Part shown: piece after piece, positions 1 through 64,000 of the stretch
Position numbering within the stretch: the first letter of the stretch is position 1
How the letters are laid out: every line of letters begins with the position of its first letter
Source: Blastocatellia bacterium
Lineage (GTDB): Bacteria; Acidobacteriota; Blastocatellia; HR10
Length of the DNA stretch: 64,000 nucleotides
Reading direction: 5' to 3'
NCBI GenBank assembly: GCA_025055075.1
Contig: JANWYV010000001.1
Span: forward strand, 1 to 64,000
Program-made: the position numbers and the translations under genes
Notes under the pieces: generated by a model
Database searches by the model: none
Seen by the model: only the letters and a program-made list of their open reading frames with translations
Told to the model about the DNA's origin: nothing

Positions 1-2337
1 GAGAGCGCGCGATACGACCGCCCTTCAGAAGCGCAGCAGTTTTATGCGCGGAAGCGCCTGCCGCCGGGGATGACGGCCCTTCCCGTGGAGAAATATCTAG
101 AAGCACTTCGGCGCATGGATGAAATGCCACGGTATGCGACGGCGCTGGGCGTGAGCTTGCCGTCGCGGCGCGAGATGGCGCTATGGGGCGAATATGTGGC
201 GCTCTCGGTTCTCGGTTCGTGGGAACCCCTTGGGCCAGGGAATGTCGGTGGACGCACGCGCGCTTTGCTCATCCATCCCGCGAATCCGCGTATCATGTAT
301 GCCGCCGGTGTCTCGGGCGGCGTATGGAAGACGACCGATGGGGGGCAAATGTGGGTGCCCTTGAACGATCTCCTCCCGAATCTGGCCGTCTCGGCGCTCG
401 CCATGGATCCACGGAATCCCGAGGTCATCTATGCCGGAACAGGCGAGGGGTATTTCAACTACGATGCCGTGCGCGGAGCGGGCATTTTCCTGACAACCGA
501 CGGTGGGCGTACGTGGGAGCATTTGGCGAGCACGAGGAACGTGAACTTCTATTATGTGAACGATCTCATCATCAGCCCGAACGATCCCCGACGCCTCTAT
601 GCGGCGACGCGCACGGGCGTGTGGCGTTCGACCGACGGTGGGCGAACCTGGCAGCGCGTTTTAGCGGCTGGAGGGAGCGATGGCTGCCTTGACCTGGCGC
701 TTCGAACGGATCAACCGACGGACTATCTCTTTGCTTCCTGCGGGAATTTCTCCCGCGCGGCCGTCTATCGGAACGCGCGAGCCGAAGGAGGCCAGAATTG
801 GACTTTGGTCCTCTCAGAACCAGGAATGGGACGCACTTCCCTTGCGATCGCGCCCTCGAATCCGAATGTCATCTATGCCCTGGCGGCCAGCCTCGTCGAG
901 GGGAATTATCAGTACGGGCTGCACGCTATATATCGTTCGACGCGAAGCGGCGATCCCGGCACTTGGGAGGCGCGCGTGCGCCAGACGGATGCCAATAAGC
1001 TGCATACGGTCTTGCTCTCGAATCCGGTCTATGCGTTCTTGAGCGAATGTGGTTTCGGCTCCAGCGAATGGATCAATCAGGGGTGGTATGACAACGTGAT
1101 CGCTGTTGATCCCCGCGATCCCGAGCGCGTGTGGGTGGGGGGGATTGATCTGTTCCGCTCGGATGATGGGGGGCGGACATGGGGACTGGCGTCGTATTGG
1201 TGGGTGGAGCCGAATCATCCGCAGTATGTGCACGCCGATCATCACGTCATCGTCTTTCATCCGCAGTACGATGGGGTGATAAATCGGACGATGTTCGTGG
1301 GAACGGATGGAGGGATCTTTCGCACCGAGGACGCGCGCGCGCCGGTCGCTCGGGGATCTACGGCTGCCTGTCGGCCAAGCAGTAGCGTCCGATGGCAATC
1401 GCTCAACAATAATTACGGCGTGACGCAGTTCTATCATGGCATGCCGCTGCCGGACGGGGAGACATACTTCGGAGGGACTCAGGATAATGGAACGCTTCTG
1501 GGCAGCGATTGGCGAGGCGCGAACGCGTGGGTGGAGATCCTCGGCGGCGATGGCGGATACGTGGCCGTGGATCCCCAGAATCCCAATGTCCTGTATGCGA
1601 CGAATCCGTTTGGAGACATCGCGAAATCGGGCGACGGAGGTTTCTCCTTTCGCTCAGCGACGCGCGGGATCGAGGACGAAGGCTTTGAATTCATCGCGCC
1701 TCTGGCCATGGACCCCAGCAATCCACAACGGCTGTGGACGGGGGGATATTACCTCTGGCGCACGAACAATGGTGCGGAGACGTGGGAGCGCGCGAGTCGC
1801 TTGACGCCGGGCAATGGCTCGGTCACGGCGATCGCTATCGCGCCGACCAATCCGAACATCGTTGTCGCGGGCATGAGCGACGGCTATATCTTGCGTACCA
1901 CGGATGCCCTCCGAGCGAAGGCGACGACGGCATGGGCCTCGGCGCGCCCACGCGCGGGGTTCGTCTCCTCCTTGGCGTTTGATCCCACGAATCCTCGTAT
2001 CGTATACGCGACCTATTCGACCTTCGGTGGAACGCACGTGTGGAAGAGCACTGATGGTGGGGCGACCTGGCGCGATCTCGATGGACGGGGAGCTGGACGC
2101 TTGCCCGATCTCCCCGTGCACGTCCTCGTCGTGGATCCGGATGATCCGCAGCGGCTCTACATCGGAACAGATTTGGGCGTCTTCGTGTCCGCGAATGGCG
2201 GCCTCTCTTGGGCGGTCGAGAACACCGGTTTCGCCAACGTCGTGACCGAGGCGTTGGCGATCGGACGCGTCAGGGGCGCTCCGTACCTTTTCGCGTTCAC
2301 GCATGGACGTGGAGCGTGGCGCGTTCGGCGCCGGTGA
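1..2337 (+). CDS. BNR/Asp-box repeat beta-propeller protein, 5' end outside window
   Basis: The frame is open from base 1, so the N-terminus lies outside the window; the first in-window ATG (position 70) is not the natural start because the upstream codons read as protein. At least seven Asp-box motifs of the S/T-x-D-G-G-x-T-W type are visible ([32 protein letters not shown] and variants), each following a VDPxNPxxxYA strand. This is typical of sortilin-like or photosystem II stability factor-like beta-propellers. Such proteins are usually secreted and often called glycosyl hydrolases, but no catalytic residues can be assigned and no substrate is inferred. It ends 4 bases before the convergent tlyA. 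Confidence 0.85.
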
Positions 2338-2341
2338 GCGC

Positions 2342-3088
2342 TCAGTCCTCGGTCACGCGCCGCAGGTAGATGAAGAATTCCTTGTTCCCCTCACTCCCGA
2401 GGAGCGGCGATTCGATCACGCCTAAGCAGCGAAGCGCCAACTCCTGCTCGGCGAAGCGACGTATTGCTTCGATGACGCGCTGATGCTTCGCTGGGTCTCT
2501 CACGATCCCCCCTCGGCCGACTTCCCTACGACCGACCTCAAACTGTGGTTTGATCAAGGCGAGGATGGCGCCCGAGGACTTCAGAAGGGGAACCATTGCC
2601 GGCAGGACCTTCGTTAGCGAGATGAACGAGACATCAATGGTGATGAGATCGAACCGCACAGGGAAATCCTCAGGCTTCAAATACCGCGCATTGACGCCCT
2701 CGCGAACGACGACGCGCGGGTCCTGACGCAGCTTCCAATCAAGTTGTCCCCGTCCGACGTCCACCGCGTAGACACAGCGAGCGCCATGCTGCAGGAGACA
2801 ATCGGTGAATCCTCCGGTCGAAGCGCCAATATCCAAGCAGAGGAGTCCCGAGACATCCACCCCGAACGCGTGCAACGCGGCTTCGAGCTTCAGACCCCCG
2901 CGGCTGACATATCGAAGCGGAGGGCCGTGGACCTCGATGCGCGACTCTTCGGGGACGCATTTCCCCGGCTTATCCACGCATCGACCATCCACGAAGACTT
3001 GTCCGGCGAGGATGAGCGCTTGCGCGCGCTCGCGCGTCTCGGCGAGCCCTCGTCGGACCAAGAGGCGATCAATTCGTTCGCGCCCCAT
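2342..3088 (-). CDS. tlyA: TlyA family rRNA 2'-O-methyltransferase / hemolysin-like protein
   Basis: A 248-residue protein. Residues 1-60 form an S4 RNA-binding domain (RIDRLLVRRGLAETRERAQ) followed by an FtsJ/RrmJ-type methyltransferase fold with SAM motif LDIGASTGGFTD near residues 85-96. The K-D-K residues expected for 2'-O-methylation are seen in RGGLKL, ITIDVSF and LIKPQFEVG. TlyA proteins methylate cytidines in 16S and 23S rRNA; the hemolysin name is historical. The start region overlaps the end of the upstream M28 peptidase gene by 20 bases, suggesting co-transcription. Confidence 0.93.
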   Translation of the reverse strand: MGRERIDRLLVRRGLAETRERAQALILAGQVFVDGRCVDKPGKCVPEESRIEVHGPPLRYVSRGGLKLEAALHAFGVDVSGLLCLDIGASTGGFTDCLLQHGARCVYAVDVGRGQLDWKLRQDPRVVVREGVNARYLKPEDFPVRFDLITIDVSFISLTKVLPAMVPLLKSSGAILALIKPQFEVGRREVGRGGIVRDPAKHQRVIEAIRRFAEQELALRCLGVIESPLLGSEGNKEFFIYLRRVTED

Positions 3089-4685
3089 CCATGGGTTGAT
3101 CTACTCGGAGCCGATGCTCCCGATTCGCGATGCGCCAGGCCGTCGCGAAGACGAGCCGCCCGATCCGAGCCATCTTCTCGAAATCGAGCTTCTCCGTGTC
3201 GTCCGTCGGCCGATGATAGTCCTCATGCAGGCCAGTGAAGTAGAAGATGACGGGGATGCCCTTCTGCGCATAGTTGTAGTGATCGCTCCGATAGTAAAGC
3301 CGCTGCGGATGATCCTCGCGATTGTATCGATAGTCGAGGATGAAACGTTCGGTGTCGCGATTCGTTTGCTCGCTCAACTCGTGCAGTTCTCGGCTGAGTT
3401 TGTCCGAACCGATCAGATAGATGGTATTGGCATCGGACAGCTCGCGATTTGCGGGATTCGTGTCGTTAGGCGCGCGACTGCGTCCCACCATGTCTAGGTT
3501 GAGATTGGCGACGATGGCAGTCAAGGGGACCGTGGGGTGCGTGACGAAATATTTCGACCCGAGCAGGCCCACTTCCTCAGCCGTGTGGAAGATGACGAGG
3601 ATCGAGCGCTTGGGCCGTTCGCCGATCGTGAACGCTTGAGCGATTTCGAGCACAGTCGCCGTTCCGGAAGCATCGTCGTCGGCGCCATTGTAGATCTGTC
3701 CGTCGCGCGTCTGCAAATGATCGTAATGGGCGCTCAGCAGGACATATTCGTTCCGCCGCTCGGGATCGGCACCGTCTAAGATGCCGATGACATTGGCCGC
3801 CTGTTGGCGATGGGTCTCAAACGTGATTCGTACCGAAGCCGTGAGCCCCAGTGGCCGTGAAGCCGGGATCTCCGGAGACGTCGCGAGACGTTCGAGCGTG
3901 AGGCCGAGCGCGCCCAGCACATCCTCCGTCAGGCGGGTATCGGCCACGAGAACGGGGAAGGAGGACGCCATACGAGCATCCTCTTCTGCGAGCGCGATAC
4001 GCGGTGCAAGACCTGCTCCCCGAAATCCCCGCACGCCGCCAGCGCCCGGCGTATCGCGGAGGAAGAGAAGACCAGCCGCTCCGCGCGCTCGCGCGGCTTC
4101 GATCTTGCGTTGGACGGGATAGTCTTGCGCAGTCAGGGCGCGTCCCTCTCGCGCGAGCGATGGAAGGCCGCCCAGTAGAGCGACAGCGATCTTCCCGCTC
4201 ACGTTCACCTTCGCATAATCGTCGTATCCCCACTCGGGGAGCGAGACGCCGAATCGCACGAAGACCAATTCCGCCTGAAGGTCCACTGGCCCCGTTCCAC
4301 CAAAGATGACGAAGTCCGTCCCGTACGCATACGTCCGTTTCCCCGCAGGCGTGGTCATCTCCAGCGCGGTTTGATCCGGGAGCAGGCGCCTCACGACGAT
4401 GTCGAACGCTTGGAAGAACGAGCCGTCGGCAGCGCCGCCGCGAAAGCCATAGCTTCGCAATCGAGAGGCCAGATAGCGTGCGGCGATATGGATCGAGTCG
4501 CTCGCCACGTAGCGCCCGCCCAGTTCGTCCGAGGCCAGGAATTCCACGTGACTGCGTAATTCGGCCGGCGTGATGCTCTCCATCGCCGCCGCTGGTGGAA
4601 GCGGGAGGGTCGCCGATGGTCGAATCCCCGCTCCCAAACTGAGGAACACGAGCAGCAGGACAACGTGGCGCTTCCAGTGAGGCAT
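3069..4685 (-). CDS. secreted M28 family zinc peptidase
   Basis: The start at 4685 is chosen because GGAAGGAG lies about 8 bases upstream and the N-terminus then reads as a signal peptide (HVVLLLVFLSLGAG). An earlier ATG at 4721 lacks a ribosome site. A PA-type insert occupies roughly residues 130-280. The M28 zinc ligands follow in order: SAHYDH (His), NGADDDASG (Asp), HTAEEVGLLG (Glu pair), NLDMVG (Asp) and RSDHYNYA (His). The family comprises exported aminopeptidases and carboxypeptidases; substrate unknown. At about 538 residues it is normal for PA-containing M28 enzymes. It probably shares a transcript with tlyA. Confidence 0.92.
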   Translation of the reverse strand: MPHWKRHVVLLLVFLSLGAGIRPSATLPLPPAAAMESITPAELRSHVEFLASDELGGRYVASDSIHIAARYLASRLRSYGFRGGAADGSFFQAFDIVVRRLLPDQTALEMTTPAGKRTYAYGTDFVIFGGTGPVDLQAELVFVRFGVSLPEWGYDDYAKVNVSGKIAVALLGGLPSLAREGRALTAQDYPVQRKIEAARARGAAGLLFLRDTPGAGGVRGFRGAGLAPRIALAEEDARMASSFPVLVADTRLTEDVLGALGLTLERLATSPEIPASRPLGLTASVRITFETHRQQAANVIGILDGADPERRNEYVLLSAHYDHLQTRDGQIYNGADDDASGTATVLEIAQAFTIGERPKRSILVIFHTAEEVGLLGSKYFVTHPTVPLTAIVANLNLDMVGRSRAPNDTNPANRELSDANTIYLIGSDKLSRELHELSEQTNRDTERFILDYRYNREDHPQRLYYRSDHYNYAQKGIPVIFYFTGLHEDYHRPTDDTEKLDFEKMARIGRLVFATAWRIANREHRLRVDQPMDGARTN

Positions 4686-4730
4686 AGCTTCGCTCCTTCC
4701 CACGAAAGTCCCTGTCGCCATGAAGACGAT

Positions 4731-4736
4731 ATTATA
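4731..4736 (-). promoter_or_regulatory. candidate -10 element for the M28 peptidase gene
   Basis: The reverse strand reads TATAAT here, about 46 bases before the chosen start codon. No convincing -35 hexamer is found at 16-18 bases, so it may be weak or activator-dependent. The implied transcript start near 4725 would leave the upstream ATG at 4721 almost leaderless, which favours the start at 4685. Confidence 0.4.
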
Positions 4737-4872
4737 GGCGAGGATGGGAAGGGGATCGAGGCTTGGGCGAGCATATTTTTCAGGCTTTCTTCGTCGGCGT
4801 TCCGTCTAAGGAGATGTGGATCCAGTCGGAGATCGGCAAGTGGGAAGCGTCGTGAGAGCTAGGGATCACGCC

Positions 4873-5475
4873 ATGGACTTTTCCATGCGAAATGCCTCGC
4901 GGATAATAGAGGGGAGCGGAGCCGAAGACGTGGAACTCAGCGATGAATGCATCGTCGAGCGAGTGCGCAATGGAGAGGCCGAGGCCTTCGAAGCGCTTGT
5001 GAAACGATGGGAAGATCGCATCTATCGCCTCGCCATGCGCTTGCTCGGGCATCCGGAGGACGCGCGCGAGGTGACGCAAGAGACGTTCCTGGCGGCGTTC
5101 CGAAAACTGCATCAATTTCGCGGGCGCGCGCGATTCTCGTCGTGGCTCTATCGCATCGCGCTCAATTGCTGTTACGATCGGCTTCGGGAACGTCGCGTTG
5201 AGCCCCTTCCTTTGGAGGAAGCTGATGGGGTCACCACAGAGGAGCGGGTGCTCGGCCAGATCCACAGAAAGCAAGTCGCCGAGCGTGTCCGCCGGGCTGT
5301 GCACGCCTTGCCCATCGAGATGCGGCAGGTCCTCATCCTGAAGGAGTACGAGGGGCTGACTTTCGAGGAGATCGCCGAGATCCTCGACATTCCGGTGAGC
5401 ACGGCCAAGACGCGATTGTATGCTGGACTGGATCATTTGCGGAAACGATTGGAGTGGTTGAAGGATGCCTTGTGA
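4873..5475 (+). CDS. ECF-type RNA polymerase sigma factor
   Basis: An RpoE-like sigma factor. Region 2 (AFEALVKRWEDRIYRLAMRL through ARFSSWLYRIALN) binds core polymerase and the -10 element. Region 4 (LPIEMRQVLILKEYEGLTF then EIAEILDIPVSTAKTRLYA) holds the helix-turn-helix for the -35. The start is uncertain: ATG at 4873 has a weak AGGGA upstream, while GTG at 4816 lies only 2 bases after AAGGAG, which is too close. The gene is divergent from the M28 peptidase and overlaps the downstream anti-sigma gene through GTGA, the usual sigma/anti-sigma arrangement. Confidence 0.93.
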   Translation: MDFSMRNASRIIEGSGAEDVELSDECIVERVRNGEAEAFEALVKRWEDRIYRLAMRLLGHPEDAREVTQETFLAAFRKLHQFRGRARFSSWLYRIALNCCYDRLRERRVEPLPLEEADGVTTEERVLGQIHRKQVAERVRRAVHALPIEMRQVLILKEYEGLTFEEIAEILDIPVSTAKTRLYAGLDHLRKRLEWLKDAL

Positions 5476-6194
5476 ACGAGGAGCAAGAGGCTATGAACGA
5501 GGAGAAGACACCATCCACCATGTGCGAGATGAGCGAAAAGCTCATTGGATATCTCTACCAGGAGTTGAGCGCTGAGGACGCCTCAGCGTTCGAGGCGCAC
5601 GTGAAGACCTGCGCGCGGTGCGCGCGAGACCTGCGCGATTTCGGGCGCGTGCGTCGAGCGCTCGCCGAGTGGCGGATCGCATCGGCGCCGCACGCTTCAG
5701 TGGAATTGGAACGGGGAGCCGCGCGGCCTCGTTTCCGACAAGCCGTGCATCAGCTCTTGCTCACGATGCCAACTTGGGGGCGCGTGCTGCTGGGTGGCGC
5801 GACAGCCCTTCTGTTGCTGGCGCTCTTCAACATTCAGGTGGAATGGATGCCCGGAGGCGGCTTCCGGTTCAGCGCTAGTCTCTTCCCATCCCGCATTCTG
5901 GCACCCACGCCTTCCTCGGAGATGTCCTCGCGGGAGCGTCAACAGATAAGACAGCTTCTTGAGGCCGTCCTTCGCGACACCGAGCGGCGCCAACAGGAGG
6001 CGCTCGCCGTGAGTGTGCGCGAGTTAACTGAACACTTGCGCCGGGAACAACGCGCGGCCTTGGCCGAATTCCTCAGAGATTGGGAAGAGCGGCAACGAAC
6101 CCAATGGGCTTCAATGCTGAACGAACTGGAACAGCGCCGGTATGGTGCATTGACGTTTGCCGATCTCTTCTTCCCCGGAAACGATGGGAACTGA
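5472..6194 (+). CDS. zinc-finger anti-sigma factor, single transmembrane segment
   Basis: The GTG start at 5472 overlaps the sigma stop (GTGA) and has AAGGA 6 bases upstream; ATG at 5493 is an alternative. The N-terminus has an anti-sigma zinc finger (MCEMSEKLIGYL, then FEAHVKTCARC), matching the HxxxCxxC class that sequesters ECF factors. One hydrophobic segment (VLLGGATALLLLALFNI) near residues 110-130 anchors it. The periplasmic part is helical and rich in Glu, Arg and Gln. The inferred role is membrane-bound inhibition of the upstream sigma factor, released by envelope stress. Confidence 0.85.
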   Translation: MNEEQEAMNEEKTPSTMCEMSEKLIGYLYQELSAEDASAFEAHVKTCARCARDLRDFGRVRRALAEWRIASAPHASVELERGAARPRFRQAVHQLLLTMPTWGRVLLGGATALLLLALFNIQVEWMPGGGFRFSASLFPSRILAPTPSSEMSSRERQQIRQLLEAVLRDTERRQQEALAVSVRELTEHLRREQRAALAEFLRDWEERQRTQWASMLNELEQRRYGALTFADLFFPGNDGN

Positions 6195-6263
6195 AAAGAT
6201 CCTCGCGGTCTCCAGCGCATTGGCCGCGCGCGCTCGGATCGCGGGGGAATCGGAGGTGAACGG

Positions 6264-6806
6264 ATGAGATCGCAGGTTTTCGTCCTTCTCCTTCTCCTCG
6301 GGACATGGGGAGGAGCGATCGCGCAACAGAGCGATCAGCCGCCAGCTCCCCTACGGAGAGCAGGCGTTCCGAGTGCGGCGCCCGTCGTCGGCTCGCAGGA
6401 GCCGCTGAGACAGATCGTCCTGACCCGATTGGCGATCCTTCGCTTGCTCAACTTGAGCCAAGCGCAGCAGCAGCGCGTCCGCGAGATTCGTCGGCGTTAT
6501 GCGGCGCAACTGCTGGAGCTGCGTCAAGCCGTCGAAGAGCGTCGGGATGCCCTGCGCGAAGCGATCTACGGCGAGACGCTCGATCCGCAACGCGTCGAGC
6601 ACGCCTTGCGCGAGTTCTTGGAACGGCAAGCCGCTCTCCTCCGCTTGGAGACGCAAGTGGAGCTAGAATTCCGGCAGGTCCTGACTCCGGAGCAATTGGC
6701 GAAGTTCCGCGAAATTCAAAATGAAGAGCTGACCATCCGACGTATGCGGCGCGAGCTGCGTCAGCGCGAGGAACGACTCCGCGAGCGGCTCAGACGCGGA
6801 TCGTGA
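6264..6806 (+). CDS. Spy/CpxP-like periplasmic helical protein
   Basis: The start is supported by GGAGGTGAACGG before the ATG. It has a signal peptide (VFVLLLLLGTWGGAIAQ), then an almost wholly helical, charged protein of 180 residues. It carries two LTxxQ-like motifs (LNLSQAQQQ near 60-68 and LTPEQLAKF near 140), the hallmark of the Spy/CpxP/CnrX periplasmic chaperone or metal-sensor fold. Lying 69 bases after the anti-sigma gene, it is plausibly a target or sensor of the same envelope stress system. That role is inferred. Confidence 0.7.
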   Translation: MRSQVFVLLLLLGTWGGAIAQQSDQPPAPLRRAGVPSAAPVVGSQEPLRQIVLTRLAILRLLNLSQAQQQRVREIRRRYAAQLLELRQAVEERRDALREAIYGETLDPQRVEHALREFLERQAALLRLETQVELEFRQVLTPEQLAKFREIQNEELTIRRMRRELRQREERLRERLRRGS

Positions 6807-6843
6807 GGCACGCAGCCTCGATGTCCGAAAATGGGCTCCTCCG

Positions 6844-7749
6844 TCACGGTGCGCTTTGTGCCCTGAAGCGATAGAGGCGCTCTACGAAATACGTGGTGGC
6901 CGGACTGTCGCTCTCGCGAGCAGCCATCCTGTACTCGAACTTTATGGCTCGCGTGTCGGGCTCATACCCAAAGGCTGTGGCACTGCCTGAAGTGAAACTC
7001 CGTCCTCCAGAACCCGAGGTATGCAGGTATCCGATCTCCACGATACCGTCTCCATCGAAATCATCCAAGAGCCGCCCGGGACTGAAAACTTGTCCCTGTG
7101 GTGGGAAGTGCGGTTGGGGTGGCGGGATGAGCGTCACGAGGTAGGGCTTGTTCGGAAACAACGGGCAAGGTAGAAAGTCTATAATCGGCTGGCCCCCTGC
7201 ATCGGTGATCTCGCACCGATCGTTGACCCAAAACCGATTTGCCACCTGCCCTGAAGTCAGTTCGTACACTGTACTGAGATACAGGCCGTTGGGCTGCCGC
7301 TCGAGGGTATAGGCTAAAGCCGGAGGAAGCGGTCTTTCGCTCACGAGCACTCCAGTTTGGGGATCCCGATCTCTATGCCATCCTCCGGTAACCTCCACGC
7401 GATAACTTCGGGCGGTGAGCAGGCGTTGACCGGGAGCTGGGTATGGAGTCGTTGCCGCCGCCGTGCACCAGAGCCCGACGAGAAAGTCCGAAATGCCGGA
7501 GCAGTAATATGCAGCGAACTGCTGCAAGCACATTAGATAAGCGCGCGCATCTCCGCCCTGTAAATACTGAACGCAGTAGGCATGAGCGTGTTGCCTCACT
7601 TGCTCGTAGGGACCAAAGATAGGTGCCTGAGCGGCTGCCTTCGCATGTTGAACCGAGACCGACACCGAAGATCCCGTCAGGAGGATTGTGACAGCAAAAC
7701 TTGCTGTTACGATGCGGGATAGAGCTTTTCGGAAGCAGTTCACGATCAT
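6844..7749 (-). CDS. exported protein of unknown function
   Basis: The start at 7749 is preferred: GGAGGG lies about 7 bases upstream and the N-terminus reads as a signal peptide (IVTASFAVTILLTGSSVSV). The mature N-terminal third has paired cysteines (YCVQYL, LMCLQQ, YYCSG, LWCTA), probably disulphide-bonded in the periplasm. The rest is beta-rich with acidic DFDGDGIVEIGYLH, resembling a single FG-GAP/VCBS-type calcium-binding motif. I do not recognise the family. It is convergent with the Spy-like gene and divergent from mlaE. Confidence 0.7.
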   Translation of the reverse strand: MIVNCFRKALSRIVTASFAVTILLTGSSVSVSVQHAKAAAQAPIFGPYEQVRQHAHAYCVQYLQGGDARAYLMCLQQFAAYYCSGISDFLVGLWCTAAATTPYPAPGQRLLTARSYRVEVTGGWHRDRDPQTGVLVSERPLPPALAYTLERQPNGLYLSTVYELTSGQVANRFWVNDRCEITDAGGQPIIDFLPCPLFPNKPYLVTLIPPPQPHFPPQGQVFSPGRLLDDFDGDGIVEIGYLHTSGSGGRSFTSGSATAFGYEPDTRAIKFEYRMAARESDSPATTYFVERLYRFRAQSAP

Positions 7750-7803
7750 CGCCTTTCCCTCCGCGACCAGTGCTCCGCACAATGATGGCGTGACACGCTG
7801 ATT

Positions 7804-8697
7804 TTGTCAATCGAAACGCTCCTTCAAGGTGCGGACGCTGGGGAAGCTCTCTCCATCCCCGACGCCTCGAACTTCGATTCGCCGTCCTTGACGCTGCGCG
7901 CGGCCATCGGCGATATTTCTAAGTCGCTGATGAACGCGATCACGCTCATCCTGTACGAACTCCAGGAATCCACGCTCATGGCTTGGCGGGCGTTTCGCTC
8001 GCTCTTCACCCGTCCCCGCTATTTCCGCGAGATCATCAATCAGATGGATCTGATCGGCGTCGGGAGTCTCGTCATCGTATTGCTGACGGGATTCTTCACC
8101 GGGGCTGTGCTGGCGTTGCAGACGGGCACGACGATGGCTTCGCTTGGAGCCAAGGGGTTCACGGGGCGGCTGGTCGCGACGTCGCTGGTGCGAGAATTGG
8201 GGCCGGTGCTGACATCGCTCATGGTCGCCGGGCGCGTCGGATCTGGGATCGCCGCGGAGTTGGGCTCGATGCTCGTCAGCGATCAGATTGATGCCATGCG
8301 AGCGTTGGGGACGGATCCCATCCGCAAGCTCGTCATGCCGCGTATGGTCGCGCTACTGGTGATGGTCCCCGCGCTGACGGTGATCTCGATCATCGTGGGG
8401 ACGGGAGGGGGATTGGTCGTCGCCATCTCGCTGCTTGGATTGCCGTACGCGCAGTACATCAGCTCGGCCAAGGAAGCCTTCAAGCTCAACGATCTAATCG
8501 GAAGCTTGATCAAGGCGCTCATCTTTGGCTTCATCATCGCCGTCGTCGGGTGCCGCAGTGGGCTGAAGACGAGGGGAGGGACGGTGGGCGTGGGGCGTTC
8601 GACGACGCAATCGGTCGTCGTGGCTTCGATCTTGATCTTGGTCGCTGATTTCTTCATCACGCGAGCTTTGCAGATCTTCTTGCCGCCGGGCCAGTGA
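7804..8697 (+). CDS. mlaE: MlaE-type ABC transporter permease
   Basis: A MlaE/YrbE family permease for phospholipid movement between inner and outer membranes. It has about five hydrophobic segments and conserved family stretches (LVRELGPVLTSLMVAGRVGS, EIDAMRALGTDP-like SDQIDAMRALGTDP, GGTVGVGRSTTQSVV). The start is a TTG at 7804 without a clear ribosome site; ATG at 7933 would give about 254 residues, closer to usual family size. It is followed 84 bases later by mlaD. The cognate ATPase (mlaF) is absent between and around them, although most clusters contain all three. Confidence 0.9.
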   Translation: MSIETLLQGADAGEALSIPDASNFDSPSLTLRAAIGDISKSLMNAITLILYELQESTLMAWRAFRSLFTRPRYFREIINQMDLIGVGSLVIVLLTGFFTGAVLALQTGTTMASLGAKGFTGRLVATSLVRELGPVLTSLMVAGRVGSGIAAELGSMLVSDQIDAMRALGTDPIRKLVMPRMVALLVMVPALTVISIIVGTGGGLVVAISLLGLPYAQYISSAKEAFKLNDLIGSLIKALIFGFIIAVVGCRSGLKTRGGTVGVGRSTTQSVVVASILILVADFFITRALQIFLPPGQ

Positions 8698-8781
8698 GCG
8701 GGAGAGCAAGCTTCGGAGGTCTCGCGCGGCGTCTCCTCCTGTAGGGACGCTCGCGCCAGGCCTCGAACGAGGAGGCGTGCT

Positions 8782-9894
8782 ATGGCCACACGGAAGAAAG
8801 TGACGCTCGCCGATCTGAAAGTGGGAATCCTCGTGCTCGCATCCCTGGTGTTCCTGATCTTCATGATCTTGACGGCCAGTGGAGGGATCGCGCTCTTCGA
8901 GGAGGAGTTCATCGTCAAGGCGCGCGTCGCGGAGGTGGACGGGCTCATCCCGGGGAACGAAGTCCGACTGGCCGGATACCGGATCGGAAATGTGAAGGAG
9001 GTTCGCTTTGCGCCGGAGCTTCCCGATCGGCCTGAAGATCCGAACACCATCGAGATCATCATGCGCGTGGATCCGAGGATCGCCCGCGAGCGCATCCGTT
9101 CGGACTCGGTCGTGACGTTGGGCTCGATCGGGCTTCTGGGCGATAAGGTCGTGGAGATCACTCCGGGGACCAAGCACGGGGCTCCGATTCAGAGCGGCGC
9201 CTACTTGCGAAGCACGCCGGGGACGAACATTCGGAAGATCATCTCCGGCGTGGATCCCCTCGTCGCCGACTTGGCCGATACAGCCGAGCAGATCAAGCGC
9301 TTGGTCGCGGGGATCAACGAGGGGCAGGGAACGCTCGGCAAGCTCATCCGCGACCCGAAGCTCTATCAGGACATTGATCGCACGGTCCTCGAAGCGCAGG
9401 AATTGGTTCGTCGCATTCGGGAAGGGGAAGGCACGATCGGGAAGCTCATCAACGATCCCACTCTCTACACCGACCTGAGGCGAACGTTGACGCGGCTGGA
9501 GCAGCTCACCCGCGATTTGCGCGAAGGGCAGGGGACGATTGCTCGACTCATTCGCGAGCCGGAGGTATATGAGAAACTGGATCGCACGATGACTCGCCTG
9601 GATGAAATTGCCGCGCGCATAGATGTGATCGCGGCGCGCATCGAGCGCGGCGAGGGGACGATCGGACGGTTGATCAATGATCCGACGCTGCACGAGGAGA
9701 CCAAGGCGACGATCACCAATCTCAAGAACATCACTGAACGGATGGACAACGGCGAGGGGACGTTCGGCGCTCTGTTGCACGATCGTCAGCTCTACAACAA
9801 CCTGAACGCGCTCTCGTCGGAGTTGGTCCGATTGATCTACGACTTCCGACAGAATCCGGGGCGATTCCTGCGCATCAAGGTCTCCCTCTTCTGA
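8782..9894 (+). CDS. mlaD: MlaD-type MCE domain substrate-binding protein with repeat tail
   Basis: GAGGAGG precedes the ATG. An N-terminal membrane anchor (VGILVLASLVFLIFMIL, about residues 14-32) is followed by an MCE domain (residues ~45-130) that forms hexameric rings binding phospholipid. The C-terminal half contains five tandem units of about 34 residues, each beginning G-E/Q-G-T-x-G/A-x-L-I/L-x-D/E-P/R (for example GEGTIGKLINDPTLY) and predicted helical. These would extend the ring as a needle or collar in the periplasm. It pairs with the upstream permease. Confidence 0.92.
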   Translation: MATRKKVTLADLKVGILVLASLVFLIFMILTASGGIALFEEEFIVKARVAEVDGLIPGNEVRLAGYRIGNVKEVRFAPELPDRPEDPNTIEIIMRVDPRIARERIRSDSVVTLGSIGLLGDKVVEITPGTKHGAPIQSGAYLRSTPGTNIRKIISGVDPLVADLADTAEQIKRLVAGINEGQGTLGKLIRDPKLYQDIDRTVLEAQELVRRIREGEGTIGKLINDPTLYTDLRRTLTRLEQLTRDLREGQGTIARLIREPEVYEKLDRTMTRLDEIAARIDVIAARIERGEGTIGRLINDPTLHEETKATITNLKNITERMDNGEGTFGALLHDRQLYNNLNALSSELVRLIYDFRQNPGRFLRIKVSLF

Positions 9895-9949
9895 AGGGGG
9901 AAGGCCTCGCACGCACCGAGGAGCGCGGATCTCTCGGGGAGGAGGACGT

Positions 9950-10990
9950 ATGGGACGAAAATGGATCGGTAGTCTGATCGCCGTCGTGGGGATCATCGTT
10001 GTCGGCGTGATCGTCTATCAATGGCGATCCGGAGAGGCGGAATTCGAGCCTGAGATTTTACCTCTGCCGGAGGGGCTTCAGGGCTACGAGGAGATGAAGA
10101 TCCCGCCGGATAATCCGATGACGCCGGAGAAGGTGGCGCTCGGTCGCCAGCTCTTCTTCGACAAGCGATTGAGCGCTGATGAATCGCGCTCTTGCTACTC
10201 GTGCCATCTCAACGAGAAGGGATTGAGCGACGGATTGCCCACATCCCTCGGGGCGCTTGGCAAGCGGCTCCCGCGCAACAGTCCGACGCTTTGGAACATT
10301 GGCTACCATCATGAATTCTACTGGGACGGACGGGCGCCGACATTGGAGAGACAGATCTTTGCGGCGTGGACCGGAGGGAACATGAGCGCCAAGCCCGAAG
10401 AGGTGGCGGCCAAGTTGAATCAGATCGAGGGGTATCGGCGGCAATTCCGAAAAGTCTTCGGCACCGACGCTACGCCGGATGCCATCGTCAAAGCTCTGGC
10501 CGCTTATACGCGCACGATCATCGGCGGGAACACGGCCTGGGATCGTTGGCGCGCGGGCGATGAGAACGCGATCAGTGAGGAAGCGAAGCGCGGGTGGGAG
10601 ATCTTCCAGCGGATCGGGTGCACGAATTGTCACGATGGTTTGCTCTTCACGGATCTGCAGTATCATAACGTGGGGATCGGCATGGATAAGCCGAATCCCG
10701 ACCTCGGGCGGTACAACGTCACCAAGCAGGATCGAGATCGCGGCGCTTTCAAGACGCCCACCCTGCGGGATGTGGCTCGATCGGCCCCGTATTTTCACGA
10801 TGGGAGCGTGGCGACGCTCGAAGAGGCCGTGGACATCATGTTGGCCGGCGGGAAACCAAATCCGTGGCTCGATCGCGCGAATTTGAAGCCGGCGAAGATC
10901 ACTCCCGAGGAACGACAAGCGCTCTTGGCCTTCCTGCGTTCGTTGACCGAGGAGGGGGAGTTGAAGGAACCACGGCTCCCACAGAAATGA
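9950..10990 (+). CDS. di-heme cytochrome c peroxidase (CcpA/MauG family)
   Basis: GGAGGAGGACGT precedes the ATG. An N-terminal anchor or uncleaved signal (SLIAVVGIIVVGVIVYQW) precedes two heme c sites: CYSCH at residues 82-86 and CTNCH near 224-228. The context motifs LFFDKRLSADESRSC and FKTPTLRDVARSAPYFHDGS are characteristic of bacterial di-heme peroxidases, which reduce hydrogen peroxide in the periplasm using cytochrome electrons. It is followed by a strong hairpin before convergent kbl. Confidence 0.92.
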   Translation: MGRKWIGSLIAVVGIIVVGVIVYQWRSGEAEFEPEILPLPEGLQGYEEMKIPPDNPMTPEKVALGRQLFFDKRLSADESRSCYSCHLNEKGLSDGLPTSLGALGKRLPRNSPTLWNIGYHHEFYWDGRAPTLERQIFAAWTGGNMSAKPEEVAAKLNQIEGYRRQFRKVFGTDATPDAIVKALAAYTRTIIGGNTAWDRWRAGDENAISEEAKRGWEIFQRIGCTNCHDGLLFTDLQYHNVGIGMDKPNPDLGRYNVTKQDRDRGAFKTPTLRDVARSAPYFHDGSVATLEEAVDIMLAGGKPNPWLDRANLKPAKITPEERQALLAFLRSLTEEGELKEPRLPQK

Positions 10991-10996
10991 ATCTTC

Positions 10997-11022
10997 GCGC
11001 GGAGGGCGCGTGCCCTCCGCGC
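10997..11022. terminator. bidirectional hairpin terminator between ccp and kbl
   Basis: Perfect 11-bp stem GCGCGGAGGGC / GCCCTCCGCGC with a 4-base loop, located exactly between two convergent genes. There is only a short pyrimidine stretch and no full T-tract, so its strength is uncertain. Confidence 0.65.
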
Positions 11023-11032
11023 CTTCCTGGCC

Positions 11033-12268
11033 TCACGGGATCACTCCAAAGCGCCGACCGACCTTTTGGAACGCCTCCAGCGCGCGGTCCAAATGCTCGC
11101 GCGTATGCGCGGCCGAGATCTGCGCCCGCAATCGCGCTTCCCCTTTCGGCACGACCGGATACCACAGCCCTTTGATGTACACGCCCTCCTTGAGCAATTC
11201 CACGCTCATGTCCATGGCGAGCGCCGCCTCGCCGAGCATGATCGGGACGATGGGATGCGTGCCCTCCAGGATCGTGTAGCCGAGGTTCTTGATCTCTCGG
11301 CGGAAATAGGCCGTGTTCTCATGCAAGCGCTCGACGAGCGAGGTATCGGTCATCAGGAGGTTCAGCGCTTCGATCGAGCCCATGACGACGGCCGGGGGCA
11401 TTGTGTTGGAGAACGTGTAGGGGCGTGACTTCTGCCGCAGCAGCTCGATCAATTCGCGCTTGCCAGCAATGAATCCTCCACAAGCGCCGCCGAGCGCCTT
11501 ACCGAACGTCCCCGTGATGACGTCTACCTGCCCGAAGACGCCCAGCTCTTCCGCCGTTCCTCGCCCACGTGGACCGAGCACGCCTGTCGCGTGAGAGTCA
11601 TCCACGAAGAGGAGTGCATTGTGCTGCCGCGCGAGCGCAATCAATTCCGGGAGCGGTGCCAGATCACCTTCCATAGAGAAGACGCCATCGGTGGCGATGA
11701 TCTTGATCCGGTACCCCGCTTTCTCATCGGCCTCCAGCATCTCTCGCAGCTGCGCGACATTGCGATGCGCATAGACCTTCGCCTCGGTCGTGCGAGTGAT
11801 GATGCGGCAGAGGCGAATGCCGTCAATGATGCTCGCATGATTGAGCTGATCGCTGTAGATGACGTCTCGATAATCCGTGAGGCCGAAATCGTTCGCCAGC
11901 AATCCGGCGAAGAACGCTTCGTTCGCCGCGAAGCAGGAGGAATGCAGCACGGCATCCTCGCAACCGACGAATTCGGCGATCTTCTGCTCCAGCTCCAGGT
12001 GAATCTTCTGCGTGCCGCAGATGAAGCGAACCGAGGCCAACCCATAACCGTATTCGCAAAGGCCGCGCAACGCCGCTTCTTTGACCTTCGGGTGATTGGA
12101 GAGACCCAGATAATTGTTCGAGGCGAGCATCACGACCTCGCGCCCATCCACGCGCACGACGCCATCTTGCTCGCTCTCGATCGGGACCTCGAATTTGTAC
12201 GTCTTGCTCATCTTGATCTGTTCGATCTCGCGGGCGATGAGTGCGTAGAGTTCGCGGATGGTGGCCAT
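11033..12268 (-). CDS. kbl: glycine C-acetyltransferase (2-amino-3-ketobutyrate CoA ligase)
   Basis: The start at 12268 is set by GAGGAGGGAGCT directly upstream. It is a PLP alpha-oxoamine synthase. The conserved [42 protein letters not shown] and PLP-lysine segment [13 protein letters not shown] are all present. Adjacent tdh makes kbl the best assignment over the paralogous bioF: it cleaves 2-amino-3-ketobutyrate with CoA to glycine and acetyl-CoA in threonine catabolism. It sits 32 bases after tdh on the same strand, so the two form an operon. Confidence 0.92.
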
Positions 12269-12300
12269 AGCTCCCTCCTCAGGATATTTCCGACGGCCGT

Positions 12301-13464
12301 TCACCCGGCGAAATCGCTCGGATTCGGCGTGAAGATGAGCTTCATGGCGTGGCCGGCGAGTAGTGTCTGAAACGCTTCCTCATATTCGCTCAAGCGATAC
12401 GCGCGCGGGGCGACGAGCCATCCCAACTTCTCCTTGAGGCCCAACCGATCGCTCCGCAGCAGCTTCAGCATCGTCTCCCATGTATCAAATAGGCGCCGGC
12501 CGAAGATCCCCTTGATCGTGACGCCCTTCCACACGACGAAGTTAGCGAAATCGAAGAGGACGGGTTCCTTCGGAATCCCCAACAGGACGACCATCCCACC
12601 ATTGCGCACCAGCTCGAACGCATCGCGATAGGCTGATGGAGCGCCGGACATCTCCAGAACGACGTCCACGCCCTGGGCTTCCTTCTCCAGACGGCGCACC
12701 TCGCGATACAGATCGGCTACCGAATGGGCGACGTCGAAGCAGAAATCCGCGCCGAAGGCTCGGGCCAGCTCGAAGCGATGCTCGACGTCCACCTTCTCCG
12801 TGACATAGATGCGCGTGGCGCCGTAGATGCGCGCCAACAGCGTCGCCATCAACCCGAGGGGCCCAAGCCCCAGGATCGCGACGCTTTTGCCGCTCACTTC
12901 AGCCATCTGAATCGTGTGCACGGCGTTCCCCAGAGCATCCAGGAACGCACCCAGCCGCGGCGGGATCTCCGAGAGATCGCCGCGCTTGCCAAGCAGGATC
13001 ACATTCCGACGGGGCACGACGACATATTGCGCGTAGCAGCCGTCCAGATGCACGCCCTTCACGCGCACGTTCACGCAGATGTGCTCATTTCCCATTCGGC
13101 AGAGCGCGCAGTGACCGCAAGGAATGTGCATCTCCGCCGTAACGTAGTCGCCCCGTTCCACGACGAGGTCCGAACGCAGGCCGAGAGTCTGGAGCGCTTC
13201 CGCGTCCTCTCCGACTTCTTCGACGATGCCACAGAATTCGTGACCGATGATGATGGGGCGGTAAGCCTCCGGTCGATCCAGATACCGCTGCATCTCTTCG
13301 ATGATGGCCGGATTCTGCGTGCTCAGATAAATGCTCTTATCGGTGCCGCAGACGGAGGCCGCCAGGACTTTGATCTTCACCTCCCCATGTCCGACCTCCG
13401 GTTCCGGCACCTCCGTCCAGGTCAGGCCGTCGGCGTGGAGATCATCTTTCCTCAAGCATTCCAT
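12301..13464 (-). CDS. tdh: L-threonine 3-dehydrogenase, zinc-dependent
   Basis: A medium-chain zinc dehydrogenase of 387 residues. Catalytic zinc ligands appear as CGTDKSIY (Cys) and [13 protein letters not shown] (His-Glu). Structural zinc cysteines are in [15 protein letters not shown], and the NAD-binding [13 protein letters not shown] motif follows. Pairing with kbl supports threonine 3-dehydrogenase, giving 2-amino-3-ketobutyrate. A candidate promoter with consensus -10 lies 47 bases upstream. The ribosome site AAGGAG is rather far (about 12 bases) from the ATG. Confidence 0.9.
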
Positions 13465-13488
13465 GCGTCGTCATCTCTCCTTCCGCAC

Positions 13489-13537
13489 GGCTTTTTCGCT
13501 CCCCCGCAGAATTATAGGGGGGAGTGCGCGAAAAGCC
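13489..13537. repeat. inverted repeat spanning the tdh promoter -10
   Basis: GGCTTTT at 13489-13495 pairs with AAAAGCC at 13531-13537. Inner arms are C-rich on the left and G-rich on the right (CTCCCCC / GGGGGGAG), with the tdh -10 hexamer in the intervening part. It could be an operator or a cruciform-forming element. Confidence 0.5.
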
Positions 13538-13539
13538 AA
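13511..13539 (-). promoter_or_regulatory. sigma-70-type promoter of tdh-kbl
   Basis: The reverse strand reads TTGGCT (13539-13534), 17 bases, then TATAAT (13516-13511). The -10 is perfect and the -35 matches four of six. The transcript would start near 13504, giving a leader of about 40 bases before tdh. Confidence 0.65.
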
Positions 13540-13623
13540 TGGGATCGCCGATCGGGATGCTCGCCAGCGATTTTCAGGCTATACTTGAGAGCTTCTTTCA
13601 ACGCATCAGGAGGACATGGCCGC

Positions 13624-15216
13624 GTGCTTCGAAGATGGTCGCGAACGGACGGGACGAGCCGGAAGGAACTCGCGCCGCGGGCGAGGGAAGAACCGACGCG
13701 CGCGTCGCGCGCTGAGGGGCCGAGCGTCGAACGAGGACATTCGCTCGGCTGGCGCGGATGGTGGCGCGCGGTGGAAATTCTGACGGTCGCCCTCTTCTTC
13801 GCCGCCTATCTCTATCTGGACGCCCTCGCGGCGTGTGATCCACACAAGGTGCGCGGTCGCTTTCGGCGCGTGTTGCGATGGCTCGCGCGCCGCTTCCTCG
13901 CGCAAGGGGTCCTTCAGCGCGAGGAACGCTTACGCGCGCAGGCCGTGTGGCTGCGGAATCGGCTGGTGAAGCTCGGCCCCACGTTCATTAAGATCGGCCA
14001 AGCCTTAGCCACCCGCGCCGATCTTCTGCCGCTGCCGTACATCCAGGAGCTGACGCGGTTGCAAGACGAGGTTCCGCCATTCCCCCAAGCGGAGGCGGCG
14101 CGCATCTTGGAGGAAGAACTCGGCGCCCCCGCCGAGCGACTCTTCGCCTTCATCAATTGGGAACCGATCGCTTCCGCCAGTCTCGGTCAGGTCTACTACG
14201 GACGGCTGCCTTCAGGCGAGGAGGTCGCCATCAAAGTCCAACGTCCCCGCTTGCGCGAGGCGATCCACGTGGACCTGATGATCCTTCGACGCATCGCCCG
14301 CTTCCTCAAGCGATACCCTCAGCTCTTTCGCGGCGTGGATTGGACGGGCGTGTTGGATGAGTTCGCCGTCACCATCTTCGAGGAGATGAATTATCGCCAG
14401 GAAGCGCGGCATGCCGAGCAATTCCGCGAGAATTTCCGACGATGGCGGGACGTCTACGTCCCGAAGATTTACTGGGCCTATACGACCGAGCGCGTCCTCA
14501 CCATGGAGTACATTCACGGCGTGAAGGTGACCGACGTGGAGGAACTGCGGCGACGCGGATTCTCTCCCGCGCACCTCCATCGGCTCCTAGCGCGCACGTA
14601 TCTCAAGCAATTCCTCGAGGACGGATTCTTTCACGCCGATCCGCATCCGGGGAATTTGCGCGTCATGCCGGATGGACGCTTGGCCTTCTTCGATTTCGGC
14701 ATGACGGGGCGCATTGATGCGCGGCTGCAAAGCTTGATGATCGAGGCCTTCTTCCACATCGTGAACCGCGACGTCTCGGGCTTGGTGGAGGATCTCATCA
14801 AACTGGGCTTTCTCGATCCGAAGGTGGACCCGCGCCTCATTCGTCCCCTGGTCGAGGAGTTATTCCGCGAGTACCTCGGGCTGAAGCTGAGCGAGATCAA
14901 ATTCAAGGAGCTGACCTACGACCTGGCCGAGGTGGTCTACGAATATCCCTTCCGCATCCCCACGCGCTTCACGTATATGATCCGCGCTCTGATGGAGCTG
15001 GAGGGGATCGGGATTGCCATTGATCCGGAATTCAACTTCATTGACGTGGCCCGCCCCTTCGCGCGGGAGTACTTCTTCAAGCGCGAGGCCCGCCAGCTTC
15101 GCGCGGCGCTATTGAACCGTCTGCTTCGAGGGGAGAACGGTGCGCTTCGCTTCGACCAACTCTGGCGTTTCGCCAAACTCGCCGTGCGCGTCTATCTCGA
15201 TAAGCTGAAAGTTTGA
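13624..15216 (+). CDS. ubiB: UbiB/ABC1 family atypical kinase
   Basis: The open frame runs far upstream through the antisense of tdh. The real start is GTG at 13624, with AGGAGG 9 bases before it, giving 530 residues. N-terminal VEILTVALFFAAYLYLDAL is hydrophobic. Family-defining motifs follow: KxGQ-type KLGPTFIKIGQALATR, the alanine-rich loop SASLGQVYYG, VAIKVQRP (Lys), and the catalytic/metal HADPHPGNL and FFDFGMTGR. UbiB-like proteins support quinone biosynthesis; here menaquinone or ubiquinone is unknown. The typical C-terminal transmembrane pair is not obvious. Confidence 0.9.
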   Translation: MLRRWSRTDGTSRKELAPRAREEPTRASRAEGPSVERGHSLGWRGWWRAVEILTVALFFAAYLYLDALAACDPHKVRGRFRRVLRWLARRFLAQGVLQREERLRAQAVWLRNRLVKLGPTFIKIGQALATRADLLPLPYIQELTRLQDEVPPFPQAEAARILEEELGAPAERLFAFINWEPIASASLGQVYYGRLPSGEEVAIKVQRPRLREAIHVDLMILRRIARFLKRYPQLFRGVDWTGVLDEFAVTIFEEMNYRQEARHAEQFRENFRRWRDVYVPKIYWAYTTERVLTMEYIHGVKVTDVEELRRRGFSPAHLHRLLARTYLKQFLEDGFFHADPHPGNLRVMPDGRLAFFDFGMTGRIDARLQSLMIEAFFHIVNRDVSGLVEDLIKLGFLDPKVDPRLIRPLVEELFREYLGLKLSEIKFKELTYDLAEVVYEYPFRIPTRFTYMIRALMELEGIGIAIDPEFNFIDVARPFAREYFFKREARQLRAALLNRLLRGENGALRFDQLWRFAKLAVRVYLDKLKV

Positions 15217-17661
15217 TCAAGGCCGCAATTCCCCAAATCGGCCCGGACGTCTCTTCTTCGGGTCTTCCGGTGGCGGTTCAACGGGTTCCTGCAGCGGCTT
15301 GAGAATGAGATCGGGGATCTTCTCCTTGAGGGTTGGTTCGCCTTGGCGATCGGGCGGACCGGTGGGCTCAGCTATCAGCGAGGGGAGAGGGGAAGGGGCG
15401 ACTGCAGGAAGCTCGCGAATCCCCAGCGCCTCGCGCACCTCTCGCTCGGTCTGCTCTCGCGCTGCTCGAATCCATTCGGGCATTTCCATGATCAGCTCGA
15501 ACGCTGTGGGCGTCTTGTCCTTGAGATACTCGCGCATGAAGTCAATCCAGATGGGCAATGCGGCGACCGAACCCGTCTCCTTCGGACCGAGGCTGCGCTT
15601 CCGATCGCTGAAGCCAATCCACACGCCCGTGCATACCGTCGGGGTGAAGCCGATGAACCATGCGTCGGTGAAGTCGTTCACCGTTCCGGTCTTGCCCGCA
15701 ATAGGCCACTCTTGGAATTCTGCGTAGGCGCGGATGCGAGCCGCCGTGCCGCCGTTCACGACGCCTTGTAGCAAGCGCACCATCGTCGAAGCCACGTATG
15801 GATCGAGCACCTGTTCCGGCGGCGGCGCTTCCCATCGCTCCAATTCGCGCCCATCGCGATCCACGACGCGACGGATCATGTGAGGGACGACGCGTCGGCC
15901 TTGGTTGGCGAAGATCGCGTACGCGGCTGTCATGGCCAGCAAAGGTTCCTCAGTCGCGCCGAGAGCTGAGGGGAGGAAGGGCGCCATCGGGTTCGGGAGA
16001 CCCAAGCGTTCGACCATGCGGACGGCCCGCGCGATGCCGATGCGTTGCAGGATGCGCACGGCGGGAACGTTGCGCGATTCCGCGACAGCTTGCGCGATGG
16101 TGATCGAGCCTTTGAACGTGTGATCGTAATTCGAGGGGGCCCACTCCCCAATCTGCAGCGGCGCATCCAAGACGCGATCGTCCGGCGTCAGTCCAGCCTC
16201 CACGGCCGCCGCATAGATGAACGGCTTGAACGCCGAGCCCGTCTGTCGTAGGCCCTGCGTGGCGTGATTGAAGCGCATGCGGGTGAAGTCATATCCGCCG
16301 ACCATCGCTTTGATCTCGCCAGAAGGAATCTCCAGCGCGACCAATGCGCCCTGAACCTCGGGCATTTGCAAGAGGGTGACCCGCATCGTCTTCGTCTGCT
16401 CATCGAGGCTCTGCACCTGGACGATGGTGAGGTCTCCCGGACGCACGAGCTGTGACAGAGGGCGTCCCCACGGCGCATCGCGTTGGGTCACGCGCGCTGT
16501 ATATGGCCCCACGCGCACCACTGCTTCTCCCGCGGCGACCGAGAGGACCAATCCCGGATAGTATTCGCCGATCTCGAATCCCCCCTCCCAATCCGGATGG
16601 CGATATGTGGTCAGATCCTTGCCTTGATCGAGGACATTCTCCGTCGGACCGCGCCAGCCATGACGGCGATCGTACGCATGCAGCCCGTTGCGCACAGCAC
16701 GGACGGCTGCGCGTTGCGCGCGAGCGTCTAGCGTGGTGTAGACCTGCAATCCTCCGGCATGCGTGCGCCGCGTCCCATATTTCTCCTCCAGGTATCGCCG
16801 CACTTCTTCGACGAAATAGGCGTACGGCGAGCGGGCATTGGAGAAGCGATTGCCCTCGGCCAGCCGAATGGGACGAGCCATCGCCGCACGCGCCACCTCG
16901 CGGGAGATGTATCCCTCCTCGGCCATCTTCTCCAGGACGAGATTCCGGCGAGCGAGCGCCGCCTGTGGGCGCGTCACGGGCGAGTAGAGTTGTGGCGCTT
17001 TGGGGAGCGCCGCCAAAAGCGCTGCCTCTTCGAGCGTCAGCTCCCGGGCCGATTTCCCGAAATAGTACTGAGCCGCCGCTTCGACCCCATAGGCGTTGCC
17101 GCCGAGATAGATCTGGTTGCAATACAGCTCGATGATCTGCTCCTTCGTGTAATACCGCTCGATGAGGAGCGCCAGCAGCGCCTCCTTCAGTTTCCGCGAG
17201 TACGTCCGCTCCGGATTCAGGAAGAGCATCTTGGCCAATTGTTGCGTGATCGTCGAGCCGCCTTGCACGGTCTCACCGGCGCGGAGATTCGCGATGAAGG
17301 CACCGAGGATACGAATCGGATCAATCCCCGTGTGCTCATAGAAGCGCGCATCCTCGATGGCGATGAAGGCATGGCGGACGTGTGGAGGGATTTCGAAATA
17401 GGAGAGTGGCAGGCGGCGTTCCAGATAGAACTCGCCGATGACGGTCCGGCCATCATCGGCATAAACGCGCGAGAGGACGCTCGCTTGGTAATCGCTGAGC
17501 TGGGCGACCATGAGAGCGTATTCGGAGTGGTCGAGCGCGTAGGCGACAAGGGCGCCAGAGAGACCGCCGCTCAGCGCCGCCAGTAGCAGCAGCGAGATGA
17601 TCGGACGGCGGCGCCAAAAAGCCCGCACGCGCGATGACGGCCAACCTTTCCGCTCGTTCAT
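15217..17661 (-). CDS. mrcA: bifunctional class A penicillin-binding protein 1A
   Basis: It has one N-terminal transmembrane segment (IISLLLLAALSGGLSGALVAY) after a basic cytoplasmic tail. The glycosyltransferase 51 domain follows, with FIAIEDARFYEHTGID, GGSTITQQLAKM and EQIIELYCNQIYLGGNAYG. The transpeptidase domain has SxxK (GSAFKPF, near residue 475), SxN (ESRNVPAVR) and KTG (AGKTGTVNDFTDAWF, near 655). It polymerises and cross-links peptidoglycan at the inner membrane surface. The C-terminus is a proline-rich tail. It overlaps mogA by 4 bases. The usual name for this product is PBP1A. Confidence 0.95.
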   Translation of the reverse strand: MNERKGWPSSRVRAFWRRRPIISLLLLAALSGGLSGALVAYALDHSEYALMVAQLSDYQASVLSRVYADDGRTVIGEFYLERRLPLSYFEIPPHVRHAFIAIEDARFYEHTGIDPIRILGAFIANLRAGETVQGGSTITQQLAKMLFLNPERTYSRKLKEALLALLIERYYTKEQIIELYCNQIYLGGNAYGVEAAAQYYFGKSARELTLEEAALLAALPKAPQLYSPVTRPQAALARRNLVLEKMAEEGYISREVARAAMARPIRLAEGNRFSNARSPYAYFVEEVRRYLEEKYGTRRTHAGGLQVYTTLDARAQRAAVRAVRNGLHAYDRRHGWRGPTENVLDQGKDLTTYRHPDWEGGFEIGEYYPGLVLSVAAGEAVVRVGPYTARVTQRDAPWGRPLSQLVRPGDLTIVQVQSLDEQTKTMRVTLLQMPEVQGALVALEIPSGEIKAMVGGYDFTRMRFNHATQGLRQTGSAFKPFIYAAAVEAGLTPDDRVLDAPLQIGEWAPSNYDHTFKGSITIAQAVAESRNVPAVRILQRIGIARAVRMVERLGLPNPMAPFLPSALGATEEPLLAMTAAYAIFANQGRRVVPHMIRRVVDRDGRELERWEAPPPEQVLDPYVASTMVRLLQGVVNGGTAARIRAYAEFQEWPIAGKTGTVNDFTDAWFIGFTPTVCTGVWIGFSDRKRSLGPKETGSVAALPIWIDFMREYLKDKTPTAFELIMEMPEWIRAAREQTEREVREALGIRELPAVAPSPLPSLIAEPTGPPDRQGEPTLKEKIPDLILKPLQEPVEPPPEDPKKRRPGRFGELRP

Positions 17662-18179
17662 GCTCCTTCTCCCCTTCGATGCGGCGCGAGATCGTCGTGC
17701 GTGGCTTCTCCGGTCAACGTCTCCAAGGCGTGCCGAAGAACGCCACGGATCACGGCGAACCCTTCGCGCGCGCCGCGAACGCTCCCCGGCAAGTTGATGA
17801 TGAGCGTGCCCGCGCGGATGCCCGCGATCCCTCGCGAGAGCATCGCGAACGGTGTGCTTTCGAGAACGCCTCTCAAGCGAATGGCTTCCGGAATCCCTGG
17901 GACCTCGCGCTCGATGACCTCGCGGGTCGCCTCCGGCGTCTGATCCCGCGGCGAAAGCCCTGTTCCGCCTGTCGTGAGGATGAGGTTCACGTCAGCGCGC
18001 TCGGCGTAGTCCACGAGGCGTCGGGCGATCATCGGCCGATCATCGGGCAAGATCTCAGCGGCGACGATCTCCGCGCCCAGACGTTGTAACTCTTCGACGA
18101 GCGCCGGGCCAGACTGATCCTCGCGCTCACCGCGTGCCGCGCTATCGCTGATCGTCAAAACGACGGCTCGAATCTTCAC
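17658..18179 (-). CDS. mogA: MogA/MoaB family molybdopterin biosynthesis protein
   Basis: The GTG start has GAGGAGG about 5-7 bases upstream. The 173-residue protein shows the MoCF-binding fold: AVVLTISDSAARGERED, LILTTGGTGLSPRD and LIINLPGS. The family either adenylylates molybdopterin or prepares metal insertion. No other molybdenum cofactor gene lies in this window. Translational coupling to mrcA by the 4-base overlap is odd functionally but common in dense genomes. Confidence 0.9.
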   Translation of the reverse strand: MKIRAVVLTISDSAARGEREDQSGPALVEELQRLGAEIVAAEILPDDRPMIARRLVDYAERADVNLILTTGGTGLSPRDQTPEATREVIEREVPGIPEAIRLRGVLESTPFAMLSRGIAGIRAGTLIINLPGSVRGAREGFAVIRGVLRHALETLTGEATHDDLAPHRRGEGA

Positions 18180-18188
18180 ACACCCTCC

Positions 18189-18833
18189 TCACGCAAGGCT
18201 CGTGCGCTCGTGGCCCTCAGCAGCGAGAGCCACAGATTTCCCTTCGAGCGATCTTTCAGCGGCGACGGCTTCCCGTTGCGGCTCGGTCCATTCCAGACCG
18301 AATCGTCGCCGAAAATCGGGAGTCTGCTTCCTCAGCTCCACCCAAATCTCGAAGGTCTCCGGAGAGGAAGCCCAGAGCGCGAACCATTCGGCGATCTCCT
18401 CTTTGACGACGCGCGCTCGCTCTTCCTTCGCGCGGCGCGCAGCCGCACGGGCTCGTCGCCATCCAAGCCGCGCCAACGCTCGCGCATAGGCGATCCCTCT
18501 TCCGTCGCCGCGCTCCCTGAAATGGCGATAGAGACGACTCAGCTCTCGCAACGATTGCTCCGCACGTTCCAGCGTATCGAATTTCAAGACCCCCTCGAAC
18601 TGGCGGGCATATTCCTCTTCAAACACGGGCGTGGTGAACGGCCCGCTCAGGGAGACCCGATATCCAGCATCGCGAAGGACCTCCACGATGTATCCGTCCG
18701 AAGGGCACTCCGCGTCGCCCAACTCTTGGCGCAGCCGCGCCTTCAGATGGACCAATTCCCTCTCGCCGATCTCTCTCCAGGCCATCTCCTGGCAGAGGCG
18801 CAAGATCGCTTCCTTCTTCTTCCCGCGGCTCAT
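18189..18833 (-). CDS. conserved-looking protein of unknown function, Arg/Glu-rich
   Basis: A 215-residue protein if started at MSRGKKKEAIL (18833); ATG at 18854 is an alternative and neither has a clear ribosome site. No signal peptide or membrane span is seen. It is strongly charged and mostly helical, with a repeated Arg/Ala/Glu helix (RLGWRRARAAARRAKEERAR). An N-terminal motif ILRLCQEMAWREIGERELVHL may be helix-turn-helix-like. I do not recognise a family. It is divergent from nagA across a short region containing a dyad, so it could be a local regulator; that is speculation. Confidence 0.6.
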   Translation of the reverse strand: MSRGKKKEAILRLCQEMAWREIGERELVHLKARLRQELGDAECPSDGYIVEVLRDAGYRVSLSGPFTTPVFEEEYARQFEGVLKFDTLERAEQSLRELSRLYRHFRERGDGRGIAYARALARLGWRRARAAARRAKEERARVVKEEIAEWFALWASSPETFEIWVELRKQTPDFRRRFGLEWTEPQREAVAAERSLEGKSVALAAEGHERTSLA

Positions 18834-18851
18834 GGTGCTGCGTCCGAATAG

Positions 18852-18878
18852 CATTTTAGCGGAAACCGGCCTAAAATG
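18852..18878. promoter_or_regulatory. dyad between nagA and the divergent gene
   Basis: CATTTTAG (18852-18859) and its exact reverse complement CTAAAATG (18871-18878) are separated by 11 bases in the 52-bp divergent gap. Each arm contains TAAAAT pointing outward, so the dyad could be two back-to-back -10 elements or one operator for a dimeric regulator. The nagA ATG lies 8 bases past the right arm, implying a nearly leaderless mRNA in the first case. Confidence 0.5.
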
Positions 18879-18885
18879 GCACGCT

Positions 18886-20100
18886 ATGCGGACGTCACGG
18901 CGCATCTTGCTTCACGGCGGTCGTCTCGTACTTCCGGATCGTCTTCTGGAGCCGGGATGGGTGTTGATTCAGGGAGATACGATCGTCGAAGTCTCTGCGG
19001 CTGAGGAGTTGCCTTCCGCGGACGAGCAATTCGATGTGAGTGGGCACTTTGTGGCACCGGGGATGGTGGATCTTCACATCCACGGTTCTGCGGGCGTGGA
19101 TGTGCTCACGGCGACGGCCGATGATCTGCACCGGTGGGCGCGTTTCCTGCTGCGGCATGGCGTGACGCGATTCCTTCCCACGACTGTCCCGGCCGATCCC
19201 GCGCAGTATGCTCGCGCGCGTGAGACGCTGATCGAGTACGCGTCGGAACAGGATCGAGATCCCGCGGCGGCGCTCATCCTCGGCGTGCACTTCGAGGGGC
19301 CTTTCGTCAATCCGCGTCGGCCTGGCGCGCTGAATCCGCGCTACTTCCGGACGTTTCGGTCCCTTCGAGATGTGGAGGATTTGCTGGCGTGGGATATACC
19401 GGCGCGTCCCTTCGTCCGGATGATGACGCTCGCGCCCGAGATCGAAGGAGGGTTCCCGCTCATCGAGGAATTGCGACGGCGCGGGTTTCGTCTCGCAATC
19501 GGTCATAGCGAAGCGCCGTTCGAGGTGTGCGAAGCGGCTGCCAAGCTTGGGGTCACGCACATCACTCATTTTCCGAACGCGCTCGCGCCGTTGCATCATC
19601 GGCAGCTTGGCGTCGTTGGATGGGCTTTGCTCGACGAGAGCGTCACGCTCGATCTGATCGCTGATGGTCATCATCTCGATCGGCGCATGGTCGCGTTGGT
19701 GAGAAAGGTCGCGGGCGCGGAGCGCCTCGCCCTGATCAGCGACGCCATCGCGGCTGCCGGTTTAGGAGACGGCCAGTACGAGATTTGGGGAGAAACGATT
19801 CGCGTCGTGAACGGACGAACTGAAAATGCGGCCGGCGCTCTGGCCGGATCGGTCATCACACTGCTGGATGCCGTGCGTCATCTCGTGCAGTGGGGCGTCC
19901 CATTGCCGGATGCGATGCGCATGGCGACGCTCGTGCCGGCGCGCGTGCTCGGCGTGGCGGAGACCGTCGGCACTCTCCAGCCCGGAAAGAAAGCCGATGT
20001 GCTCGTCTTGGACGCGAACCTCTCACCTCGACTCGTCGTGCGCGAGGGGGAGATCGTCCATCTCTCGGAGGAGTCGTCTCCGTCGGTCGGGATCTCGTGA
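18886..20100 (+). CDS. nagA: N-acetylglucosamine-6-phosphate deacetylase
   Basis: The start is ATG at 18886; the in-frame sequence upstream is antisense of the neighbouring gene and no ribosome site is seen. Amidohydrolase hallmarks of NagA are present: VDLHIHGSAGVDV, GVHFEGPFVNPRRPGALNP, LAIGHSEA, THITHFPNAL, and a late DAIAAAGLGDG carrying the catalytic Asp. It removes acetate from GlcNAc-6-phosphate in amino-sugar or peptidoglycan recycling. No nagB or GlcNAc permease is adjacent. Confidence 0.93.
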   Translation: MRTSRRILLHGGRLVLPDRLLEPGWVLIQGDTIVEVSAAEELPSADEQFDVSGHFVAPGMVDLHIHGSAGVDVLTATADDLHRWARFLLRHGVTRFLPTTVPADPAQYARARETLIEYASEQDRDPAAALILGVHFEGPFVNPRRPGALNPRYFRTFRSLRDVEDLLAWDIPARPFVRMMTLAPEIEGGFPLIEELRRRGFRLAIGHSEAPFEVCEAAAKLGVTHITHFPNALAPLHHRQLGVVGWALLDESVTLDLIADGHHLDRRMVALVRKVAGAERLALISDAIAAAGLGDGQYEIWGETIRVVNGRTENAAGALAGSVITLLDAVRHLVQWGVPLPDAMRMATLVPARVLGVAETVGTLQPGKKADVLVLDANLSPRLVVREGEIVHLSEESSPSVGIS

Positions 20101-20128
20101 TTGACCGAAATGGCTTTGCGAAGGACGC

Positions 20129-20809
20129 CTATTTCTCCGCCACCAGGAGATGGTTGATCGGATCTCCAGCATCCGGCCAGAGGCGTTCGCACGCGCGAAA
20201 GAAGAGGTTCGCCAGTGGCATCAGCCGATGTAATCCGCGGCGTGAGCTGAGCGCGTTGGCGAGCGCTTGGCCAGCGAGCGTCCAGGCTCCCCCTTGTGCC
20301 TTCATCCAGAGGACGCGCAACCCGTTTTGCTGCGCCAAATGAACGAGGCCGAAGCGCGTGAAGCGATAGTAATCGTGCGGCTCCTCATGCACGCGCCAAT
20401 ATTGTGGAGCCGTGAGGATCACTCGCCCCCCGCGCTTGAGCACGCGCCAAACCTCGCTCATCGCGCCCGAGGGATCCGGCAAATGCTCGAGCACTTGGAG
20501 CATGAGGACAGTATCGAATGTCTCTGCGGGAAAGGGCAGTCGCAGGGCGTCGCCTATGACATCGGGGAGATGCTCCTGCCAATTGCGATCCAACCCCACG
20601 TATTCCTGGATCATCGGAGCGAAAAGCTCGCGATACGGTTGATTCCCGCAGCCGATGTCCAAGAGACGACCTCGCGCCCATGCTCGACACTCGCGGAGAT
20701 CCGCCAAGAGCGCGCGCATGAGAAGATAATCGGCGTCGCGCCAGCACGTCGCTGCGCGGGTCCGGCGCTTTTGCTGGCTGCGTTCATCGCCGACGTTCGC
20801 TCTCGACAT
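20129..20809 (-). CDS. class I SAM-dependent methyltransferase
   Basis: The start is taken at MSRANVGDERS (20809), overlapping the flippase end by 26 bases. The SAM-binding motif I is LLDIGCGNQPY; motif II-like VGLDRN follows. DALRLPFPAETFDTVLMLQV and LEHLPDPSGAMSEVWRVLKR are typical Methyltransf_11 features. Its link to a flippase gene suggests methylation of an exported glycan or lipid, but substrate is unknown. Confidence 0.85.
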   Translation of the reverse strand: MSRANVGDERSQQKRRTRAATCWRDADYLLMRALLADLRECRAWARGRLLDIGCGNQPYRELFAPMIQEYVGLDRNWQEHLPDVIGDALRLPFPAETFDTVLMLQVLEHLPDPSGAMSEVWRVLKRGGRVILTAPQYWRVHEEPHDYYRFTRFGLVHLAQQNGLRVLWMKAQGGAWTLAGQALANALSSRRGLHRLMPLANLFFRACERLWPDAGDPINHLLVAEK

Positions 20810-22298
20810 AGGCTGTTCCGCGCATCGCTCGAAGAAGCAGGGGGAGGCTCGCGCGCATCTCCACCAGCAGCGCCTTTCGTTCGAGGAGGAGCAGAGACGC
20901 CGCATACAGGAATAGCCCGAGAGCGACGAACGCCAAAAGCGAGGCCAGACCGCTCACTGCGCGTTCAGCGAGCACGCGGAGCAGAACGAACGTCATCACT
21001 CCTGCTCCCATCGGGCGAACAAGCGCATAGGCCAAGTTCACCGATGCCGTGGTCGCGAGCGCCCGGATGAGCCAGAGCACTGGAACCCAAACGCTCACGC
21101 CATAAGCCATGGCCACGCCCGTGAATCCATAACGCGATGTCAGTAGCAGCGCCGCCACCCAATCGCTCACCGTCCACACAATGAGGATCTTCAAGGCCTC
21201 GCGCGGACGTCCCCGGGCGTTGAGCGCTGCAATCAGCGGCGTCGTCAGCGTGCCGCCGAGCATCCGCACAGCGAAACCATAGAAGGCCGGAATGGCCGGC
21301 GCCCATTTCTCCGTGTAGAGGAAGGCCACGATCCAAGGGATCAATCCCGCCGCTACCGCGAGCAGGGGCGTCGTCAGGAGCATTAGCGCTCGCAGCATCT
21401 TCTCAAGCATCTGGCCGAATGCCTCGCGATCCTCTTGCGCGCGCGAGAGAGAGGGGAAGCTCACGCGGCCGAGGGCTTCCGTGAACGCTTGACTGACGTG
21501 ATAGGCCACTCCATGTGCCCAATTCAAGAACCCCACAGCGCGCGGGCCGAAGAGTGGTCCAGCCAAGAGCGAAGCGATGTGGTCGCGTAGAAGCGATGTC
21601 CACGTCCCCACTTGAAAGGGCGCTCCGAATCGGATCGAAGCGCGTAGCGCGGTGCGATCCAGGGCGAATCCGAACGGCCATCGAGCCACCGCCAGCAGAA
21701 AACCGGCGCGCGCGCTCTCGCTCGCCAGAGCCGCTCCTACGAAGCTCCAGACGCCGAAACCACTATAAGCCAAGGCGAGGGCCGTGAGGTGAAAGATCAG
21801 GAGCGTCGTGATCTCGATCCAGGCCAGGCGCGGATAGGCGAGCGCCCGTTCCAGCAGCATCAGAGAGATCGAGCCGAGAACGCCGATCGGCAGAACGAGC
21901 GCCAACCATGGAATGACGTGCCGCGAGGCCTCGCTCAAGCGGAAGATGGTGGCGATGGGCGCGTTCGCTCCGAGAAGCAGCAGGACCAAGCTCACGGCCA
22001 GGAGGAATCGCACTGTGAACGTCGTGCGCAACTCGACGAGAGTCGGCGGATCGCGTTTCTGAATCAGCGCCGCCGTCAGTCCGAAATCAGTGAAGAGCGC
22101 CGCCGTGGAGACGAAGAAAGTCGCGATGGCGTAAGCGCCGAAATCCATCGGCGCGAGCTGCCGCGCCAAGAGGATGTTCGCCAATAGGCGCAGCGGCACC
22201 GTGATGGCGTGCCGGAGGAGCATGGCTCCAGCTCCCCGGATCGTGCGCTCCGCAAGTGCTGTGAGCCCCGCTGTCCGATCACCCGCGTGGACGTCCAT
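20784..22298 (-). CDS. polysaccharide flippase (Wzx-like, MOP superfamily)
   Basis: A 504-residue integral membrane protein with about 12-14 hydrophobic segments. The N-terminal LLRHAITVPLRLLANILLAR and LAPMDFGAYAIATFFVST resemble Wzx/RfbX repeat-unit flippases, as do GPRAVGFLNWAHGVA and FPSLSRAQEDREAFG. It probably translocates undecaprenyl-linked oligosaccharides or O-antigen units. The downstream methyltransferase overlaps it, so the two are likely co-expressed. Confidence 0.88.
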   Translation of the reverse strand: MDVHAGDRTAGLTALAERTIRGAGAMLLRHAITVPLRLLANILLARQLAPMDFGAYAIATFFVSTAALFTDFGLTAALIQKRDPPTLVELRTTFTVRFLLAVSLVLLLLGANAPIATIFRLSEASRHVIPWLALVLPIGVLGSISLMLLERALAYPRLAWIEITTLLIFHLTALALAYSGFGVWSFVGAALASESARAGFLLAVARWPFGFALDRTALRASIRFGAPFQVGTWTSLLRDHIASLLAGPLFGPRAVGFLNWAHGVAYHVSQAFTEALGRVSFPSLSRAQEDREAFGQMLEKMLRALMLLTTPLLAVAAGLIPWIVAFLYTEKWAPAIPAFYGFAVRMLGGTLTTPLIAALNARGRPREALKILIVWTVSDWVAALLLTSRYGFTGVAMAYGVSVWVPVLWLIRALATTASVNLAYALVRPMGAGVMTFVLLRVLAERAVSGLASLLAFVALGLFLYAASLLLLERKALLVEMRASLPLLLRAMRGTAYVESERRR

Positions 22299-22321
22299 GC
22301 GCTCTTATCCTAGCACACCGG

Positions 22322-22350
22322 TTGAAAGGGGCGAAGAAGTCGCCTATGAT
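22322..22350 (+). promoter_or_regulatory. sigma-70-type promoter of the Rieske-TenA operon
   Basis: TTGAAA (22322-22327), 17 bases, TATGAT (22345-22350). Both hexamers match five of six consensus positions. The transcript would begin near 22357, about 26 bases before the Rieske start codon. Confidence 0.7.
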
Positions 22351-22382
22351 TTCCCCTTCACTCTCGGCGAGGGAGGCAGCCT

Positions 22383-22691
22383 ATGGGACAATTCGTCAAA
22401 GTCGCGCGAGTGAGCGAAGTGGCTCCGGGCGAGGCGCGGCTCGTCGAGATCGAGGGACGGCGCATCGCCCTCTTCAACCTGAATGGGACGTTTCATGCCA
22501 TTGACGATGTGTGTCCGCATCGAGGGGGGCCCCTCTCCGAGGGGACCCTCGAAGGAGAGATCGTCGTATGCCCGTGGCACGGCGCGCGCTTCCGTATTTC
22601 GACCGGTGAGGTCCTCTCGCCTCCAGCGACGCACGGCGTCACGTGCTATCCCGTGCGCGTGCAAGGGGAGGACATCGAGATCGAGGTGTGA
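22383..22691 (+). CDS. Rieske [2Fe-2S] ferredoxin-like protein
   Basis: A small (102-residue) soluble protein with the Rieske ligands CPHRGG and CPWHGARF (C-x-H and C-x2-H), as in NirD and dioxygenase ferredoxins. No membrane anchor is present, so it is a cytoplasmic electron carrier. GAGGGAGGC precedes the ATG. It is followed 16 bases later by tenA and shares its transcript; the functional link is unclear. Confidence 0.92.
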   Translation: MGQFVKVARVSEVAPGEARLVEIEGRRIALFNLNGTFHAIDDVCPHRGGPLSEGTLEGEIVVCPWHGARFRISTGEVLSPPATHGVTCYPVRVQGEDIEIEV

Positions 22692-22707
22692 TTCGTCGAG
22701 GAGGACA

Positions 22708-23385
22708 ATGGTGGAGCGGCGCGAGACCTTCACCGAACGTCTTTGGAGCGAGGTCGCGACGATTTTTCAGGCGATTCTGGCGCATCCATTCTTCGCGGGC
22801 TTGACCGAAGGGACGTTGGAGCGCACGCGGTTCGAGTTCTACGTCGTTCAGGACGCGCTCTATCTGAGGGAGTTCGCGCGAGCCCTCTCGATCATCGCGG
22901 CCAAGGCACCACGCGAGGAGGAGATCATCCTGTTCAACGAACACGCGGCCGGAGCCCTGCGCGTCGAACGCGCATTGCATGAGAGCTTCTTCTGTGATCT
23001 GGGACTCTCCGAGGAGGTCGTGCGCGCGACGCCCTTGGCGCCGACCAATCTCGCGTACACGAGCTATCTCCTCGCGGTCGCTTATGGACGACCGTTCCAT
23101 GAGGGCGTGGCGGCCGTGCTCCCATGCTACTGGATCTATTGGGAGGTGGGGAAGGCGCTCGAAGCTCGCGGCTCGCCCGATCCGCTCTACGCGCGATGGA
23201 TTCGCACCTACGCGAGCGAGGAATTTGCTGAGATCGTGCGCGCCGTTTTGGAGCTGACCGATCGCTTGGCGCTTGCGTTCTCAGCGGAAGAGCAGGAGGC
23301 GATGCGGCGCCATTTCCTGACGACGAGCCGCTACGAATGGATGTTCTGGGACATGGCCTATCGGCTCGAAGCTTGGCCGGTATAA
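22708..23385 (+). CDS. tenA: TenA/thiaminase II family protein
   Basis: The start at 22708 is set by GAGGAGG 4 bases upstream, giving 225 residues. The all-helical TenA fold is recognisable (FYVVQDALYLREFARALSI, LPCYWIYWEVGKAL). Acidic residue FE near the C-terminus and a cysteine in VLPCYWIYWEV correspond to the thiaminase II active site. The family hydrolyses aminopyrimidines for thiamine salvage. Neither a TPP riboswitch nor other thiamine genes are visible nearby. Confidence 0.88.
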   Translation: MVERRETFTERLWSEVATIFQAILAHPFFAGLTEGTLERTRFEFYVVQDALYLREFARALSIIAAKAPREEEIILFNEHAAGALRVERALHESFFCDLGLSEEVVRATPLAPTNLAYTSYLLAVAYGRPFHEGVAAVLPCYWIYWEVGKALEARGSPDPLYARWIRTYASEEFAEIVRAVLELTDRLALAFSAEEQEAMRRHFLTTSRYEWMFWDMAYRLEAWPV

Positions 23386-23913
23386 GTGGTGCAGATGAAG
23401 ACGCTCATCATCGCCACGCTTGGGGCTTGGCTCATGGGGAGCCTCGCCATCGCGTTCGTCGCCACCCAGAATTTTCGCGCGGTAGAGCGCGTCCTGCGTG
23501 CGGCTTCCGGGCAGCCGGAACTCGCGCGATATATCGAGCGATTGGGAGCGGCCGAGGCCCGCACGCTCTTGCGCCATCTCGCTTCGGAGATGAATCGCTT
23601 CTACTTCCAGGTTTGGGGATGGAGTCAATTGTTTCTGGCGCTCGTCGTCCTCGTCGGACTCTGGGGAGGGGGAATTCACGATCGCATCGCGCAGGGATTA
23701 GTCCTGGTCATGATCGCCATCGTTCTCGTCGCCGTCCTCTATCTCACCCCGGAGGTCATGGCGATCGGGCGTCGGCTGGACTTCGTCCCGCGTGATCCAC
23801 CGCCGCCGGACTTCGCGCGCTTCCGGCGCCTGCATGCGGCGTATACGTTGCTCGATCTCGTGAAGTTGGGCATGGGAGCGATCGTCCTCTTTCGTCTGGC
23901 GCGGCTGCCGTAG
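23386..23913 (+). CDS. DUF4149/TMEM205-like small membrane protein
   Basis: Begins with GTG immediately after the tenA stop; ATG at 23395 is an alternative. The 175-residue protein has four hydrophobic segments (ATLGAWLMGSLAIAFVA, LFLALVVLVGLWGGG, GLVLVMIAIVLVAVLYL, LLDLVKLGMGAIVLFRLA) and the conserved FxxMNRFYFQVW-like motif EMNRFYFQVWGW. This is the pattern of DUF4149 proteins of unknown function. It is probably the third gene of the Rieske-tenA operon. Confidence 0.75.
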   Translation: MVQMKTLIIATLGAWLMGSLAIAFVATQNFRAVERVLRAASGQPELARYIERLGAAEARTLLRHLASEMNRFYFQVWGWSQLFLALVVLVGLWGGGIHDRIAQGLVLVMIAIVLVAVLYLTPEVMAIGRRLDFVPRDPPPPDFARFRRLHAAYTLLDLVKLGMGAIVLFRLARLP

Positions 23914-23953
23914 TCAGTCTCTGGAGAGGCGACGGCTGAAGCCACGGCGTCGC

Positions 23954-25438
23954 TCACCCTTCCGTCAAGAGCTTACGAAGGAGATCGTTGACGAGCTGCG
24001 GATTCGCCCGCCCTTGTGTCTCTCGCATCACCTGGCCGACGAAGTAGCCGAAGAGTTTCTCTTTCCCCGCGCGATATTGTTCGACGTAGGCAGCGTTGGC
24101 CTCCAAAACGCGTCGGATGACAGACTCCAGATGTGCGGGATCAGTGATCTGCACCAGTCCCTTCTCTCGCACAATGACCTCGGCCGATTGTCCGGTGCGG
24201 AACATCTCGTCGAGAACGGTCTTGGCGATCTTGCCGCTGATCGTCCCCTCGGCGATCAAGCGAATCAGCCCGGCGAGCTTCGAGGGCGTGACCGGAGAAG
24301 CGAAGGGCTCGATGCCAGCCGCTTTCGCCAACCCCATCAGTTCGCTCAAGATCCAATTGGCCGACGCGCGCGCATCGCCCGTCTCGCGCACGACGGCTTC
24401 ATAATAATCGGCCAGCGCGCGCGTGCTCGTCAGCGTCGCCGCGTCCTCGATCGAAAGGCCGTAGTGTTGCATGAAGCGCCATTTCCGATGGTTCGGCAAC
24501 TCGGGCAGCTCGCGCCGAATCTCCTCGATCCAATCCTCGCTCACGACGAGCGGAGGGAGATCGGGTTCCGGGAAATAGCGGTAATCGTGGGCCTCTTCCT
24601 TCGAGCGCATCACGTATGTGCGTCCCTCGGCCTCATTCCACAGGCGCGTCTCTTGCACGATCTCGCCACCATTTTCGAGGACTTCGATCTGCCGGTTGAT
24701 CTCATACTCCAACGCGCGCTGCAGGAAGCGAAACGAATTCAAGTTCTTCAACTCGACTTTCGTGCCGAGCGTCGTCGTCCCGCGTCGACGCACCGAGACA
24801 TTAGCGTCGCAGCGCAAATTCCCCTCCTCCATGTTCCCCTCGCAAACGTCCACGTACTGGAGCGCCTGCCGCAGATATTGCATGTAGTCATAGGCCTCCC
24901 AGCTGGAGCGAAAGTCGGGCTCGGAGACGATCTCGATCAACGGAATGCCGCTGCGGTTGAACTCGATATAGGACATGCGATCCGAATCGGGCATGCCATC
25001 GTGGATGGACTTGCCAGCATCCTCTTCGATATGCAACCGGCGGATGCGAAATCGCTTGCGTCGCCAGGCGATGGGGCGTCCGTGCTCATCCCGCTCGGCC
25101 GTGTCGATCTCCACCTCGCCGTGTTCGGAGAAAGGCTGGTCGTACTGCGAGATCTGGTATCCCTTCGGGAGGTCGGGATAGAAGTAGTTCTTCCGCGAGA
25201 AGACCGAGACGCGGTTGATTCGACAGCCGAGCGCGAGCGCAGCCTTCGCGGCCATGCGCACGGCTTCGCGATTTAAGACGGGAAGCGCGCCCGGAAGCCC
25301 TAAGCAAACGGGGCAGGTATTCTGATTCGGCGCCTCCCCGAACTGTGTCGAACACGAGCAGAAGATCTTCGAGCGCGTCTTCAGTTGCGCGTGAACCTCC
25401 AACCCGATAACGGCTTCGTATTCTTCCCGCCTCGCCAT
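23954..25438 (-). CDS. gatB: Asp/Glu-tRNA amidotransferase subunit B
   Basis: A full-length GatB (494 residues). It has EAVIGLEVHAQLKTRSKIFC, the zinc-binding cysteines CSC and NTCPVCLGLPG, and the catalytic core SYIEFNRSGIPLIEIVSEPD. The C-terminal helical and YqeY domains contact tRNA. GatB phosphorylates Glu-tRNA(Gln) or Asp-tRNA(Asn) and receives ammonia from GatA. gatA and gatC are not in this window. GGAGG lies before the ATG. Confidence 0.96.
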   Translation of the reverse strand: MARREEYEAVIGLEVHAQLKTRSKIFCSCSTQFGEAPNQNTCPVCLGLPGALPVLNREAVRMAAKAALALGCRINRVSVFSRKNYFYPDLPKGYQISQYDQPFSEHGEVEIDTAERDEHGRPIAWRRKRFRIRRLHIEEDAGKSIHDGMPDSDRMSYIEFNRSGIPLIEIVSEPDFRSSWEAYDYMQYLRQALQYVDVCEGNMEEGNLRCDANVSVRRRGTTTLGTKVELKNLNSFRFLQRALEYEINRQIEVLENGGEIVQETRLWNEAEGRTYVMRSKEEAHDYRYFPEPDLPPLVVSEDWIEEIRRELPELPNHRKWRFMQHYGLSIEDAATLTSTRALADYYEAVVRETGDARASANWILSELMGLAKAAGIEPFASPVTPSKLAGLIRLIAEGTISGKIAKTVLDEMFRTGQSAEVIVREKGLVQITDPAHLESVIRRVLEANAAYVEQYRAGKEKLFGYFVGQVMRETQGRANPQLVNDLLRKLLTEG

Positions 25439-25479
25439 ACGTCCTCCATTCTAGCACGAGGTCGTTCGCCCAACGAACC

Positions 25480-28400
25480 TCACGGCCGACGCCCGTTCAC
25501 GAGCCGAATCTCGCAGCTGCCGAGATGCCGCCGAATCTCCGCAAGCGCCTCGGGCGATGGCGTGATCTTCACGAAGGGGTTCGGTCGGACCCGCACCAGA
25601 ATCCCTCGCGCGCATTCGACCTCGAAGAGGACGTCGGTCGATCCTCGATGACGATCGAGGACGCCGTAGAGCAGGTCCACTTTCGCTGGTGTCACGGTCT
25701 CGGATTTCACCCGAATGATCACCAGTTTCGTCATGCGCGTTTTCAGGTCTTCGAGTGTCAGGATCTCTTCGGCGACGAGTGTCGCCGCGTTCTCCTCCAG
25801 TTCGAGCTTGCCGCGCACGACCACCAAGGCATCGTCGCGCAAGAGACCGTTCGCTCGGCTGAACGTCTCAGGCCAGACGAGGACCTTGAGCGAGCCATAT
25901 TGATCCTCCAGGGTGAAGATGGCGAAGCGATCGCCGCGCTTGGTCGTCTTGATGGCGAGCGCCGTGACGATGCCCGCGATCGTGATGGTCCGACCGTTCA
26001 GAGCTCGCGGTCGCGAGAGATGGGAGGACGATAGGGCCTTATCGGCGTCCGACTTCTCTTCGGCCTCGGGATCTGACAGTTCGCCATCCGACGCGTCCTC
26101 CTTGAAGTCGCCGACGCCGAAGAGTTGCTCGGTCGTCGTATCGGTGTAGAGCGCGATCTCCTCGGCGTATCGTTCTAGAGGATGTCCGGTCACGTAAAAG
26201 CCCAAGGTCTCTTTCTCTCCGGCCAGGCGTTCTTCCAATGGCCATTCGGGAAGATCGGGGAGCGGAGGCTCCAAATCGGACGTCCCGCCTTCGGCCGAAG
26301 GGGCGAAGAGCCCGAACTGTCCGATCTCGCGCTCGCGTCCTCGTCGAGCGCCATACTCCAACGCGCGATCAATAGCGGCGAAGAGTTGGCTACGACGGGC
26401 TCCCAGTGAGTCGAACGCTCCGGCCTTGATCAAGCTCTCCAAGACGCGCCTGTTCAATACCCGCGGATCCACGCGCGCGGCGAAATCGAAGAGCGAGCGA
26501 AAAGGGCCTCCAGCTTCACGAGCCGCGATGATCGCTTGTACGGTGGAGAGACCGATCCCCTTGATGGCCGCCAACCCGAATCGAATCTTCTCCCCTATTG
26601 GCGTGAAACCCTCGCGACTCAGATTCACATCGGGCGGCAGGATCTCGATGCCGCGCGCGCGCGCCCGGTTGATGTACTTCACAACCTTATCCGTGTTGTT
26701 CAGCTCGTTGGAGAGGACGGCGGCATAAAAATACGTCGGATAGTGCGCCTTGAGATAGGCCGTCTGGTACGCGAGATAGCTGTAAGCCACCGCGTGCGAT
26801 TTATTGAACGCGTAGTCGGCGAAGCCTTCCAGTTGCTGCCATAATTTCTCCAATTTCGCCCGGTCATGACCGCGCGCCATCGCCCGTTGCAAGAATGCTT
26901 CGCGATGGCGATCCAATTCCTCTCGCTTCTTCTTCCCCATCGCGCGACGAATCAAGTCGGCCTCCCCAAGCGAATATCCGGCGAGCTTTTGAAAGAGGGC
27001 CATGACCTGCTCTTGATAGATCGGGATGCCGTAGGTGCTTTCGAGCACTTCTCGCGCTTCGGGGAAATCGTAAGTGACGCGCCGCCGGCCCTGCCGCCGC
27101 TCGATGAAATCCTCCACCATGCCGCTGTCGAGCGGCCCCGGGCGGTAGAGGGCGTTCAGGGCGACCAAATCCTCGAAGCATTCGGGCTTCAATCGTCGGC
27201 ACAATTCCCGAATCCCCTCTCCCTCGAATTGAAAGATGGCATCGGTATCGCCCTCGGCGAAAAGCTCCAACGTCTTCTTGTCTTCGAGGGGGATCTGCGA
27301 GAGATCGAGCCGTCGTCCTTCCGCCGCCTCGATCATCTTCACGCAATCGTCAATGATCGTGAGCGTCGTCAGAGCGAGGAAGTCCATCTTCAGCATCCCC
27401 GTCTTCTCCAGGTCCGCCAGAGCAAATTGCGTGGTGATCTCGCCCTTGGGCGTCTTGTAGACGGGGATAAGGTCGTGCAGGGGGTAAGGTGAGATCACAA
27501 TGCCCGCCGCGTGGATCGAAGCATGGCGCGCGCATCCCTCCAATCGGCGGGCCAGATCAATGAGTTCGCGCACCTGCGGGTTCTTCTCGATCAGCTGTCG
27601 CAGCTCGGGCGTCCGCGCGATGGCTTCCTCGATGCTGACGTTCCGTCCCCGAACCGGCGGAGGGATGAGCGAGGCGACCTTCTCCACGTCGGCATATTTC
27701 ATGTCGAGCGCGCGACCGACGTCCTTGATGACGGCTCGCGAGGCGAGCGTCCCGAAGGTGATGATCTGGCAGACGTTCTCCCGCCCATAGAGCTGACTCA
27801 CATAGGCGATCACCTCCGGCCGCCCGCGCATGCAAAAATCAATGTCAATGTCGGGCATCGTGACGCGCGCCGGCGAAAGGAAACGCTCAAACAGCAGATC
27901 GTACTGGATGGGATCCACATCGGTGATCCGCAAACAATACGCGACCAAACTCCCGGCGGCGCTCCCTCGTCCTGGCCCCACGGGAATCCCCCGTTGCCGC
28001 GCGTAGCGGACCAGATCCCACACGATGAGGAAATATCCGGCGAAGCCCATCTGCTTGATCGTCTCGATCTCGTACTCCAGGCGCTGTTCATAGGCCGAGA
28101 GGGGATGCTTCAATTCGCCGCGCGCCGCTTTCTCACGCCATTGCTCCATTCGCTCGGCGAATCCATCCCGCACGACCTTCTCGAAATAACTTTCGGTCGT
28201 GAACCCCTCCGGAACGGGGAAGACGGGCAGATAGCCAATGCCTGGCGGCTTGGGCAGCTCTAAATGGCACATCGCGGCAATCCGCACGGTGTTCCGAAGC
28301 GCCTCCGGGAACTCCGTGCCAAAATGCTCCCACATCTCCTCGGCCGATTTGACATAGAGCTGGTCCGATTGGTAGCGCAGCCGGTTCGCGTCTTTGATCG

Positions 28401-29088
28401 TCTTCCCTGTCCCAATGCAGAGGAGCACGTCATGCGCGCGCGCATCCTCGCGCGTGAGGTAGTGGCAATCGTTCGTGACCACGAGCGGAATGCCCGTCTT
28501 CCTGGAGATCTCATTGAGCATTCGAATGACGTCGCGTTGTCCCGGAATCCCGTGATCCTGAATCTCCAGGTAATAGTGGCCCTTGCCGAAGATGTCTTGA
28601 AACTCGGCAGCCTGACGCACGGCCTCATCCATTTTCCCCTGAAGGGCGAGCGCTGCTGGAACGCCCGACAGGCAGGAGGAAAGCGCAATAAGCCCCTCAT
28701 GATATGTGGCGAGCAGCTCTTTATCGAGACGCGGTTTGTAGTGAAAGCCCTCCAGATAGGCGAGCGAACTGAGTTTGACGAGATTGCGATACCCCGTCTC
28801 GTTCTGCGCGAGCAAGATGATGTGATAGATCGTCCTCTCCGGACCCGCCGACCGCTCTCGCCGATCGCCGAGCGTCAGATACGCTTCCATCCCGAGGATC
28901 GGCGTGACCCCGACCTCCCTCATGGCGTGATAGAACGAGATCGCCCCGAAGAGATTCCCGTGATCGGTCATCGCGACAGCGGGCATCCGCAGCTCCGTCA
29001 TTCGACGCGCGAGAGCCCCGATTTGAATCGCCCCATCGAGCAGGCTGTAGTCTGTGTGCAGGTGCAAGTGCACGAATTCCTTCGCCAT
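25480..29088 (-). CDS. dnaE: DNA polymerase III alpha subunit
   Basis: A replicative polymerase of 1,202 residues, start at MAKEFVHLHLHTDYSLLDG (29088). The frame remains open upstream but that extension looks non-coding. The N-terminal PHP domain carries HLHLHTDYS. The palm has the catalytic aspartate motif MPDIDIDF. The finger region has RHASIHAAGIVIS, and the C-terminal OB fold has ITIAGIVTALAIKTTKRG. Leading- and lagging-strand synthesis is the role. It lies 41 bases upstream of gatB and may co-transcribe with it. Confidence 0.97.
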   Translation of the reverse strand: MAKEFVHLHLHTDYSLLDGAIQIGALARRMTELRMPAVAMTDHGNLFGAISFYHAMREVGVTPILGMEAYLTLGDRRERSAGPERTIYHIILLAQNETGYRNLVKLSSLAYLEGFHYKPRLDKELLATYHEGLIALSSCLSGVPAALALQGKMDEAVRQAAEFQDIFGKGHYYLEIQDHGIPGQRDVIRMLNEISRKTGIPLVVTNDCHYLTREDARAHDVLLCIGTGKTIKDANRLRYQSDQLYVKSAEEMWEHFGTEFPEALRNTVRIAAMCHLELPKPPGIGYLPVFPVPEGFTTESYFEKVVRDGFAERMEQWREKAARGELKHPLSAYEQRLEYEIETIKQMGFAGYFLIVWDLVRYARQRGIPVGPGRGSAAGSLVAYCLRITDVDPIQYDLLFERFLSPARVTMPDIDIDFCMRGRPEVIAYVSQLYGRENVCQIITFGTLASRAVIKDVGRALDMKYADVEKVASLIPPPVRGRNVSIEEAIARTPELRQLIEKNPQVRELIDLARRLEGCARHASIHAAGIVISPYPLHDLIPVYKTPKGEITTQFALADLEKTGMLKMDFLALTTLTIIDDCVKMIEAAEGRRLDLSQIPLEDKKTLELFAEGDTDAIFQFEGEGIRELCRRLKPECFEDLVALNALYRPGPLDSGMVEDFIERRQGRRRVTYDFPEAREVLESTYGIPIYQEQVMALFQKLAGYSLGEADLIRRAMGKKKREELDRHREAFLQRAMARGHDRAKLEKLWQQLEGFADYAFNKSHAVAYSYLAYQTAYLKAHYPTYFYAAVLSNELNNTDKVVKYINRARARGIEILPPDVNLSREGFTPIGEKIRFGLAAIKGIGLSTVQAIIAAREAGGPFRSLFDFAARVDPRVLNRRVLESLIKAGAFDSLGARRSQLFAAIDRALEYGARRGREREIGQFGLFAPSAEGGTSDLEPPLPDLPEWPLEERLAGEKETLGFYVTGHPLERYAEEIALYTDTTTEQLFGVGDFKEDASDGELSDPEAEEKSDADKALSSSHLSRPRALNGRTITIAGIVTALAIKTTKRGDRFAIFTLEDQYGSLKVLVWPETFSRANGLLRDDALVVVRGKLELEENAATLVAEEILTLEDLKTRMTKLVIIRVKSETVTPAKVDLLYGVLDRHRGSTDVLFEVECARGILVRVRPNPFVKITPSPEALAEIRRHLGSCEIRLVNGRRP

Positions 29089-29125
29089 CGCCCTGCCCCC
29101 CAAGCCCATGTGTTCGGCGGCCTCT

Positions 29126-29156
29126 ACTATACCAAAGTCTTGTGGTCGGTCGTCAA
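29126..29156 (-). promoter_or_regulatory. candidate promoter of dnaE
   Basis: The reverse strand reads TTGACG (29156-29151), 19 bases, TATAGT (29131-29126). Hexamers are good (five of six each) but the spacer is two bases longer than ideal. Confidence 0.5.
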
Positions 29157-29288
29157 GGAGCACTTGACGAGCTTCTCCGCCCTCTTGGCATCGCGGCGAA
29201 GGCTTGTGAGCTATTGGTGGACGCGCTAGCATTGGTTGCTCGACGGCGAGCGTTCGAGCGATAGCCTCCATGTCGAGTGGCGAGGATT

Positions 29289-29627
29289 ATGAAATGCGTC
29301 ATCGCGTTCATTCAACCCCAGCATGTGGAGCGGGTCCTTGAGGCCTTGGATCGTCTCCCTGTGCGCGGGCTCTCGCTCACTGAGGTTCGCGGGTTCGGTC
29401 GCGGGCGGGCTCAACTTCTGCGCGAGAGCCCTTCCGGGACCGTGCGCCAGTTCAGCGCGAAGGTCCGGTTGGAGATCGTCTGCCGCGATGCCGAAGCGGA
29501 GACGATCGCTCGGACGATTCAACAAGCTGCGCATACGGGACGTCCCGGCGATGGGAAGATCTTCATCGCCCCTATCGAGCGAGCCATCAGCATCGTGACT
29601 GGGGAAGAGGACGACGCCGCCCTGTGA
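29289..29627 (+). CDS. divergent PII-family signal transduction protein
   Basis: Started at MKCVIAFIQPQH (29289) it has exactly 112 residues, the PII length. The C-terminal PII signature is conserved (TGRPGDGKIFIAPIERAIS followed by IVTGE). The T-loop is atypical: GFGRGRAQLLRESPSGTVRQF lacks the tyrosine (Tyr51) uridylylated in enterobacterial GlnB. It therefore probably binds nucleotides but is not modified by GlnD. No amtB or glnA is adjacent. It is transcribed away from dnaE. Confidence 0.85.
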   Translation: MKCVIAFIQPQHVERVLEALDRLPVRGLSLTEVRGFGRGRAQLLRESPSGTVRQFSAKVRLEIVCRDAEAETIARTIQQAAHTGRPGDGKIFIAPIERAISIVTGEEDDAAL

Positions 29628-29676
29628 GCGCGCGAGCTTCGCCGCTCTTCGCGGCCGAAGTGTCAAGCAAGAGCGA

Positions 29677-30459
29677 TCAGCGGCCTTTGAATTGAGCCGG
29701 CCGTTTCTCTAGAAACGCGCGCGTCCCCTCGCGGAAGTCCTCACTCGCGGCACAGAGCCCGAACAATGTGGCTTCCAGAAGGAGCGCTTCCTCCAACGGC
29801 ATTTCCAATCCAGCTGTGACAGCCTCCAAGCAAAACCGAACGGCCAACGGAGCGTTACTGAGGATCTGACGCGCGATCGTCTCAGCCGTCGGCAGCAACT
29901 CCTCGCGGCTTGTGACGCGATTCACCAGACCGAGCCGATAGGCCTCTTCGGCGGAAATCATCTCGCCCGTCAACAGCAGTTCCAATGCGCGCCCCTTTCC
30001 GATCAAGCGAGCCAGCCGCTGCGTCCCTCCATAGCCGGGGATGAGCCCGAGCTTCACCTCGGGTTGCCCCAGCTTCGCGTTCTCCGAGGCGATGCGAATC
30101 GTGCACGCCATCGCCAGCTCGCACCCTCCACCAAGCGCGTAGCCGTTGATCGCCGCGATCACCGGTTTCCCCAACCGTTCGATGAACGAAAGCAACTGTT
30201 GCCCGAAGCGAGCCATCGCTCGACCGCCGATGGGCGTTTGTTCGGCCAATTCGGCGATGTCCGCTCCGGCCACAAAGGCCTTATCTCCTGCTCCCGTCAG
30301 GATGACGACGCCCACGTCATCGTCGTGAGCGATCTCGTGAAAGACGGTCCATAGCTCGTGCACCGTCGCCGCGTTCAAGGCATTCAGTTTCTCCGGCCGA
30401 TTGATCGTGACATAGCCGATTCGCTCCCGCTTCTCGTACAGGAGATATTGATACGCCAT
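29677..30459 (-). CDS. enoyl-CoA hydratase (crotonase)
   Basis: Start at 30459, with AAGGAGGG before it, gives 260 residues, the usual crotonase size. The oxyanion-hole and acid/base segments are present: DKAFVAGADIAEL, GYALGGGCELAMACTIRIA and GLIPGYGGTQRLARLIGK. It hydrates crotonyl-CoA to 3-hydroxybutyryl-CoA or works in reverse. It is 83 bases downstream of hbd on the same strand, consistent with a short-chain acyl-CoA pathway. Confidence 0.93.
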   Translation of the reverse strand: MAYQYLLYEKRERIGYVTINRPEKLNALNAATVHELWTVFHEIAHDDDVGVVILTGAGDKAFVAGADIAELAEQTPIGGRAMARFGQQLLSFIERLGKPVIAAINGYALGGGCELAMACTIRIASENAKLGQPEVKLGLIPGYGGTQRLARLIGKGRALELLLTGEMISAEEAYRLGLVNRVTSREELLPTAETIARQILSNAPLAVRFCLEAVTAGLEMPLEEALLLEATLFGLCAASEDFREGTRAFLEKRPAQFKGR

Positions 30460-30542
30460 ACGGCCCTCCTTACCTGCTTCCCACGCCAATGCCGACATTG
30501 GTCTCGGCTCTCTGCCCACGGAGGGTCGAGGCCGAGATCCGC

Positions 30543-31433
30543 TCATCGCAGCTTCATCGGCTTCGGATTCTTCGGATCCGTGTAGTCGTAGAAACCGCGT
30601 CCCGTCTTCCGCCCATGCCATCCGGCGAGCACCATCTGCTTCAAGAGGGGCGGGGGCGCAAAGCGCGGATCCTTGTACTCCTCGTACATGATATTGGCGA
30701 TGTAATAGGTCGTATCCAAGCCGACGAAGTCCAAGAGCGTGAATGGCCCCATCGGATGATTGCAACCGAGCTTCATCGCCGCATCAATGTCCTCGATGGA
30801 CCCGACGCCTTCTTCAAGCGCGCGCACGGCATCTATGAGGTACGGGACCAAGAGCCGATTGACGATGAATCCCACGCGGTCCTTCGCGCGCACGGGCGTC
30901 TTCCCCAAGCTCTTTGCGAATTCCGTGGCGCGCGTGATAACCTCCTCATCAGTGAAAAGCGAGGGAATGATCTCCACGAGTTTCATCAGGGGCACGGGAT
31001 TGAAGAAGTGCAAACCCAGGAATCGCCGTTGACGCTCGGGCGTCAGAACGGTCGCCATCTCGGTGATCGAGATCGAGGACGTGTTGCTCGCCAGGATCGT
31101 CTCCGGTCGACAGATCCGGTCCAACTGCGCGAAGAGGTCCTTCTTCGCTTGAATGTTCTCGATGATCGCCTCGACGACGATATCGCAGTCGGCGTAATCC
31201 TCCAGGCGAAGGGTTCGCTTCAACCGGGCGAGCGTCTGCTGTTTCTGTTCAGCGGAGATCGTCCCCTTCTCGACGAATTTCGAGAGCGAATCCTCGATGC
31301 GACCGAAGCCTTTTTGCAAGATCTCCTCCGAGACATCAGAGACGAGTGTCTCATATCCGGACATGGCGGCCACTTGGGCGATGCCCGAGCCCATGAGGCC
31401 ACAACCGATAACGCCAACCGTTCGGATCGTCAT
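30543..31433 (-). CDS. hbd: 3-hydroxybutyryl-CoA dehydrogenase
   Basis: Start at 31433 is set by AAGGAGG upstream. The N-terminal Rossmann fold has VGVIGCGLMGSGIAQVAA. The catalytic His is in LGLHFFNPVPLMKLVE, and the C-terminal dimerisation domain follows, ending FTLLDFVGLDT and GRKTGRGFYDY. It interconverts acetoacetyl-CoA and 3-hydroxybutyryl-CoA with NAD(P)H. It lies between the crotonase and thiolase genes, with a surface protein gene inserted upstream. Confidence 0.94.
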   Translation of the reverse strand: MTIRTVGVIGCGLMGSGIAQVAAMSGYETLVSDVSEEILQKGFGRIEDSLSKFVEKGTISAEQKQQTLARLKRTLRLEDYADCDIVVEAIIENIQAKKDLFAQLDRICRPETILASNTSSISITEMATVLTPERQRRFLGLHFFNPVPLMKLVEIIPSLFTDEEVITRATEFAKSLGKTPVRAKDRVGFIVNRLLVPYLIDAVRALEEGVGSIEDIDAAMKLGCNHPMGPFTLLDFVGLDTTYYIANIMYEEYKDPRFAPPPLLKQMVLAGWHGRKTGRGFYDYTDPKNPKPMKLR

Positions 31434-31479
31434 AGCCTTATCCTCCTTCGTTCGCGACTTCTCCCATTGTGCACGCAGC

Positions 31480-31515
31480 CTCGCTCCGATCGGTGCGGGA
31501 TCGATCGGAGGCGAG
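31480..31515. terminator. hairpin between the surface-protein gene and hbd
   Basis: TCCGATCG (31485-31492) pairs with CGATCGGA (31502-31509), extended by CTCGC/GCGAG with one bulged G. It is downstream of the reverse-strand gene ending at 31540 and upstream of hbd. No T-tract follows, so termination is plausible but not certain. Confidence 0.45.
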
Positions 31516-31539
31516 AGGCTTTCCGCTGATCTTCGGCTT

Positions 31540-32892
31540 TCAGAATGACGAATGCCGACGGGCGCGCAGTCCCGACGGCAGCGTGGGGGAAGGAGTCGGC
31601 GGACAAATCGTGATTTGGTACGCCCTCCCGCTGAGGAGACGAAGCCGATATCGTCCTTGCGCGTCGGCCTCCGTCGCTGCGGTGAAAGCGGCATTTGGCG
31701 TTCCACTGAGCGTGCTCGTAGTAGCGAAGACGAATGCGCGAGCGACCGGCTGGCCCCGTTGATCGGTGATCCGTCCCGAGAGGGTGACGAAAGAGGGAAG
31801 CGAGGGCAGAGTGAAATTCTGCGTCGTGTCCGCCGTGAGCGCGCGTTCGAGGAAAGAAAAGCTGAGCCTGGGATTCGTCTCGTCATTGGGATCGAGATCT
31901 ACCTCCGCGTTCAGCCGATACGTTCCCGGCACAAGCAACAGCCGATACGCACCCGTTGCGCTCTCTTCGGGGATCCGGGTCATCGCAGATACCACGGGGA
32001 GGTCAAACCTCACCGCCCCACTCTCACAAGCCCACTCGGCATCCGAAGGGAGCTTTGCGAGATCCGCTGTCGCGATGGCGATCACTTGGGCCGGGACAGC
32101 GGGCGACCCCGTCGCTCGCGTCACCCTTCCGGAGAGTTCGATCGCTGCCGGGAGCGTGAAATCCCGCGTGCTCGAGGCGCTCACGCTAATTTGCCCTAGG
32201 CGAACGGATGTCCAATCCGCGTCCTCTCTCTCGGGATCGGTGATCCAGGCCGTGACCGTATACGATCCGGGCAAAAGTCGCGCTCGGTATGTCGGATCAA
32301 ATGGCACCAGTGCAGAGACGTTTCCATCAGCAGAAGAAAAGAGGAGGAAACCTTTCGCGGGAAATCTGCCGGCGCTCGTAATCCGACCCGAAAGGGAGAT
32401 GAGCCCCGGAAGTTGAGGGGGCGTGATGTCCAGCGTGCGATCGGCCGTGATCGCGACCGTCCGAGAGAGATCCGAAACGACCTGCAACACTGCGCCCTCG
32501 CCCGCCTCGGAGTCCTCGAGGATCAAGCGTCGAAAATACAACCGATAATTCCCAGCCGGGAGCACAATCCGATAGGCCGCCGTCAGACCAGCGATGGAAA
32601 AATCCACCGTGATCTCTCCGGAGAAGGTGCGGTCGTTGGATCGCGCGAGCACCGCACTCCCCATGACCGAGAGGGGATCGTCCACCAGGATCTTCCCCGA
32701 GAGGACGAATCCGCTCGGAAGCGCGACATCGAGCGTGGTGTCGCGCGTCACATCCACGTCCGTTCGCCGAGCCCCTAAGAGCGATCGTTGAGCTTGGGCG
32801 AACGCCCCGATGGAACAGTAGAGGAGAATGAGGCTGCTGATGAAAAGCCGGCGCACTCGTTCATCTCGTTTCGAGCGTCTTCGATCGTGCAT
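31540..32892 (-). CDS. exported multi-repeat beta-sandwich protein (carboxypeptidase-regulatory-like)
   Basis: A 450-residue protein with a basic N-terminus and signal peptide (FISSLILLYCSIGAFAQAQ). At least four modules of about 100 residues each begin with an LSG(K/R)(I/V) strand: LSGKILVDD, LSGRITSAG, LSGRVTRAT and LSGRITDQR. Each contains an YRxxLLPGxY turn (LLPGSYTVTAW, LVPGTYRLNAE). This is the pattern of CarboxypepD_reg/transthyretin-like surface domains. No catalytic residues are seen. It interrupts the thiolase-hbd gene order, and a hairpin separates it from hbd. Confidence 0.7.
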   Translation of the reverse strand: MHDRRRSKRDERVRRLFISSLILLYCSIGAFAQAQRSLLGARRTDVDVTRDTTLDVALPSGFVLSGKILVDDPLSVMGSAVLARSNDRTFSGEITVDFSIAGLTAAYRIVLPAGNYRLYFRRLILEDSEAGEGAVLQVVSDLSRTVAITADRTLDITPPQLPGLISLSGRITSAGRFPAKGFLLFSSADGNVSALVPFDPTYRARLLPGSYTVTAWITDPEREDADWTSVRLGQISVSASSTRDFTLPAAIELSGRVTRATGSPAVPAQVIAIATADLAKLPSDAEWACESGAVRFDLPVVSAMTRIPEESATGAYRLLLVPGTYRLNAEVDLDPNDETNPRLSFSFLERALTADTTQNFTLPSLPSFVTLSGRITDQRGQPVARAFVFATTSTLSGTPNAAFTAATEADAQGRYRLRLLSGRAYQITICPPTPSPTLPSGLRARRHSSF

Positions 32893-32904
32893 AGATCAGC
32901 TCCT

Positions 32905-34089
32905 TTAGGCGAAGGCTTCGACGATGAGCGCGATGCCTTGTCCTCCACCGATGCACGCGCTCGCAAGTCCGTATCGTTTTCGACGGCGACGCAGCTCCAG
33001 AAGCAGCGTCAGCACCAGCCGCGTGCCCGTCGCCCCCAAAGGATGGCCGAGCGCAATGGCCCCGCCGTTGACGTTCGTCCGCTCGCGATCGAGCGCGAGC
33101 GCCTTCTCCACGGCGAGATATTGCGCCGCAAAGGCTTCGTTGATCTCGATGAGGTCCATATCCTCCAGCTTCAATCCGGCTTTCTTCAAAGCCTGTTGCG
33201 AGGCCGGAACCGGACCGATGCCCATAATGGCTGGATCAACGCCTACAATGCCCCAGGAGACAATGCGTCCAAGAGGCTTCACCTCACGGGAGCGAAGTGC
33301 TTCTTCATCTCCAAGAACAACGGCCGCGGCCCCATCCACAATCCCCGAAGCATTCCCCGCCGTCACACATCCATCGGGGGAGAAGACGGGCTTCAATCGG
33401 GCGAGCGCTTCCAGCGTCGTATCCGGACGCATGTGATCGTCGAAGTCAAAGAGTTCACTCCCTTCTTTGGTCTTCAGCTCGATGGGAACGATCTCCTCGC
33501 GAAACTTCCCGGCCTGGCGCGCGGCAGCCGCTCGGCGCTGACTGAGCAGGGCGAACTCGTCCTGTTCCTCGCGCGAGATGTTCATCCGCCGAGCCAGATT
33601 CTCCGCCGTCTGCGCCATCATGTATCCGCAAGAGCTGTCGTACAAAGAGGCCCAAAGGTAATCCTCCAACTGCGCATGACCGAGCCGCACGCCCCACCGT
33701 GCACCGCGCACAACATACGGTGCTTGGGACATAGATTCCATCCCTCCGGCCAGAACCAAATGCGCTTCTCCTAGGAGGATCATGTGAGCGCCGCTGATGA
33801 TCGCTTGCATGCCCGAACCACATAGCCGATTGACCGTCAGGGCTGGACGATCAATGGGCACGCCCGCCTTCAAACCCACATGCCGCGCCCCGTAGATCGC
33901 GTTGCTCGACGATTGAAGGACGTTGCCAAAAATGACGTGATCAATCTCCTCAGGAGCGACTCGCGATCGGTCGAGGGCGGCACGCGCTGCGATCGCTCCG
34001 AGCTCGATCTCCGTGAAATCCTTGAGTCGTCCTCCGTATTCTCCCATGGGCGTTCGAGCGCCGCCCAAGATGAAGATGTCTTTCATCAT
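32905..34089 (-). CDS. acetyl-CoA C-acetyltransferase (thiolase)
   Basis: A 394-residue thiolase. Nucleophilic Cys sits in VNRLCGSGMQAIISGA (near residue 90). The His and second Cys motifs are NGGAIALGHPLGATGTR and SACIGGGQGIALIVE. It condenses two acetyl-CoA to acetoacetyl-CoA or cleaves 3-ketoacyl-CoA. It probably heads a reverse-strand unit with the surface protein, hbd and crotonase. GGAAGGAG precedes the start; a second ATG follows directly. Confidence 0.95.
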   Translation of the reverse strand: MMKDIFILGGARTPMGEYGGRLKDFTEIELGAIAARAALDRSRVAPEEIDHVIFGNVLQSSSNAIYGARHVGLKAGVPIDRPALTVNRLCGSGMQAIISGAHMILLGEAHLVLAGGMESMSQAPYVVRGARWGVRLGHAQLEDYLWASLYDSSCGYMMAQTAENLARRMNISREEQDEFALLSQRRAAAARQAGKFREEIVPIELKTKEGSELFDFDDHMRPDTTLEALARLKPVFSPDGCVTAGNASGIVDGAAAVVLGDEEALRSREVKPLGRIVSWGIVGVDPAIMGIGPVPASQQALKKAGLKLEDMDLIEINEAFAAQYLAVEKALALDRERTNVNGGAIALGHPLGATGTRLVLTLLLELRRRRKRYGLASACIGGGQGIALIVEAFA

Positions 34090-34198
34090 CGCTCTCCTTC
34101 CACTCGCGCGGTTGCTAAGCTAACAGACGTGAGCAGCGATGTCAAACGCGTCGCTTCTTCCGACCGGCGGAACTCGCGTCGCTCGTCAGAAAAGGGGA

Positions 34199-34227
34199 TT
34201 GACAGCGGGACGGATTCGGGCTATAAT
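34199..34227 (+). promoter_or_regulatory. consensus sigma-70 promoter of the TonB-dependent receptor
   Basis: TTGACA (34199-34204), 17 bases, TATAAT (34222-34227): both hexamers and the spacer are perfect. The transcript should start near 34234, immediately before a 25-bp dyad that would act as operator. The leader to the start codon is about 74 bases. Confidence 0.9.
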
Positions 34228-34237
34228 CCCCTCCTTG

Positions 34238-34262
34238 GAAATTGAAAATGGTTTTCGATTTC
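34238..34262. promoter_or_regulatory. 25-bp operator dyad, Fur-like, at the receptor transcript start
   Basis: Arms GAAATTGAAAA and TTTTCGATTTC match as inverted repeats at 10 of 11 positions around TGG. The core TGAAAATGGTTTTCG matches the 7-1-7 Fur consensus TGATAATNATTATCA at 10 of 14 informative positions. It directly overlaps the start of transcription, so a bound repressor would block initiation. Confidence 0.6.
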
Positions 34263-34307
34263 TTAAAGCGCGAAACCGCGCCGATCAATTCGCGAAGGAG
34301 GGGAGTT

Positions 34308-36701
34308 ATGTCTCGAATCTGGGGGATCGTGGGGCTCATGGGATGCCTAGTCTACGGGGTCGGATTCGCCCAAGGACGTATGGGAGCCATCGTGGGGCGT
34401 GTGACCGATCAGACGGGAGCGATCGTCCCCGAGGCCATCGTCCAACTTTGGGAGCCGACCGCTGGCATTCATCGCATCGCTCGCACCGATGGCATCGGTG
34501 ATTTTGGCTTCGACCATCTCAATCCCGGGCGCTATCGGATCCTCGTCTCGGCCGATGGGTTTGCCTCTCAATCTCGTGAAGTCGTCCTCGCGGCCGGAGC
34601 TCGTTTGGAGCTGACATTCGTGCTCTCGCCGCGGCCGATCGCGGAGGAGGTCGTCGTCTTGGCGGGGACCATCGTGGATACGCCGGAGACGCTGCGGCGA
34701 ATTCCCGGATCGGTTGAGATCCTGGATCGGCAAGTGCTCGATGCGAGCCACGTTTTCACGATCAACGAAGCTTTGCGTAAGGTCACGGGCGTGTTCGCGC
34801 GCGACGAGGAGGGGTTCGGCCTGCGCCCGAATATCGGCATTCGCGGGCTGAATCCCACGCGCTCGACCAAGGTGTTGCTTCTCGAAGACGGCATCCCGCT
34901 GACCTATGCGCCCTATGGTGATAATGCCTCGTACTATCATCCGCCGGTGGATCGGTTCGAGAGCATCGAGGTCATCAAAGGATCGGGGCAAATCCTCTAC
35001 GGTCCGATGACCATCGGCGGCGTTATCAACTACATTACGCCGAATCCTCCCGAGAAATCACGCGGCGCTCTGACGCTCATGGGGGGCAATCGTGATTATC
35101 TCGACGGGCACCTCAGCTATGGCGGGACGTGGGGCGGCACGGGATTACTCCTCGATTACATGCGCAAGCAGGGCGAGGGCTCGCGCGACAACACGCGCAC
35201 GGGGCTCAATGATGCGAACCTCAAGCTCGTCACTGCGCTCGGCTCCAAGCACGCCTTGACGATCAAGGGCAATTACTACGGCGAGAACTCGCAGGTGACC
35301 TATTCGGGTTTGCGGCTCGACGAATACCTCGCCAATCCGCGTCAGAATCCCTTCCTCAATGATCGCTTCGTGGGAGATCGGTACGGAGCGTCCGTCACTC
35401 ACGCCTATATCCTGAAGAACGAGGTTGTGCTCACGACCAGCCTTTACGGCTCGATGTTCTTCCGTGATTGGTGGCGACAATCGAGCAATTCCAATCAGCG
35501 CCCGAATCGGCGCGGCGATCCCGGTTGCCGCGGCATGGAAGATCTTCTGACGACTTGCGGTAACGAAGGGCGATTGCGCAAATATTACACCTGGGGGATC
35601 GAGCCGCGCATTCGGGCCTTCGACCGAATTCTCGGCATTCGGGGCGAAACGGAATTTGGTTTTCGCGCGCACTTCGAGCGGCAGGATCGTAGACAGATGA
35701 ACGGCCAAGCGCCGACGGCTCGCACAGGCGCACTGGTCGAGGACAATGAACGGAAGAACCAGGCGTACTCGGGCTTCATTCAGCATCGGTTTCTGCTTGG
35801 CCGGTGGACGCTCACGCCGGGCCTGCGCCTGGAGCACGTTCGCTATGAGCGCACGAACCGGTTGGCTAATCGCGGCGCGGGCGCGACTGGGCGCACGCAT
35901 CTGACGGAGGTCATCCCGGGCATCGGCATTACGTTCGCTCCGGCGTCTCACACGACGATCTTCGGCGGGGCGCATCGCGGATTCGCTCCACCGCGCACCG
36001 AGGACATTATTGACAATGCGGGGGGAACGATCGATCTCGATCCCGAACGGAGTTGGACCTATGAAGTGGGCGTGCGAAGCTGGCCCGTCTCCGGCCTGAA
36101 GCTGGAGGCGACGTTCTTCCGCATGGATTTCGAGAACCAGATCGTTCCGGCGAGCGTCGCTGGCGGCATCGGCGCAACGTTCACCAACGCGGGAGAGACG
36201 CTCCATCAGGGGATGGAATTCACCGGCCGCGTGGATATGGGCTCGCTACTCAACATGACGCACAACGTCTATGTCCGCACTGCTTACACCTATATCCCGA
36301 CGGCGAAGTTCGTCGGCCGGCGATTCAGCAGCATTCCGGGATTCAGCACTGTGAGCGTGAGCGGGAATCGGCTTCCCTATGCGCCGAAGCATCTCATGAA
36401 TTTCCAGCTCGGATATGCGCATCCGCGCGGATTGGACGCGCTCCTGGAGGCCGTTCATGTCAGCGATCAATTCGGCGACGATTTGAACACGATCGCGCCG
36501 ACGCCCGACGGTCAGCGAGGGCTGTTGCCCGCGTATACGATCTGGAATCTGACGCTGAACTATCGCGTGGAATCGCGCGGTCTGACGTTCTTCGTTACGG
36601 TGAAAAACCTCTTCGATCGCTTGTACATCGCTGACCGAACGCGCGGGATTTTGCCAGGCCCCCCGCGACTCGTGCACGGCGGTTTGCGCTTTCAGTTTTG
36701 A
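34308..36701 (+). CDS. TonB-dependent outer membrane receptor (FecA-like)
   Basis: The start at 34308 has AAGGAGGGG ideally placed and a signal peptide (IWGIVGLMGCLVYGVGFAQ). Residues ~25-105 are a carboxypeptidase-regulatory-like domain (GAIVGRVTDQTGAIVPEAIV). A plug domain follows (IPGSVEILDRQVLDASHVF, GIRGLNPTRSTKVLLLEDGI, EVIKGSGQILYGP) and then a 22-strand barrel ending in an aromatic residue (GGLRFQF). The plug resembles ferric dicitrate receptors. The Fur-like operator supports an iron-chelate substrate, but that is inferred. Confidence 0.93.
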   Translation: MSRIWGIVGLMGCLVYGVGFAQGRMGAIVGRVTDQTGAIVPEAIVQLWEPTAGIHRIARTDGIGDFGFDHLNPGRYRILVSADGFASQSREVVLAAGARLELTFVLSPRPIAEEVVVLAGTIVDTPETLRRIPGSVEILDRQVLDASHVFTINEALRKVTGVFARDEEGFGLRPNIGIRGLNPTRSTKVLLLEDGIPLTYAPYGDNASYYHPPVDRFESIEVIKGSGQILYGPMTIGGVINYITPNPPEKSRGALTLMGGNRDYLDGHLSYGGTWGGTGLLLDYMRKQGEGSRDNTRTGLNDANLKLVTALGSKHALTIKGNYYGENSQVTYSGLRLDEYLANPRQNPFLNDRFVGDRYGASVTHAYILKNEVVLTTSLYGSMFFRDWWRQSSNSNQRPNRRGDPGCRGMEDLLTTCGNEGRLRKYYTWGIEPRIRAFDRILGIRGETEFGFRAHFERQDRRQMNGQAPTARTGALVEDNERKNQAYSGFIQHRFLLGRWTLTPGLRLEHVRYERTNRLANRGAGATGRTHLTEVIPGIGITFAPASHTTIFGGAHRGFAPPRTEDIIDNAGGTIDLDPERSWTYEVGVRSWPVSGLKLEATFFRMDFENQIVPASVAGGIGATFTNAGETLHQGMEFTGRVDMGSLLNMTHNVYVRTAYTYIPTAKFVGRRFSSIPGFSTVSVSGNRLPYAPKHLMNFQLGYAHPRGLDALLEAVHVSDQFGDDLNTIAPTPDGQRGLLPAYTIWNLTLNYRVESRGLTFFVTVKNLFDRLYIADRTRGILPGPPRLVHGGLRFQF

Positions 36702-36708
36702 ATAAATC

Positions 36709-36790
36709 GCGAGGGGGGAGCCATTCGCTCACTCATTGTGGCCCCTACCACGGGTGATCCTCACAACCGGGGTAGGGAATCCCCCCTCGC
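36709..36790. repeat. nested inverted repeat after the TonB receptor gene
   Basis: The 36702-37040 gap (339 bases) contains a perfect 11-bp outer stem, GCGAGGGGGGA (36709-36719) with TCCCCCCTCGC (36780-36790). It also has an inner 7-bp stem CCCTACC (36743-36749) with GGTAGGG (36771-36777). CGGGTGATC occurs twice, 40 bases apart. It may terminate receptor transcription; no T-tract follows. Confidence 0.55.
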
Positions 36791-36953
36791 CGGGTGATCT
36801 TGCTGAAGCGTTCGCGAGCGATCGTTCCTTGTCGCACTCGGGAGCAAGGCCTCCATGTTGGCGAGAGGTCGCTTCGTGTGAAGTCTGTCGTTCGCCTCTC
36901 GCCCTCAGTCACTCCATGAGTCATGAAAAACGAGGGTTCCCAAACGGGCTCGG

Positions 36954-36983
36954 TTGACGACGGAGCTGGTACCTGCTCATACT
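36954..36983 (+). promoter_or_regulatory. candidate promoter of the DUF5916-type gene
   Basis: TTGACG (36954-36959), 18 bases, CATACT (36978-36983). The -35 is good and the -10 weaker. It lies about 60 bases before the proposed GTG start. Confidence 0.4.
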
Positions 36984-37040
36984 TTTTCCTGTGGATCGTA
37001 TGTCGGTGACAAGCTCGAGTCTCTTGAGGGAGAGTGCGGT

Positions 37041-39287
37041 GTGGGACGTCCGCGTGGTTATGTAGGACTCTTGGTGGTCGCGATCCTGGCTTTCTTTGGC
37101 CACGGGCTGGCGGAGCAGAATCGCACGATGGAATCCGGTCATCCTCCCTTACGCGTCGCTACGATCCGGCGGTTCGATGCTCAGGTGAAAATTGATGGTC
37201 GGTTGGACGAGCCGGTATGGGGCGAGATCGAGCCGATCCAGGATTTCACCCAAACGGAACCCGACGAGGGCAAGCCTGCGACCGAACGGACCGAAGTTCG
37301 GATTTTTTACGATCACAACAAGCTCTATTTCGGCTTTCGGTGTTTTGACTCGGAACCGAACCGGATCATCGCTCGCCTGGATGCTCATGATGCCCGTACT
37401 TTTTCCGACAGCGTGGATATTCTCTTGGACACGTTTCATGATCTTCGCACGGGCTATTTTTTTAGCGTCAACGCCCGGGGGGTTCAATTCGACGCCATCG
37501 TGTCGGAGACGACGGGGGGCGGCTCCGGTTTTGGTCTGTATGACGGAACGTGGGATGGGTTGTGGGAGAGCGCTGCGACGATTGATGAACTGGGTTGGGT
37601 AGCAGAAATTGCCATTCCGTTTAAGATCCTTCGATTTCCTCGAAGGTCCCCGCAGACATGGGGGATGAATCTCGGTCGGGTGATCGTGAGAAAGAATGAG
37701 GTCGTACGTTGGTATCCGGTCGCCCGATTTGATCGAGTGATGAAGCCGTCCAAGTCGGGCGTTCTCCAGGGGCTGACTGAGATTCAGCCCGGACGCGATC
37801 TGGAGATCATCCCCTTCACCCTTCAGCCAGGGCGGTTTCGTACGACCATTCCTACAGTCTCTGGCTACCATCCGACCGCCGGAGTGGATGTGCGCTATGG
37901 CCTGACGGCCAATCTGAAGGCGAATCTGACGATCAATCCCGATTTTGCTCAGACCGAGGCTGACGAGATCAACATCACGCTCTCCCGCTTCGAGCTGTTC
38001 TTCCCGGAGAAGCGGGCGTTTTTCGTCGAAGGGTCGAACTTCTTCCGCACGCCGCTTCGACTCTTCTTCTCCCGGCGAGTGGGCCTGCGAGTGCCTGATG
38101 GATCGGAGCAGCGCATCGCCGCCGGAGCAAAAATCACTGGCAAGATCGGACGATACAACCTAGGTATCCTTGAAGCCCGCACCCGCGATCAGTTTTTCCT
38201 CGATCCCAGCTCAGGCCAGAGACGGCTCAGTCCGGGGGCCAATTTCTTCGTCCTGCGCCTGCAGCGCGACATCTTTGAAAAATCGGCGCTCGGATTCATC
38301 ACCGTGAATCGAGATCAGCCCGAAAGCGACTTCTCCCATTCGGTGCGCGCTCATGGAATTGATCTCTCGCTTGCCCGAGGCCGACACATCACTTTCTCCT
38401 CGCAGGTGGCGGTGAGTCAAAATCCGGGCGTGCGGGCGAGCTTGCTCGAGCAAGCTGGGGCGATTGCCGCGTTCCGCTATGATTCCGATAAGTTTGAATA
38501 CGAGGTTGAGGCGAAGTACCTGGGTCGCGATTTCGATGTCAGCGGCATCGGCTTCGAGCCTGAGACAGGTCGCGTGAGCGGACAGATGAGTTTTACCTAC
38601 AAGCCTTTTCTCAATCGCTTCGGCATCCGGCAGATCTTCCTGGAGCCCAACTACGATCACGTCGCTTTGGTGACGGGCGAGCACGACGATTCGGGCGCCG
38701 ATCTGCGCCTGCGGGTGCAGTTCAAAAACTTCTGGTCGGCGCGGGCCGTCTATTCCTACGACCGGGTGCGATTCTATGAGTTTGTTAATCAAAAACGGCT
38801 CAACCGGATGAGAGTCTACATCATGCCTCGCGTCATCCTGGGCCTGACGACCAACGAAAATCGGCCGATCTCGCTGAGTCTTCAAGTTGTTCGGCGAAAG
38901 TTCGTGGACTTTCGCGACAACTATTACGGTCGGGTCTGGTTCTACGAAATGGGATTGAATGCGCGACTGGCCGGGCGCACCAAGCTCGAACTGCGGGGCC
39001 AGCTCTTCCGCGAGTCTTTCATGAACGGAAAACTGGAGGAGAATCGCAGTCTCATCCTAGCCCGTATTGGTCACCAATTCACACCCAAGCTGCGCGCCCG
39101 GGTGCTCGCCCAATTCAACAATGACAATCGGCGCAACCAGTTTAACCTCAATTCCCTCATCTCTTACGATTTCACTGCCCGCAGCGCCCTAGCCATCGGC
39201 TATAATGCCGAGACGATTTCCCCGGAACGACGCTTTCACATCGGGCGCGAATTCTTCGTGAAATTCTCCTACGTACTGGCCTTTTGA
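37041..39287 (+). CDS. exported carbohydrate-binding family 9-like / DUF5916 protein
   Basis: GTG at 37041 is preferred: GAGGGAGAG lies upstream and a signal peptide follows (GLLVVAILAFFGHGLAEQ). Residues ~40-230 form a CBM9-like sandwich (KIDGRLDEPVWGEIEPIQDF, KLYFGFRCFDSEP, SDSVDILLDTFHD). The remaining 500 residues are the DUF5916 region, with FAQTEADEINITLSRFELFF and FPEKRAFFVEGSNFF, predicted as an outer-membrane barrel ending in FSYVLAF. The family is common in Acidobacteriota and Bacteroidota; function unknown. Confidence 0.85.
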   Translation: MGRPRGYVGLLVVAILAFFGHGLAEQNRTMESGHPPLRVATIRRFDAQVKIDGRLDEPVWGEIEPIQDFTQTEPDEGKPATERTEVRIFYDHNKLYFGFRCFDSEPNRIIARLDAHDARTFSDSVDILLDTFHDLRTGYFFSVNARGVQFDAIVSETTGGGSGFGLYDGTWDGLWESAATIDELGWVAEIAIPFKILRFPRRSPQTWGMNLGRVIVRKNEVVRWYPVARFDRVMKPSKSGVLQGLTEIQPGRDLEIIPFTLQPGRFRTTIPTVSGYHPTAGVDVRYGLTANLKANLTINPDFAQTEADEINITLSRFELFFPEKRAFFVEGSNFFRTPLRLFFSRRVGLRVPDGSEQRIAAGAKITGKIGRYNLGILEARTRDQFFLDPSSGQRRLSPGANFFVLRLQRDIFEKSALGFITVNRDQPESDFSHSVRAHGIDLSLARGRHITFSSQVAVSQNPGVRASLLEQAGAIAAFRYDSDKFEYEVEAKYLGRDFDVSGIGFEPETGRVSGQMSFTYKPFLNRFGIRQIFLEPNYDHVALVTGEHDDSGADLRLRVQFKNFWSARAVYSYDRVRFYEFVNQKRLNRMRVYIMPRVILGLTTNENRPISLSLQVVRRKFVDFRDNYYGRVWFYEMGLNARLAGRTKLELRGQLFRESFMNGKLEENRSLILARIGHQFTPKLRARVLAQFNNDNRRNQFNLNSLISYDFTARSALAIGYNAETISPERRFHIGREFFVKFSYVLAF

Positions 39288-39689
39288 AGAACCTGGGGGG
39301 CAACGAGAGGGCGACGCGCAGAAAGCCAAGGGCTTTGCGGTGGGGCATCCACGAATGCGTTGGGCTCGGGAAGTGGTTTCGACCTGGCACGTAGGCTTGT
39401 ATCTCACAAGGCATAAACCAGCAGACCTGAGGATGGGGTGGAGCCGAATAGTACCAAACGCTTCCCAATCGCCCCGGCGCTGGATGATTGGGGACGGATT
39501 CGGCGTTCAGGGGCCCCATCTCGGTATGATGTGGCGCACGGCGAGATTCGTCACGTCAAAGCTCAAGACGCTTACGGCGGGTGTGGCGGTCATTCGTCTG
39601 ACACCAGCCGGTCGAATCTGCTCTCCATTGTGCATGGGGACATGCGAAAGGGAACGCGAAATCTGGCGCTGCGAGGCCAAAAAAAAAGT
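39288..39689. other. 402-base gap without a supported gene
   Basis: No convincing reading frame. A short hairpin AAAGCC-AAG-GGCTTT (39322-39336) lies soon after the preceding stop and may terminate it. A run of nine A (39679-39687) at the far end is the T-tract following the reverse-strand tRNA. Confidence 0.6.
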
Positions 39690-39766
39690 TGGTTGCGGGG
39701 GCGGGATTTGAACCCGCGACCTTTGGGTTATGAGCCCAACGAGCTTCCAGGCTGCTCCACCCCGCG
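39690..39766 (-). tRNA. initiator tRNA-Met (CAT)
   Basis: The reverse strand folds as a 77-base tRNA with encoded CCA. Acceptor arms are CGCGGGG and CCCCGCA, giving the C1-A72 mismatch diagnostic of bacterial initiator tRNA. The anticodon stem has the G-C pairs GGG/CCC around loop CTCATAA; the anticodon CAT lies at 39732-39730. The T-arm has GGTTCAAATCC. Nine T follow 2 bases after the CCA. Confidence 0.97.
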
Positions 39767-39786
39767 TCTGATGTTTCCATGACGGA

Positions 39787-39815
39787 ATTATAGGAGTGGC
39801 CCCTTCACCTGTCAA
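39787..39815 (-). promoter_or_regulatory. consensus sigma-70 promoter of the initiator tRNA
   Basis: The reverse strand reads TTGACA (39815-39810), 17 bases, TATAAT (39792-39787). All twelve positions and the spacer match consensus, as expected for a highly expressed stable RNA. The transcript would start near 39780, about 14 bases before the mature tRNA. Confidence 0.92.
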
Positions 39816-39856
39816 GGAACGAGGAGCGTTCAGGCGCTGCGAACACTCACGCGGCG

Positions 39857-39888
39857 GGGTTTTTAACCCACTCCGGGGATTTTCCCCG
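39857..39888. repeat. two adjacent small dyads upstream of the cytochrome operon
   Basis: Within the 39767-40250 gap. GGGTT-TTT-AACCC (39857-39869) and CGGGGA-TTT-TCCCCG (39874-39888) are perfect dyads with a 3-base centre, 18 bp apart centre to centre. They lie about 150-170 bases upstream of the predicted sigma-54 start, in the range of enhancer sites. They could instead be hairpins. Confidence 0.5.
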
Positions 39889-40007
39889 ACCTGAGAGAAA
39901 TCCTTCGCGTGCTCCGAGCGTTCCATTTGTGGGTGAGGCTCCCTCGAACTGTTGGATGAGGAATCGAATGGCGGTCCTGTCAAGGGCCAGCCGTGGCGTC
40001 TCAACTT

Positions 40008-40023
40008 CGGCACAAGGATTGCT
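40008..40023 (+). promoter_or_regulatory. sigma-54 promoter of the cytochrome-buk-ptb unit
   Basis: CGGCACAAGGATTGCT carries GG at -24 and GC at -12 with the required spacing and matches the TGGCACG-N4-TTGCW consensus except at positions 1 and 7. The transcript would start near 40033, leaving an unusually long leader of about 218 bases before the cytochrome ATG. No convincing gene is seen in that leader. Confidence 0.7.
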
Positions 40024-40250
40024 ACATCGTCATTGAGAGAGGAGTGTTGGTGAGATTATGTGGGGTGAGTTTTGCGCGAACCGGGATCTGGCAGGGGAGG
40101 AGAGGGCCTGCGCGGCGACGTTCGTTGAACGCTGTCGGCCATTCTCGTCGAACCCGTTCGTTGTGGACTCCGCGTTGATTTCAGCTCTGGGAGCGCGCGT
40201 CGGTGCTCACAGAAGTGGAGCCCACAACGTCTCGGATGGAGGAAACGATC

Positions 40251-41057
40251 ATGCGGATCCTTGTCTTCGTTCTCGGTCTTGGGATCGGGGGTGTGCTTCT
40301 TGGAGCGCACTCGGGGATCTCATCCCCTTTCGGGGGCGGGCCTCAATCGCCGAATAGTTGCGTGAATTGTCATCAGGGGATCACGGCTCCGCTTGAGCTG
40401 AGCCAACGTTACTACGATTGGCATCTCTCGATTCACAAAGAGAAGGGGGTCACCTGCGATGCTTGTCATGGGGGCGATCCGCAGGCGCGGGCGGCTCAAG
40501 AAGCTCATCGTGGGGTATTCCCCTCATTTGATGAGCGGAGTCGCGTATATGGGAAGAATCAGATAGAGACTTGCGGAGTGTGTCATCGGGAAGTGCGTAC
40601 CGCTTATGCGACGAGCGCACATTATCTGAAACTCAGCTCGGCTGGCCTTGGACCCTTCTGCAGCACGTGCCATCCCGACATGGCGAACGCAACGGTGCGC
40701 AGCGCTACCGACATCGGCGCGCTTTGCAACCGATGTCATGGCACGGAAGGTGGGCTTTTGCCACCGAATCCGCAGATTGTGAAGAGCGCACAGGAGACGC
40801 TGCTCAGCCTCAGCCGGGCCAACGGCGTGATCATCTGGGCGGATCGCCTCGTCGAAGCGGCTCAGGAGAAGCGGCTTGATGTCTCCGGAGAAATTCGAGA
40901 TTTAGAAGTCGCGCGCAAGCTCCTGGCGGAAGCCAAATGGGAGTGGCATGCGTTCCGCTTCGAGCCCGTGCGGACGAAGGCCAATCGAGCGTTCGAGCAG
41001 GGGACCAAGGTGAAGGATCGGCTCATGCAAAAGGTCTATCCGGGGCCGCGCCTATAG
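40251..41057 (+). CDS. periplasmic five-heme c-type cytochrome
   Basis: The start at 40251 has GGAGG 8 bases upstream, and a signal peptide follows (ILVFVLGLGIGGVLLGAHS). There are five CxxCH sites: CVNCH (37-41), CDACH (69-73), CGVCH (108-112), CSTCH (137-141) and CNRCH (159-163). Distal His residues such as HLSIHKEKG may complete bis-His ligation. Residues ~170-269 are a helical domain without hemes. The family is not clear; NapC/NirT-like or c554-like are possible. It appears to head a unit with butyrate kinase and ptb. Confidence 0.9.
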   Translation: MRILVFVLGLGIGGVLLGAHSGISSPFGGGPQSPNSCVNCHQGITAPLELSQRYYDWHLSIHKEKGVTCDACHGGDPQARAAQEAHRGVFPSFDERSRVYGKNQIETCGVCHREVRTAYATSAHYLKLSSAGLGPFCSTCHPDMANATVRSATDIGALCNRCHGTEGGLLPPNPQIVKSAQETLLSLSRANGVIIWADRLVEAAQEKRLDVSGEIRDLEVARKLLAEAKWEWHAFRFEPVRTKANRAFEQGTKVKDRLMQKVYPGPRL

Positions 41058-41100
41058 GTTGCAACGGTGCGACCACGAGCTCGGGCAGGGAGAGCGGGCG

Positions 41101-42162
41101 ATGAAGATCTTCGCCATTAATCCCGGATCGACTTCGACTAAGATCGCGCTCTTTGAAGACGAGCGCTTGCTGCATGAGGAGACGATCACGCATCGGGTCG
41201 AAGACCTGGAACGATTCGCCACCTTATGGGAGCAACTTCCCTGGCGGCGCGAAGCGATCGCGCAAGCTCTCGAGCGATGGGGGGAGCGTGGCGAGAGAAT
41301 TGCTGTCGTCGTCGGGCGTGGGGGACTCCTGAAGCCCGTCGAGGGCGGCGTCTACCGCGTCACTGAGCGCATGTTGGAGGATGCACGCCGCGGCGTTCAG
41401 GGCGAGCATCCCTCTAATCTCGGGTGCGTGCTCGCTTGGGAGTTCGCTGAGCGATGGGGAGCCTTAGCCGTCGTCGTGGACCCAGTCTCGGTAGACGAAT
41501 TTGAACCCTTGGCGCGCTATTCGGGACACCCGCTTATTGAGCGGCGGAGCCTCTCGCATGCGCTCAGTGCGCATGCGGCGGCGCGGGCCATGGCTGCGCG
41601 GTTGGGAAAGCCCCTCTCGCAGACGAGCTTCGTCATCGCGCATTTGGGTGGGGGAATTTCCGTGGCCGCCGTTAGAGGCGGACGCATCGTGGATGCGAAC
41701 GACGCTTCCAGCGACGGTCCGTTTTCACCGGAACGTACAGGCTCGCTCCCGCTTCAACCCTTCATCACGCTGTGCTTCTCCGGGAAATTCACCGAATCGG
41801 AGATGCGGCGTTTGGTCATGGGGCGCGGCGGACTCGTGGCGTATCTGGGGACGAATGAGGCGACTGAAGTTGAACGCCGCATTGCCGAGGGGGACGCCTA
41901 TGCCCGCGAGGTCTATGAGGCCATGGCCTATCAGATCGCGAAGGAGATCGGCGCGATGGCGACTGTGCTGCGAGGGCGTGTGGATGCGATCCTCTTGATC
42001 GGAAGCTTGGCGCGCTCGACGCTCCTGACCGATTGGATTCGCGAGCGCGTCGCGTTCATCGCCGAGGTCGTCATCCTGCCTGAAGAATGGGAGATGAAAA
42101 CAATGGCCGAAATGGCGCGGCGCGCGCTCATGGGGGAAGAACCGGTGAAGGAGTACGTATGA
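41101..42162 (+). CDS. buk: butyrate kinase (acetate/propionate/butyrate kinase family)
   Basis: Started at MKIFAINPGSTSTKIALFED (41101), with AGGGAGAG upstream, it has 353 residues. It shows the ASKHA kinase signatures: phosphate-1 motif NPGSTSTKIA, IAHLGGGISVAAVRGG, and DANDASSDGPFSPERTG. Adjacent ptb supports butyrate rather than acetate kinase: butyryl-phosphate plus ADP gives butyrate plus ATP. It ends by an ATGA overlap into ptb. Confidence 0.93.
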   Translation: MKIFAINPGSTSTKIALFEDERLLHEETITHRVEDLERFATLWEQLPWRREAIAQALERWGERGERIAVVVGRGGLLKPVEGGVYRVTERMLEDARRGVQGEHPSNLGCVLAWEFAERWGALAVVVDPVSVDEFEPLARYSGHPLIERRSLSHALSAHAAARAMAARLGKPLSQTSFVIAHLGGGISVAAVRGGRIVDANDASSDGPFSPERTGSLPLQPFITLCFSGKFTESEMRRLVMGRGGLVAYLGTNEATEVERRIAEGDAYAREVYEAMAYQIAKEIGAMATVLRGRVDAILLIGSLARSTLLTDWIRERVAFIAEVVILPEEWEMKTMAEMARRALMGEEPVKEYV

Positions 42163-43118
42163 GCGGCACGATGATCACGTGCCTCGATGATCTTCTGGAG
42201 CATGCTCGGCGTCTTCCGCGACAACGCGTCGTCGTCGCCGGTGCTGAGAATCGCGCGGCATTGGAAGCCGCCGTGGAGGCGGAGTCGCGCCTGCCTCTCG
42301 AGAGCGTGTTCGTTGGAGATCCCGATCAGCTTCAGGCCACGGCGCGTGCACTCGGCCTTCCAGGAATTCCTGAAGCGCGCCTGATCCCGGCGTGCACATC
42401 GGAGGAGGCCGCCCGCCGGGCTGTCGCCGTCGCCCGCCAGCATGGAGGGATTTTGCTCAAAGGCTCTCCCGACACGAGCACGTTCCTCAAAGCAGTTCTC
42501 GATCCCCAGGAAGGCGTGCGCACCGGTCGCGTGTTGAGCGACGTGTTGCTCTTCGAGGATCCGGTGCATCACCCGTATCGCATGCGCATGATCACCGATG
42601 GGGGAGTGATTCCGAACCCCGATCTCTCGCAGAAGATCGAGATCATTCGGAATGCCGTCTCAGTAGCTCACGCCTTGGGATGGGAGAGGCCGCGTGTCGC
42701 TGTGCTCTCAGCGACGGAGAAGATCCATCCGGTGCTCCCCTCGACTCTGGAGGCGGCCATCCTCGCGAAGATGAACGAACGCGGGCAAATCCCCGGATGC
42801 GTGATCGAGGGGCCACTCTCGCTCGATCTCGCCATCTCCCCGGAGTCGGCCGCGATCAAGGGGGTGACGTCTGCCGTGGCTGGTCACGCCGACATTCTCG
42901 TGTGCCCGAATATTGAGGTGGCCAATATCCTGGCCAAAGGGATCATCTATTTCGCCGGGCGTCGCGTCGCGCATGTGGCCGTTGGGGCCGCCGTGCCGGT
43001 TTTGATCCCCTCGCGTTCGGATCGTGCGGAGGCAAAACTCCTTTCGATCGCGCTCGGGATGCTCATGAGCGCGTTCGAGGCGGCGGGCGTAACACCCAAT
43101 GGGCCTTCACGCGAGTGA
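42159..43118 (+). CDS. ptb: phosphate butyryltransferase
   Basis: The ATG overlaps the buk stop (ATGA) with AAGGAG 5 bases upstream. It has 319 residues, shorter than Pta and typical of Ptb. Features include VVVAGAENRAALEAAVEA, LKGSPDTSTFLKAVL and KMNERGQIPGCVIEGPLSLD. It exchanges CoA of butyryl-CoA (or branched acyl-CoA) for phosphate, feeding Buk. In Bacillus the comparable bkd operon is sigma-54 dependent, which parallels the promoter found upstream here. Confidence 0.93.
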   Translation: MSGTMITCLDDLLEHARRLPRQRVVVAGAENRAALEAAVEAESRLPLESVFVGDPDQLQATARALGLPGIPEARLIPACTSEEAARRAVAVARQHGGILLKGSPDTSTFLKAVLDPQEGVRTGRVLSDVLLFEDPVHHPYRMRMITDGGVIPNPDLSQKIEIIRNAVSVAHALGWERPRVAVLSATEKIHPVLPSTLEAAILAKMNERGQIPGCVIEGPLSLDLAISPESAAIKGVTSAVAGHADILVCPNIEVANILAKGIIYFAGRRVAHVAVGAAVPVLIPSRSDRAEAKLLSIALGMLMSAFEAAGVTPNGPSRE

Positions 43119-43130
43119 GCGCCCTCGCCC

Positions 43131-43508
43131 TCACGCGTGCGAAGCGTTGGAGAAATTCACGACCGCCGCGTTCTTCCGGCGGACATCTAAGATGGCGAAT
43201 TCCCCTCCGCCGAGCACTTCGCCGCCGAGCGCCCCGCAGCGCGGGCATTCGCCGAGGGCTTCGTCGGAACGAAACGTATGATGGCAGAGGGTGCATCGAA
43301 AAGTCATTGGGACGATCTCCAACTCCAAGCGCGCGGCTTCGACCGGAGTCCCCAGCGTCAAGCGCTCGAAGGCGGCGCGAAAGCGTTCGGGTGCCGCACG
43401 CCCGATCCCTAGTCGCACGCGCACGCTCATGATCTTTCGATACGGATCGGTCGCGAACGCCTCCTCGAGGCGCTCCAGCAGGGCATGGATCAATGCGACT
43501 TCTCGCAT
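43131..43508 (-). CDS. HypA-like zinc-ribbon protein with altered nickel-binding N-terminus
   Basis: The start at 43508 has GAGGAG upstream and gives 125 residues. The zinc-binding CTLCHHTF and CPRCGALGGEVLGG pairs and the preceding RLELEIVPMTFRC segment match HypA/HybF, the nickel-insertion factor for [NiFe] hydrogenases. HypA normally begins Met-His, His2 being a nickel ligand; this protein begins MREVALIHALLE, so that ligand is absent. No hydrogenase is present in the window. It is the last gene of the ferredoxin-to-HypA unit. Confidence 0.8.
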   Translation of the reverse strand: MREVALIHALLERLEEAFATDPYRKIMSVRVRLGIGRAAPERFRAAFERLTLGTPVEAARLELEIVPMTFRCTLCHHTFRSDEALGECPRCGALGGEVLGGGEFAILDVRRKNAAVVNFSNASHA

Positions 43509-43543
43509 GGTCGTCTCCTCATCGCGCCTTACGACGGGCAAGA

Positions 43544-44110
43544 TCACGAGGCCTTCGGCGCGCTCGCCAGGCGCGCGATGGCTTCTCGCACGATGCGCCC
43601 GCAGGAGGCGCAGAAAGCGTTTGATTTCAAATCCACGTGCTCGATGGAATTCGAGAAGTGCATGACGCACTCGAAATCCGAACAGTGGACGAGACCGAAT
43701 GTATGGCCCAACTCGTGCAAGGCTTCCTTCTCGCACCGCTCGAAGAAGAGCCGACGGTCTTCCGGCAGCCCGTAAAACCGTTGATCGAGGCGATAGATTG
43801 AGAGCACGGCCGCCGTTCCGCCAAGCTGCGCCTCGCCAAAGACGAACGTGAGGATGGGGATGAACAAGTCCACATCCGTCACGCCGAGAACCTTCGCAGC
43901 CGGATTGCGGTGCCCGCGGATCAACTGCGCGAGCAGCTCCGTCGAATGGTACTGTTGCCGGAGGGGATGATAGGCCGCTTCCAGCTCGACGGGATGATTC
44001 CGAATGTGACAAGACACCGGGAGCGTCTCCGGCAGGACGAGCGCGAGGAAGTCGAGGACTTCCGCGTCCACGTTCCCAATCGGAACCAGTTCGATGAGCG
44101 CGCGCCCCAC
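43544..44110 (-). CDS. archaemetzincin-family zinc metalloprotease
   Basis: The zinc and cysteine motif is complete: HELGHTFGLVHCSDFECVMH gives HExxHxxGxxHC with the following Cys-x4-Cys-Met. The characteristic K-x3-FC-x2-C (LKSNAFCASCGR) comes later, defining archaemetzincins (M54). At 188 residues it is normal in size and has no signal peptide, so it is cytoplasmic. Substrates are unknown in this family. It lies 12 bases after the response regulator in the same operon. Confidence 0.92.
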   Translation of the reverse strand: MGRALIELVPIGNVDAEVLDFLALVLPETLPVSCHIRNHPVELEAAYHPLRQQYHSTELLAQLIRGHRNPAAKVLGVTDVDLFIPILTFVFGEAQLGGTAAVLSIYRLDQRFYGLPEDRRLFFERCEKEALHELGHTFGLVHCSDFECVMHFSNSIEHVDLKSNAFCASCGRIVREAIARLASAPKAS

Positions 44111-44122
44111 GGCCTCTCCTCA

Positions 44123-45480
<1,358 letters not shown>

Positions 45481-45484
<4 letters not shown>

Positions 45485-47181
45485 AGGGCGTTCCTCCCGC
45501 TCTGGCCGGCGCCGCTTGGGGCAGCCGTGGAAGAGAGATCGAAAGCGAGGTCAGCGCGTTCCTCCTCATGGGATGGCGGGGTGAGCGGCAAGTGAAGCGT
45601 GAAGGTCGTCCCCTGTCCGAGTGCCGATTGCACGTGGATCTCCCCGCCGTGTCGGTGGAGGATGCTGAGCACGACCGAAAGACCGAGGCCAAGGCTCCCC
45701 TCTTTCTCTTTGGTCGTGAAGAAGGGCTCGAAGATGTGCCGTTGCGTCTCCTCGTCCATTCCAACGCCGTTGTCGCGGATCGCGATTTCGACGCGCTGAG
45801 TCTCGGGGAGGAACCGCGAGCGGACCTCGAGCACCCCCTCTTCCGGCTGCATCGCTTCGCAGGCGTTGATCAAAAGGGCGACCAAGGCTTGTTGGATCTG
45901 TTGGCCATCGCAGACGATGGGGGGAAGGGAAGGATCGAGGTGTACGTTGGTCTGCAAGCTCATCAGTTCGATCTTGTGCTGGATCAAGCGCAGCGATTGA
46001 TGGATGAGCGCGTTGACGTCATGCGGTTGAAAACGCGCGCGCGAGGGGCGCACAAATTGCAAGAGGTTCTTCACGATCTCCCCGCAGCGCGCCGACTCAT
46101 TGGCGATCAACTCCAGATATTGGCGCGCGCTCGCAAGGTCCTCGGCCGAGAGCCCGTGATCCCGCATCTTCTTGAGCAAGAGTTTCGCCGTCGTGAGGAT
46201 GCCGGACAAGGGATTATTGATCTCATGCGCGACGATGGCCGCGAGCTTCCCGATGGAGGCCATGCGCTCGGCATGTAGCATTTGCTCATGCGCGCGCCGC
46301 AGCTCGGCCGTCTTCTGGGCCACGCGTTCCTCCAACGTGCGCGCCCAACTCAACACTTCCTCGTGAGCGCGCTTCAGCTCCTCAGTCATCGCGTTGAAAG
46401 AGGCCGCCAATTCCCCGAGCTCATCGCGCGAGGTGAGGGGGATTTTGTAGTCGAGGTCGCCAGCGGCGACACGTTCGGTCCCCTTCTTCAGATGCTTGAT
46501 CGGAACATGGATCATCGTCACGGTGACGGCCACGACGACGAGCGCGACGAAGAGGAGGCTTATCAAGAAGAGGCGAAGGAGTTGACGCTGGCCCTCCGCA
46601 ATGGCGGCGTCCACGGGAGCGAGCGAGAGCGTCACGTCCAGCACCCCGAGTACCGATTGCGCTGCTGTGTGCGCGTGGCACGGAGCGGTGTAGCACCCCG
46701 GCTCATTCTCGATAGGGTTGATGAGGCCCAAGATGCGCTCCCCGCGATCCCCCACGTACACGCGGACGCGATCCGGACGCTCCAATCGAGCGAGCGGCTG
46801 CTCCTGGGCATGGCAGGCGTAGCAGGCCTCGGCGCGCTTGTCCACGAACGTATTCATCTCGCGCGCATCAGTGGAGAAGCTGATGCGTCCCTCCTTGTCG
46901 AAGATGCGAATCTTGTGAATGCCGGGTTGCGCGCCGATGGTGAGGAGCGTGTGGTAGATCTCATCACGGTGGTTCTGCAGCATGCTGTAGCGCAGCCCTC
47001 GCTTGATGACATCGCTGGTGCGGTCGGCGCTCATGATGGTCATCTGCTCCAGATCGCGCTTGTGGAGCTGCAGGGTTTGGTATCCGAGAAGCGCGAAGAC
47101 GAGCGCCATGCTCGCGATGAGCCAGAGGGCCAACTTCACGCTCACGCTCGACATCCATCGGCGAACGCCGTCTTGCTTCAT
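45481..47181 (-). CDS. histidine kinase with periplasmic heme-binding motifs
   Basis: The start at 47181 has AGGAGGAGGG upstream; 566 residues. TM1 is about 17-35. The periplasmic domain carries CYACH (120-124) and CYTAPCH (163-169, CX4CH), suggesting one or two covalently bound hemes. TM2 is about 203-224, then HAMP (PIKHLKKGTERVAAGDLDY). HisKA phospho-His is H319 in IVAHEINNP. The ATPase has LLINACEAM, DNGVGMDEE and EGSLGLGLSV. It should sense a periplasmic redox state or gas ligand and phosphorylate the paired NtrC-type regulator. Confidence 0.93.
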
Positions 47182-47189
47182 CCCTCCTC

Positions 47190-48782
47190 CTAGGGCCGAT
47201 GACATGCCGTGCAGTCCTCCTTCACGCTGAAAGAGGTACGCCCGTCGTGGCATCGTCCACAGTGTCGTTCATCGTGCAGATCGCGAGCGGGGGATGGCGC
47301 TCCCCTCCCAGATGCCTTCAAGATGCGGAACGGCTCATGATGGCAGACCGTGCAATTGGGTCGCTCCCAATTGAGGTGCGAGGCATGTCGGAAGGTGACC
47401 GGTCCGGGACTCGCTTCTCCTTGGGGGAACGTGATGTCCGGAGGGACTTCAAACCGCTCCAGACCTTCGGCGATCTCGGGCTCACTCTCCTCGCCGGAGG
47501 TCGCGGGAGCGAACATCCGCTCGCGATATTGCAGACCGCTGTAGGCCGACCCCATGGCGCTGACGAAGAAGATCCCGCCGAGGATCAGCACAAGAGGCGT
47601 CGTTCCGATCCACGGTCGTCGCAGGACGGCCACGGCCGGAGGCTCCACCAAGGTGGGCGCCGGAAGGCGTTCCATCTCCGGGAAGACGGGCAGATACTTC
47701 ACCGCCAGCCCAAAGAACGCGAAGCCCAAGGCGACGATCATCAACGTCACCGAGAGCTCCGTCCAACTCGGGAAGTACGAGACGCCGGAGGAGGCCTCCA
47801 TCCCCGTGATGCTCACATTCAGCCGATTCATGATGAAGCCCAAGACCACCAGGACGGCAGAGACGAAGAGCCCGAAATGATCCATCCGGATGCGGCGAAT
47901 GCTGAGCAAGAGGATGGGACCAATCACGCCCATCAGCGTCTCCGCCAAGAACATTCGCCCTTCGTAGGTCGGTTCCAGGGCGCGCGCGAGCACATCCCGT
48001 CTGGCCAGGTCTTGGACTCTCAGGACCAGGTATACGGCCAGTGCGACGACGGTCACTTTGCCCAGATCGGCGAGCAGATCAATCTCCAGCCGTTTCCGAA
48101 ACGCGCGGTAGCTCAAAAAGGACTCGAAGATGGTCATCGCGCATCCGAGCGCGATCGCCGAAATGAAGAAGAAGACGGGCAGGAGCGGCGAGTACCAGAG
48201 CGGATGCAGCTTCTCCGGGACGATCAGATAGAGCGATCCGAGCGAGGATTGGTGGAGCGTCGAGAGGATGACGCCGAGGATGACCAATGGCACCGTCAGC
48301 GCGTGAAGGATCCGCAGTGGCCTCTCAAGCCTCAGGCGCTCGAACACCATCGGGCTGAACTCCAGCGCGAGCACCGTCGTGTAGAGCATGACGCACCACG
48401 CAACTTCGAACATCACCGAGTGCGGGTTCCACATGACCAACGGGTGCCAGATACGATAGGGGCGTCCCAAGTCGAAGAGTAAAGCCACGATGACGAGCAC
48501 GTATCCGAGGAACGCGGTGAGAATCGTGGGACGAATGATCGGGCGAAACCGCTCGATGTTGAAGATGTAGACGACCGCGCTGAGGGTGAATCCGCCGGCT
48601 GCCAGGGCTACTCCGCAGAGGACGTCGAACCCAATCCACAATCCCCAGGGGAAGGCGTCGCTCAGAGCTGTGCTTGCCCCCAGGCCGCGGGTGAACCGAA
48701 TGACCGTGCTGTAGAGGCCAGCACCCAGGATGACGATAAACACGAGCTGCCAAAAACTCGGTCGGCGGAAGCTCCATCGCAT
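47190..48782 (-). CDS. NrfD/HybB-type quinol-interacting membrane protein fused to a c7-like triheme tail
   Basis: About ten transmembrane segments match the NrfD/PsrC/HybB family (WGLWIGFDVLCGVALAAGGF, IERFRPIIRPTILTAFLGY, WHPLVMWNPHSVMFEVAWC). The tail from about residue 460 has three CxxCH: CTVCH (477-481), CGRCH (508-512) and CTACH (524-528), with a His-rich lead FRHASHLNW as in cytochrome c7. It likely couples the quinone pool to periplasmic hemes. The ATG at 48782 is preferred over GTG at 48797. Confidence 0.9.
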   Translation of the reverse strand: MRWSFRRPSFWQLVFIVILGAGLYSTVIRFTRGLGASTALSDAFPWGLWIGFDVLCGVALAAGGFTLSAVVYIFNIERFRPIIRPTILTAFLGYVLVIVALLFDLGRPYRIWHPLVMWNPHSVMFEVAWCVMLYTTVLALEFSPMVFERLRLERPLRILHALTVPLVILGVILSTLHQSSLGSLYLIVPEKLHPLWYSPLLPVFFFISAIALGCAMTIFESFLSYRAFRKRLEIDLLADLGKVTVVALAVYLVLRVQDLARRDVLARALEPTYEGRMFLAETLMGVIGPILLLSIRRIRMDHFGLFVSAVLVVLGFIMNRLNVSITGMEASSGVSYFPSWTELSVTLMIVALGFAFFGLAVKYLPVFPEMERLPAPTLVEPPAVAVLRRPWIGTTPLVLILGGIFFVSAMGSAYSGLQYRERMFAPATSGEESEPEIAEGLERFEVPPDITFPQGEASPGPVTFRHASHLNWERPNCTVCHHEPFRILKASGRGAPSPARDLHDERHCGRCHDGRTSFSVKEDCTACHRP

Positions 48783-48836
48783 AGCCTTCTTCCTCACCAG
48801 ATCGCTTGCCCCACGCGCTCGACGCGCGCGGGCAGA

Positions 48837-49667
48837 TCACTCCTCTTCCTGTGAGGGACCGACAAATCCGGACGCCGAGGGATCGCGCGAGACTTCCTCA
48901 GAGGCGCCGCGCCTCTTCCGCTCTTCGCGTTCTCGGATCTGGACCTCTCGACGCCGATTCGTGATCCACCAAATGCCGCCCAGCAGAACGCTGCCGACGA
49001 CGACGAAATCAGGGATCTTCTGTAAGACCTGCCACGTCAGCAGCGGCAGCGGTTCCGATAGCAGATCGGTGCGATAGCCGAGGCGCTCGAAGGGGACGTC
49101 CGAAAGAAGCAACACCGATGTGCCGCCGACTTCCTCCAATCCGTAGATCCTCGGCACGTATTTCTGGGGGCGGGCGCGGATCCGCGCGCGAGCTTCCTCG
49201 ATCAACGCCTGGCGGTCACCGAATTTCGTCGCTCCCGTCGGACAAACTTCGGCGCATGCCGTGGGGCGCCCGGCCGCGAGGCGATCGGCACAAAGGTCGC
49301 ACTTTCGAACGCGGGGCAGGACCTTCCCCCATTCGTACTTCGGAATATCAAAGGGACACGCCAGCATGCAATACCGACACCCGATACAGCGCGCCTCATG
49401 ATAGATGACCGGGCCGGTGGCCGTCTTCTCCAACGCGCCAACTGGACAGACGGAGACACATGTGGGGACTTCGCAATGCATGCAGAGTTGGCGAATGAAT
49501 CGCCCCCCACGCTTCTTCACGACCGTATAGGTTCGATCCGAGAGCTGATCGTCTAGAAAGTGCGCCACCGTTCGCGGGAGCCGGTTTCGCTCCTTACACG
49601 CTTCGTAGCAGGCGCCGCACCCAATGCACAGGGTCACGTCAAAGAGAAGACCTTTTTTGCCGCCCAT
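48837..49667 (-). CDS. four-cluster ferredoxin, HybA/NrfC-like
   Basis: Start at 49667 with GGGAGGG upstream; 276 residues. Sixteen cysteines form four [4Fe-4S] motifs: CIGCGACYEACKERN, CMHCEVPTCVSVCP, CIGCRYCMLACPFD, and CDLCADRLAAGRPTACAEVCP. A C-terminal hydrophobic segment (IPDFVVVGSVLLGGIWWIT) anchors it. No Tat signal is seen at the chosen start, so the clusters may face the cytoplasm, unlike HybA; this is uncertain. It pairs with the membrane subunit 54 bases downstream. Confidence 0.9.
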   Translation of the reverse strand: MGGKKGLLFDVTLCIGCGACYEACKERNRLPRTVAHFLDDQLSDRTYTVVKKRGGRFIRQLCMHCEVPTCVSVCPVGALEKTATGPVIYHEARCIGCRYCMLACPFDIPKYEWGKVLPRVRKCDLCADRLAAGRPTACAEVCPTGATKFGDRQALIEEARARIRARPQKYVPRIYGLEEVGGTSVLLLSDVPFERLGYRTDLLSEPLPLLTWQVLQKIPDFVVVGSVLLGGIWWITNRRREVQIREREERKRRGASEEVSRDPSASGFVGPSQEEE

Positions 49668-49690
49668 ACGCGCCCTCCCTTCTAGAAGGA

Positions 49691-49706
49691 TGCAAGTTTC
49701 ATGCCG
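49691..49706 (-). promoter_or_regulatory. sigma-54 promoter of the ferredoxin-to-HypA operon
   Basis: The reverse strand reads CGGCATGAAACTTGCA: GG at -24 and GC at -12 are correctly spaced, with mismatches to consensus only at positions 1 and 6. The start near 49680 leaves about 13 leader bases containing the ribosome site, a tight and sensible arrangement. Confidence 0.75.
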
Positions 49707-49922
49707 CGGATGGAGTGCGAGGGGTTCCCCGGGGCTCACTTCCGGAAGCTTTCATTTCAAGGACTTGCAGGGAATGGTCGCTCCCTTCTCTTCTCCCGAG
49801 GGAGCGGGGGTGGGGCAAATCCCCCATCTGGAGCCGTTCCACTGATGTCTGAGGCACGAGCCCATATGCCACTGGCTCCGGGATAAGGAGCGGCTGGCGC
49901 GCGCTTCCTTGCGGATGCCAGA

Positions 49923-49941
49923 AGCGGCGCCTTTTGCCGCT
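49923..49941. terminator. possible hairpin after the GcvH-like pair
   Basis: AGCGGC and GCCGCT with a 7-base loop lie just past the stop at 49946 on the reverse strand. A competing longer pairing joins GGAGCGGC (49887-49894) to GCCGCTCC (49936-49943). No T-tract. Confidence 0.35.
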
Positions 49942-49945
49942 CCCC

Positions 49946-50644
49946 TTATTCTACCGACGGGCTCCGCAGGAACGTCCGCGTGAATTCCGCCCAGCCAACT
50001 TCATCCAGCGTCTCCAGGAGACCTTCCGCCCACTGTCCACCGTCCTGCAGGACATGCCCGAGAGCCGGTTGCAGCATCGGACGCATGGTCAAGAACTCCT
50101 TGAGCCGTTCGATTTCCGAGCGGAGCCATGCCCGCGCTTCTTCCGCGACGAACAGATGGCGCAGATGCGCTGCCAGGTTCATCGGCTTCAGCGCGCACAC
50201 CCATCCCTCTTCATACGGGTCCATCCGCCCCGTCTCGGGAAGGCGCGCGAGGTTCTCGTTGATGGCGCTCACGACACCAGTGATCGGTGCGCGGAAGACG
50301 GCTCGTCGGCCATTTTGCAGGACGACGAACAGCGGATCACCGCGCCGAACGACGGAGCCGACTTTCGGCAGCTCCACCGCGTCCACGCGACCGATCGCTC
50401 GACGCACGAACTCGTCCATGCCGATCAGCGTCCGTCCGTTCGGTTCCAGGCGAACCCACGTGTGTCCTTCGTCCAGGAAGAGGCCAGCGGGGACCGAGAC
50501 CGTTTCCAACGCGAGCGCCGGGAAGATCTCAGGACGCGGCGTCACTCGCCTCAGAGCTCGTCTCTGTCGAGCTTCAGCCCATTGGACGAGAGAATCCACA
50601 AGGATGAAACCGATAATCGTGAGAATGACGAAGAACGCGACCAT
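49946..50644 (-). CDS. membrane-anchored GcvH-like protein lacking the lipoyl lysine
   Basis: A 232-residue protein. N-terminal segment VAFFVILTIIGFILVDSLV is a membrane anchor. Residues ~60-155 resemble the glycine-cleavage H fold (DEGHTWVRLEPNGRTLIGMD, AIGRVDAVELPKVGSVV, APITGVVSAINENL), but the VESVKA-type lipoyl lysine position reads VVLQNGRRAVF without lysine. The C-terminal region shares an LQDGG motif with the upstream paralog. It is therefore a pseudo-lipoyl scaffold or carrier of unknown role. It lies 3 bases after the paralog in the same operon. Confidence 0.85.
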   Translation of the reverse strand: MVAFFVILTIIGFILVDSLVQWAEARQRRALRRVTPRPEIFPALALETVSVPAGLFLDEGHTWVRLEPNGRTLIGMDEFVRRAIGRVDAVELPKVGSVVRRGDPLFVVLQNGRRAVFRAPITGVVSAINENLARLPETGRMDPYEEGWVCALKPMNLAAHLRHLFVAEEARAWLRSEIERLKEFLTMRPMLQPALGHVLQDGGQWAEGLLETLDEVGWAEFTRTFLRSPSVE

Positions 50645-50647
50645 AGG

Positions 50648-51664
50648 TCACCTCCTGTGTCGAGACTTCCTCTCGGGCGCGCTTTTTGAGCGCCCGGCTT
50701 GTGGATGTAAGAATCGCGCGATCACCTGCGCCCACCCCGTGGGGCCGAGCTGTTCGATGAGCGCTTCCCTCGCGGGAGGGGCGAGGAGATCGCGCTCGGA
50801 AGGTGAAACGGGAACGCCCCCATCTTGGAGCGTGCGGCCGGCGAGGGCTTCTGGGGGCGTTCCCATGGTGCACAAAGCCGCGTGAATCTCTTGGTGTAGC
50901 CTGGCGACCTCCTGCTCATACCAAGCGAACGCTTGCTCCCCGTAGAGCAAGTGTCTCAATCCCTCCTGCAAGCGTTCCGGTTGAAGGATCAGCATCCATC
51001 CCTCTCCGTAGGGATCGTGATTGATAAGGGAGGGATACCGCTTGAGTTTCTCGTTAAGCTGACGGACCACCCCCGTCATGGGAGCTGGCACGGCGATCTC
51101 CCCCGCCTGGTGCACCAACGTGCCGCACGGATGTCCGGCGATCACCCGTGCGCCGACCTCGGAGAGCTTCACTTGATAAATGCGTCCGAGAAGCTTCTGC
51201 CCGAAATCATCCAAGCCAATCCGCACGTTCCCTCGCCGCTCGATGCGTGCCCATAGATGGGCCGGATGGTAGAAGAGCGCTTCTTTCATGTGAAATCCCT
51301 CGCGGACGAAGGTGAGATCACGACCCGCGCTCTGCTCATGGAGAGGGTCTCGCTGCTCTTTGCAAAGCGGGCATCCGGCGAGCCCATGATCCTCAACCCG
51401 ATCGTACACGATTCGTTCCGCGGGGACTCGTCGTGCGATCCTCTCAGCCACGGCTCCTGCCGTCTGTTCTCGAAAAGCGCGATCGAAGGGGCACTGTTCG
51501 CATTCGTAATCTCGATCGCAGAGCTTGTAATCCACAATCCCCGCCAGCATCCACACGCATTTGAGCAAAGCCGAATCATATTCGCCTTCGAAAACCACGG
51601 GGGAAGCAGCGCCTGTGGCTCCTGCCCATCGCTTTCGCATCCACTTGTTCGCTTCTGGCTTCAT
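50648..51664 (-). CDS. GcvH-like protein with N-terminal cysteine cluster, no lipoyl lysine
   Basis: Started at MKPEANKWMRKRW (51664), with GGGAGGG upstream; 338 residues. An N-terminal cysteine set (CVWMLAGIVDYKLCDRDYEC then CPFDRA; later CPLC) could bind zinc or Fe-S. The middle is H-protein-like (HLWARIERRGNVRIGLDDF, KLLGRIYQVKLSEVGARV, PAPMTGVVRQLNEKL), with no lysine where lipoate would attach. The end shares LQDGG and GWAQVIARFL with its downstream paralog. Its sigma-54 promoter ties it to the local redox regulon. Confidence 0.85.
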   Translation of the reverse strand: MKPEANKWMRKRWAGATGAASPVVFEGEYDSALLKCVWMLAGIVDYKLCDRDYECEQCPFDRAFREQTAGAVAERIARRVPAERIVYDRVEDHGLAGCPLCKEQRDPLHEQSAGRDLTFVREGFHMKEALFYHPAHLWARIERRGNVRIGLDDFGQKLLGRIYQVKLSEVGARVIAGHPCGTLVHQAGEIAVPAPMTGVVRQLNEKLKRYPSLINHDPYGEGWMLILQPERLQEGLRHLLYGEQAFAWYEQEVARLHQEIHAALCTMGTPPEALAGRTLQDGGVPVSPSERDLLAPPAREALIEQLGPTGWAQVIARFLHPQAGRSKSAPERKSRHRR

Positions 51665-51692
51665 GCTCCCTCCCTCATCCGTCGAGAACATA

Positions 51693-51708
51693 TGCAATCA
51701 ACGTGCCC
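51693..51708 (-). promoter_or_regulatory. sigma-54 promoter of the GcvH-like pair
   Basis: The reverse strand reads GGGCACGTTGATTGCA, matching TGGCACG-N4-TTGCW at all but the first position. Transcript start near 51682, about 18 bases before the start codon. Confidence 0.82.
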
Positions 51709-51800
51709 CGCGGCAGCGTTCTCCGCTGTCTGGGAAACCCATTGAGCAACAGGAGAATACGCGTCTCCCGCTCAACTGTCGGATTCGCTCCTCCCCGCGA

Positions 51801-51819
51801 GCGTTGAATTTTTCAACGC
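51801..51819. promoter_or_regulatory. putative enhancer site 1 (perfect 19-bp dyad)
   Basis: GCGTTGAA-TTT-TTCAACGC is a perfect inverted repeat with core GTTGAA-N3-TTCAAC. Its centre is about 128 bases upstream of the leftward sigma-54 start and 175 upstream of the rightward one. Confidence 0.75.
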
Positions 51820-51869
51820 CACACGGAGGATAGATGTTGGAAGTCATGGCGCATCGCGCGCTTAGCGAT

Positions 51870-51884
51870 GTTGAGGAGTTCAAC
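51870..51884. promoter_or_regulatory. putative enhancer site 2
   Basis: GTTGAG-GAG-TTCAAC matches the core of site 1 with one difference. Its centre is 21 bp (two helical turns) from site 3, suiting cooperative binding on one DNA face. Confidence 0.7.
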
Positions 51885-51890
51885 GGAACA

Positions 51891-51905
51891 GTTGCGCTTT
51901 TCAAC
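51891..51905. promoter_or_regulatory. putative enhancer site 3
   Basis: GTTGCG-CTT-TTCAAC keeps the right arm and the GTTG of the left arm. Its centre lies about 87 bases upstream of the predicted split-Soret transcript start. Confidence 0.65.
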
Positions 51906-51958
51906 AGGCAGCTGAGCCGTCCGCGCGCTAACTCTAGAGGAATCAAAGGTGCCTGTCT

Positions 51959-51974
51959 CGGCACGCGGCTTGCT
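51959..51974 (+). promoter_or_regulatory. sigma-54 promoter of the split-Soret cytochrome gene
   Basis: CGGCACGCGGCTTGCT matches TGGCACG-N4-TTGCW except at position 1. Transcript start near 51985, about 35 bases before the ATG. Confidence 0.82.
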
Positions 51975-52019
51975 GAAAAGGCATGGCGGAAGTGATAACG
52001 CGAGGAAGGAGGGGGTGCT

Positions 52020-52826
52020 ATGAATTCAAGGAAACTCACGCGAAAGGAATTCCTGACGTTGACGACCAAATGCGCCGCCTGTGCGGCGGTAGGCGTGGCT
52101 GGAGTGAGTCTCGTCGGCCGCGAGGGAGAAGCGCGGATGGAGCTTCCTCCCTGGCCGTGGCCCTACAAGAAGATTGATCCCGAATACGCCCGGAAGCTCG
52201 GGCACGAGGGATACTGGGACAAAGGTTACGGATGCGCGTATGGTGCGTTTCGCGCGATCATTCTCCCGTTGCGCGAAACCGTCGGGTACCCATACACGCT
52301 CATTCCGCCCGAGATGATGATTTGGGGGCATGGTGGCGTCGTCGGATGGGGCGGAACTTGCGGAGCGCTCCTGGGCGCTGCGGCGGCCATCAACCTCGTG
52401 TGCGATAAGCCGACGGCCGATCGGCTCATCCATGAATTGCAGGGCTGGTACACGCAAGTGCCTCTGCCGACGGACATCAGCAATGAGTACGCCCAGACCG
52501 GGAAGTTCTTCGTCCAGAGGTACACGCGGCCGCTGCCGCAGAACGTCGCGGGATCTCCCTTGTGCCACATCTCGGTGACCAAGTGGTGCCGAGATTCGGG
52601 ATTCCGGGCCACGTCGCTCGAGCGGAGGGAGCGATGCGGCCGGCTGACAGGGGATGTCGCGGCTTACACGGCTGAGCTTCTGAATCAATGGGCCGACGGC
52701 AAGTTCCAAGGCATCTACGTTCCGCCAGAGTCTATCGCGACGTGCCTCAGATGCCATGGCGATAAGGGCATGGACGATGTGAGAGCCAGGATGAATTGCG
52801 TGCAGTGCCACACGCCGCATCCGTGA
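52020..52826 (+). CDS. split-Soret-type cytochrome c, exported
   Basis: AGGAAGGAGGGGG precedes the ATG. The N-terminus LTRKEFLTLTTKCAACAAVG looks like a Tat-type signal with an RK variant. The body matches C_GCAxxG_C_C/split-Soret proteins: GYGCAYGAFRAI (C72), MMIWGHGGVVGWGGTCGALLGAAA (C114), and C128. Two C-terminal CxxCH sites follow, CLRCH (242-246) and CVQCH (260-264). Split-Soret cytochromes are di-heme dimers of unknown function in anaerobes. A strong hairpin follows the stop. Confidence 0.85.
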   Translation: MNSRKLTRKEFLTLTTKCAACAAVGVAGVSLVGREGEARMELPPWPWPYKKIDPEYARKLGHEGYWDKGYGCAYGAFRAIILPLRETVGYPYTLIPPEMMIWGHGGVVGWGGTCGALLGAAAAINLVCDKPTADRLIHELQGWYTQVPLPTDISNEYAQTGKFFVQRYTRPLPQNVAGSPLCHISVTKWCRDSGFRATSLERRERCGRLTGDVAAYTAELLNQWADGKFQGIYVPPESIATCLRCHGDKGMDDVRARMNCVQCHTPHP

Positions 52827-52834
52827 GGCCCGTT

Positions 52835-52868
52835 CATCCCCCGCGCGCGCCGCATCGCGCGGGGGATG
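52835..52868. terminator. bidirectional hairpin terminator
   Basis: Perfect 13-bp stem CATCCCCCGCGCG / CGCGCGGGGGATG with an 8-base loop between convergent genes. Confidence 0.7.
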
Positions 52869-52933
52869 CCCTCTTCATATGATCCGGGAAGGCGTATGAG
52901 GGCGAGAAGCCCTTTCGAGGAGGAGATCGCCAC

Positions 52934-54226
52934 TCACGGGGTGGGTGAAATCGTTTGCCCTCTATCGGGCGAATCACTGGATGCGCGAGCAATGAATGTA
53001 CGTTCGTCTGCTCGCGATGCAAGCAGAGTCAGATAGAGCTCTCGCATGCGCCGGATGAGTTGGTCGGCTTGAAAGTGGGCGAGGGCGAAAGCTTGCGCGG
53101 CGCGGGCGACGCGCGCAGCTTCCTCAGGATGGTCGAGGACATAGAGGATTCGCCCTGCCAGTGCCTCCGGATCCTTCGAGGGAACGAGCCATCCGGTCTC
53201 TCCGTCGCGAATGAGATCGGGCGTGCCTCCGACGGCTGTGGCGATGACGGGCCGAGCCGCGGCCATGGCTTCGATCACGGCCACCGGCGTTCCCTCGTTG
53301 AGGGAGTTGTTCACGACCAAATCTGCGTCGGCGTAGACGCGCTCCAGATCCTCTCGCCAACCGAGGAACGAGACATGCCCGCGCAAGGGAGGATGACAAC
53401 TCGCCACTTCAAGCTGAGGACGCAGCTCCCCGTCTCCAACAAGGAGGAGATGAGCATCAGGCCTGTGTTGGAGGACGCGGGCGAAGGCTTGAAAGAGCAG
53501 GGCATGGTTCTTCACCGGCACGAGCCGACCGACCGAGCAGATGAGCGGAATCGCTTCGGCCAAACCCAGTTGACGGCGAAGTTCGCCGCGAAAGCGATCG
53601 CTCTCGGCGAAGCGATCGAGTTCCAGACCGAGCGGGATGACGACGATCTTCTCAGCCGGAGCAATGCGATAGCGGATCAGCTCCTCTTTGAGGGTCGGGC
53701 TGATCGCGATGATCCGCGTCGTCCAACGGGCCAATCCTCGCTCAAGCGTGCGGAAGAGCCGAGAGAGGAGAGGGTGAAAATACGAGTGGAACGTGTGTCC
53801 ATGAAACGTGTGCACGATGATCGGGACACCCGCGAGCCGAGCCGCGAGTCGGCCTAAAGCCCCGGCTTTGGAAGCGTGCGTGTGAACGATCTGCGGACGC
53901 AATCGGCGAAAGAGACGAAGAAGTTGGAAGAAGGCTCGCCCATCTTCGAGGGGACGCAGATCGCGCCGAAGGGATTCGAGCACGAGCGGCTCCACGCCGC
54001 GAGCGCGAGCGTAAGCCAGCAGATTCCCCTCGCGCGGACCCTCCCGGCCGATGATCAGCGTGGAGTGGAAGCCTTCCCCGTTGAGCCCGGCCGTCAGCAG
54101 GATGACGTGAAACGAAGGGCCACCGATGTTCAATCGAGACAAGACGCGCACGATGCGGATTGGTGCTTCAGCGTCTGTCGTGGGGCGAGCGGATCGGGAC
54201 TTCTCGCTGCGGTTTTCGAAGCGCAT
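52934..54226 (-). CDS. GT4-family glycosyltransferase
   Basis: A 430-residue GT-B enzyme. The N-terminal domain has SRLNIGGPSFHVILLTAGL and HTHASKAGALGRLAA. The C-terminal nucleotide-sugar domain has SVGRLVPVKNH and the retaining E-x7-E motif NNSLNEGTPVAVIEAMAA. A likely substrate is a cell-surface glycan; the donor and acceptor are unknown. It follows ptsI by 10 bases at the end of the long reverse-strand string but is functionally unrelated to PTS. Confidence 0.92.
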   Translation of the reverse strand: MRFENRSEKSRSARPTTDAEAPIRIVRVLSRLNIGGPSFHVILLTAGLNGEGFHSTLIIGREGPREGNLLAYARARGVEPLVLESLRRDLRPLEDGRAFFQLLRLFRRLRPQIVHTHASKAGALGRLAARLAGVPIIVHTFHGHTFHSYFHPLLSRLFRTLERGLARWTTRIIAISPTLKEELIRYRIAPAEKIVVIPLGLELDRFAESDRFRGELRRQLGLAEAIPLICSVGRLVPVKNHALLFQAFARVLQHRPDAHLLLVGDGELRPQLEVASCHPPLRGHVSFLGWREDLERVYADADLVVNNSLNEGTPVAVIEAMAAARPVIATAVGGTPDLIRDGETGWLVPSKDPEALAGRILYVLDHPEEAARVARAAQAFALAHFQADQLIRRMRELYLTLLASRADERTFIARASSDSPDRGQTISPTP

Positions 54227-54236
54227 AGGTGGGATC

Positions 54237-56105
54237 TTATTGGGGATCTCGAGGGGGCGGAGCGCTTCCGTTCAACAGTGCTTCATCGAAGACCTCAAGG
54301 TGCATCTCCTCAAGGCCTCGCAGCACGAGCTGTCGCACCTCGATGCCGCGCGAGGCCGTGAGCGCCTTTTGAGCGAGGTCGCGCACGCGCGCTAACTCGC
54401 ACTGTCGGATGAGATCGCGGATGAGGGGAATGGCGCGCGGGCGCATGCTCAGGATGCGCACGCCTAGGCCGAGCAGCACGAGCGCATGAAGCGGATGCGC
54501 GGCCATCTCCCCGCAGACTTCGAGATCGAGGCCCGCGCGTTCGGCCGCGCGCATCACATGATGCACAGCGCGCAGCACGGCCGGATGAAGCGGATCATAG
54601 AGATGTGCGACGCGATCGTTGTCGCGATCCACCGCCAAGATGTATTGGATGAGGTCGTTCGTCCCCAGACTCAGGAAATCGGCCGCCGTCGCGAGTTCTT
54701 CCACAAGCCAGACGGCCGCTGGCGTTTCGATCATCACGCCCAATGGGAGGCGATCGGGGACTTCAAACCCTTCGGCGCGCAGCTCGCGACACACGGCATC
54801 GAGCACATGGCGCGCTTCGTGGACTTCCTCCACCCTCGTGATGAGGGGGAGGACGATGCGAAGATTCCCGAATGCCGCGGCCCGCACAATGGCGCGCAGT
54901 TGTGTCCTCAGGACTTGCGGTCTATTGAGAGAGAAGCGAATGGCGCGAAGCCCAAGTGCGGGATTGCGTTCATGGATCCACGGCTCCCGATCGTCCATCC
55001 CCGTCCGCACGAGAGGCTCATCGCGAAGCGCTCGATGGCTCCCGAGCGCCGCCATCTGATTTTCGTCCCAATCCACTGTGCGAATGACAGCACCCTCCGG
55101 TCCGGCCGCCTCGGCGACCTGGCGATACGCTCGCCATTGCATCTCTTCTGAAGGCAGCTCCGGAGCCGCTTGCAGGAAGAGGAACTCTGTGCGCAACAAT
55201 CCAATGCCACACGCGCCAAAATGCCGAGCGTCCTCCAACTCCGAGAGCCGTTCGATGTTGGCGCGGACAATGATGGACACCCCGTCGCTTGTCGTCGTCG
55301 GCAGCGGTGCGCGTTCGCGCAGCAGGAGCCATCGGCGTTCGCGCTCCTTCTGCTGCTCCTCGTATCGGCGAATGACCTCTTGTGCCGGGTGCACGAAGAC
55401 GAGCCCTTGGGTCCCATCCACAAGAAGGAGCGCTTGGTTTTCGATGAGGGCGAGCGCGCCGTGAATGCCGGAGACAGCCGGAATGCCCAGACCGCGCGCG
55501 AGAATGGCCGCGTGTGAAGTCCATCCTCCCGTGCCGATGACCAGCCCAGCGACGCGCTGCGGATCGAGTTCTCCAAGGAGGCTCGGCGGAAGTGTCTCCC
55601 CCACGAGGACTGCGCCTTCCGGGAAGGCGTACGCATCGCGCTCTCCGACGAGCACGGTGAGCAACCGATGGGCCACGTCCTCGATGTCGCTGCCGCGCTC
55701 GCGCAAATAATCGTCCTTGATCTCCGCATAGATGGCCAGGATGCGATCGGTGACCAACTTCACGGCCCATTCCGCATTGATCGCGTTTGTGCGGATGAGC
55801 ATCTCGATCTCTCCCAGGATCCCCGCATCTTCCAGCATCAATCGCTGCGCGTCCAGGATGTAGGCGTGTTCTCTCCCCAGAGCGTGTTCCATGCGCTGCC
55901 GCAGCGCCTGGAGCTGTTCGCGAGCGACGGCCACGGCCGTTTGGAATCGCGCCACTTCCGCATCAACCTCATGAGGGGCGAGCGATCGTCGGAAGACCAA
56001 GCGCCCGCGCCGTGGCAAATGCACCGCTGGACCCCATCCCACTCCCGGCGAAACGCCCAATCCACGAAGGACGATCTCCGGACGCGTCGCGCGATTCGCC
56101 GTCAC
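54237..56105 (-). CDS. ptsI: PTS enzyme I (phosphoenolpyruvate-protein phosphotransferase)
   Basis: A 622-residue EI. The phosphohistidine is His198 in GTGGWTSHAAIL. The PEP-binding domain has the RTEFLFL segment, MIETPAAVWL, LGTNDLIQYILAVDRDN, and the catalytic Cys in VCGEMAAHP. It phosphorylates HPr at the expense of PEP. It overlaps the HPr gene by 4 bases. Some segments (TVDWDENQMAALG) diverge from sugar-PTS EI, in line with a regulatory system. Confidence 0.95.
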   Translation of the reverse strand: MTANRATRPEIVLRGLGVSPGVGWGPAVHLPRRGRLVFRRSLAPHEVDAEVARFQTAVAVAREQLQALRQRMEHALGREHAYILDAQRLMLEDAGILGEIEMLIRTNAINAEWAVKLVTDRILAIYAEIKDDYLRERGSDIEDVAHRLLTVLVGERDAYAFPEGAVLVGETLPPSLLGELDPQRVAGLVIGTGGWTSHAAILARGLGIPAVSGIHGALALIENQALLLVDGTQGLVFVHPAQEVIRRYEEQQKERERRWLLLRERAPLPTTTSDGVSIIVRANIERLSELEDARHFGACGIGLLRTEFLFLQAAPELPSEEMQWRAYRQVAEAAGPEGAVIRTVDWDENQMAALGSHRALRDEPLVRTGMDDREPWIHERNPALGLRAIRFSLNRPQVLRTQLRAIVRAAAFGNLRIVLPLITRVEEVHEARHVLDAVCRELRAEGFEVPDRLPLGVMIETPAAVWLVEELATAADFLSLGTNDLIQYILAVDRDNDRVAHLYDPLHPAVLRAVHHVMRAAERAGLDLEVCGEMAAHPLHALVLLGLGVRILSMRPRAIPLIRDLIRQCELARVRDLAQKALTASRGIEVRQLVLRGLEEMHLEVFDEALLNGSAPPPRDPQ

Positions 56106-56389
56106 GATGTCGCTCCTCCCTCCTCGCCGAATTTCGATTCGATTAACCGACAGATGGCCTCGACCGCTTCCTCCTCGTCGTCTCCCGACGCGATGACGTC
56201 CAAATACGTCCCCGCGGAAGCCGCCAAGAGCAAGACGCCGAGAATGCTCTTGGCATCCACGGTCTGTCCATTATCGCACCGCGCGAGCGCGATCGTGCTC
56301 TGGAAACGATTGGCGACGTGCACGAGCTTCGCCGCCGCCCGCGCGTGTAGCCCCAGACGATTGGTCACTTGCACGGTTCGCCGTTGCAT
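56102..56389 (-). CDS. ptsH: phosphocarrier protein HPr
   Basis: A 95-residue HPr. His15 (RLGLHARAAAKLV) is the EI phosphorylation site, and Ser48 (VDAKSILGVLLL) matches the site phosphorylated by HPr kinase. Both sites with a local hprK support dual control. It lies 6 bases after the EIIA gene and overlaps ptsI. Confidence 0.95.
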   Translation of the reverse strand: MQRRTVQVTNRLGLHARAAAKLVHVANRFQSTIALARCDNGQTVDAKSILGVLLLAASAGTYLDVIASGDDEEEAVEAICRLIESKFGEEGGATS

Positions 56390-56395
56390 CCTCGG

Positions 56396-56809
56396 CTAAC
56401 GTTTGGTGGGGGTGAGAATCTCGCTGGCCAGGTAGATGTTCTTCTGCCCTTGCTCCTTGACCTTTCGCGCTACCGTGAGCAGATCGTCGTTCGGATCCTG
56501 ATCGGCGAGCTTCAGGATCATCGGCAGATTGACGCCAGTGACGATCTCCACCGGTTCGCTCCCCAAGAATGTAGCGGCGAGGTTGGTCGGCGTCCCGCCG
56601 AACATATCCGTCAGCAAGAGCACGCCCCGCCCGCTATTGACGCGAGCGATCGCTTGGCGAATCGTCTCGCGCGCCACCTCGACGTCATCGTGCCAACCGA
56701 TGGAGACGGCCGTAATGTGGCTGATTTCGCCGATGATCATCTCGGCCGCGTTCACCAACTCCGTGGCCAATTGCCCATGCGTGATGACGACGCCTCCAAC
56801 GAGTCCCAT
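56396..56809 (-). CDS. mannose-family PTS EIIA component
   Basis: A 137-residue EIIA-Man type protein with phospho-site His11 (GVVITHGQLATEL) and TDMFGGTPTNLAATFL. No EIIB, EIIC or EIID is nearby, so it probably ends a regulatory phosphorylation chain rather than transporting sugar. GAGGAAAGGGG lies upstream of the ATG. Confidence 0.92.
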   Translation of the reverse strand: MGLVGGVVITHGQLATELVNAAEMIIGEISHITAVSIGWHDDVEVARETIRQAIARVNSGRGVLLLTDMFGGTPTNLAATFLGSEPVEIVTGVNLPMILKLADQDPNDDLLTVARKVKEQGQKNIYLASEILTPTKR

Positions 56810-56944
56810 GGATGCCCCCTTTCCTCACAGAGAGATCACCGAAGCAATCCCTCCACGCGCCCGGCGCGCTTCATCTCTTCCGCGCGCCCTCCTAATTGTA
56901 CCTCACGGCGTGCGCGCCCGTCCTCGACGAGGCAGGCGACGCGC

Positions 56945-57820
56945 TCACGGTTTGTCCACATCGCGGTGCGCGACGCGAATCTTATATCCGTCGCGCCGCA
57001 GCGTGCGGGCTAGCTCCTCGACGATCATCACCGAACGATGGCGTCCCCCCGTACACCCGATCCCGATCGTCACATAACTGCGGCCCTCGCGTTGATAGCG
57101 CGGCAGGAGAAAGCGGAGGAGATTCTCCAGATGGGCGATCGTCTCCGCGGTGTCCGGCTGCGCATGCATGAAGGCGACGACTTCGGGATCTTGCCCCGTT
57201 CGCTCGCGCAACTCGGGCACAAAGTGTGGGTTCGGCAGAAAGCGTACGTCGAAGAGTAAATCCAGTCCGGGCGGAACGCCATGCTTGAATCCGAAGCTCA
57301 CGAGCGTGACCGTCATCTCCAACAGGGCGTCGGTCGTGCCGAAGCGCTCGATCACATAGCGGCGCAGCGTGTGGACCGTATGCTCGGACGTATCAATGAT
57401 CAGATCCGCCCGGGCGCGAATCTCCGCCAGCAACTCTCGCTCTCGCGCGATGGCCGCCGAGAGATCCGTCTCCGCATCGGCCAGCGGATGCGGGCGGCGC
57501 GTCTCCGAGAAACGGCGCAGCAAGACGTCGGGGCTCGCCTCGAAGAAGACGATCTTCACGTTCGTCCCCTGCCGCCGCAGCTCATCGTACAGGCGAGGGA
57601 AGTCCGGCAAGAACTGTCGCTCGCGGATGTCAATGACGATGACGGCCCGTTTGAGCGTCTCCAGAGAGCGCTCGCACAACTCCACGAAGGGGGGGATGAG
57701 ATGAATCGGCAGGTTATCCACGCAGAAGTATCCGAGGTCCTCGAAGGCCTTGACCGCCGAGGTCTTCCCCGAGCCGCTCAAGCCCGTGAGGATGAGAATT
57801 TGCGGAGAAGGAGAGGCCAT
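56945..57820 (-). CDS. rapZ: RNase adapter / nucleotide-binding protein RapZ
   Basis: A 291-residue YvcJ/RapZ protein: Walker A GLSGSGKTSAVKAFEDLGY, CVDNLPIHLIP, and C-terminal VTIGIGCTGGRHRSV. In enterobacteria RapZ controls glmS sRNA decay; in other phyla the role is less known. The hprK-rapZ-HPr association suggests a link to PTS signalling. It lies 12 bases after hprK. Confidence 0.95.
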   Translation of the reverse strand: MASPSPQILILTGLSGSGKTSAVKAFEDLGYFCVDNLPIHLIPPFVELCERSLETLKRAVIVIDIRERQFLPDFPRLYDELRRQGTNVKIVFFEASPDVLLRRFSETRRPHPLADAETDLSAAIARERELLAEIRARADLIIDTSEHTVHTLRRYVIERFGTTDALLEMTVTLVSFGFKHGVPPGLDLLFDVRFLPNPHFVPELRERTGQDPEVVAFMHAQPDTAETIAHLENLLRFLLPRYQREGRSYVTIGIGCTGGRHRSVMIVEELARTLRRDGYKIRVAHRDVDKP

Positions 57821-57832
57821 AGCGGCATTTGC

Positions 57833-58795
57833 TCACCGCGAGTCCTGAGCCTCGCCCGTGACCAGCGCATCGTGCGCGCGCACGAACCGACGCATGGCAT
57901 CTATGCCACGGCGTCTCAACAGGTGATTCCGCACGGCTACTTCCACCAGCGTCGGGAGATTGCGCCAGGACGTGATGGGAAGGCGAATCAGAGGGATCGG
58001 GACGTCAAGCACACGAAGCGTCTCCTCCTGCAATCCCAGAGGATCATACTCGCGTTGCGGATCCCAGCGCTCGAAGGCGATGGCCAGCTCCAACGGCGCT
58101 TCTTCGGCGAGTGCAGCGACGCCGAACAATTCCCGGATGTCGAGGATGCCCAGCCCGCGAATCTCCATGTGCCCCTGCGCGCGTTCCGGCGCTCGCCCGA
58201 TCACCCGATCCGAACCGAGCGCGCGCACCTCGACGACGTCATCGGAGACGAGCCGATGCCCGCGCTGAATGAGATCGAGCGCACATTCGCTCTTGCCCAA
58301 TCCGGATTCACCGAGCAAGAGCACGCCGACGCCGAAGACCTCTACCATGACGCCATGAATCCACTGGCGCGGAGCGAGCGTCCGTTGCAAGAACTCCGTG
58401 AGCTTCAGGATCGCCATCGAACTCAGGAGCGAAGAGACGAGCACCGGGACGCGTCGCCGTTCGGCGGCGTCCAGAAATTCCGGCGGGGGAGTGAGCCCCT
58501 TCGTCACGAGCACGCACGTGATCTCTCCCCAAGGGAGACGCTCGACGGCCTGCCGACGATCCGAGGGGGAGAGATGTTGCAGGAAGGTCACTTCGCTCTG
58601 TCCCAGAATTTGAACGCGCCCCGGGTGGACGTAGTGTGGGAATCCGGCTAACGCCAGCCCGAGCTTTTGAATCCGCGGCGAGCGAATCACGTTCGCCGCG
58701 CCCGCAGCGCCGGCGATCACTCGAAGCTCCAGTTCCGGAGGCGCTTGGGCCAATAGTTCGGCGACGGTGATCTCCGGGACGAACGAGGTGGTCAT
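57833..58795 (-). CDS. hprK: HPr kinase/phosphorylase
   Basis: A 320-residue HPrK: N-terminal regulatory domain (ITVAELLAQAPPELEL), Walker A GESGLGKSECALDLIQRGHR, the HPrK signature LEIRGLGI-like HMEIRGLGILDIRELFG, and a downstream R-x5-E segment. It phosphorylates or dephosphorylates HPr Ser48 in response to ATP, PPi or phosphate. It is 7 bases after hpf. Confidence 0.95.
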   Translation of the reverse strand: MTTSFVPEITVAELLAQAPPELELRVIAGAAGAANVIRSPRIQKLGLALAGFPHYVHPGRVQILGQSEVTFLQHLSPSDRRQAVERLPWGEITCVLVTKGLTPPPEFLDAAERRRVPVLVSSLLSSMAILKLTEFLQRTLAPRQWIHGVMVEVFGVGVLLLGESGLGKSECALDLIQRGHRLVSDDVVEVRALGSDRVIGRAPERAQGHMEIRGLGILDIRELFGVAALAEEAPLELAIAFERWDPQREYDPLGLQEETLRVLDVPIPLIRLPITSWRNLPTLVEVAVRNHLLRRRGIDAMRRFVRAHDALVTGEAQDSR

Positions 58796-58802
58796 CGAAG
58801 GC

Positions 58803-59318
58803 TCACGGCTCGATCAACCCGAGGTGACCATCGCTCCGCTTGTAGAGGACAGCCACGCGCTCGGTCTCCGAGTTTCGAAAGACGAGGAAGTGATCGCTCG
58901 ATTTCAGCAGCAGCTCGGCAGCCTCATCCGGGGTCAGGGGCTTCACCGAGTATCGCGGCGTGCGGATGATGCGCACCTCCGGCGCCGGCGACTCGACGGG
59001 CAGCGTCTTCACGAGCTTGCGCGTCGCCCGCCGACGCGCCGCGAATTTCTCCTTCTGCTTGAGGACTTGTCGAAGGAGACGGTCGATGGCTCCGGTGACG
59101 GAGCTATAGAGGTCGTCCGTCTCGGCCGTCCCCGTGAACTGATGATCTCGCCAGGTGACGAGAATCTCCGCCAGGAAACGGTGCTTCTGCGCACTCACAA
59201 TGACGTGCGCTTTGGCTGCATCGTCGAGGACGCGGTCCAACTTCTCCAAAGCTCGTCGCAAACGCTTCTCGATCGTGGGCGTGAGCGTCACATTTCGCGT
59301 CGTGAGTTCAACGTTCAT
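58803..59318 (-). CDS. hpf: ribosome hibernation promoting factor, long form
   Basis: A 171-residue protein. The N-terminal S30AE domain starts MNVELTTRNVTLTPTIEKRL. The C-terminal dimerisation domain has RTPRYSVKPLTPDEAAELLL and AVLYKRSDGHLGLIEP, so it is the long type that forms 100S ribosomes alone. It overlaps rpoN by ATGA, the classic rpoN-hpf arrangement. Confidence 0.95.
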   Translation of the reverse strand: MNVELTTRNVTLTPTIEKRLRRALEKLDRVLDDAAKAHVIVSAQKHRFLAEILVTWRDHQFTGTAETDDLYSSVTGAIDRLLRQVLKQKEKFAARRRATRKLVKTLPVESPAPEVRIIRTPRYSVKPLTPDEAAELLLKSSDHFLVFRNSETERVAVLYKRSDGHLGLIEP

Positions 59319-60781
59319 CTTCCCCTCCCTGCGGCAAGCAGCAAGCGATCTCGCGAGCTGGGAATGCCCAACTGCTTCCGATACTTCGTCACCGTGCGGC
59401 GAGAGAGTCGGATACCCTCTCGTTCCAAGAGACGCACGAGATCCTCATCGGTCAGCGGGGCTCGCGGATCCTCTTGCTCGATGAGCTTTTGAAGGCGGAG
59501 CTTGAGAACGCGCGTCGAAATCTGCTCACCGTTCTCCTTCCTCACGCCTTCGGTGAAGAAGCGGCGCAGCTCGATCAGGCCCTGTGGGGTATCAATGTAC
59601 TTGTTGCTCACGATGCGGCTGACGGTGGAGAGCGAGAGGCCCAATTCGGCCGCGATGTCCTTCAACAGCATCGGCTTCAAATGCTCCGGGCCGTAGTCGA
59701 GGAAATCCCGTTGCCGCCGGACGATCGCTTCACATACGCGGTAGATCGCGCGCCGCCGATGCTCGATGTTCTTCAAGAGTTCGACCGCCGAGCGCAAGCG
59801 CTCGCGCACGAAATCGCGCGTCTCCTTGGGAAGGCGTTCGTCCCTGAGCAGCCGCCGATAATAGGCGTTGATCCGAAGCTGCGGTAGCCCCTCCTCGTTA
59901 AAGAGGATCACGTACCGATCGTCCACCTTTACGATGCTCGCCTCAGGCGCGATGTAGGTCGGAGGAGCAGCCCCCAAGTTTCGTCCCGGGCGCGGGTCTA
60001 ACTGTCGGATGACCTCCAGCTCCTCGCGGAGCGTCTCCAGAGGGAGATTGAGCCGCTGAGCCAGCTCCGGCAACCGATGCGGTTGCAGCTCCCACAGATG
60101 CTCTCGCACGAGGCGGGCGGCCAACCGATCCTCCCATCCCCGCGCGCGGAGCTGCAGCAGCAAGCATTCCCGCAGGTCACGGGCACCGATCCCTGGAGGG
60201 TCGAGGCTTTGCACAAGAGCGAGCGCGCGCTCGACGACCTCGTCGGACCATCCTCCTAAGGCCCGGATCTCTTCGAGCGTCGCCTCCAGATAGCCGTCGC
60301 TGTTGAGGCATCCGATGATCGCTTCCGCAGCCTCGCGCACGTCCGCATCCTTCGGAGCGATCAGACGGAGTTGTTCCAGCAAGACCTCATAAAGGGAGGG
60401 ACGACTCGGCGTCAGCTTCTCCAGTAGCGAGGCCTCATCTTCCGGAGGGGGCTCCGCCCACGCCGTCTGCGGGACCGGGTCGAGATAGTTCTGGAAGAAA
60501 TCCTCGAAATCCACCTCCTCGAAGACGTCCTTCGGTTTCGATGGGGTTTCCTCCGATTCCGACATCGCCGCGCGGGACTCGCGCTCCGTATTGAGGAGCA
60601 CCTTCTCGGCCGAAGGAACGGGTTCGATCACTTCCTCCAAAACCGGATTCTCCCGCAGCTCCTGCCGCACCAGGGCGAGCAACTCCAGTTTCGTCATGGC
60701 CAGCAGATCAATGCGTTGCTTGAGCTGCGGCGTCAGCGCCAGACGCTGCGTCAATCCCTGTGTGATCTTCACCGATGGCAT
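59315..60781 (-). CDS. rpoN: RNA polymerase sigma-54 factor
   Basis: A 488-residue RpoN. Region I is Gln/Leu-rich (LTQRLALTPQLKQRIDLLAM). Region II is acidic. The core-binding region has GIGARDLRECLLLQLRARGW. The HTH and C-terminal RpoN box follow (SRRTVTKYRKQLGIPSS). It reads -24/-12 promoters and depends on NtrC-type ATPases; one such activator and four candidate promoters lie in this window. It is 3 bases after lptB. Confidence 0.97.
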   Translation of the reverse strand: MPSVKITQGLTQRLALTPQLKQRIDLLAMTKLELLALVRQELRENPVLEEVIEPVPSAEKVLLNTERESRAAMSESEETPSKPKDVFEEVDFEDFFQNYLDPVPQTAWAEPPPEDEASLLEKLTPSRPSLYEVLLEQLRLIAPKDADVREAAEAIIGCLNSDGYLEATLEEIRALGGWSDEVVERALALVQSLDPPGIGARDLRECLLLQLRARGWEDRLAARLVREHLWELQPHRLPELAQRLNLPLETLREELEVIRQLDPRPGRNLGAAPPTYIAPEASIVKVDDRYVILFNEEGLPQLRINAYYRRLLRDERLPKETRDFVRERLRSAVELLKNIEHRRRAIYRVCEAIVRRQRDFLDYGPEHLKPMLLKDIAAELGLSLSTVSRIVSNKYIDTPQGLIELRRFFTEGVRKENGEQISTRVLKLRLQKLIEQEDPRAPLTDEDLVRLLEREGIRLSRRTVTKYRKQLGIPSSRDRLLLAAGRGR

Positions 60782-60784
60782 AGG

Positions 60785-61588
60785 TCACAGCCGGAAGTGC
60801 TCACCCAAATAGACGCGCCGGACCTCCGGATCCTCCGTCAGGACCTCCGGCGTGCCGGCGCGAAAGATGCGCCCCTCGCTGAGAAGATACGCGCGGTCCG
60901 TGATCCGCAGCATCTCCCGCACATTGTGATCCGTGATCAGGATCCCAATCCCCCGTTCCTTCAATCGCACGATGATCCGTTGCAGATCGGCCACAGCGAG
61001 TGGATCGATCCCCGTCAACGGCTCATCCAAGAGCAGGAAGCGCGGCTCCATGACCAGAGCGCGCGCGATCTCCGTCCGCCGTCGTTCTCCACCCGAGAGA
61101 GCATAGCCTTTAACCCGACGCACCGACGTCAGGCCGAGATCTTCCAAGACCTCTTCCAATCGGCGCTGTCGCTCCGCGCGACTGAGCTTCTGTCGTTCCA
61201 GAACGGCGAGGATATTCTCTTCCACTGTCAGACGGCGAAAGATCGAAGGTTCTTGCGGGAGATAGACGAGCCCTCGTCGGGCGCGAAGATACATGGGTAA
61301 GGTCGTGATCTCACGGCCATCTAAAAACACGGCGCCGCGATCGGGCACCTCGATCCCAACGAGCAAATGAAAGGTCGTCGTCTTTCCCGCCCCATTGGGC
61401 CCCAGCAATCCGACGATCTCCCCGGGATGCACCTCCAGAGAGACGTCCCGAAGCACGCAGCGTCCTCGATAGTATTTCGTCAATCCCGAAGCGCGAAGGG
61501 TGGTTCCATCGCGATGAGGCCAGTCGGGAAATGAAGGGGGCCTGGAGCCGAGGGCCGTCTCCTTCGTCTCTGTGATCAATGCGCTCAC
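60785..61588 (-). CDS. lptB: LPS export ABC transporter ATPase
   Basis: A 267-residue ATPase: Walker [18 protein letters not shown]-loop [17 protein letters not shown], signature [15 protein letters not shown], Walker [11 protein letters not shown]. The LptB-specific GLSRSIFR-like interface region matches lptB over generic ABC ATPases. GTG start overlaps the LptC/LptA stop (GTGA). It powers LPS extraction with LptFG, which are not in this window. Confidence 0.95.
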
Positions 61589-63843
61589 GGCTTTCCCCTC
61601 GGAATGGTTCGCACAGTCTTCACGCGGCGCGCCCCTTCGCCGTCCTCGATCAAGACTTTATCACCCCCATCTTGGAAAGTCAATCGAGCCCCCTGTTGCC
61701 GCACGCCGTGACGATCATCCTCCACGCGCGCGGGAGCGCCTTCGAGAACGATTCTCGCGCTGGCCGCGTCATAGGTGGCGCGCTCCGCATACGCTCGGCG
61801 TTCCGGCTCCATGAGCGTGACGCGCCGCTCAGCGAGAGCGCGTTCGATCTCGGCCACGTCCGGTTTCATGAAGACCGTGAGTGATTCCGCCAGAAGACGC
61901 TGCGCGCCGCGTTGCAGGCTTACCTCTCCCTCGTAGAGGATCTTCCGTTCGGCTTCGCAATAGCTGAGGCGCGCGGCGGAAACGAAGATGGGGACTGCCT
62001 CGGCTCGCCCCCCTTCGACGCGAGGGGCGCGAAAGAGGAACGAACGCACACGCCCATAAGCGTTCAACGTTCGTCCCGCTTCGTCCAACTCCAGCGCTTC
62101 GGTGGCGAGATACGTGTCCTGTTGCCACGCGCGCACGGCGCCTGTATAGCGCACCCGTCGCGCCCGGTGATCCGCCTCCAGCCGATCGGCGGCGATGAAG
62201 ATGGGAGCATCGCGCTCAGCGAATGGCAAGGCGCGAGCCATCGCCTCGCGAGGGAGAATCGTCGTCACCACGCGACCGCGAGCCACGCTCCGCTCTTCTC
62301 GCACGTTCATGTCCACTTCATCCGCGCGCGTCCTCCCACGGGCATCCCAAACGGTCGGATCGCCTCCGCGCAAGCGGATCCATCCGGAGTCGGCCTCGTA
62401 GATCGCCCGCTCGCTCTCGGCGCGCCGATCGCCCTCCACGTAGCGAAATCTTCCGGATTGGAGCAATCGCGCGATCCCTCGCGTCTTCGGGTCGAACTCG
62501 ACCAGTAAGGTAGCGCTCGTGGTCAGGCGTTGCGAGGACGTCGCCGATGCGTCCACAGGTTCGATCCGGACACGAATATCGCCACTTGCGCGACCGAGCG
62601 TCGCACGATTCTTCTCCCCGTCGAACGTCAGTTCCGCTTCTTGCGCCCAGATCGTCGTTCGCTCAGCCGTCTTCGCCGACGACGTCGGAGGGATCTCCAC
62701 CCGCACATTGCCCGAGGCGCGCAACCTTGCCAGCGCGCGCGTCTCCGTTCGGAAAAATGCTTCCAGGCGATCAGCCTCCACACGTCGCTCGCCGGTGCGC
62801 CGATCGGGCGCTCCATCCCGCAATGCGAGACTCACGCGCCCGCCCTCGGCCCGCGCGAATTGAGGGACGAGAGCATTGCGCGAGGAGACGAAGGTGATCT
62901 CCACGCGGGGACCGCGCAATTCTCGCTCATCCGTTCGATCTCGAAAGCGGGCCAGGACCGACCCGATTGCGACTGCGCGCGAGACAGCTCGCCGTTCGGT
63001 GAGTGAGACCATCAGGCTCTGGCTGACGATCTCCACCGTCGTCTGTTCGGTTCGCGAATGAAAGCGCACGTTCCCTTCGGCTGTGAAATGTCGAACTCGA
63101 TGCGCGCGATCGAGAACACCCTCGAGCCGATCCGCGCGCAGTTCATCCGCATCTCGCGCGATCACGACATCTCCGGTGAGTCGGAAGGTGAGCGTCGCGC
63201 CCTCAAACGTGGCGGCGGCGGCGCGCCCATTCCAGGGTTCGCTCGAGTCGGGAGTCGTCGGCGCGATCCCGAATCGCACGGTCTGCAGGAAGACGCGACT
63301 TCGCTGATCGCGCCGCAGATGGACTTCGGCTCCTTGGCTCTCTCCCCATCCGCTCGCATGTTCGAATGTCACCGGACGTTCCGTGCGCAGGATCTCGGTC
63401 GCTTGGTCATATCGCAGCTCCTCCGTTTGGAAGCGCAAGCCTTCGCGCGTCCAGGCTCGGACATCGGTGGCGAAGATCACGAGTCCGGACGTTTGATAGT
63501 ACACGGCGCGGCGAGCCGTGATGCGCGCCCGCTCGCTAGCATCCGCGGCATAGAGCGTCACGCTCACATCGCTCAGCTCATGGTGCCCGTCATCGTACAC
63601 TTCGTCGCGGGCCGCCGTGAGGAGAAAGAGCGGACGCCCATCTTGAGCTTGAAGATGACGGATATTCTCGCTCACCGAGACGAGGCGCGCGCTCAAAGAA
63701 GCCTCTTTCGTCTCCGCGCCGCGCCGTCGGAGGATGTGGTGCTGCTGCCGATAGGAGATGACGACCGCCGCTCCGACGATCGTGAAGAGCGCGATGGCCA
63801 AGAGGCGAATCGCGAGCGACCATTTCGGTTCAGGCCACTTCAC
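61585..63843 (-). CDS. LptC/LptA (OstA-like) fusion, LPS transport periplasmic protein
   Basis: The GTG start at 63843 has GGAGGAGG about 5 bases upstream; 752 residues. An N-terminal anchor ([20 protein letters not shown]) precedes an LptC-like domain ([20 protein letters not shown]). Several OstA/LptA-type beta-jellyroll repeats follow (for example [51 protein letters not shown]). Normal LptC is ~190 and LptA ~185 residues, so this is a large fusion that may bridge much of the periplasm. It is co-transcribed with lptB. Confidence 0.88.
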
Positions 63844-64000
63844 GAGCCTCCTCCGATCGTAAGAGATGGTGAGGGGGGGGCCGAGACGAGCGGCGGTGGG
63901 GCTTCGGACAGGTCTTTGATCACGAGGTGAATGTGGAGAAGTCCCTCGTAGAACGACTCCCCGATGCTCGCCGCGAGCCAAATGGGGGATTTGAAGGCGC
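63840..64000 (-). CDS. partial gene, C-terminal 52 residues, unidentified
   Basis: A reverse-strand frame open to the window edge ends by a GTGA overlap with the LptC/LptA start, so it is the upstream operon gene. The visible end reads AFKSPIWLAASIGESFYEGL followed by a Pro/Ser-rich tail to GGGS. No family is recognised from this fragment. Confidence 0.6.
   Translation of the reverse strand, partial: AFKSPIWLAASIGESFYEGLLHIHLVIKDLSEAPPPLVSAPPSPSLTIGGGS

Follow-up and report, generated by a model that had tools for sequence, protein, structure and literature searches.

The window analysed (64,000 nucleotides, positions 1 to 64,000 of contig JANWYV010000001.1 in the Blastocatellia bacterium assembly GCA_025055075.1, HR10 lineage) contains on its minus strand an operon, hereafter the left operon, encoding in this order: GcvH-like protein 1 (50648..51664; Pfam GCV_H 1.1e-22 and alignment); GcvH-like protein 2 (49946..50644; Pfam GCV_H 1.5e-17 and alignment); an HmcB-like 4Fe-4S protein (48837..49739); an HmcC/NrfD-like membrane protein fused to a cytochrome c7 domain (47190..48797; domain matches); a sensor histidine kinase (45481..47253, start codon uncertain) with CxxCH and CX4CH in its sensor region; and an NtrC-family response regulator (44123..45484) with a receiver domain, an AAA+ domain and an HTH_8 domain (domain matches), whose GAFTGA was read in the translation. 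The divergent gene encodes a split-Soret-cytochrome-c-like protein (52020..52826, plus strand; domain matches). HmcB and HmcC scored under the NCBIfam equivalog cut-offs for the Hmc sulfate-respiration complex (252.8 of 420 bits and 351.6 of 550 bits, respectively), and are therefore named '-like'. The lipoyl lysine of glycine cleavage H proteins was absent from both GcvH-like proteins, in the window copies and in the relatives at other loci, in an alignment where the lipoyl-lysine column was set by eye against the known GcvH motif; this suggests that these proteins probably carry no lipoate. The next genes after the regulator encode a peptidase M54 (archaemetzincin) and a HypA-like protein (43131-44110), and an M54-like frame adjoins the regulator also in L159, a locus from another phylum.

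The 355-base divergent region contains two predicted sigma-54 -24/-12 elements, both conserved in the genus: GGGCACGTTGATTGCA (51693..51708, minus strand, GG/GC at 51707/51695, predicted start ~51682) for the left operon, and CGGCACGCGGCTTGCT (51959..51974, plus strand, GG/GC at 51960/51973, predicted start ~51985) for the split-Soret cytochrome gene. Between them lie three dyads (no strand assigned): D1, GTTGAATTTTTCAAC (51803..51817), a perfect GTTGAA-N3-TTCAAC within a 19-bp palindrome (51801-51819); D2, GTTGAGGAGTTCAAC (51870..51884), with one mismatch; and D3, GTTGCGCTTTTCAAC (51891..51905), with two. The centres of D2 and D3 are separated by 21 bp, and the dyad centres are 87-216 bp upstream of the predicted starts. 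The sequence-only reading had described one perfect 19-bp dyad and two close matches, at this spacing and these distances, between divergent sigma-54 promoters, and had taken them as candidate enhancer sites of a local NtrC-type activator; the dyads were confirmed at 51803, 51870 and 51891, spacing and distances agree with the coordinates, and both -24/-12 elements were found. Two non-dyad blocks of the region also look conserved in the genus: GCGCATCGCGCGCTTAG (51849-51868; 12 of 20 positions invariant) and TAACTCTAG..GAATCAA (51929-51947). The window also encodes sigma-54 itself (rpoN, 59318-60781), as part of a stretch 2 kb from the cytochrome gene (54237-60781) with rpoN and then S30AE, HPr kinase, RapZ-like, EIIA-man and PTS enzyme I-like genes.

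The genome-wide motif search proposed with the sequence-only reading found a single perfect GTTGAA-N3-TTCAAC in the 3.0-Mb genome, namely D1. Sites with one mismatch number five: D2 and four within open reading frames, which have no sigma-54 element nearby in a proper setting. Across the whole window the pattern with up to three mismatches was not enriched (18 matches, 13.2 expected); the signal is the cluster of dyads. When the 355-base region was shuffled 20,000 times with its dinucleotides preserved, no shuffle contained three sites with at most two mismatches, a single shuffle contained two and none contained a perfect site, and a motif-free version of this test gave 0 of 3,000; the motif-free triple-dyad test also flagged tiles at 13500-13955.

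Each of the four same-genus relatives (Bacterium HR10, Bacterium HR08, an uncultured Blastocatellia bacterium and an Acidobacteriota MAG) retains the dyad triplet, at a D1-D2 spacing of 67 bp and a D2-D3 spacing of 21 or 22 bp. All three copies are perfect in Bacterium HR10; D2 and D3 are imperfect in the HR10-lineage window, which we count against an enhancer function. The half-sites are invariant in the genus at 30 of 36 positions (83%), the promoters at 19 of 33 and the rest of the intergenic DNA at 68 of 271 (25%; Fisher p 1.5e-11 for half-sites versus this remainder). Outside the genus, G005, G006 and G008 show a 78 bp spacing in place of the 67 bp of the genus, and G116 shows 67 bp. No split-Soret gene was found at the dyad loci of these four genomes, so the triplet exists without the divergent target; the split-Soret homologs outside the genus (L050-L061) had no dyad locus of the D1-D3 kind. 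In G116, frames encoding multiheme cytochromes precede the GcvH operon on the same strand (L082:12795-16554).

The tandem-dyad pattern (GTTG-N7-CAAC, 5-8 bases, GTTG-N7-CAAC) matched eight of 396 Acidobacteriota genomes, against none for the reversed pattern used as control. Seven of these matches are at the GcvH-like/HmcBC operon: G000 and G001 are the studied locus itself; G416, G469, G197 and G305 match near the operon or its kinase-regulator part; and in G215 the match directly precedes a truncated GcvH-like frame that lies at the end of its contig. The eighth (G018) falls inside a coding frame. The pattern showed no enrichment in the Desulfobacterota group (2 of 345 genomes, control 4) or in the Nitrospirota group (1 of 198, control 0). 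G567, which shares the phylum group of G503 and of a Desulfonatronospira genome (Desulfobacterota group), has dyads at L159:7721 and 7744 and a perfect sigma-54 element at 7850, at a locus encoding HmcB, HmcC, both GcvH-like proteins, and then a 60% identical regulator and the kinase; given the lack of enrichment across its group, we claim it as a single case outside Acidobacteriota.

A matrix derived from 18 sites in the genus and in G008 was scored against 32 upstream regions, with 500 shuffles each. The best site reached p <= 0.006 in 24 regions and 0.018-0.024 in three, and was not significant in five (p values per region, uncorrected for the number of regions). The sample is biased: six regions hold training sites, five were chosen via the dyad pattern (the kinase regions of G416 and G469, and G197, G305 and G215), and the bounds of several others were drawn after the dyad positions were visible. 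Among the 21 regions found by protein homology and not used in the matrix, 13 reached p <= 0.006, with the same caveat on bounds. The operon loci of G238, G218 and G221 had no significant site, which also counts against an enhancer function. Loss of the dyads from loci where the promoters persist had been named beforehand as the outcome that would speak against the motif; instead, dyads and promoter persist together in the four same-genus relatives, in further families and in one genome from a second phylum; the exceptions are a few distant loci of the operon with no significant dyad. By sequence comparison, sites of the D1-D3 type accompany the same operon across the Acidobacteriota phylum, and at least one genome outside it has them too.

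At the dyad loci, the orthologs of the regulator share 52-95% identity with it. Their unusual recognition helix, IDRVTLYN, is conserved, and most end in IDRVTLYN[KR] (divergent helices: DRVTLYSK in L138 and DRTTLYKK in L147). In G006, a 77% ortholog and its kinase are on a different contig from the GcvH genes, whose locus keeps weak dyads; this, too, is counted against the enhancer function. The only regulator matches in G007, G009, G010, G011 and G018 (46-51% over the full length) are read as paralogs. The dyads might instead serve another of the genome's sigma-54 activators, working in trans, and the 13 HTH_8 matches in this genome do provide other candidates. We consider this improbable, as the dyads seen in other families and in a further phylum are linked to the local regulator only, and its conserved recognition helix is distinct from those of other HTH_8 proteins in the genome (e.g. 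IDRRTLYRK or ISRVTLWRK).

Binding of a repressor or an architectural protein, in place of an activator, appears more improbable still: palindromes of this size fit many dimeric DNA-binding proteins, and there are further conserved blocks between the promoters, but the dyads stand at a distance from the predicted starts and not over the promoters, sigma-54 promoters require an activator, and the sites track the NtrC-type regulator. Chance, a dispersed repeat or RNA hairpins, for which the unenriched mismatch pattern and three weak terminator-like stems in the region might be invoked, were rejected as scarcely credible, being strongly disfavoured by the conservation data, the shuffle test and the uniqueness of the perfect site in the genome, and hairpins also by the position of the dyads outside both predicted transcripts.

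From the sequence comparisons it is highly probable that D1-D3 serve the NtrC-type response regulator of the left operon as enhancer (upstream activating) sites: dyad conservation and linkage support what the sequence-only reading had proposed. This view is based on three conserved dyads flanked by two -24/-12 elements that are conserved as well; on their linkage and co-conservation with a regulator whose recognition helix is conserved; on the heme-c motifs of the kinase and the sigma-54 encoded in the same genome; and on the shuffle test, the unique perfect site, the genus triplets, the tandem pattern, the matrix scan and G567. As in known upstream activating sequences, there is more than one palindromic site upstream of -24/-12, the activator is linked or co-conserved (unlinked in G006), and the sites are conserved with the promoter in the genus and in most families.

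As to the signal, CxxCH and CX4CH are invariant in the sensor region of 11 of 11 aligned kinase orthologs. The sensor profile finds 3b42, a Geobacter chemotaxis sensor (E 8.5e-5, profile positions 139-182 only), and the Pfam matches were PF21563 in eight members and sCache_3_2 in five, the window protein itself matching weakly; DUF3365 (Tll0287), the sCache_heme family, was not among the sensor's matches. Signalling proteins with heme-bearing Cache domains (fused sCache_heme sensors) show NO-sensor properties (PMC12889525). The kinase resembles the c-type-heme sensor domains (GSU0935/GSU0582; sCache_heme) in its CxxCH and its 3b42 profile match, and differs from them in carrying a second motif, CX4CH; we infer that it may bind heme or sense NO. 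In the proposed mechanism, the kinase would sense a periplasmic redox signal or a gas such as NO via c-type heme and phosphorylate the regulator; dimers of the phosphorylated regulator would occupy D1-D3, the three dyads helping to assemble the active oligomer; and DNA looping would bring it into contact with sigma-54 polymerase at both promoters. The GcvH/HmcBC/kinase/regulator operon would thereby be switched on (positive autoregulation), as would, in this genus, the split-Soret cytochrome gene.

In many families, two of the three best-scoring sites per region are separated by 20-23 bp and the third lies at 76-80 bp, this third site, picked as third best, often being a weak match; its offset is 67 bp in the genus and G116 and 109-111 bp in G416 and G469. 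A helical phase test on ten hand-chosen spacings gave a Rayleigh p near 0.005-0.007. Because triplet choice and phase test were made after seeing the data, we treat the geometry as a hypothesis. With limited confidence, and at somewhat less than an even chance, we suggest that a fixed three-dimer enhancer (a same-face pair at 20-23 bp and a third dimer ~n+0.4 helical turns off) may be an ancient hallmark of a single lineage of heme-sensing regulators, one such enhancer having been co-opted in the genus for two divergent promoters.

These results provide a candidate binding motif and a probable regulon for an uncharacterised Acidobacteriota regulator lineage that is tied to an electron-transfer operon and a kinase carrying c-type-heme motifs. 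Signal, regulator and targets thereby become testable one by one, and the conserved spacing offers a natural series for how enhancer geometry guides the assembly of sigma-54 activators.

The kind of system is already known; the motif GTTGAA-N3-TTCAAC, the conserved pair-plus-one layout and the regulon appear undescribed in the literature library searched. The core of the NorR site differs from GTTGAA-N3-TTCAAC, and NorR senses through a GAF domain and does not belong to the response regulators, in contrast to the regulator here, which has a receiver domain. According to PMC2941729 (citing Tucker et al. 2010), the NorR enhancer of Escherichia coli norVW has three sites upstream of the promoter, needed for activation and serving as the oligomer scaffold; the likeness is in three sites for one sigma-54 activator, a layout here predicted from sequence. 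In Desulfovibrio, the sigma-54 activator DVU3142 adjoins the Ohc electron-transport operon, which it is predicted to control and which has a conserved binding site (PMC4641369). That operon (OhcBAC) differs from the GcvH/HmcBC operon; the likeness between the two systems is one of arrangement, with an activator beside an electron-transport operon that has a conserved site.
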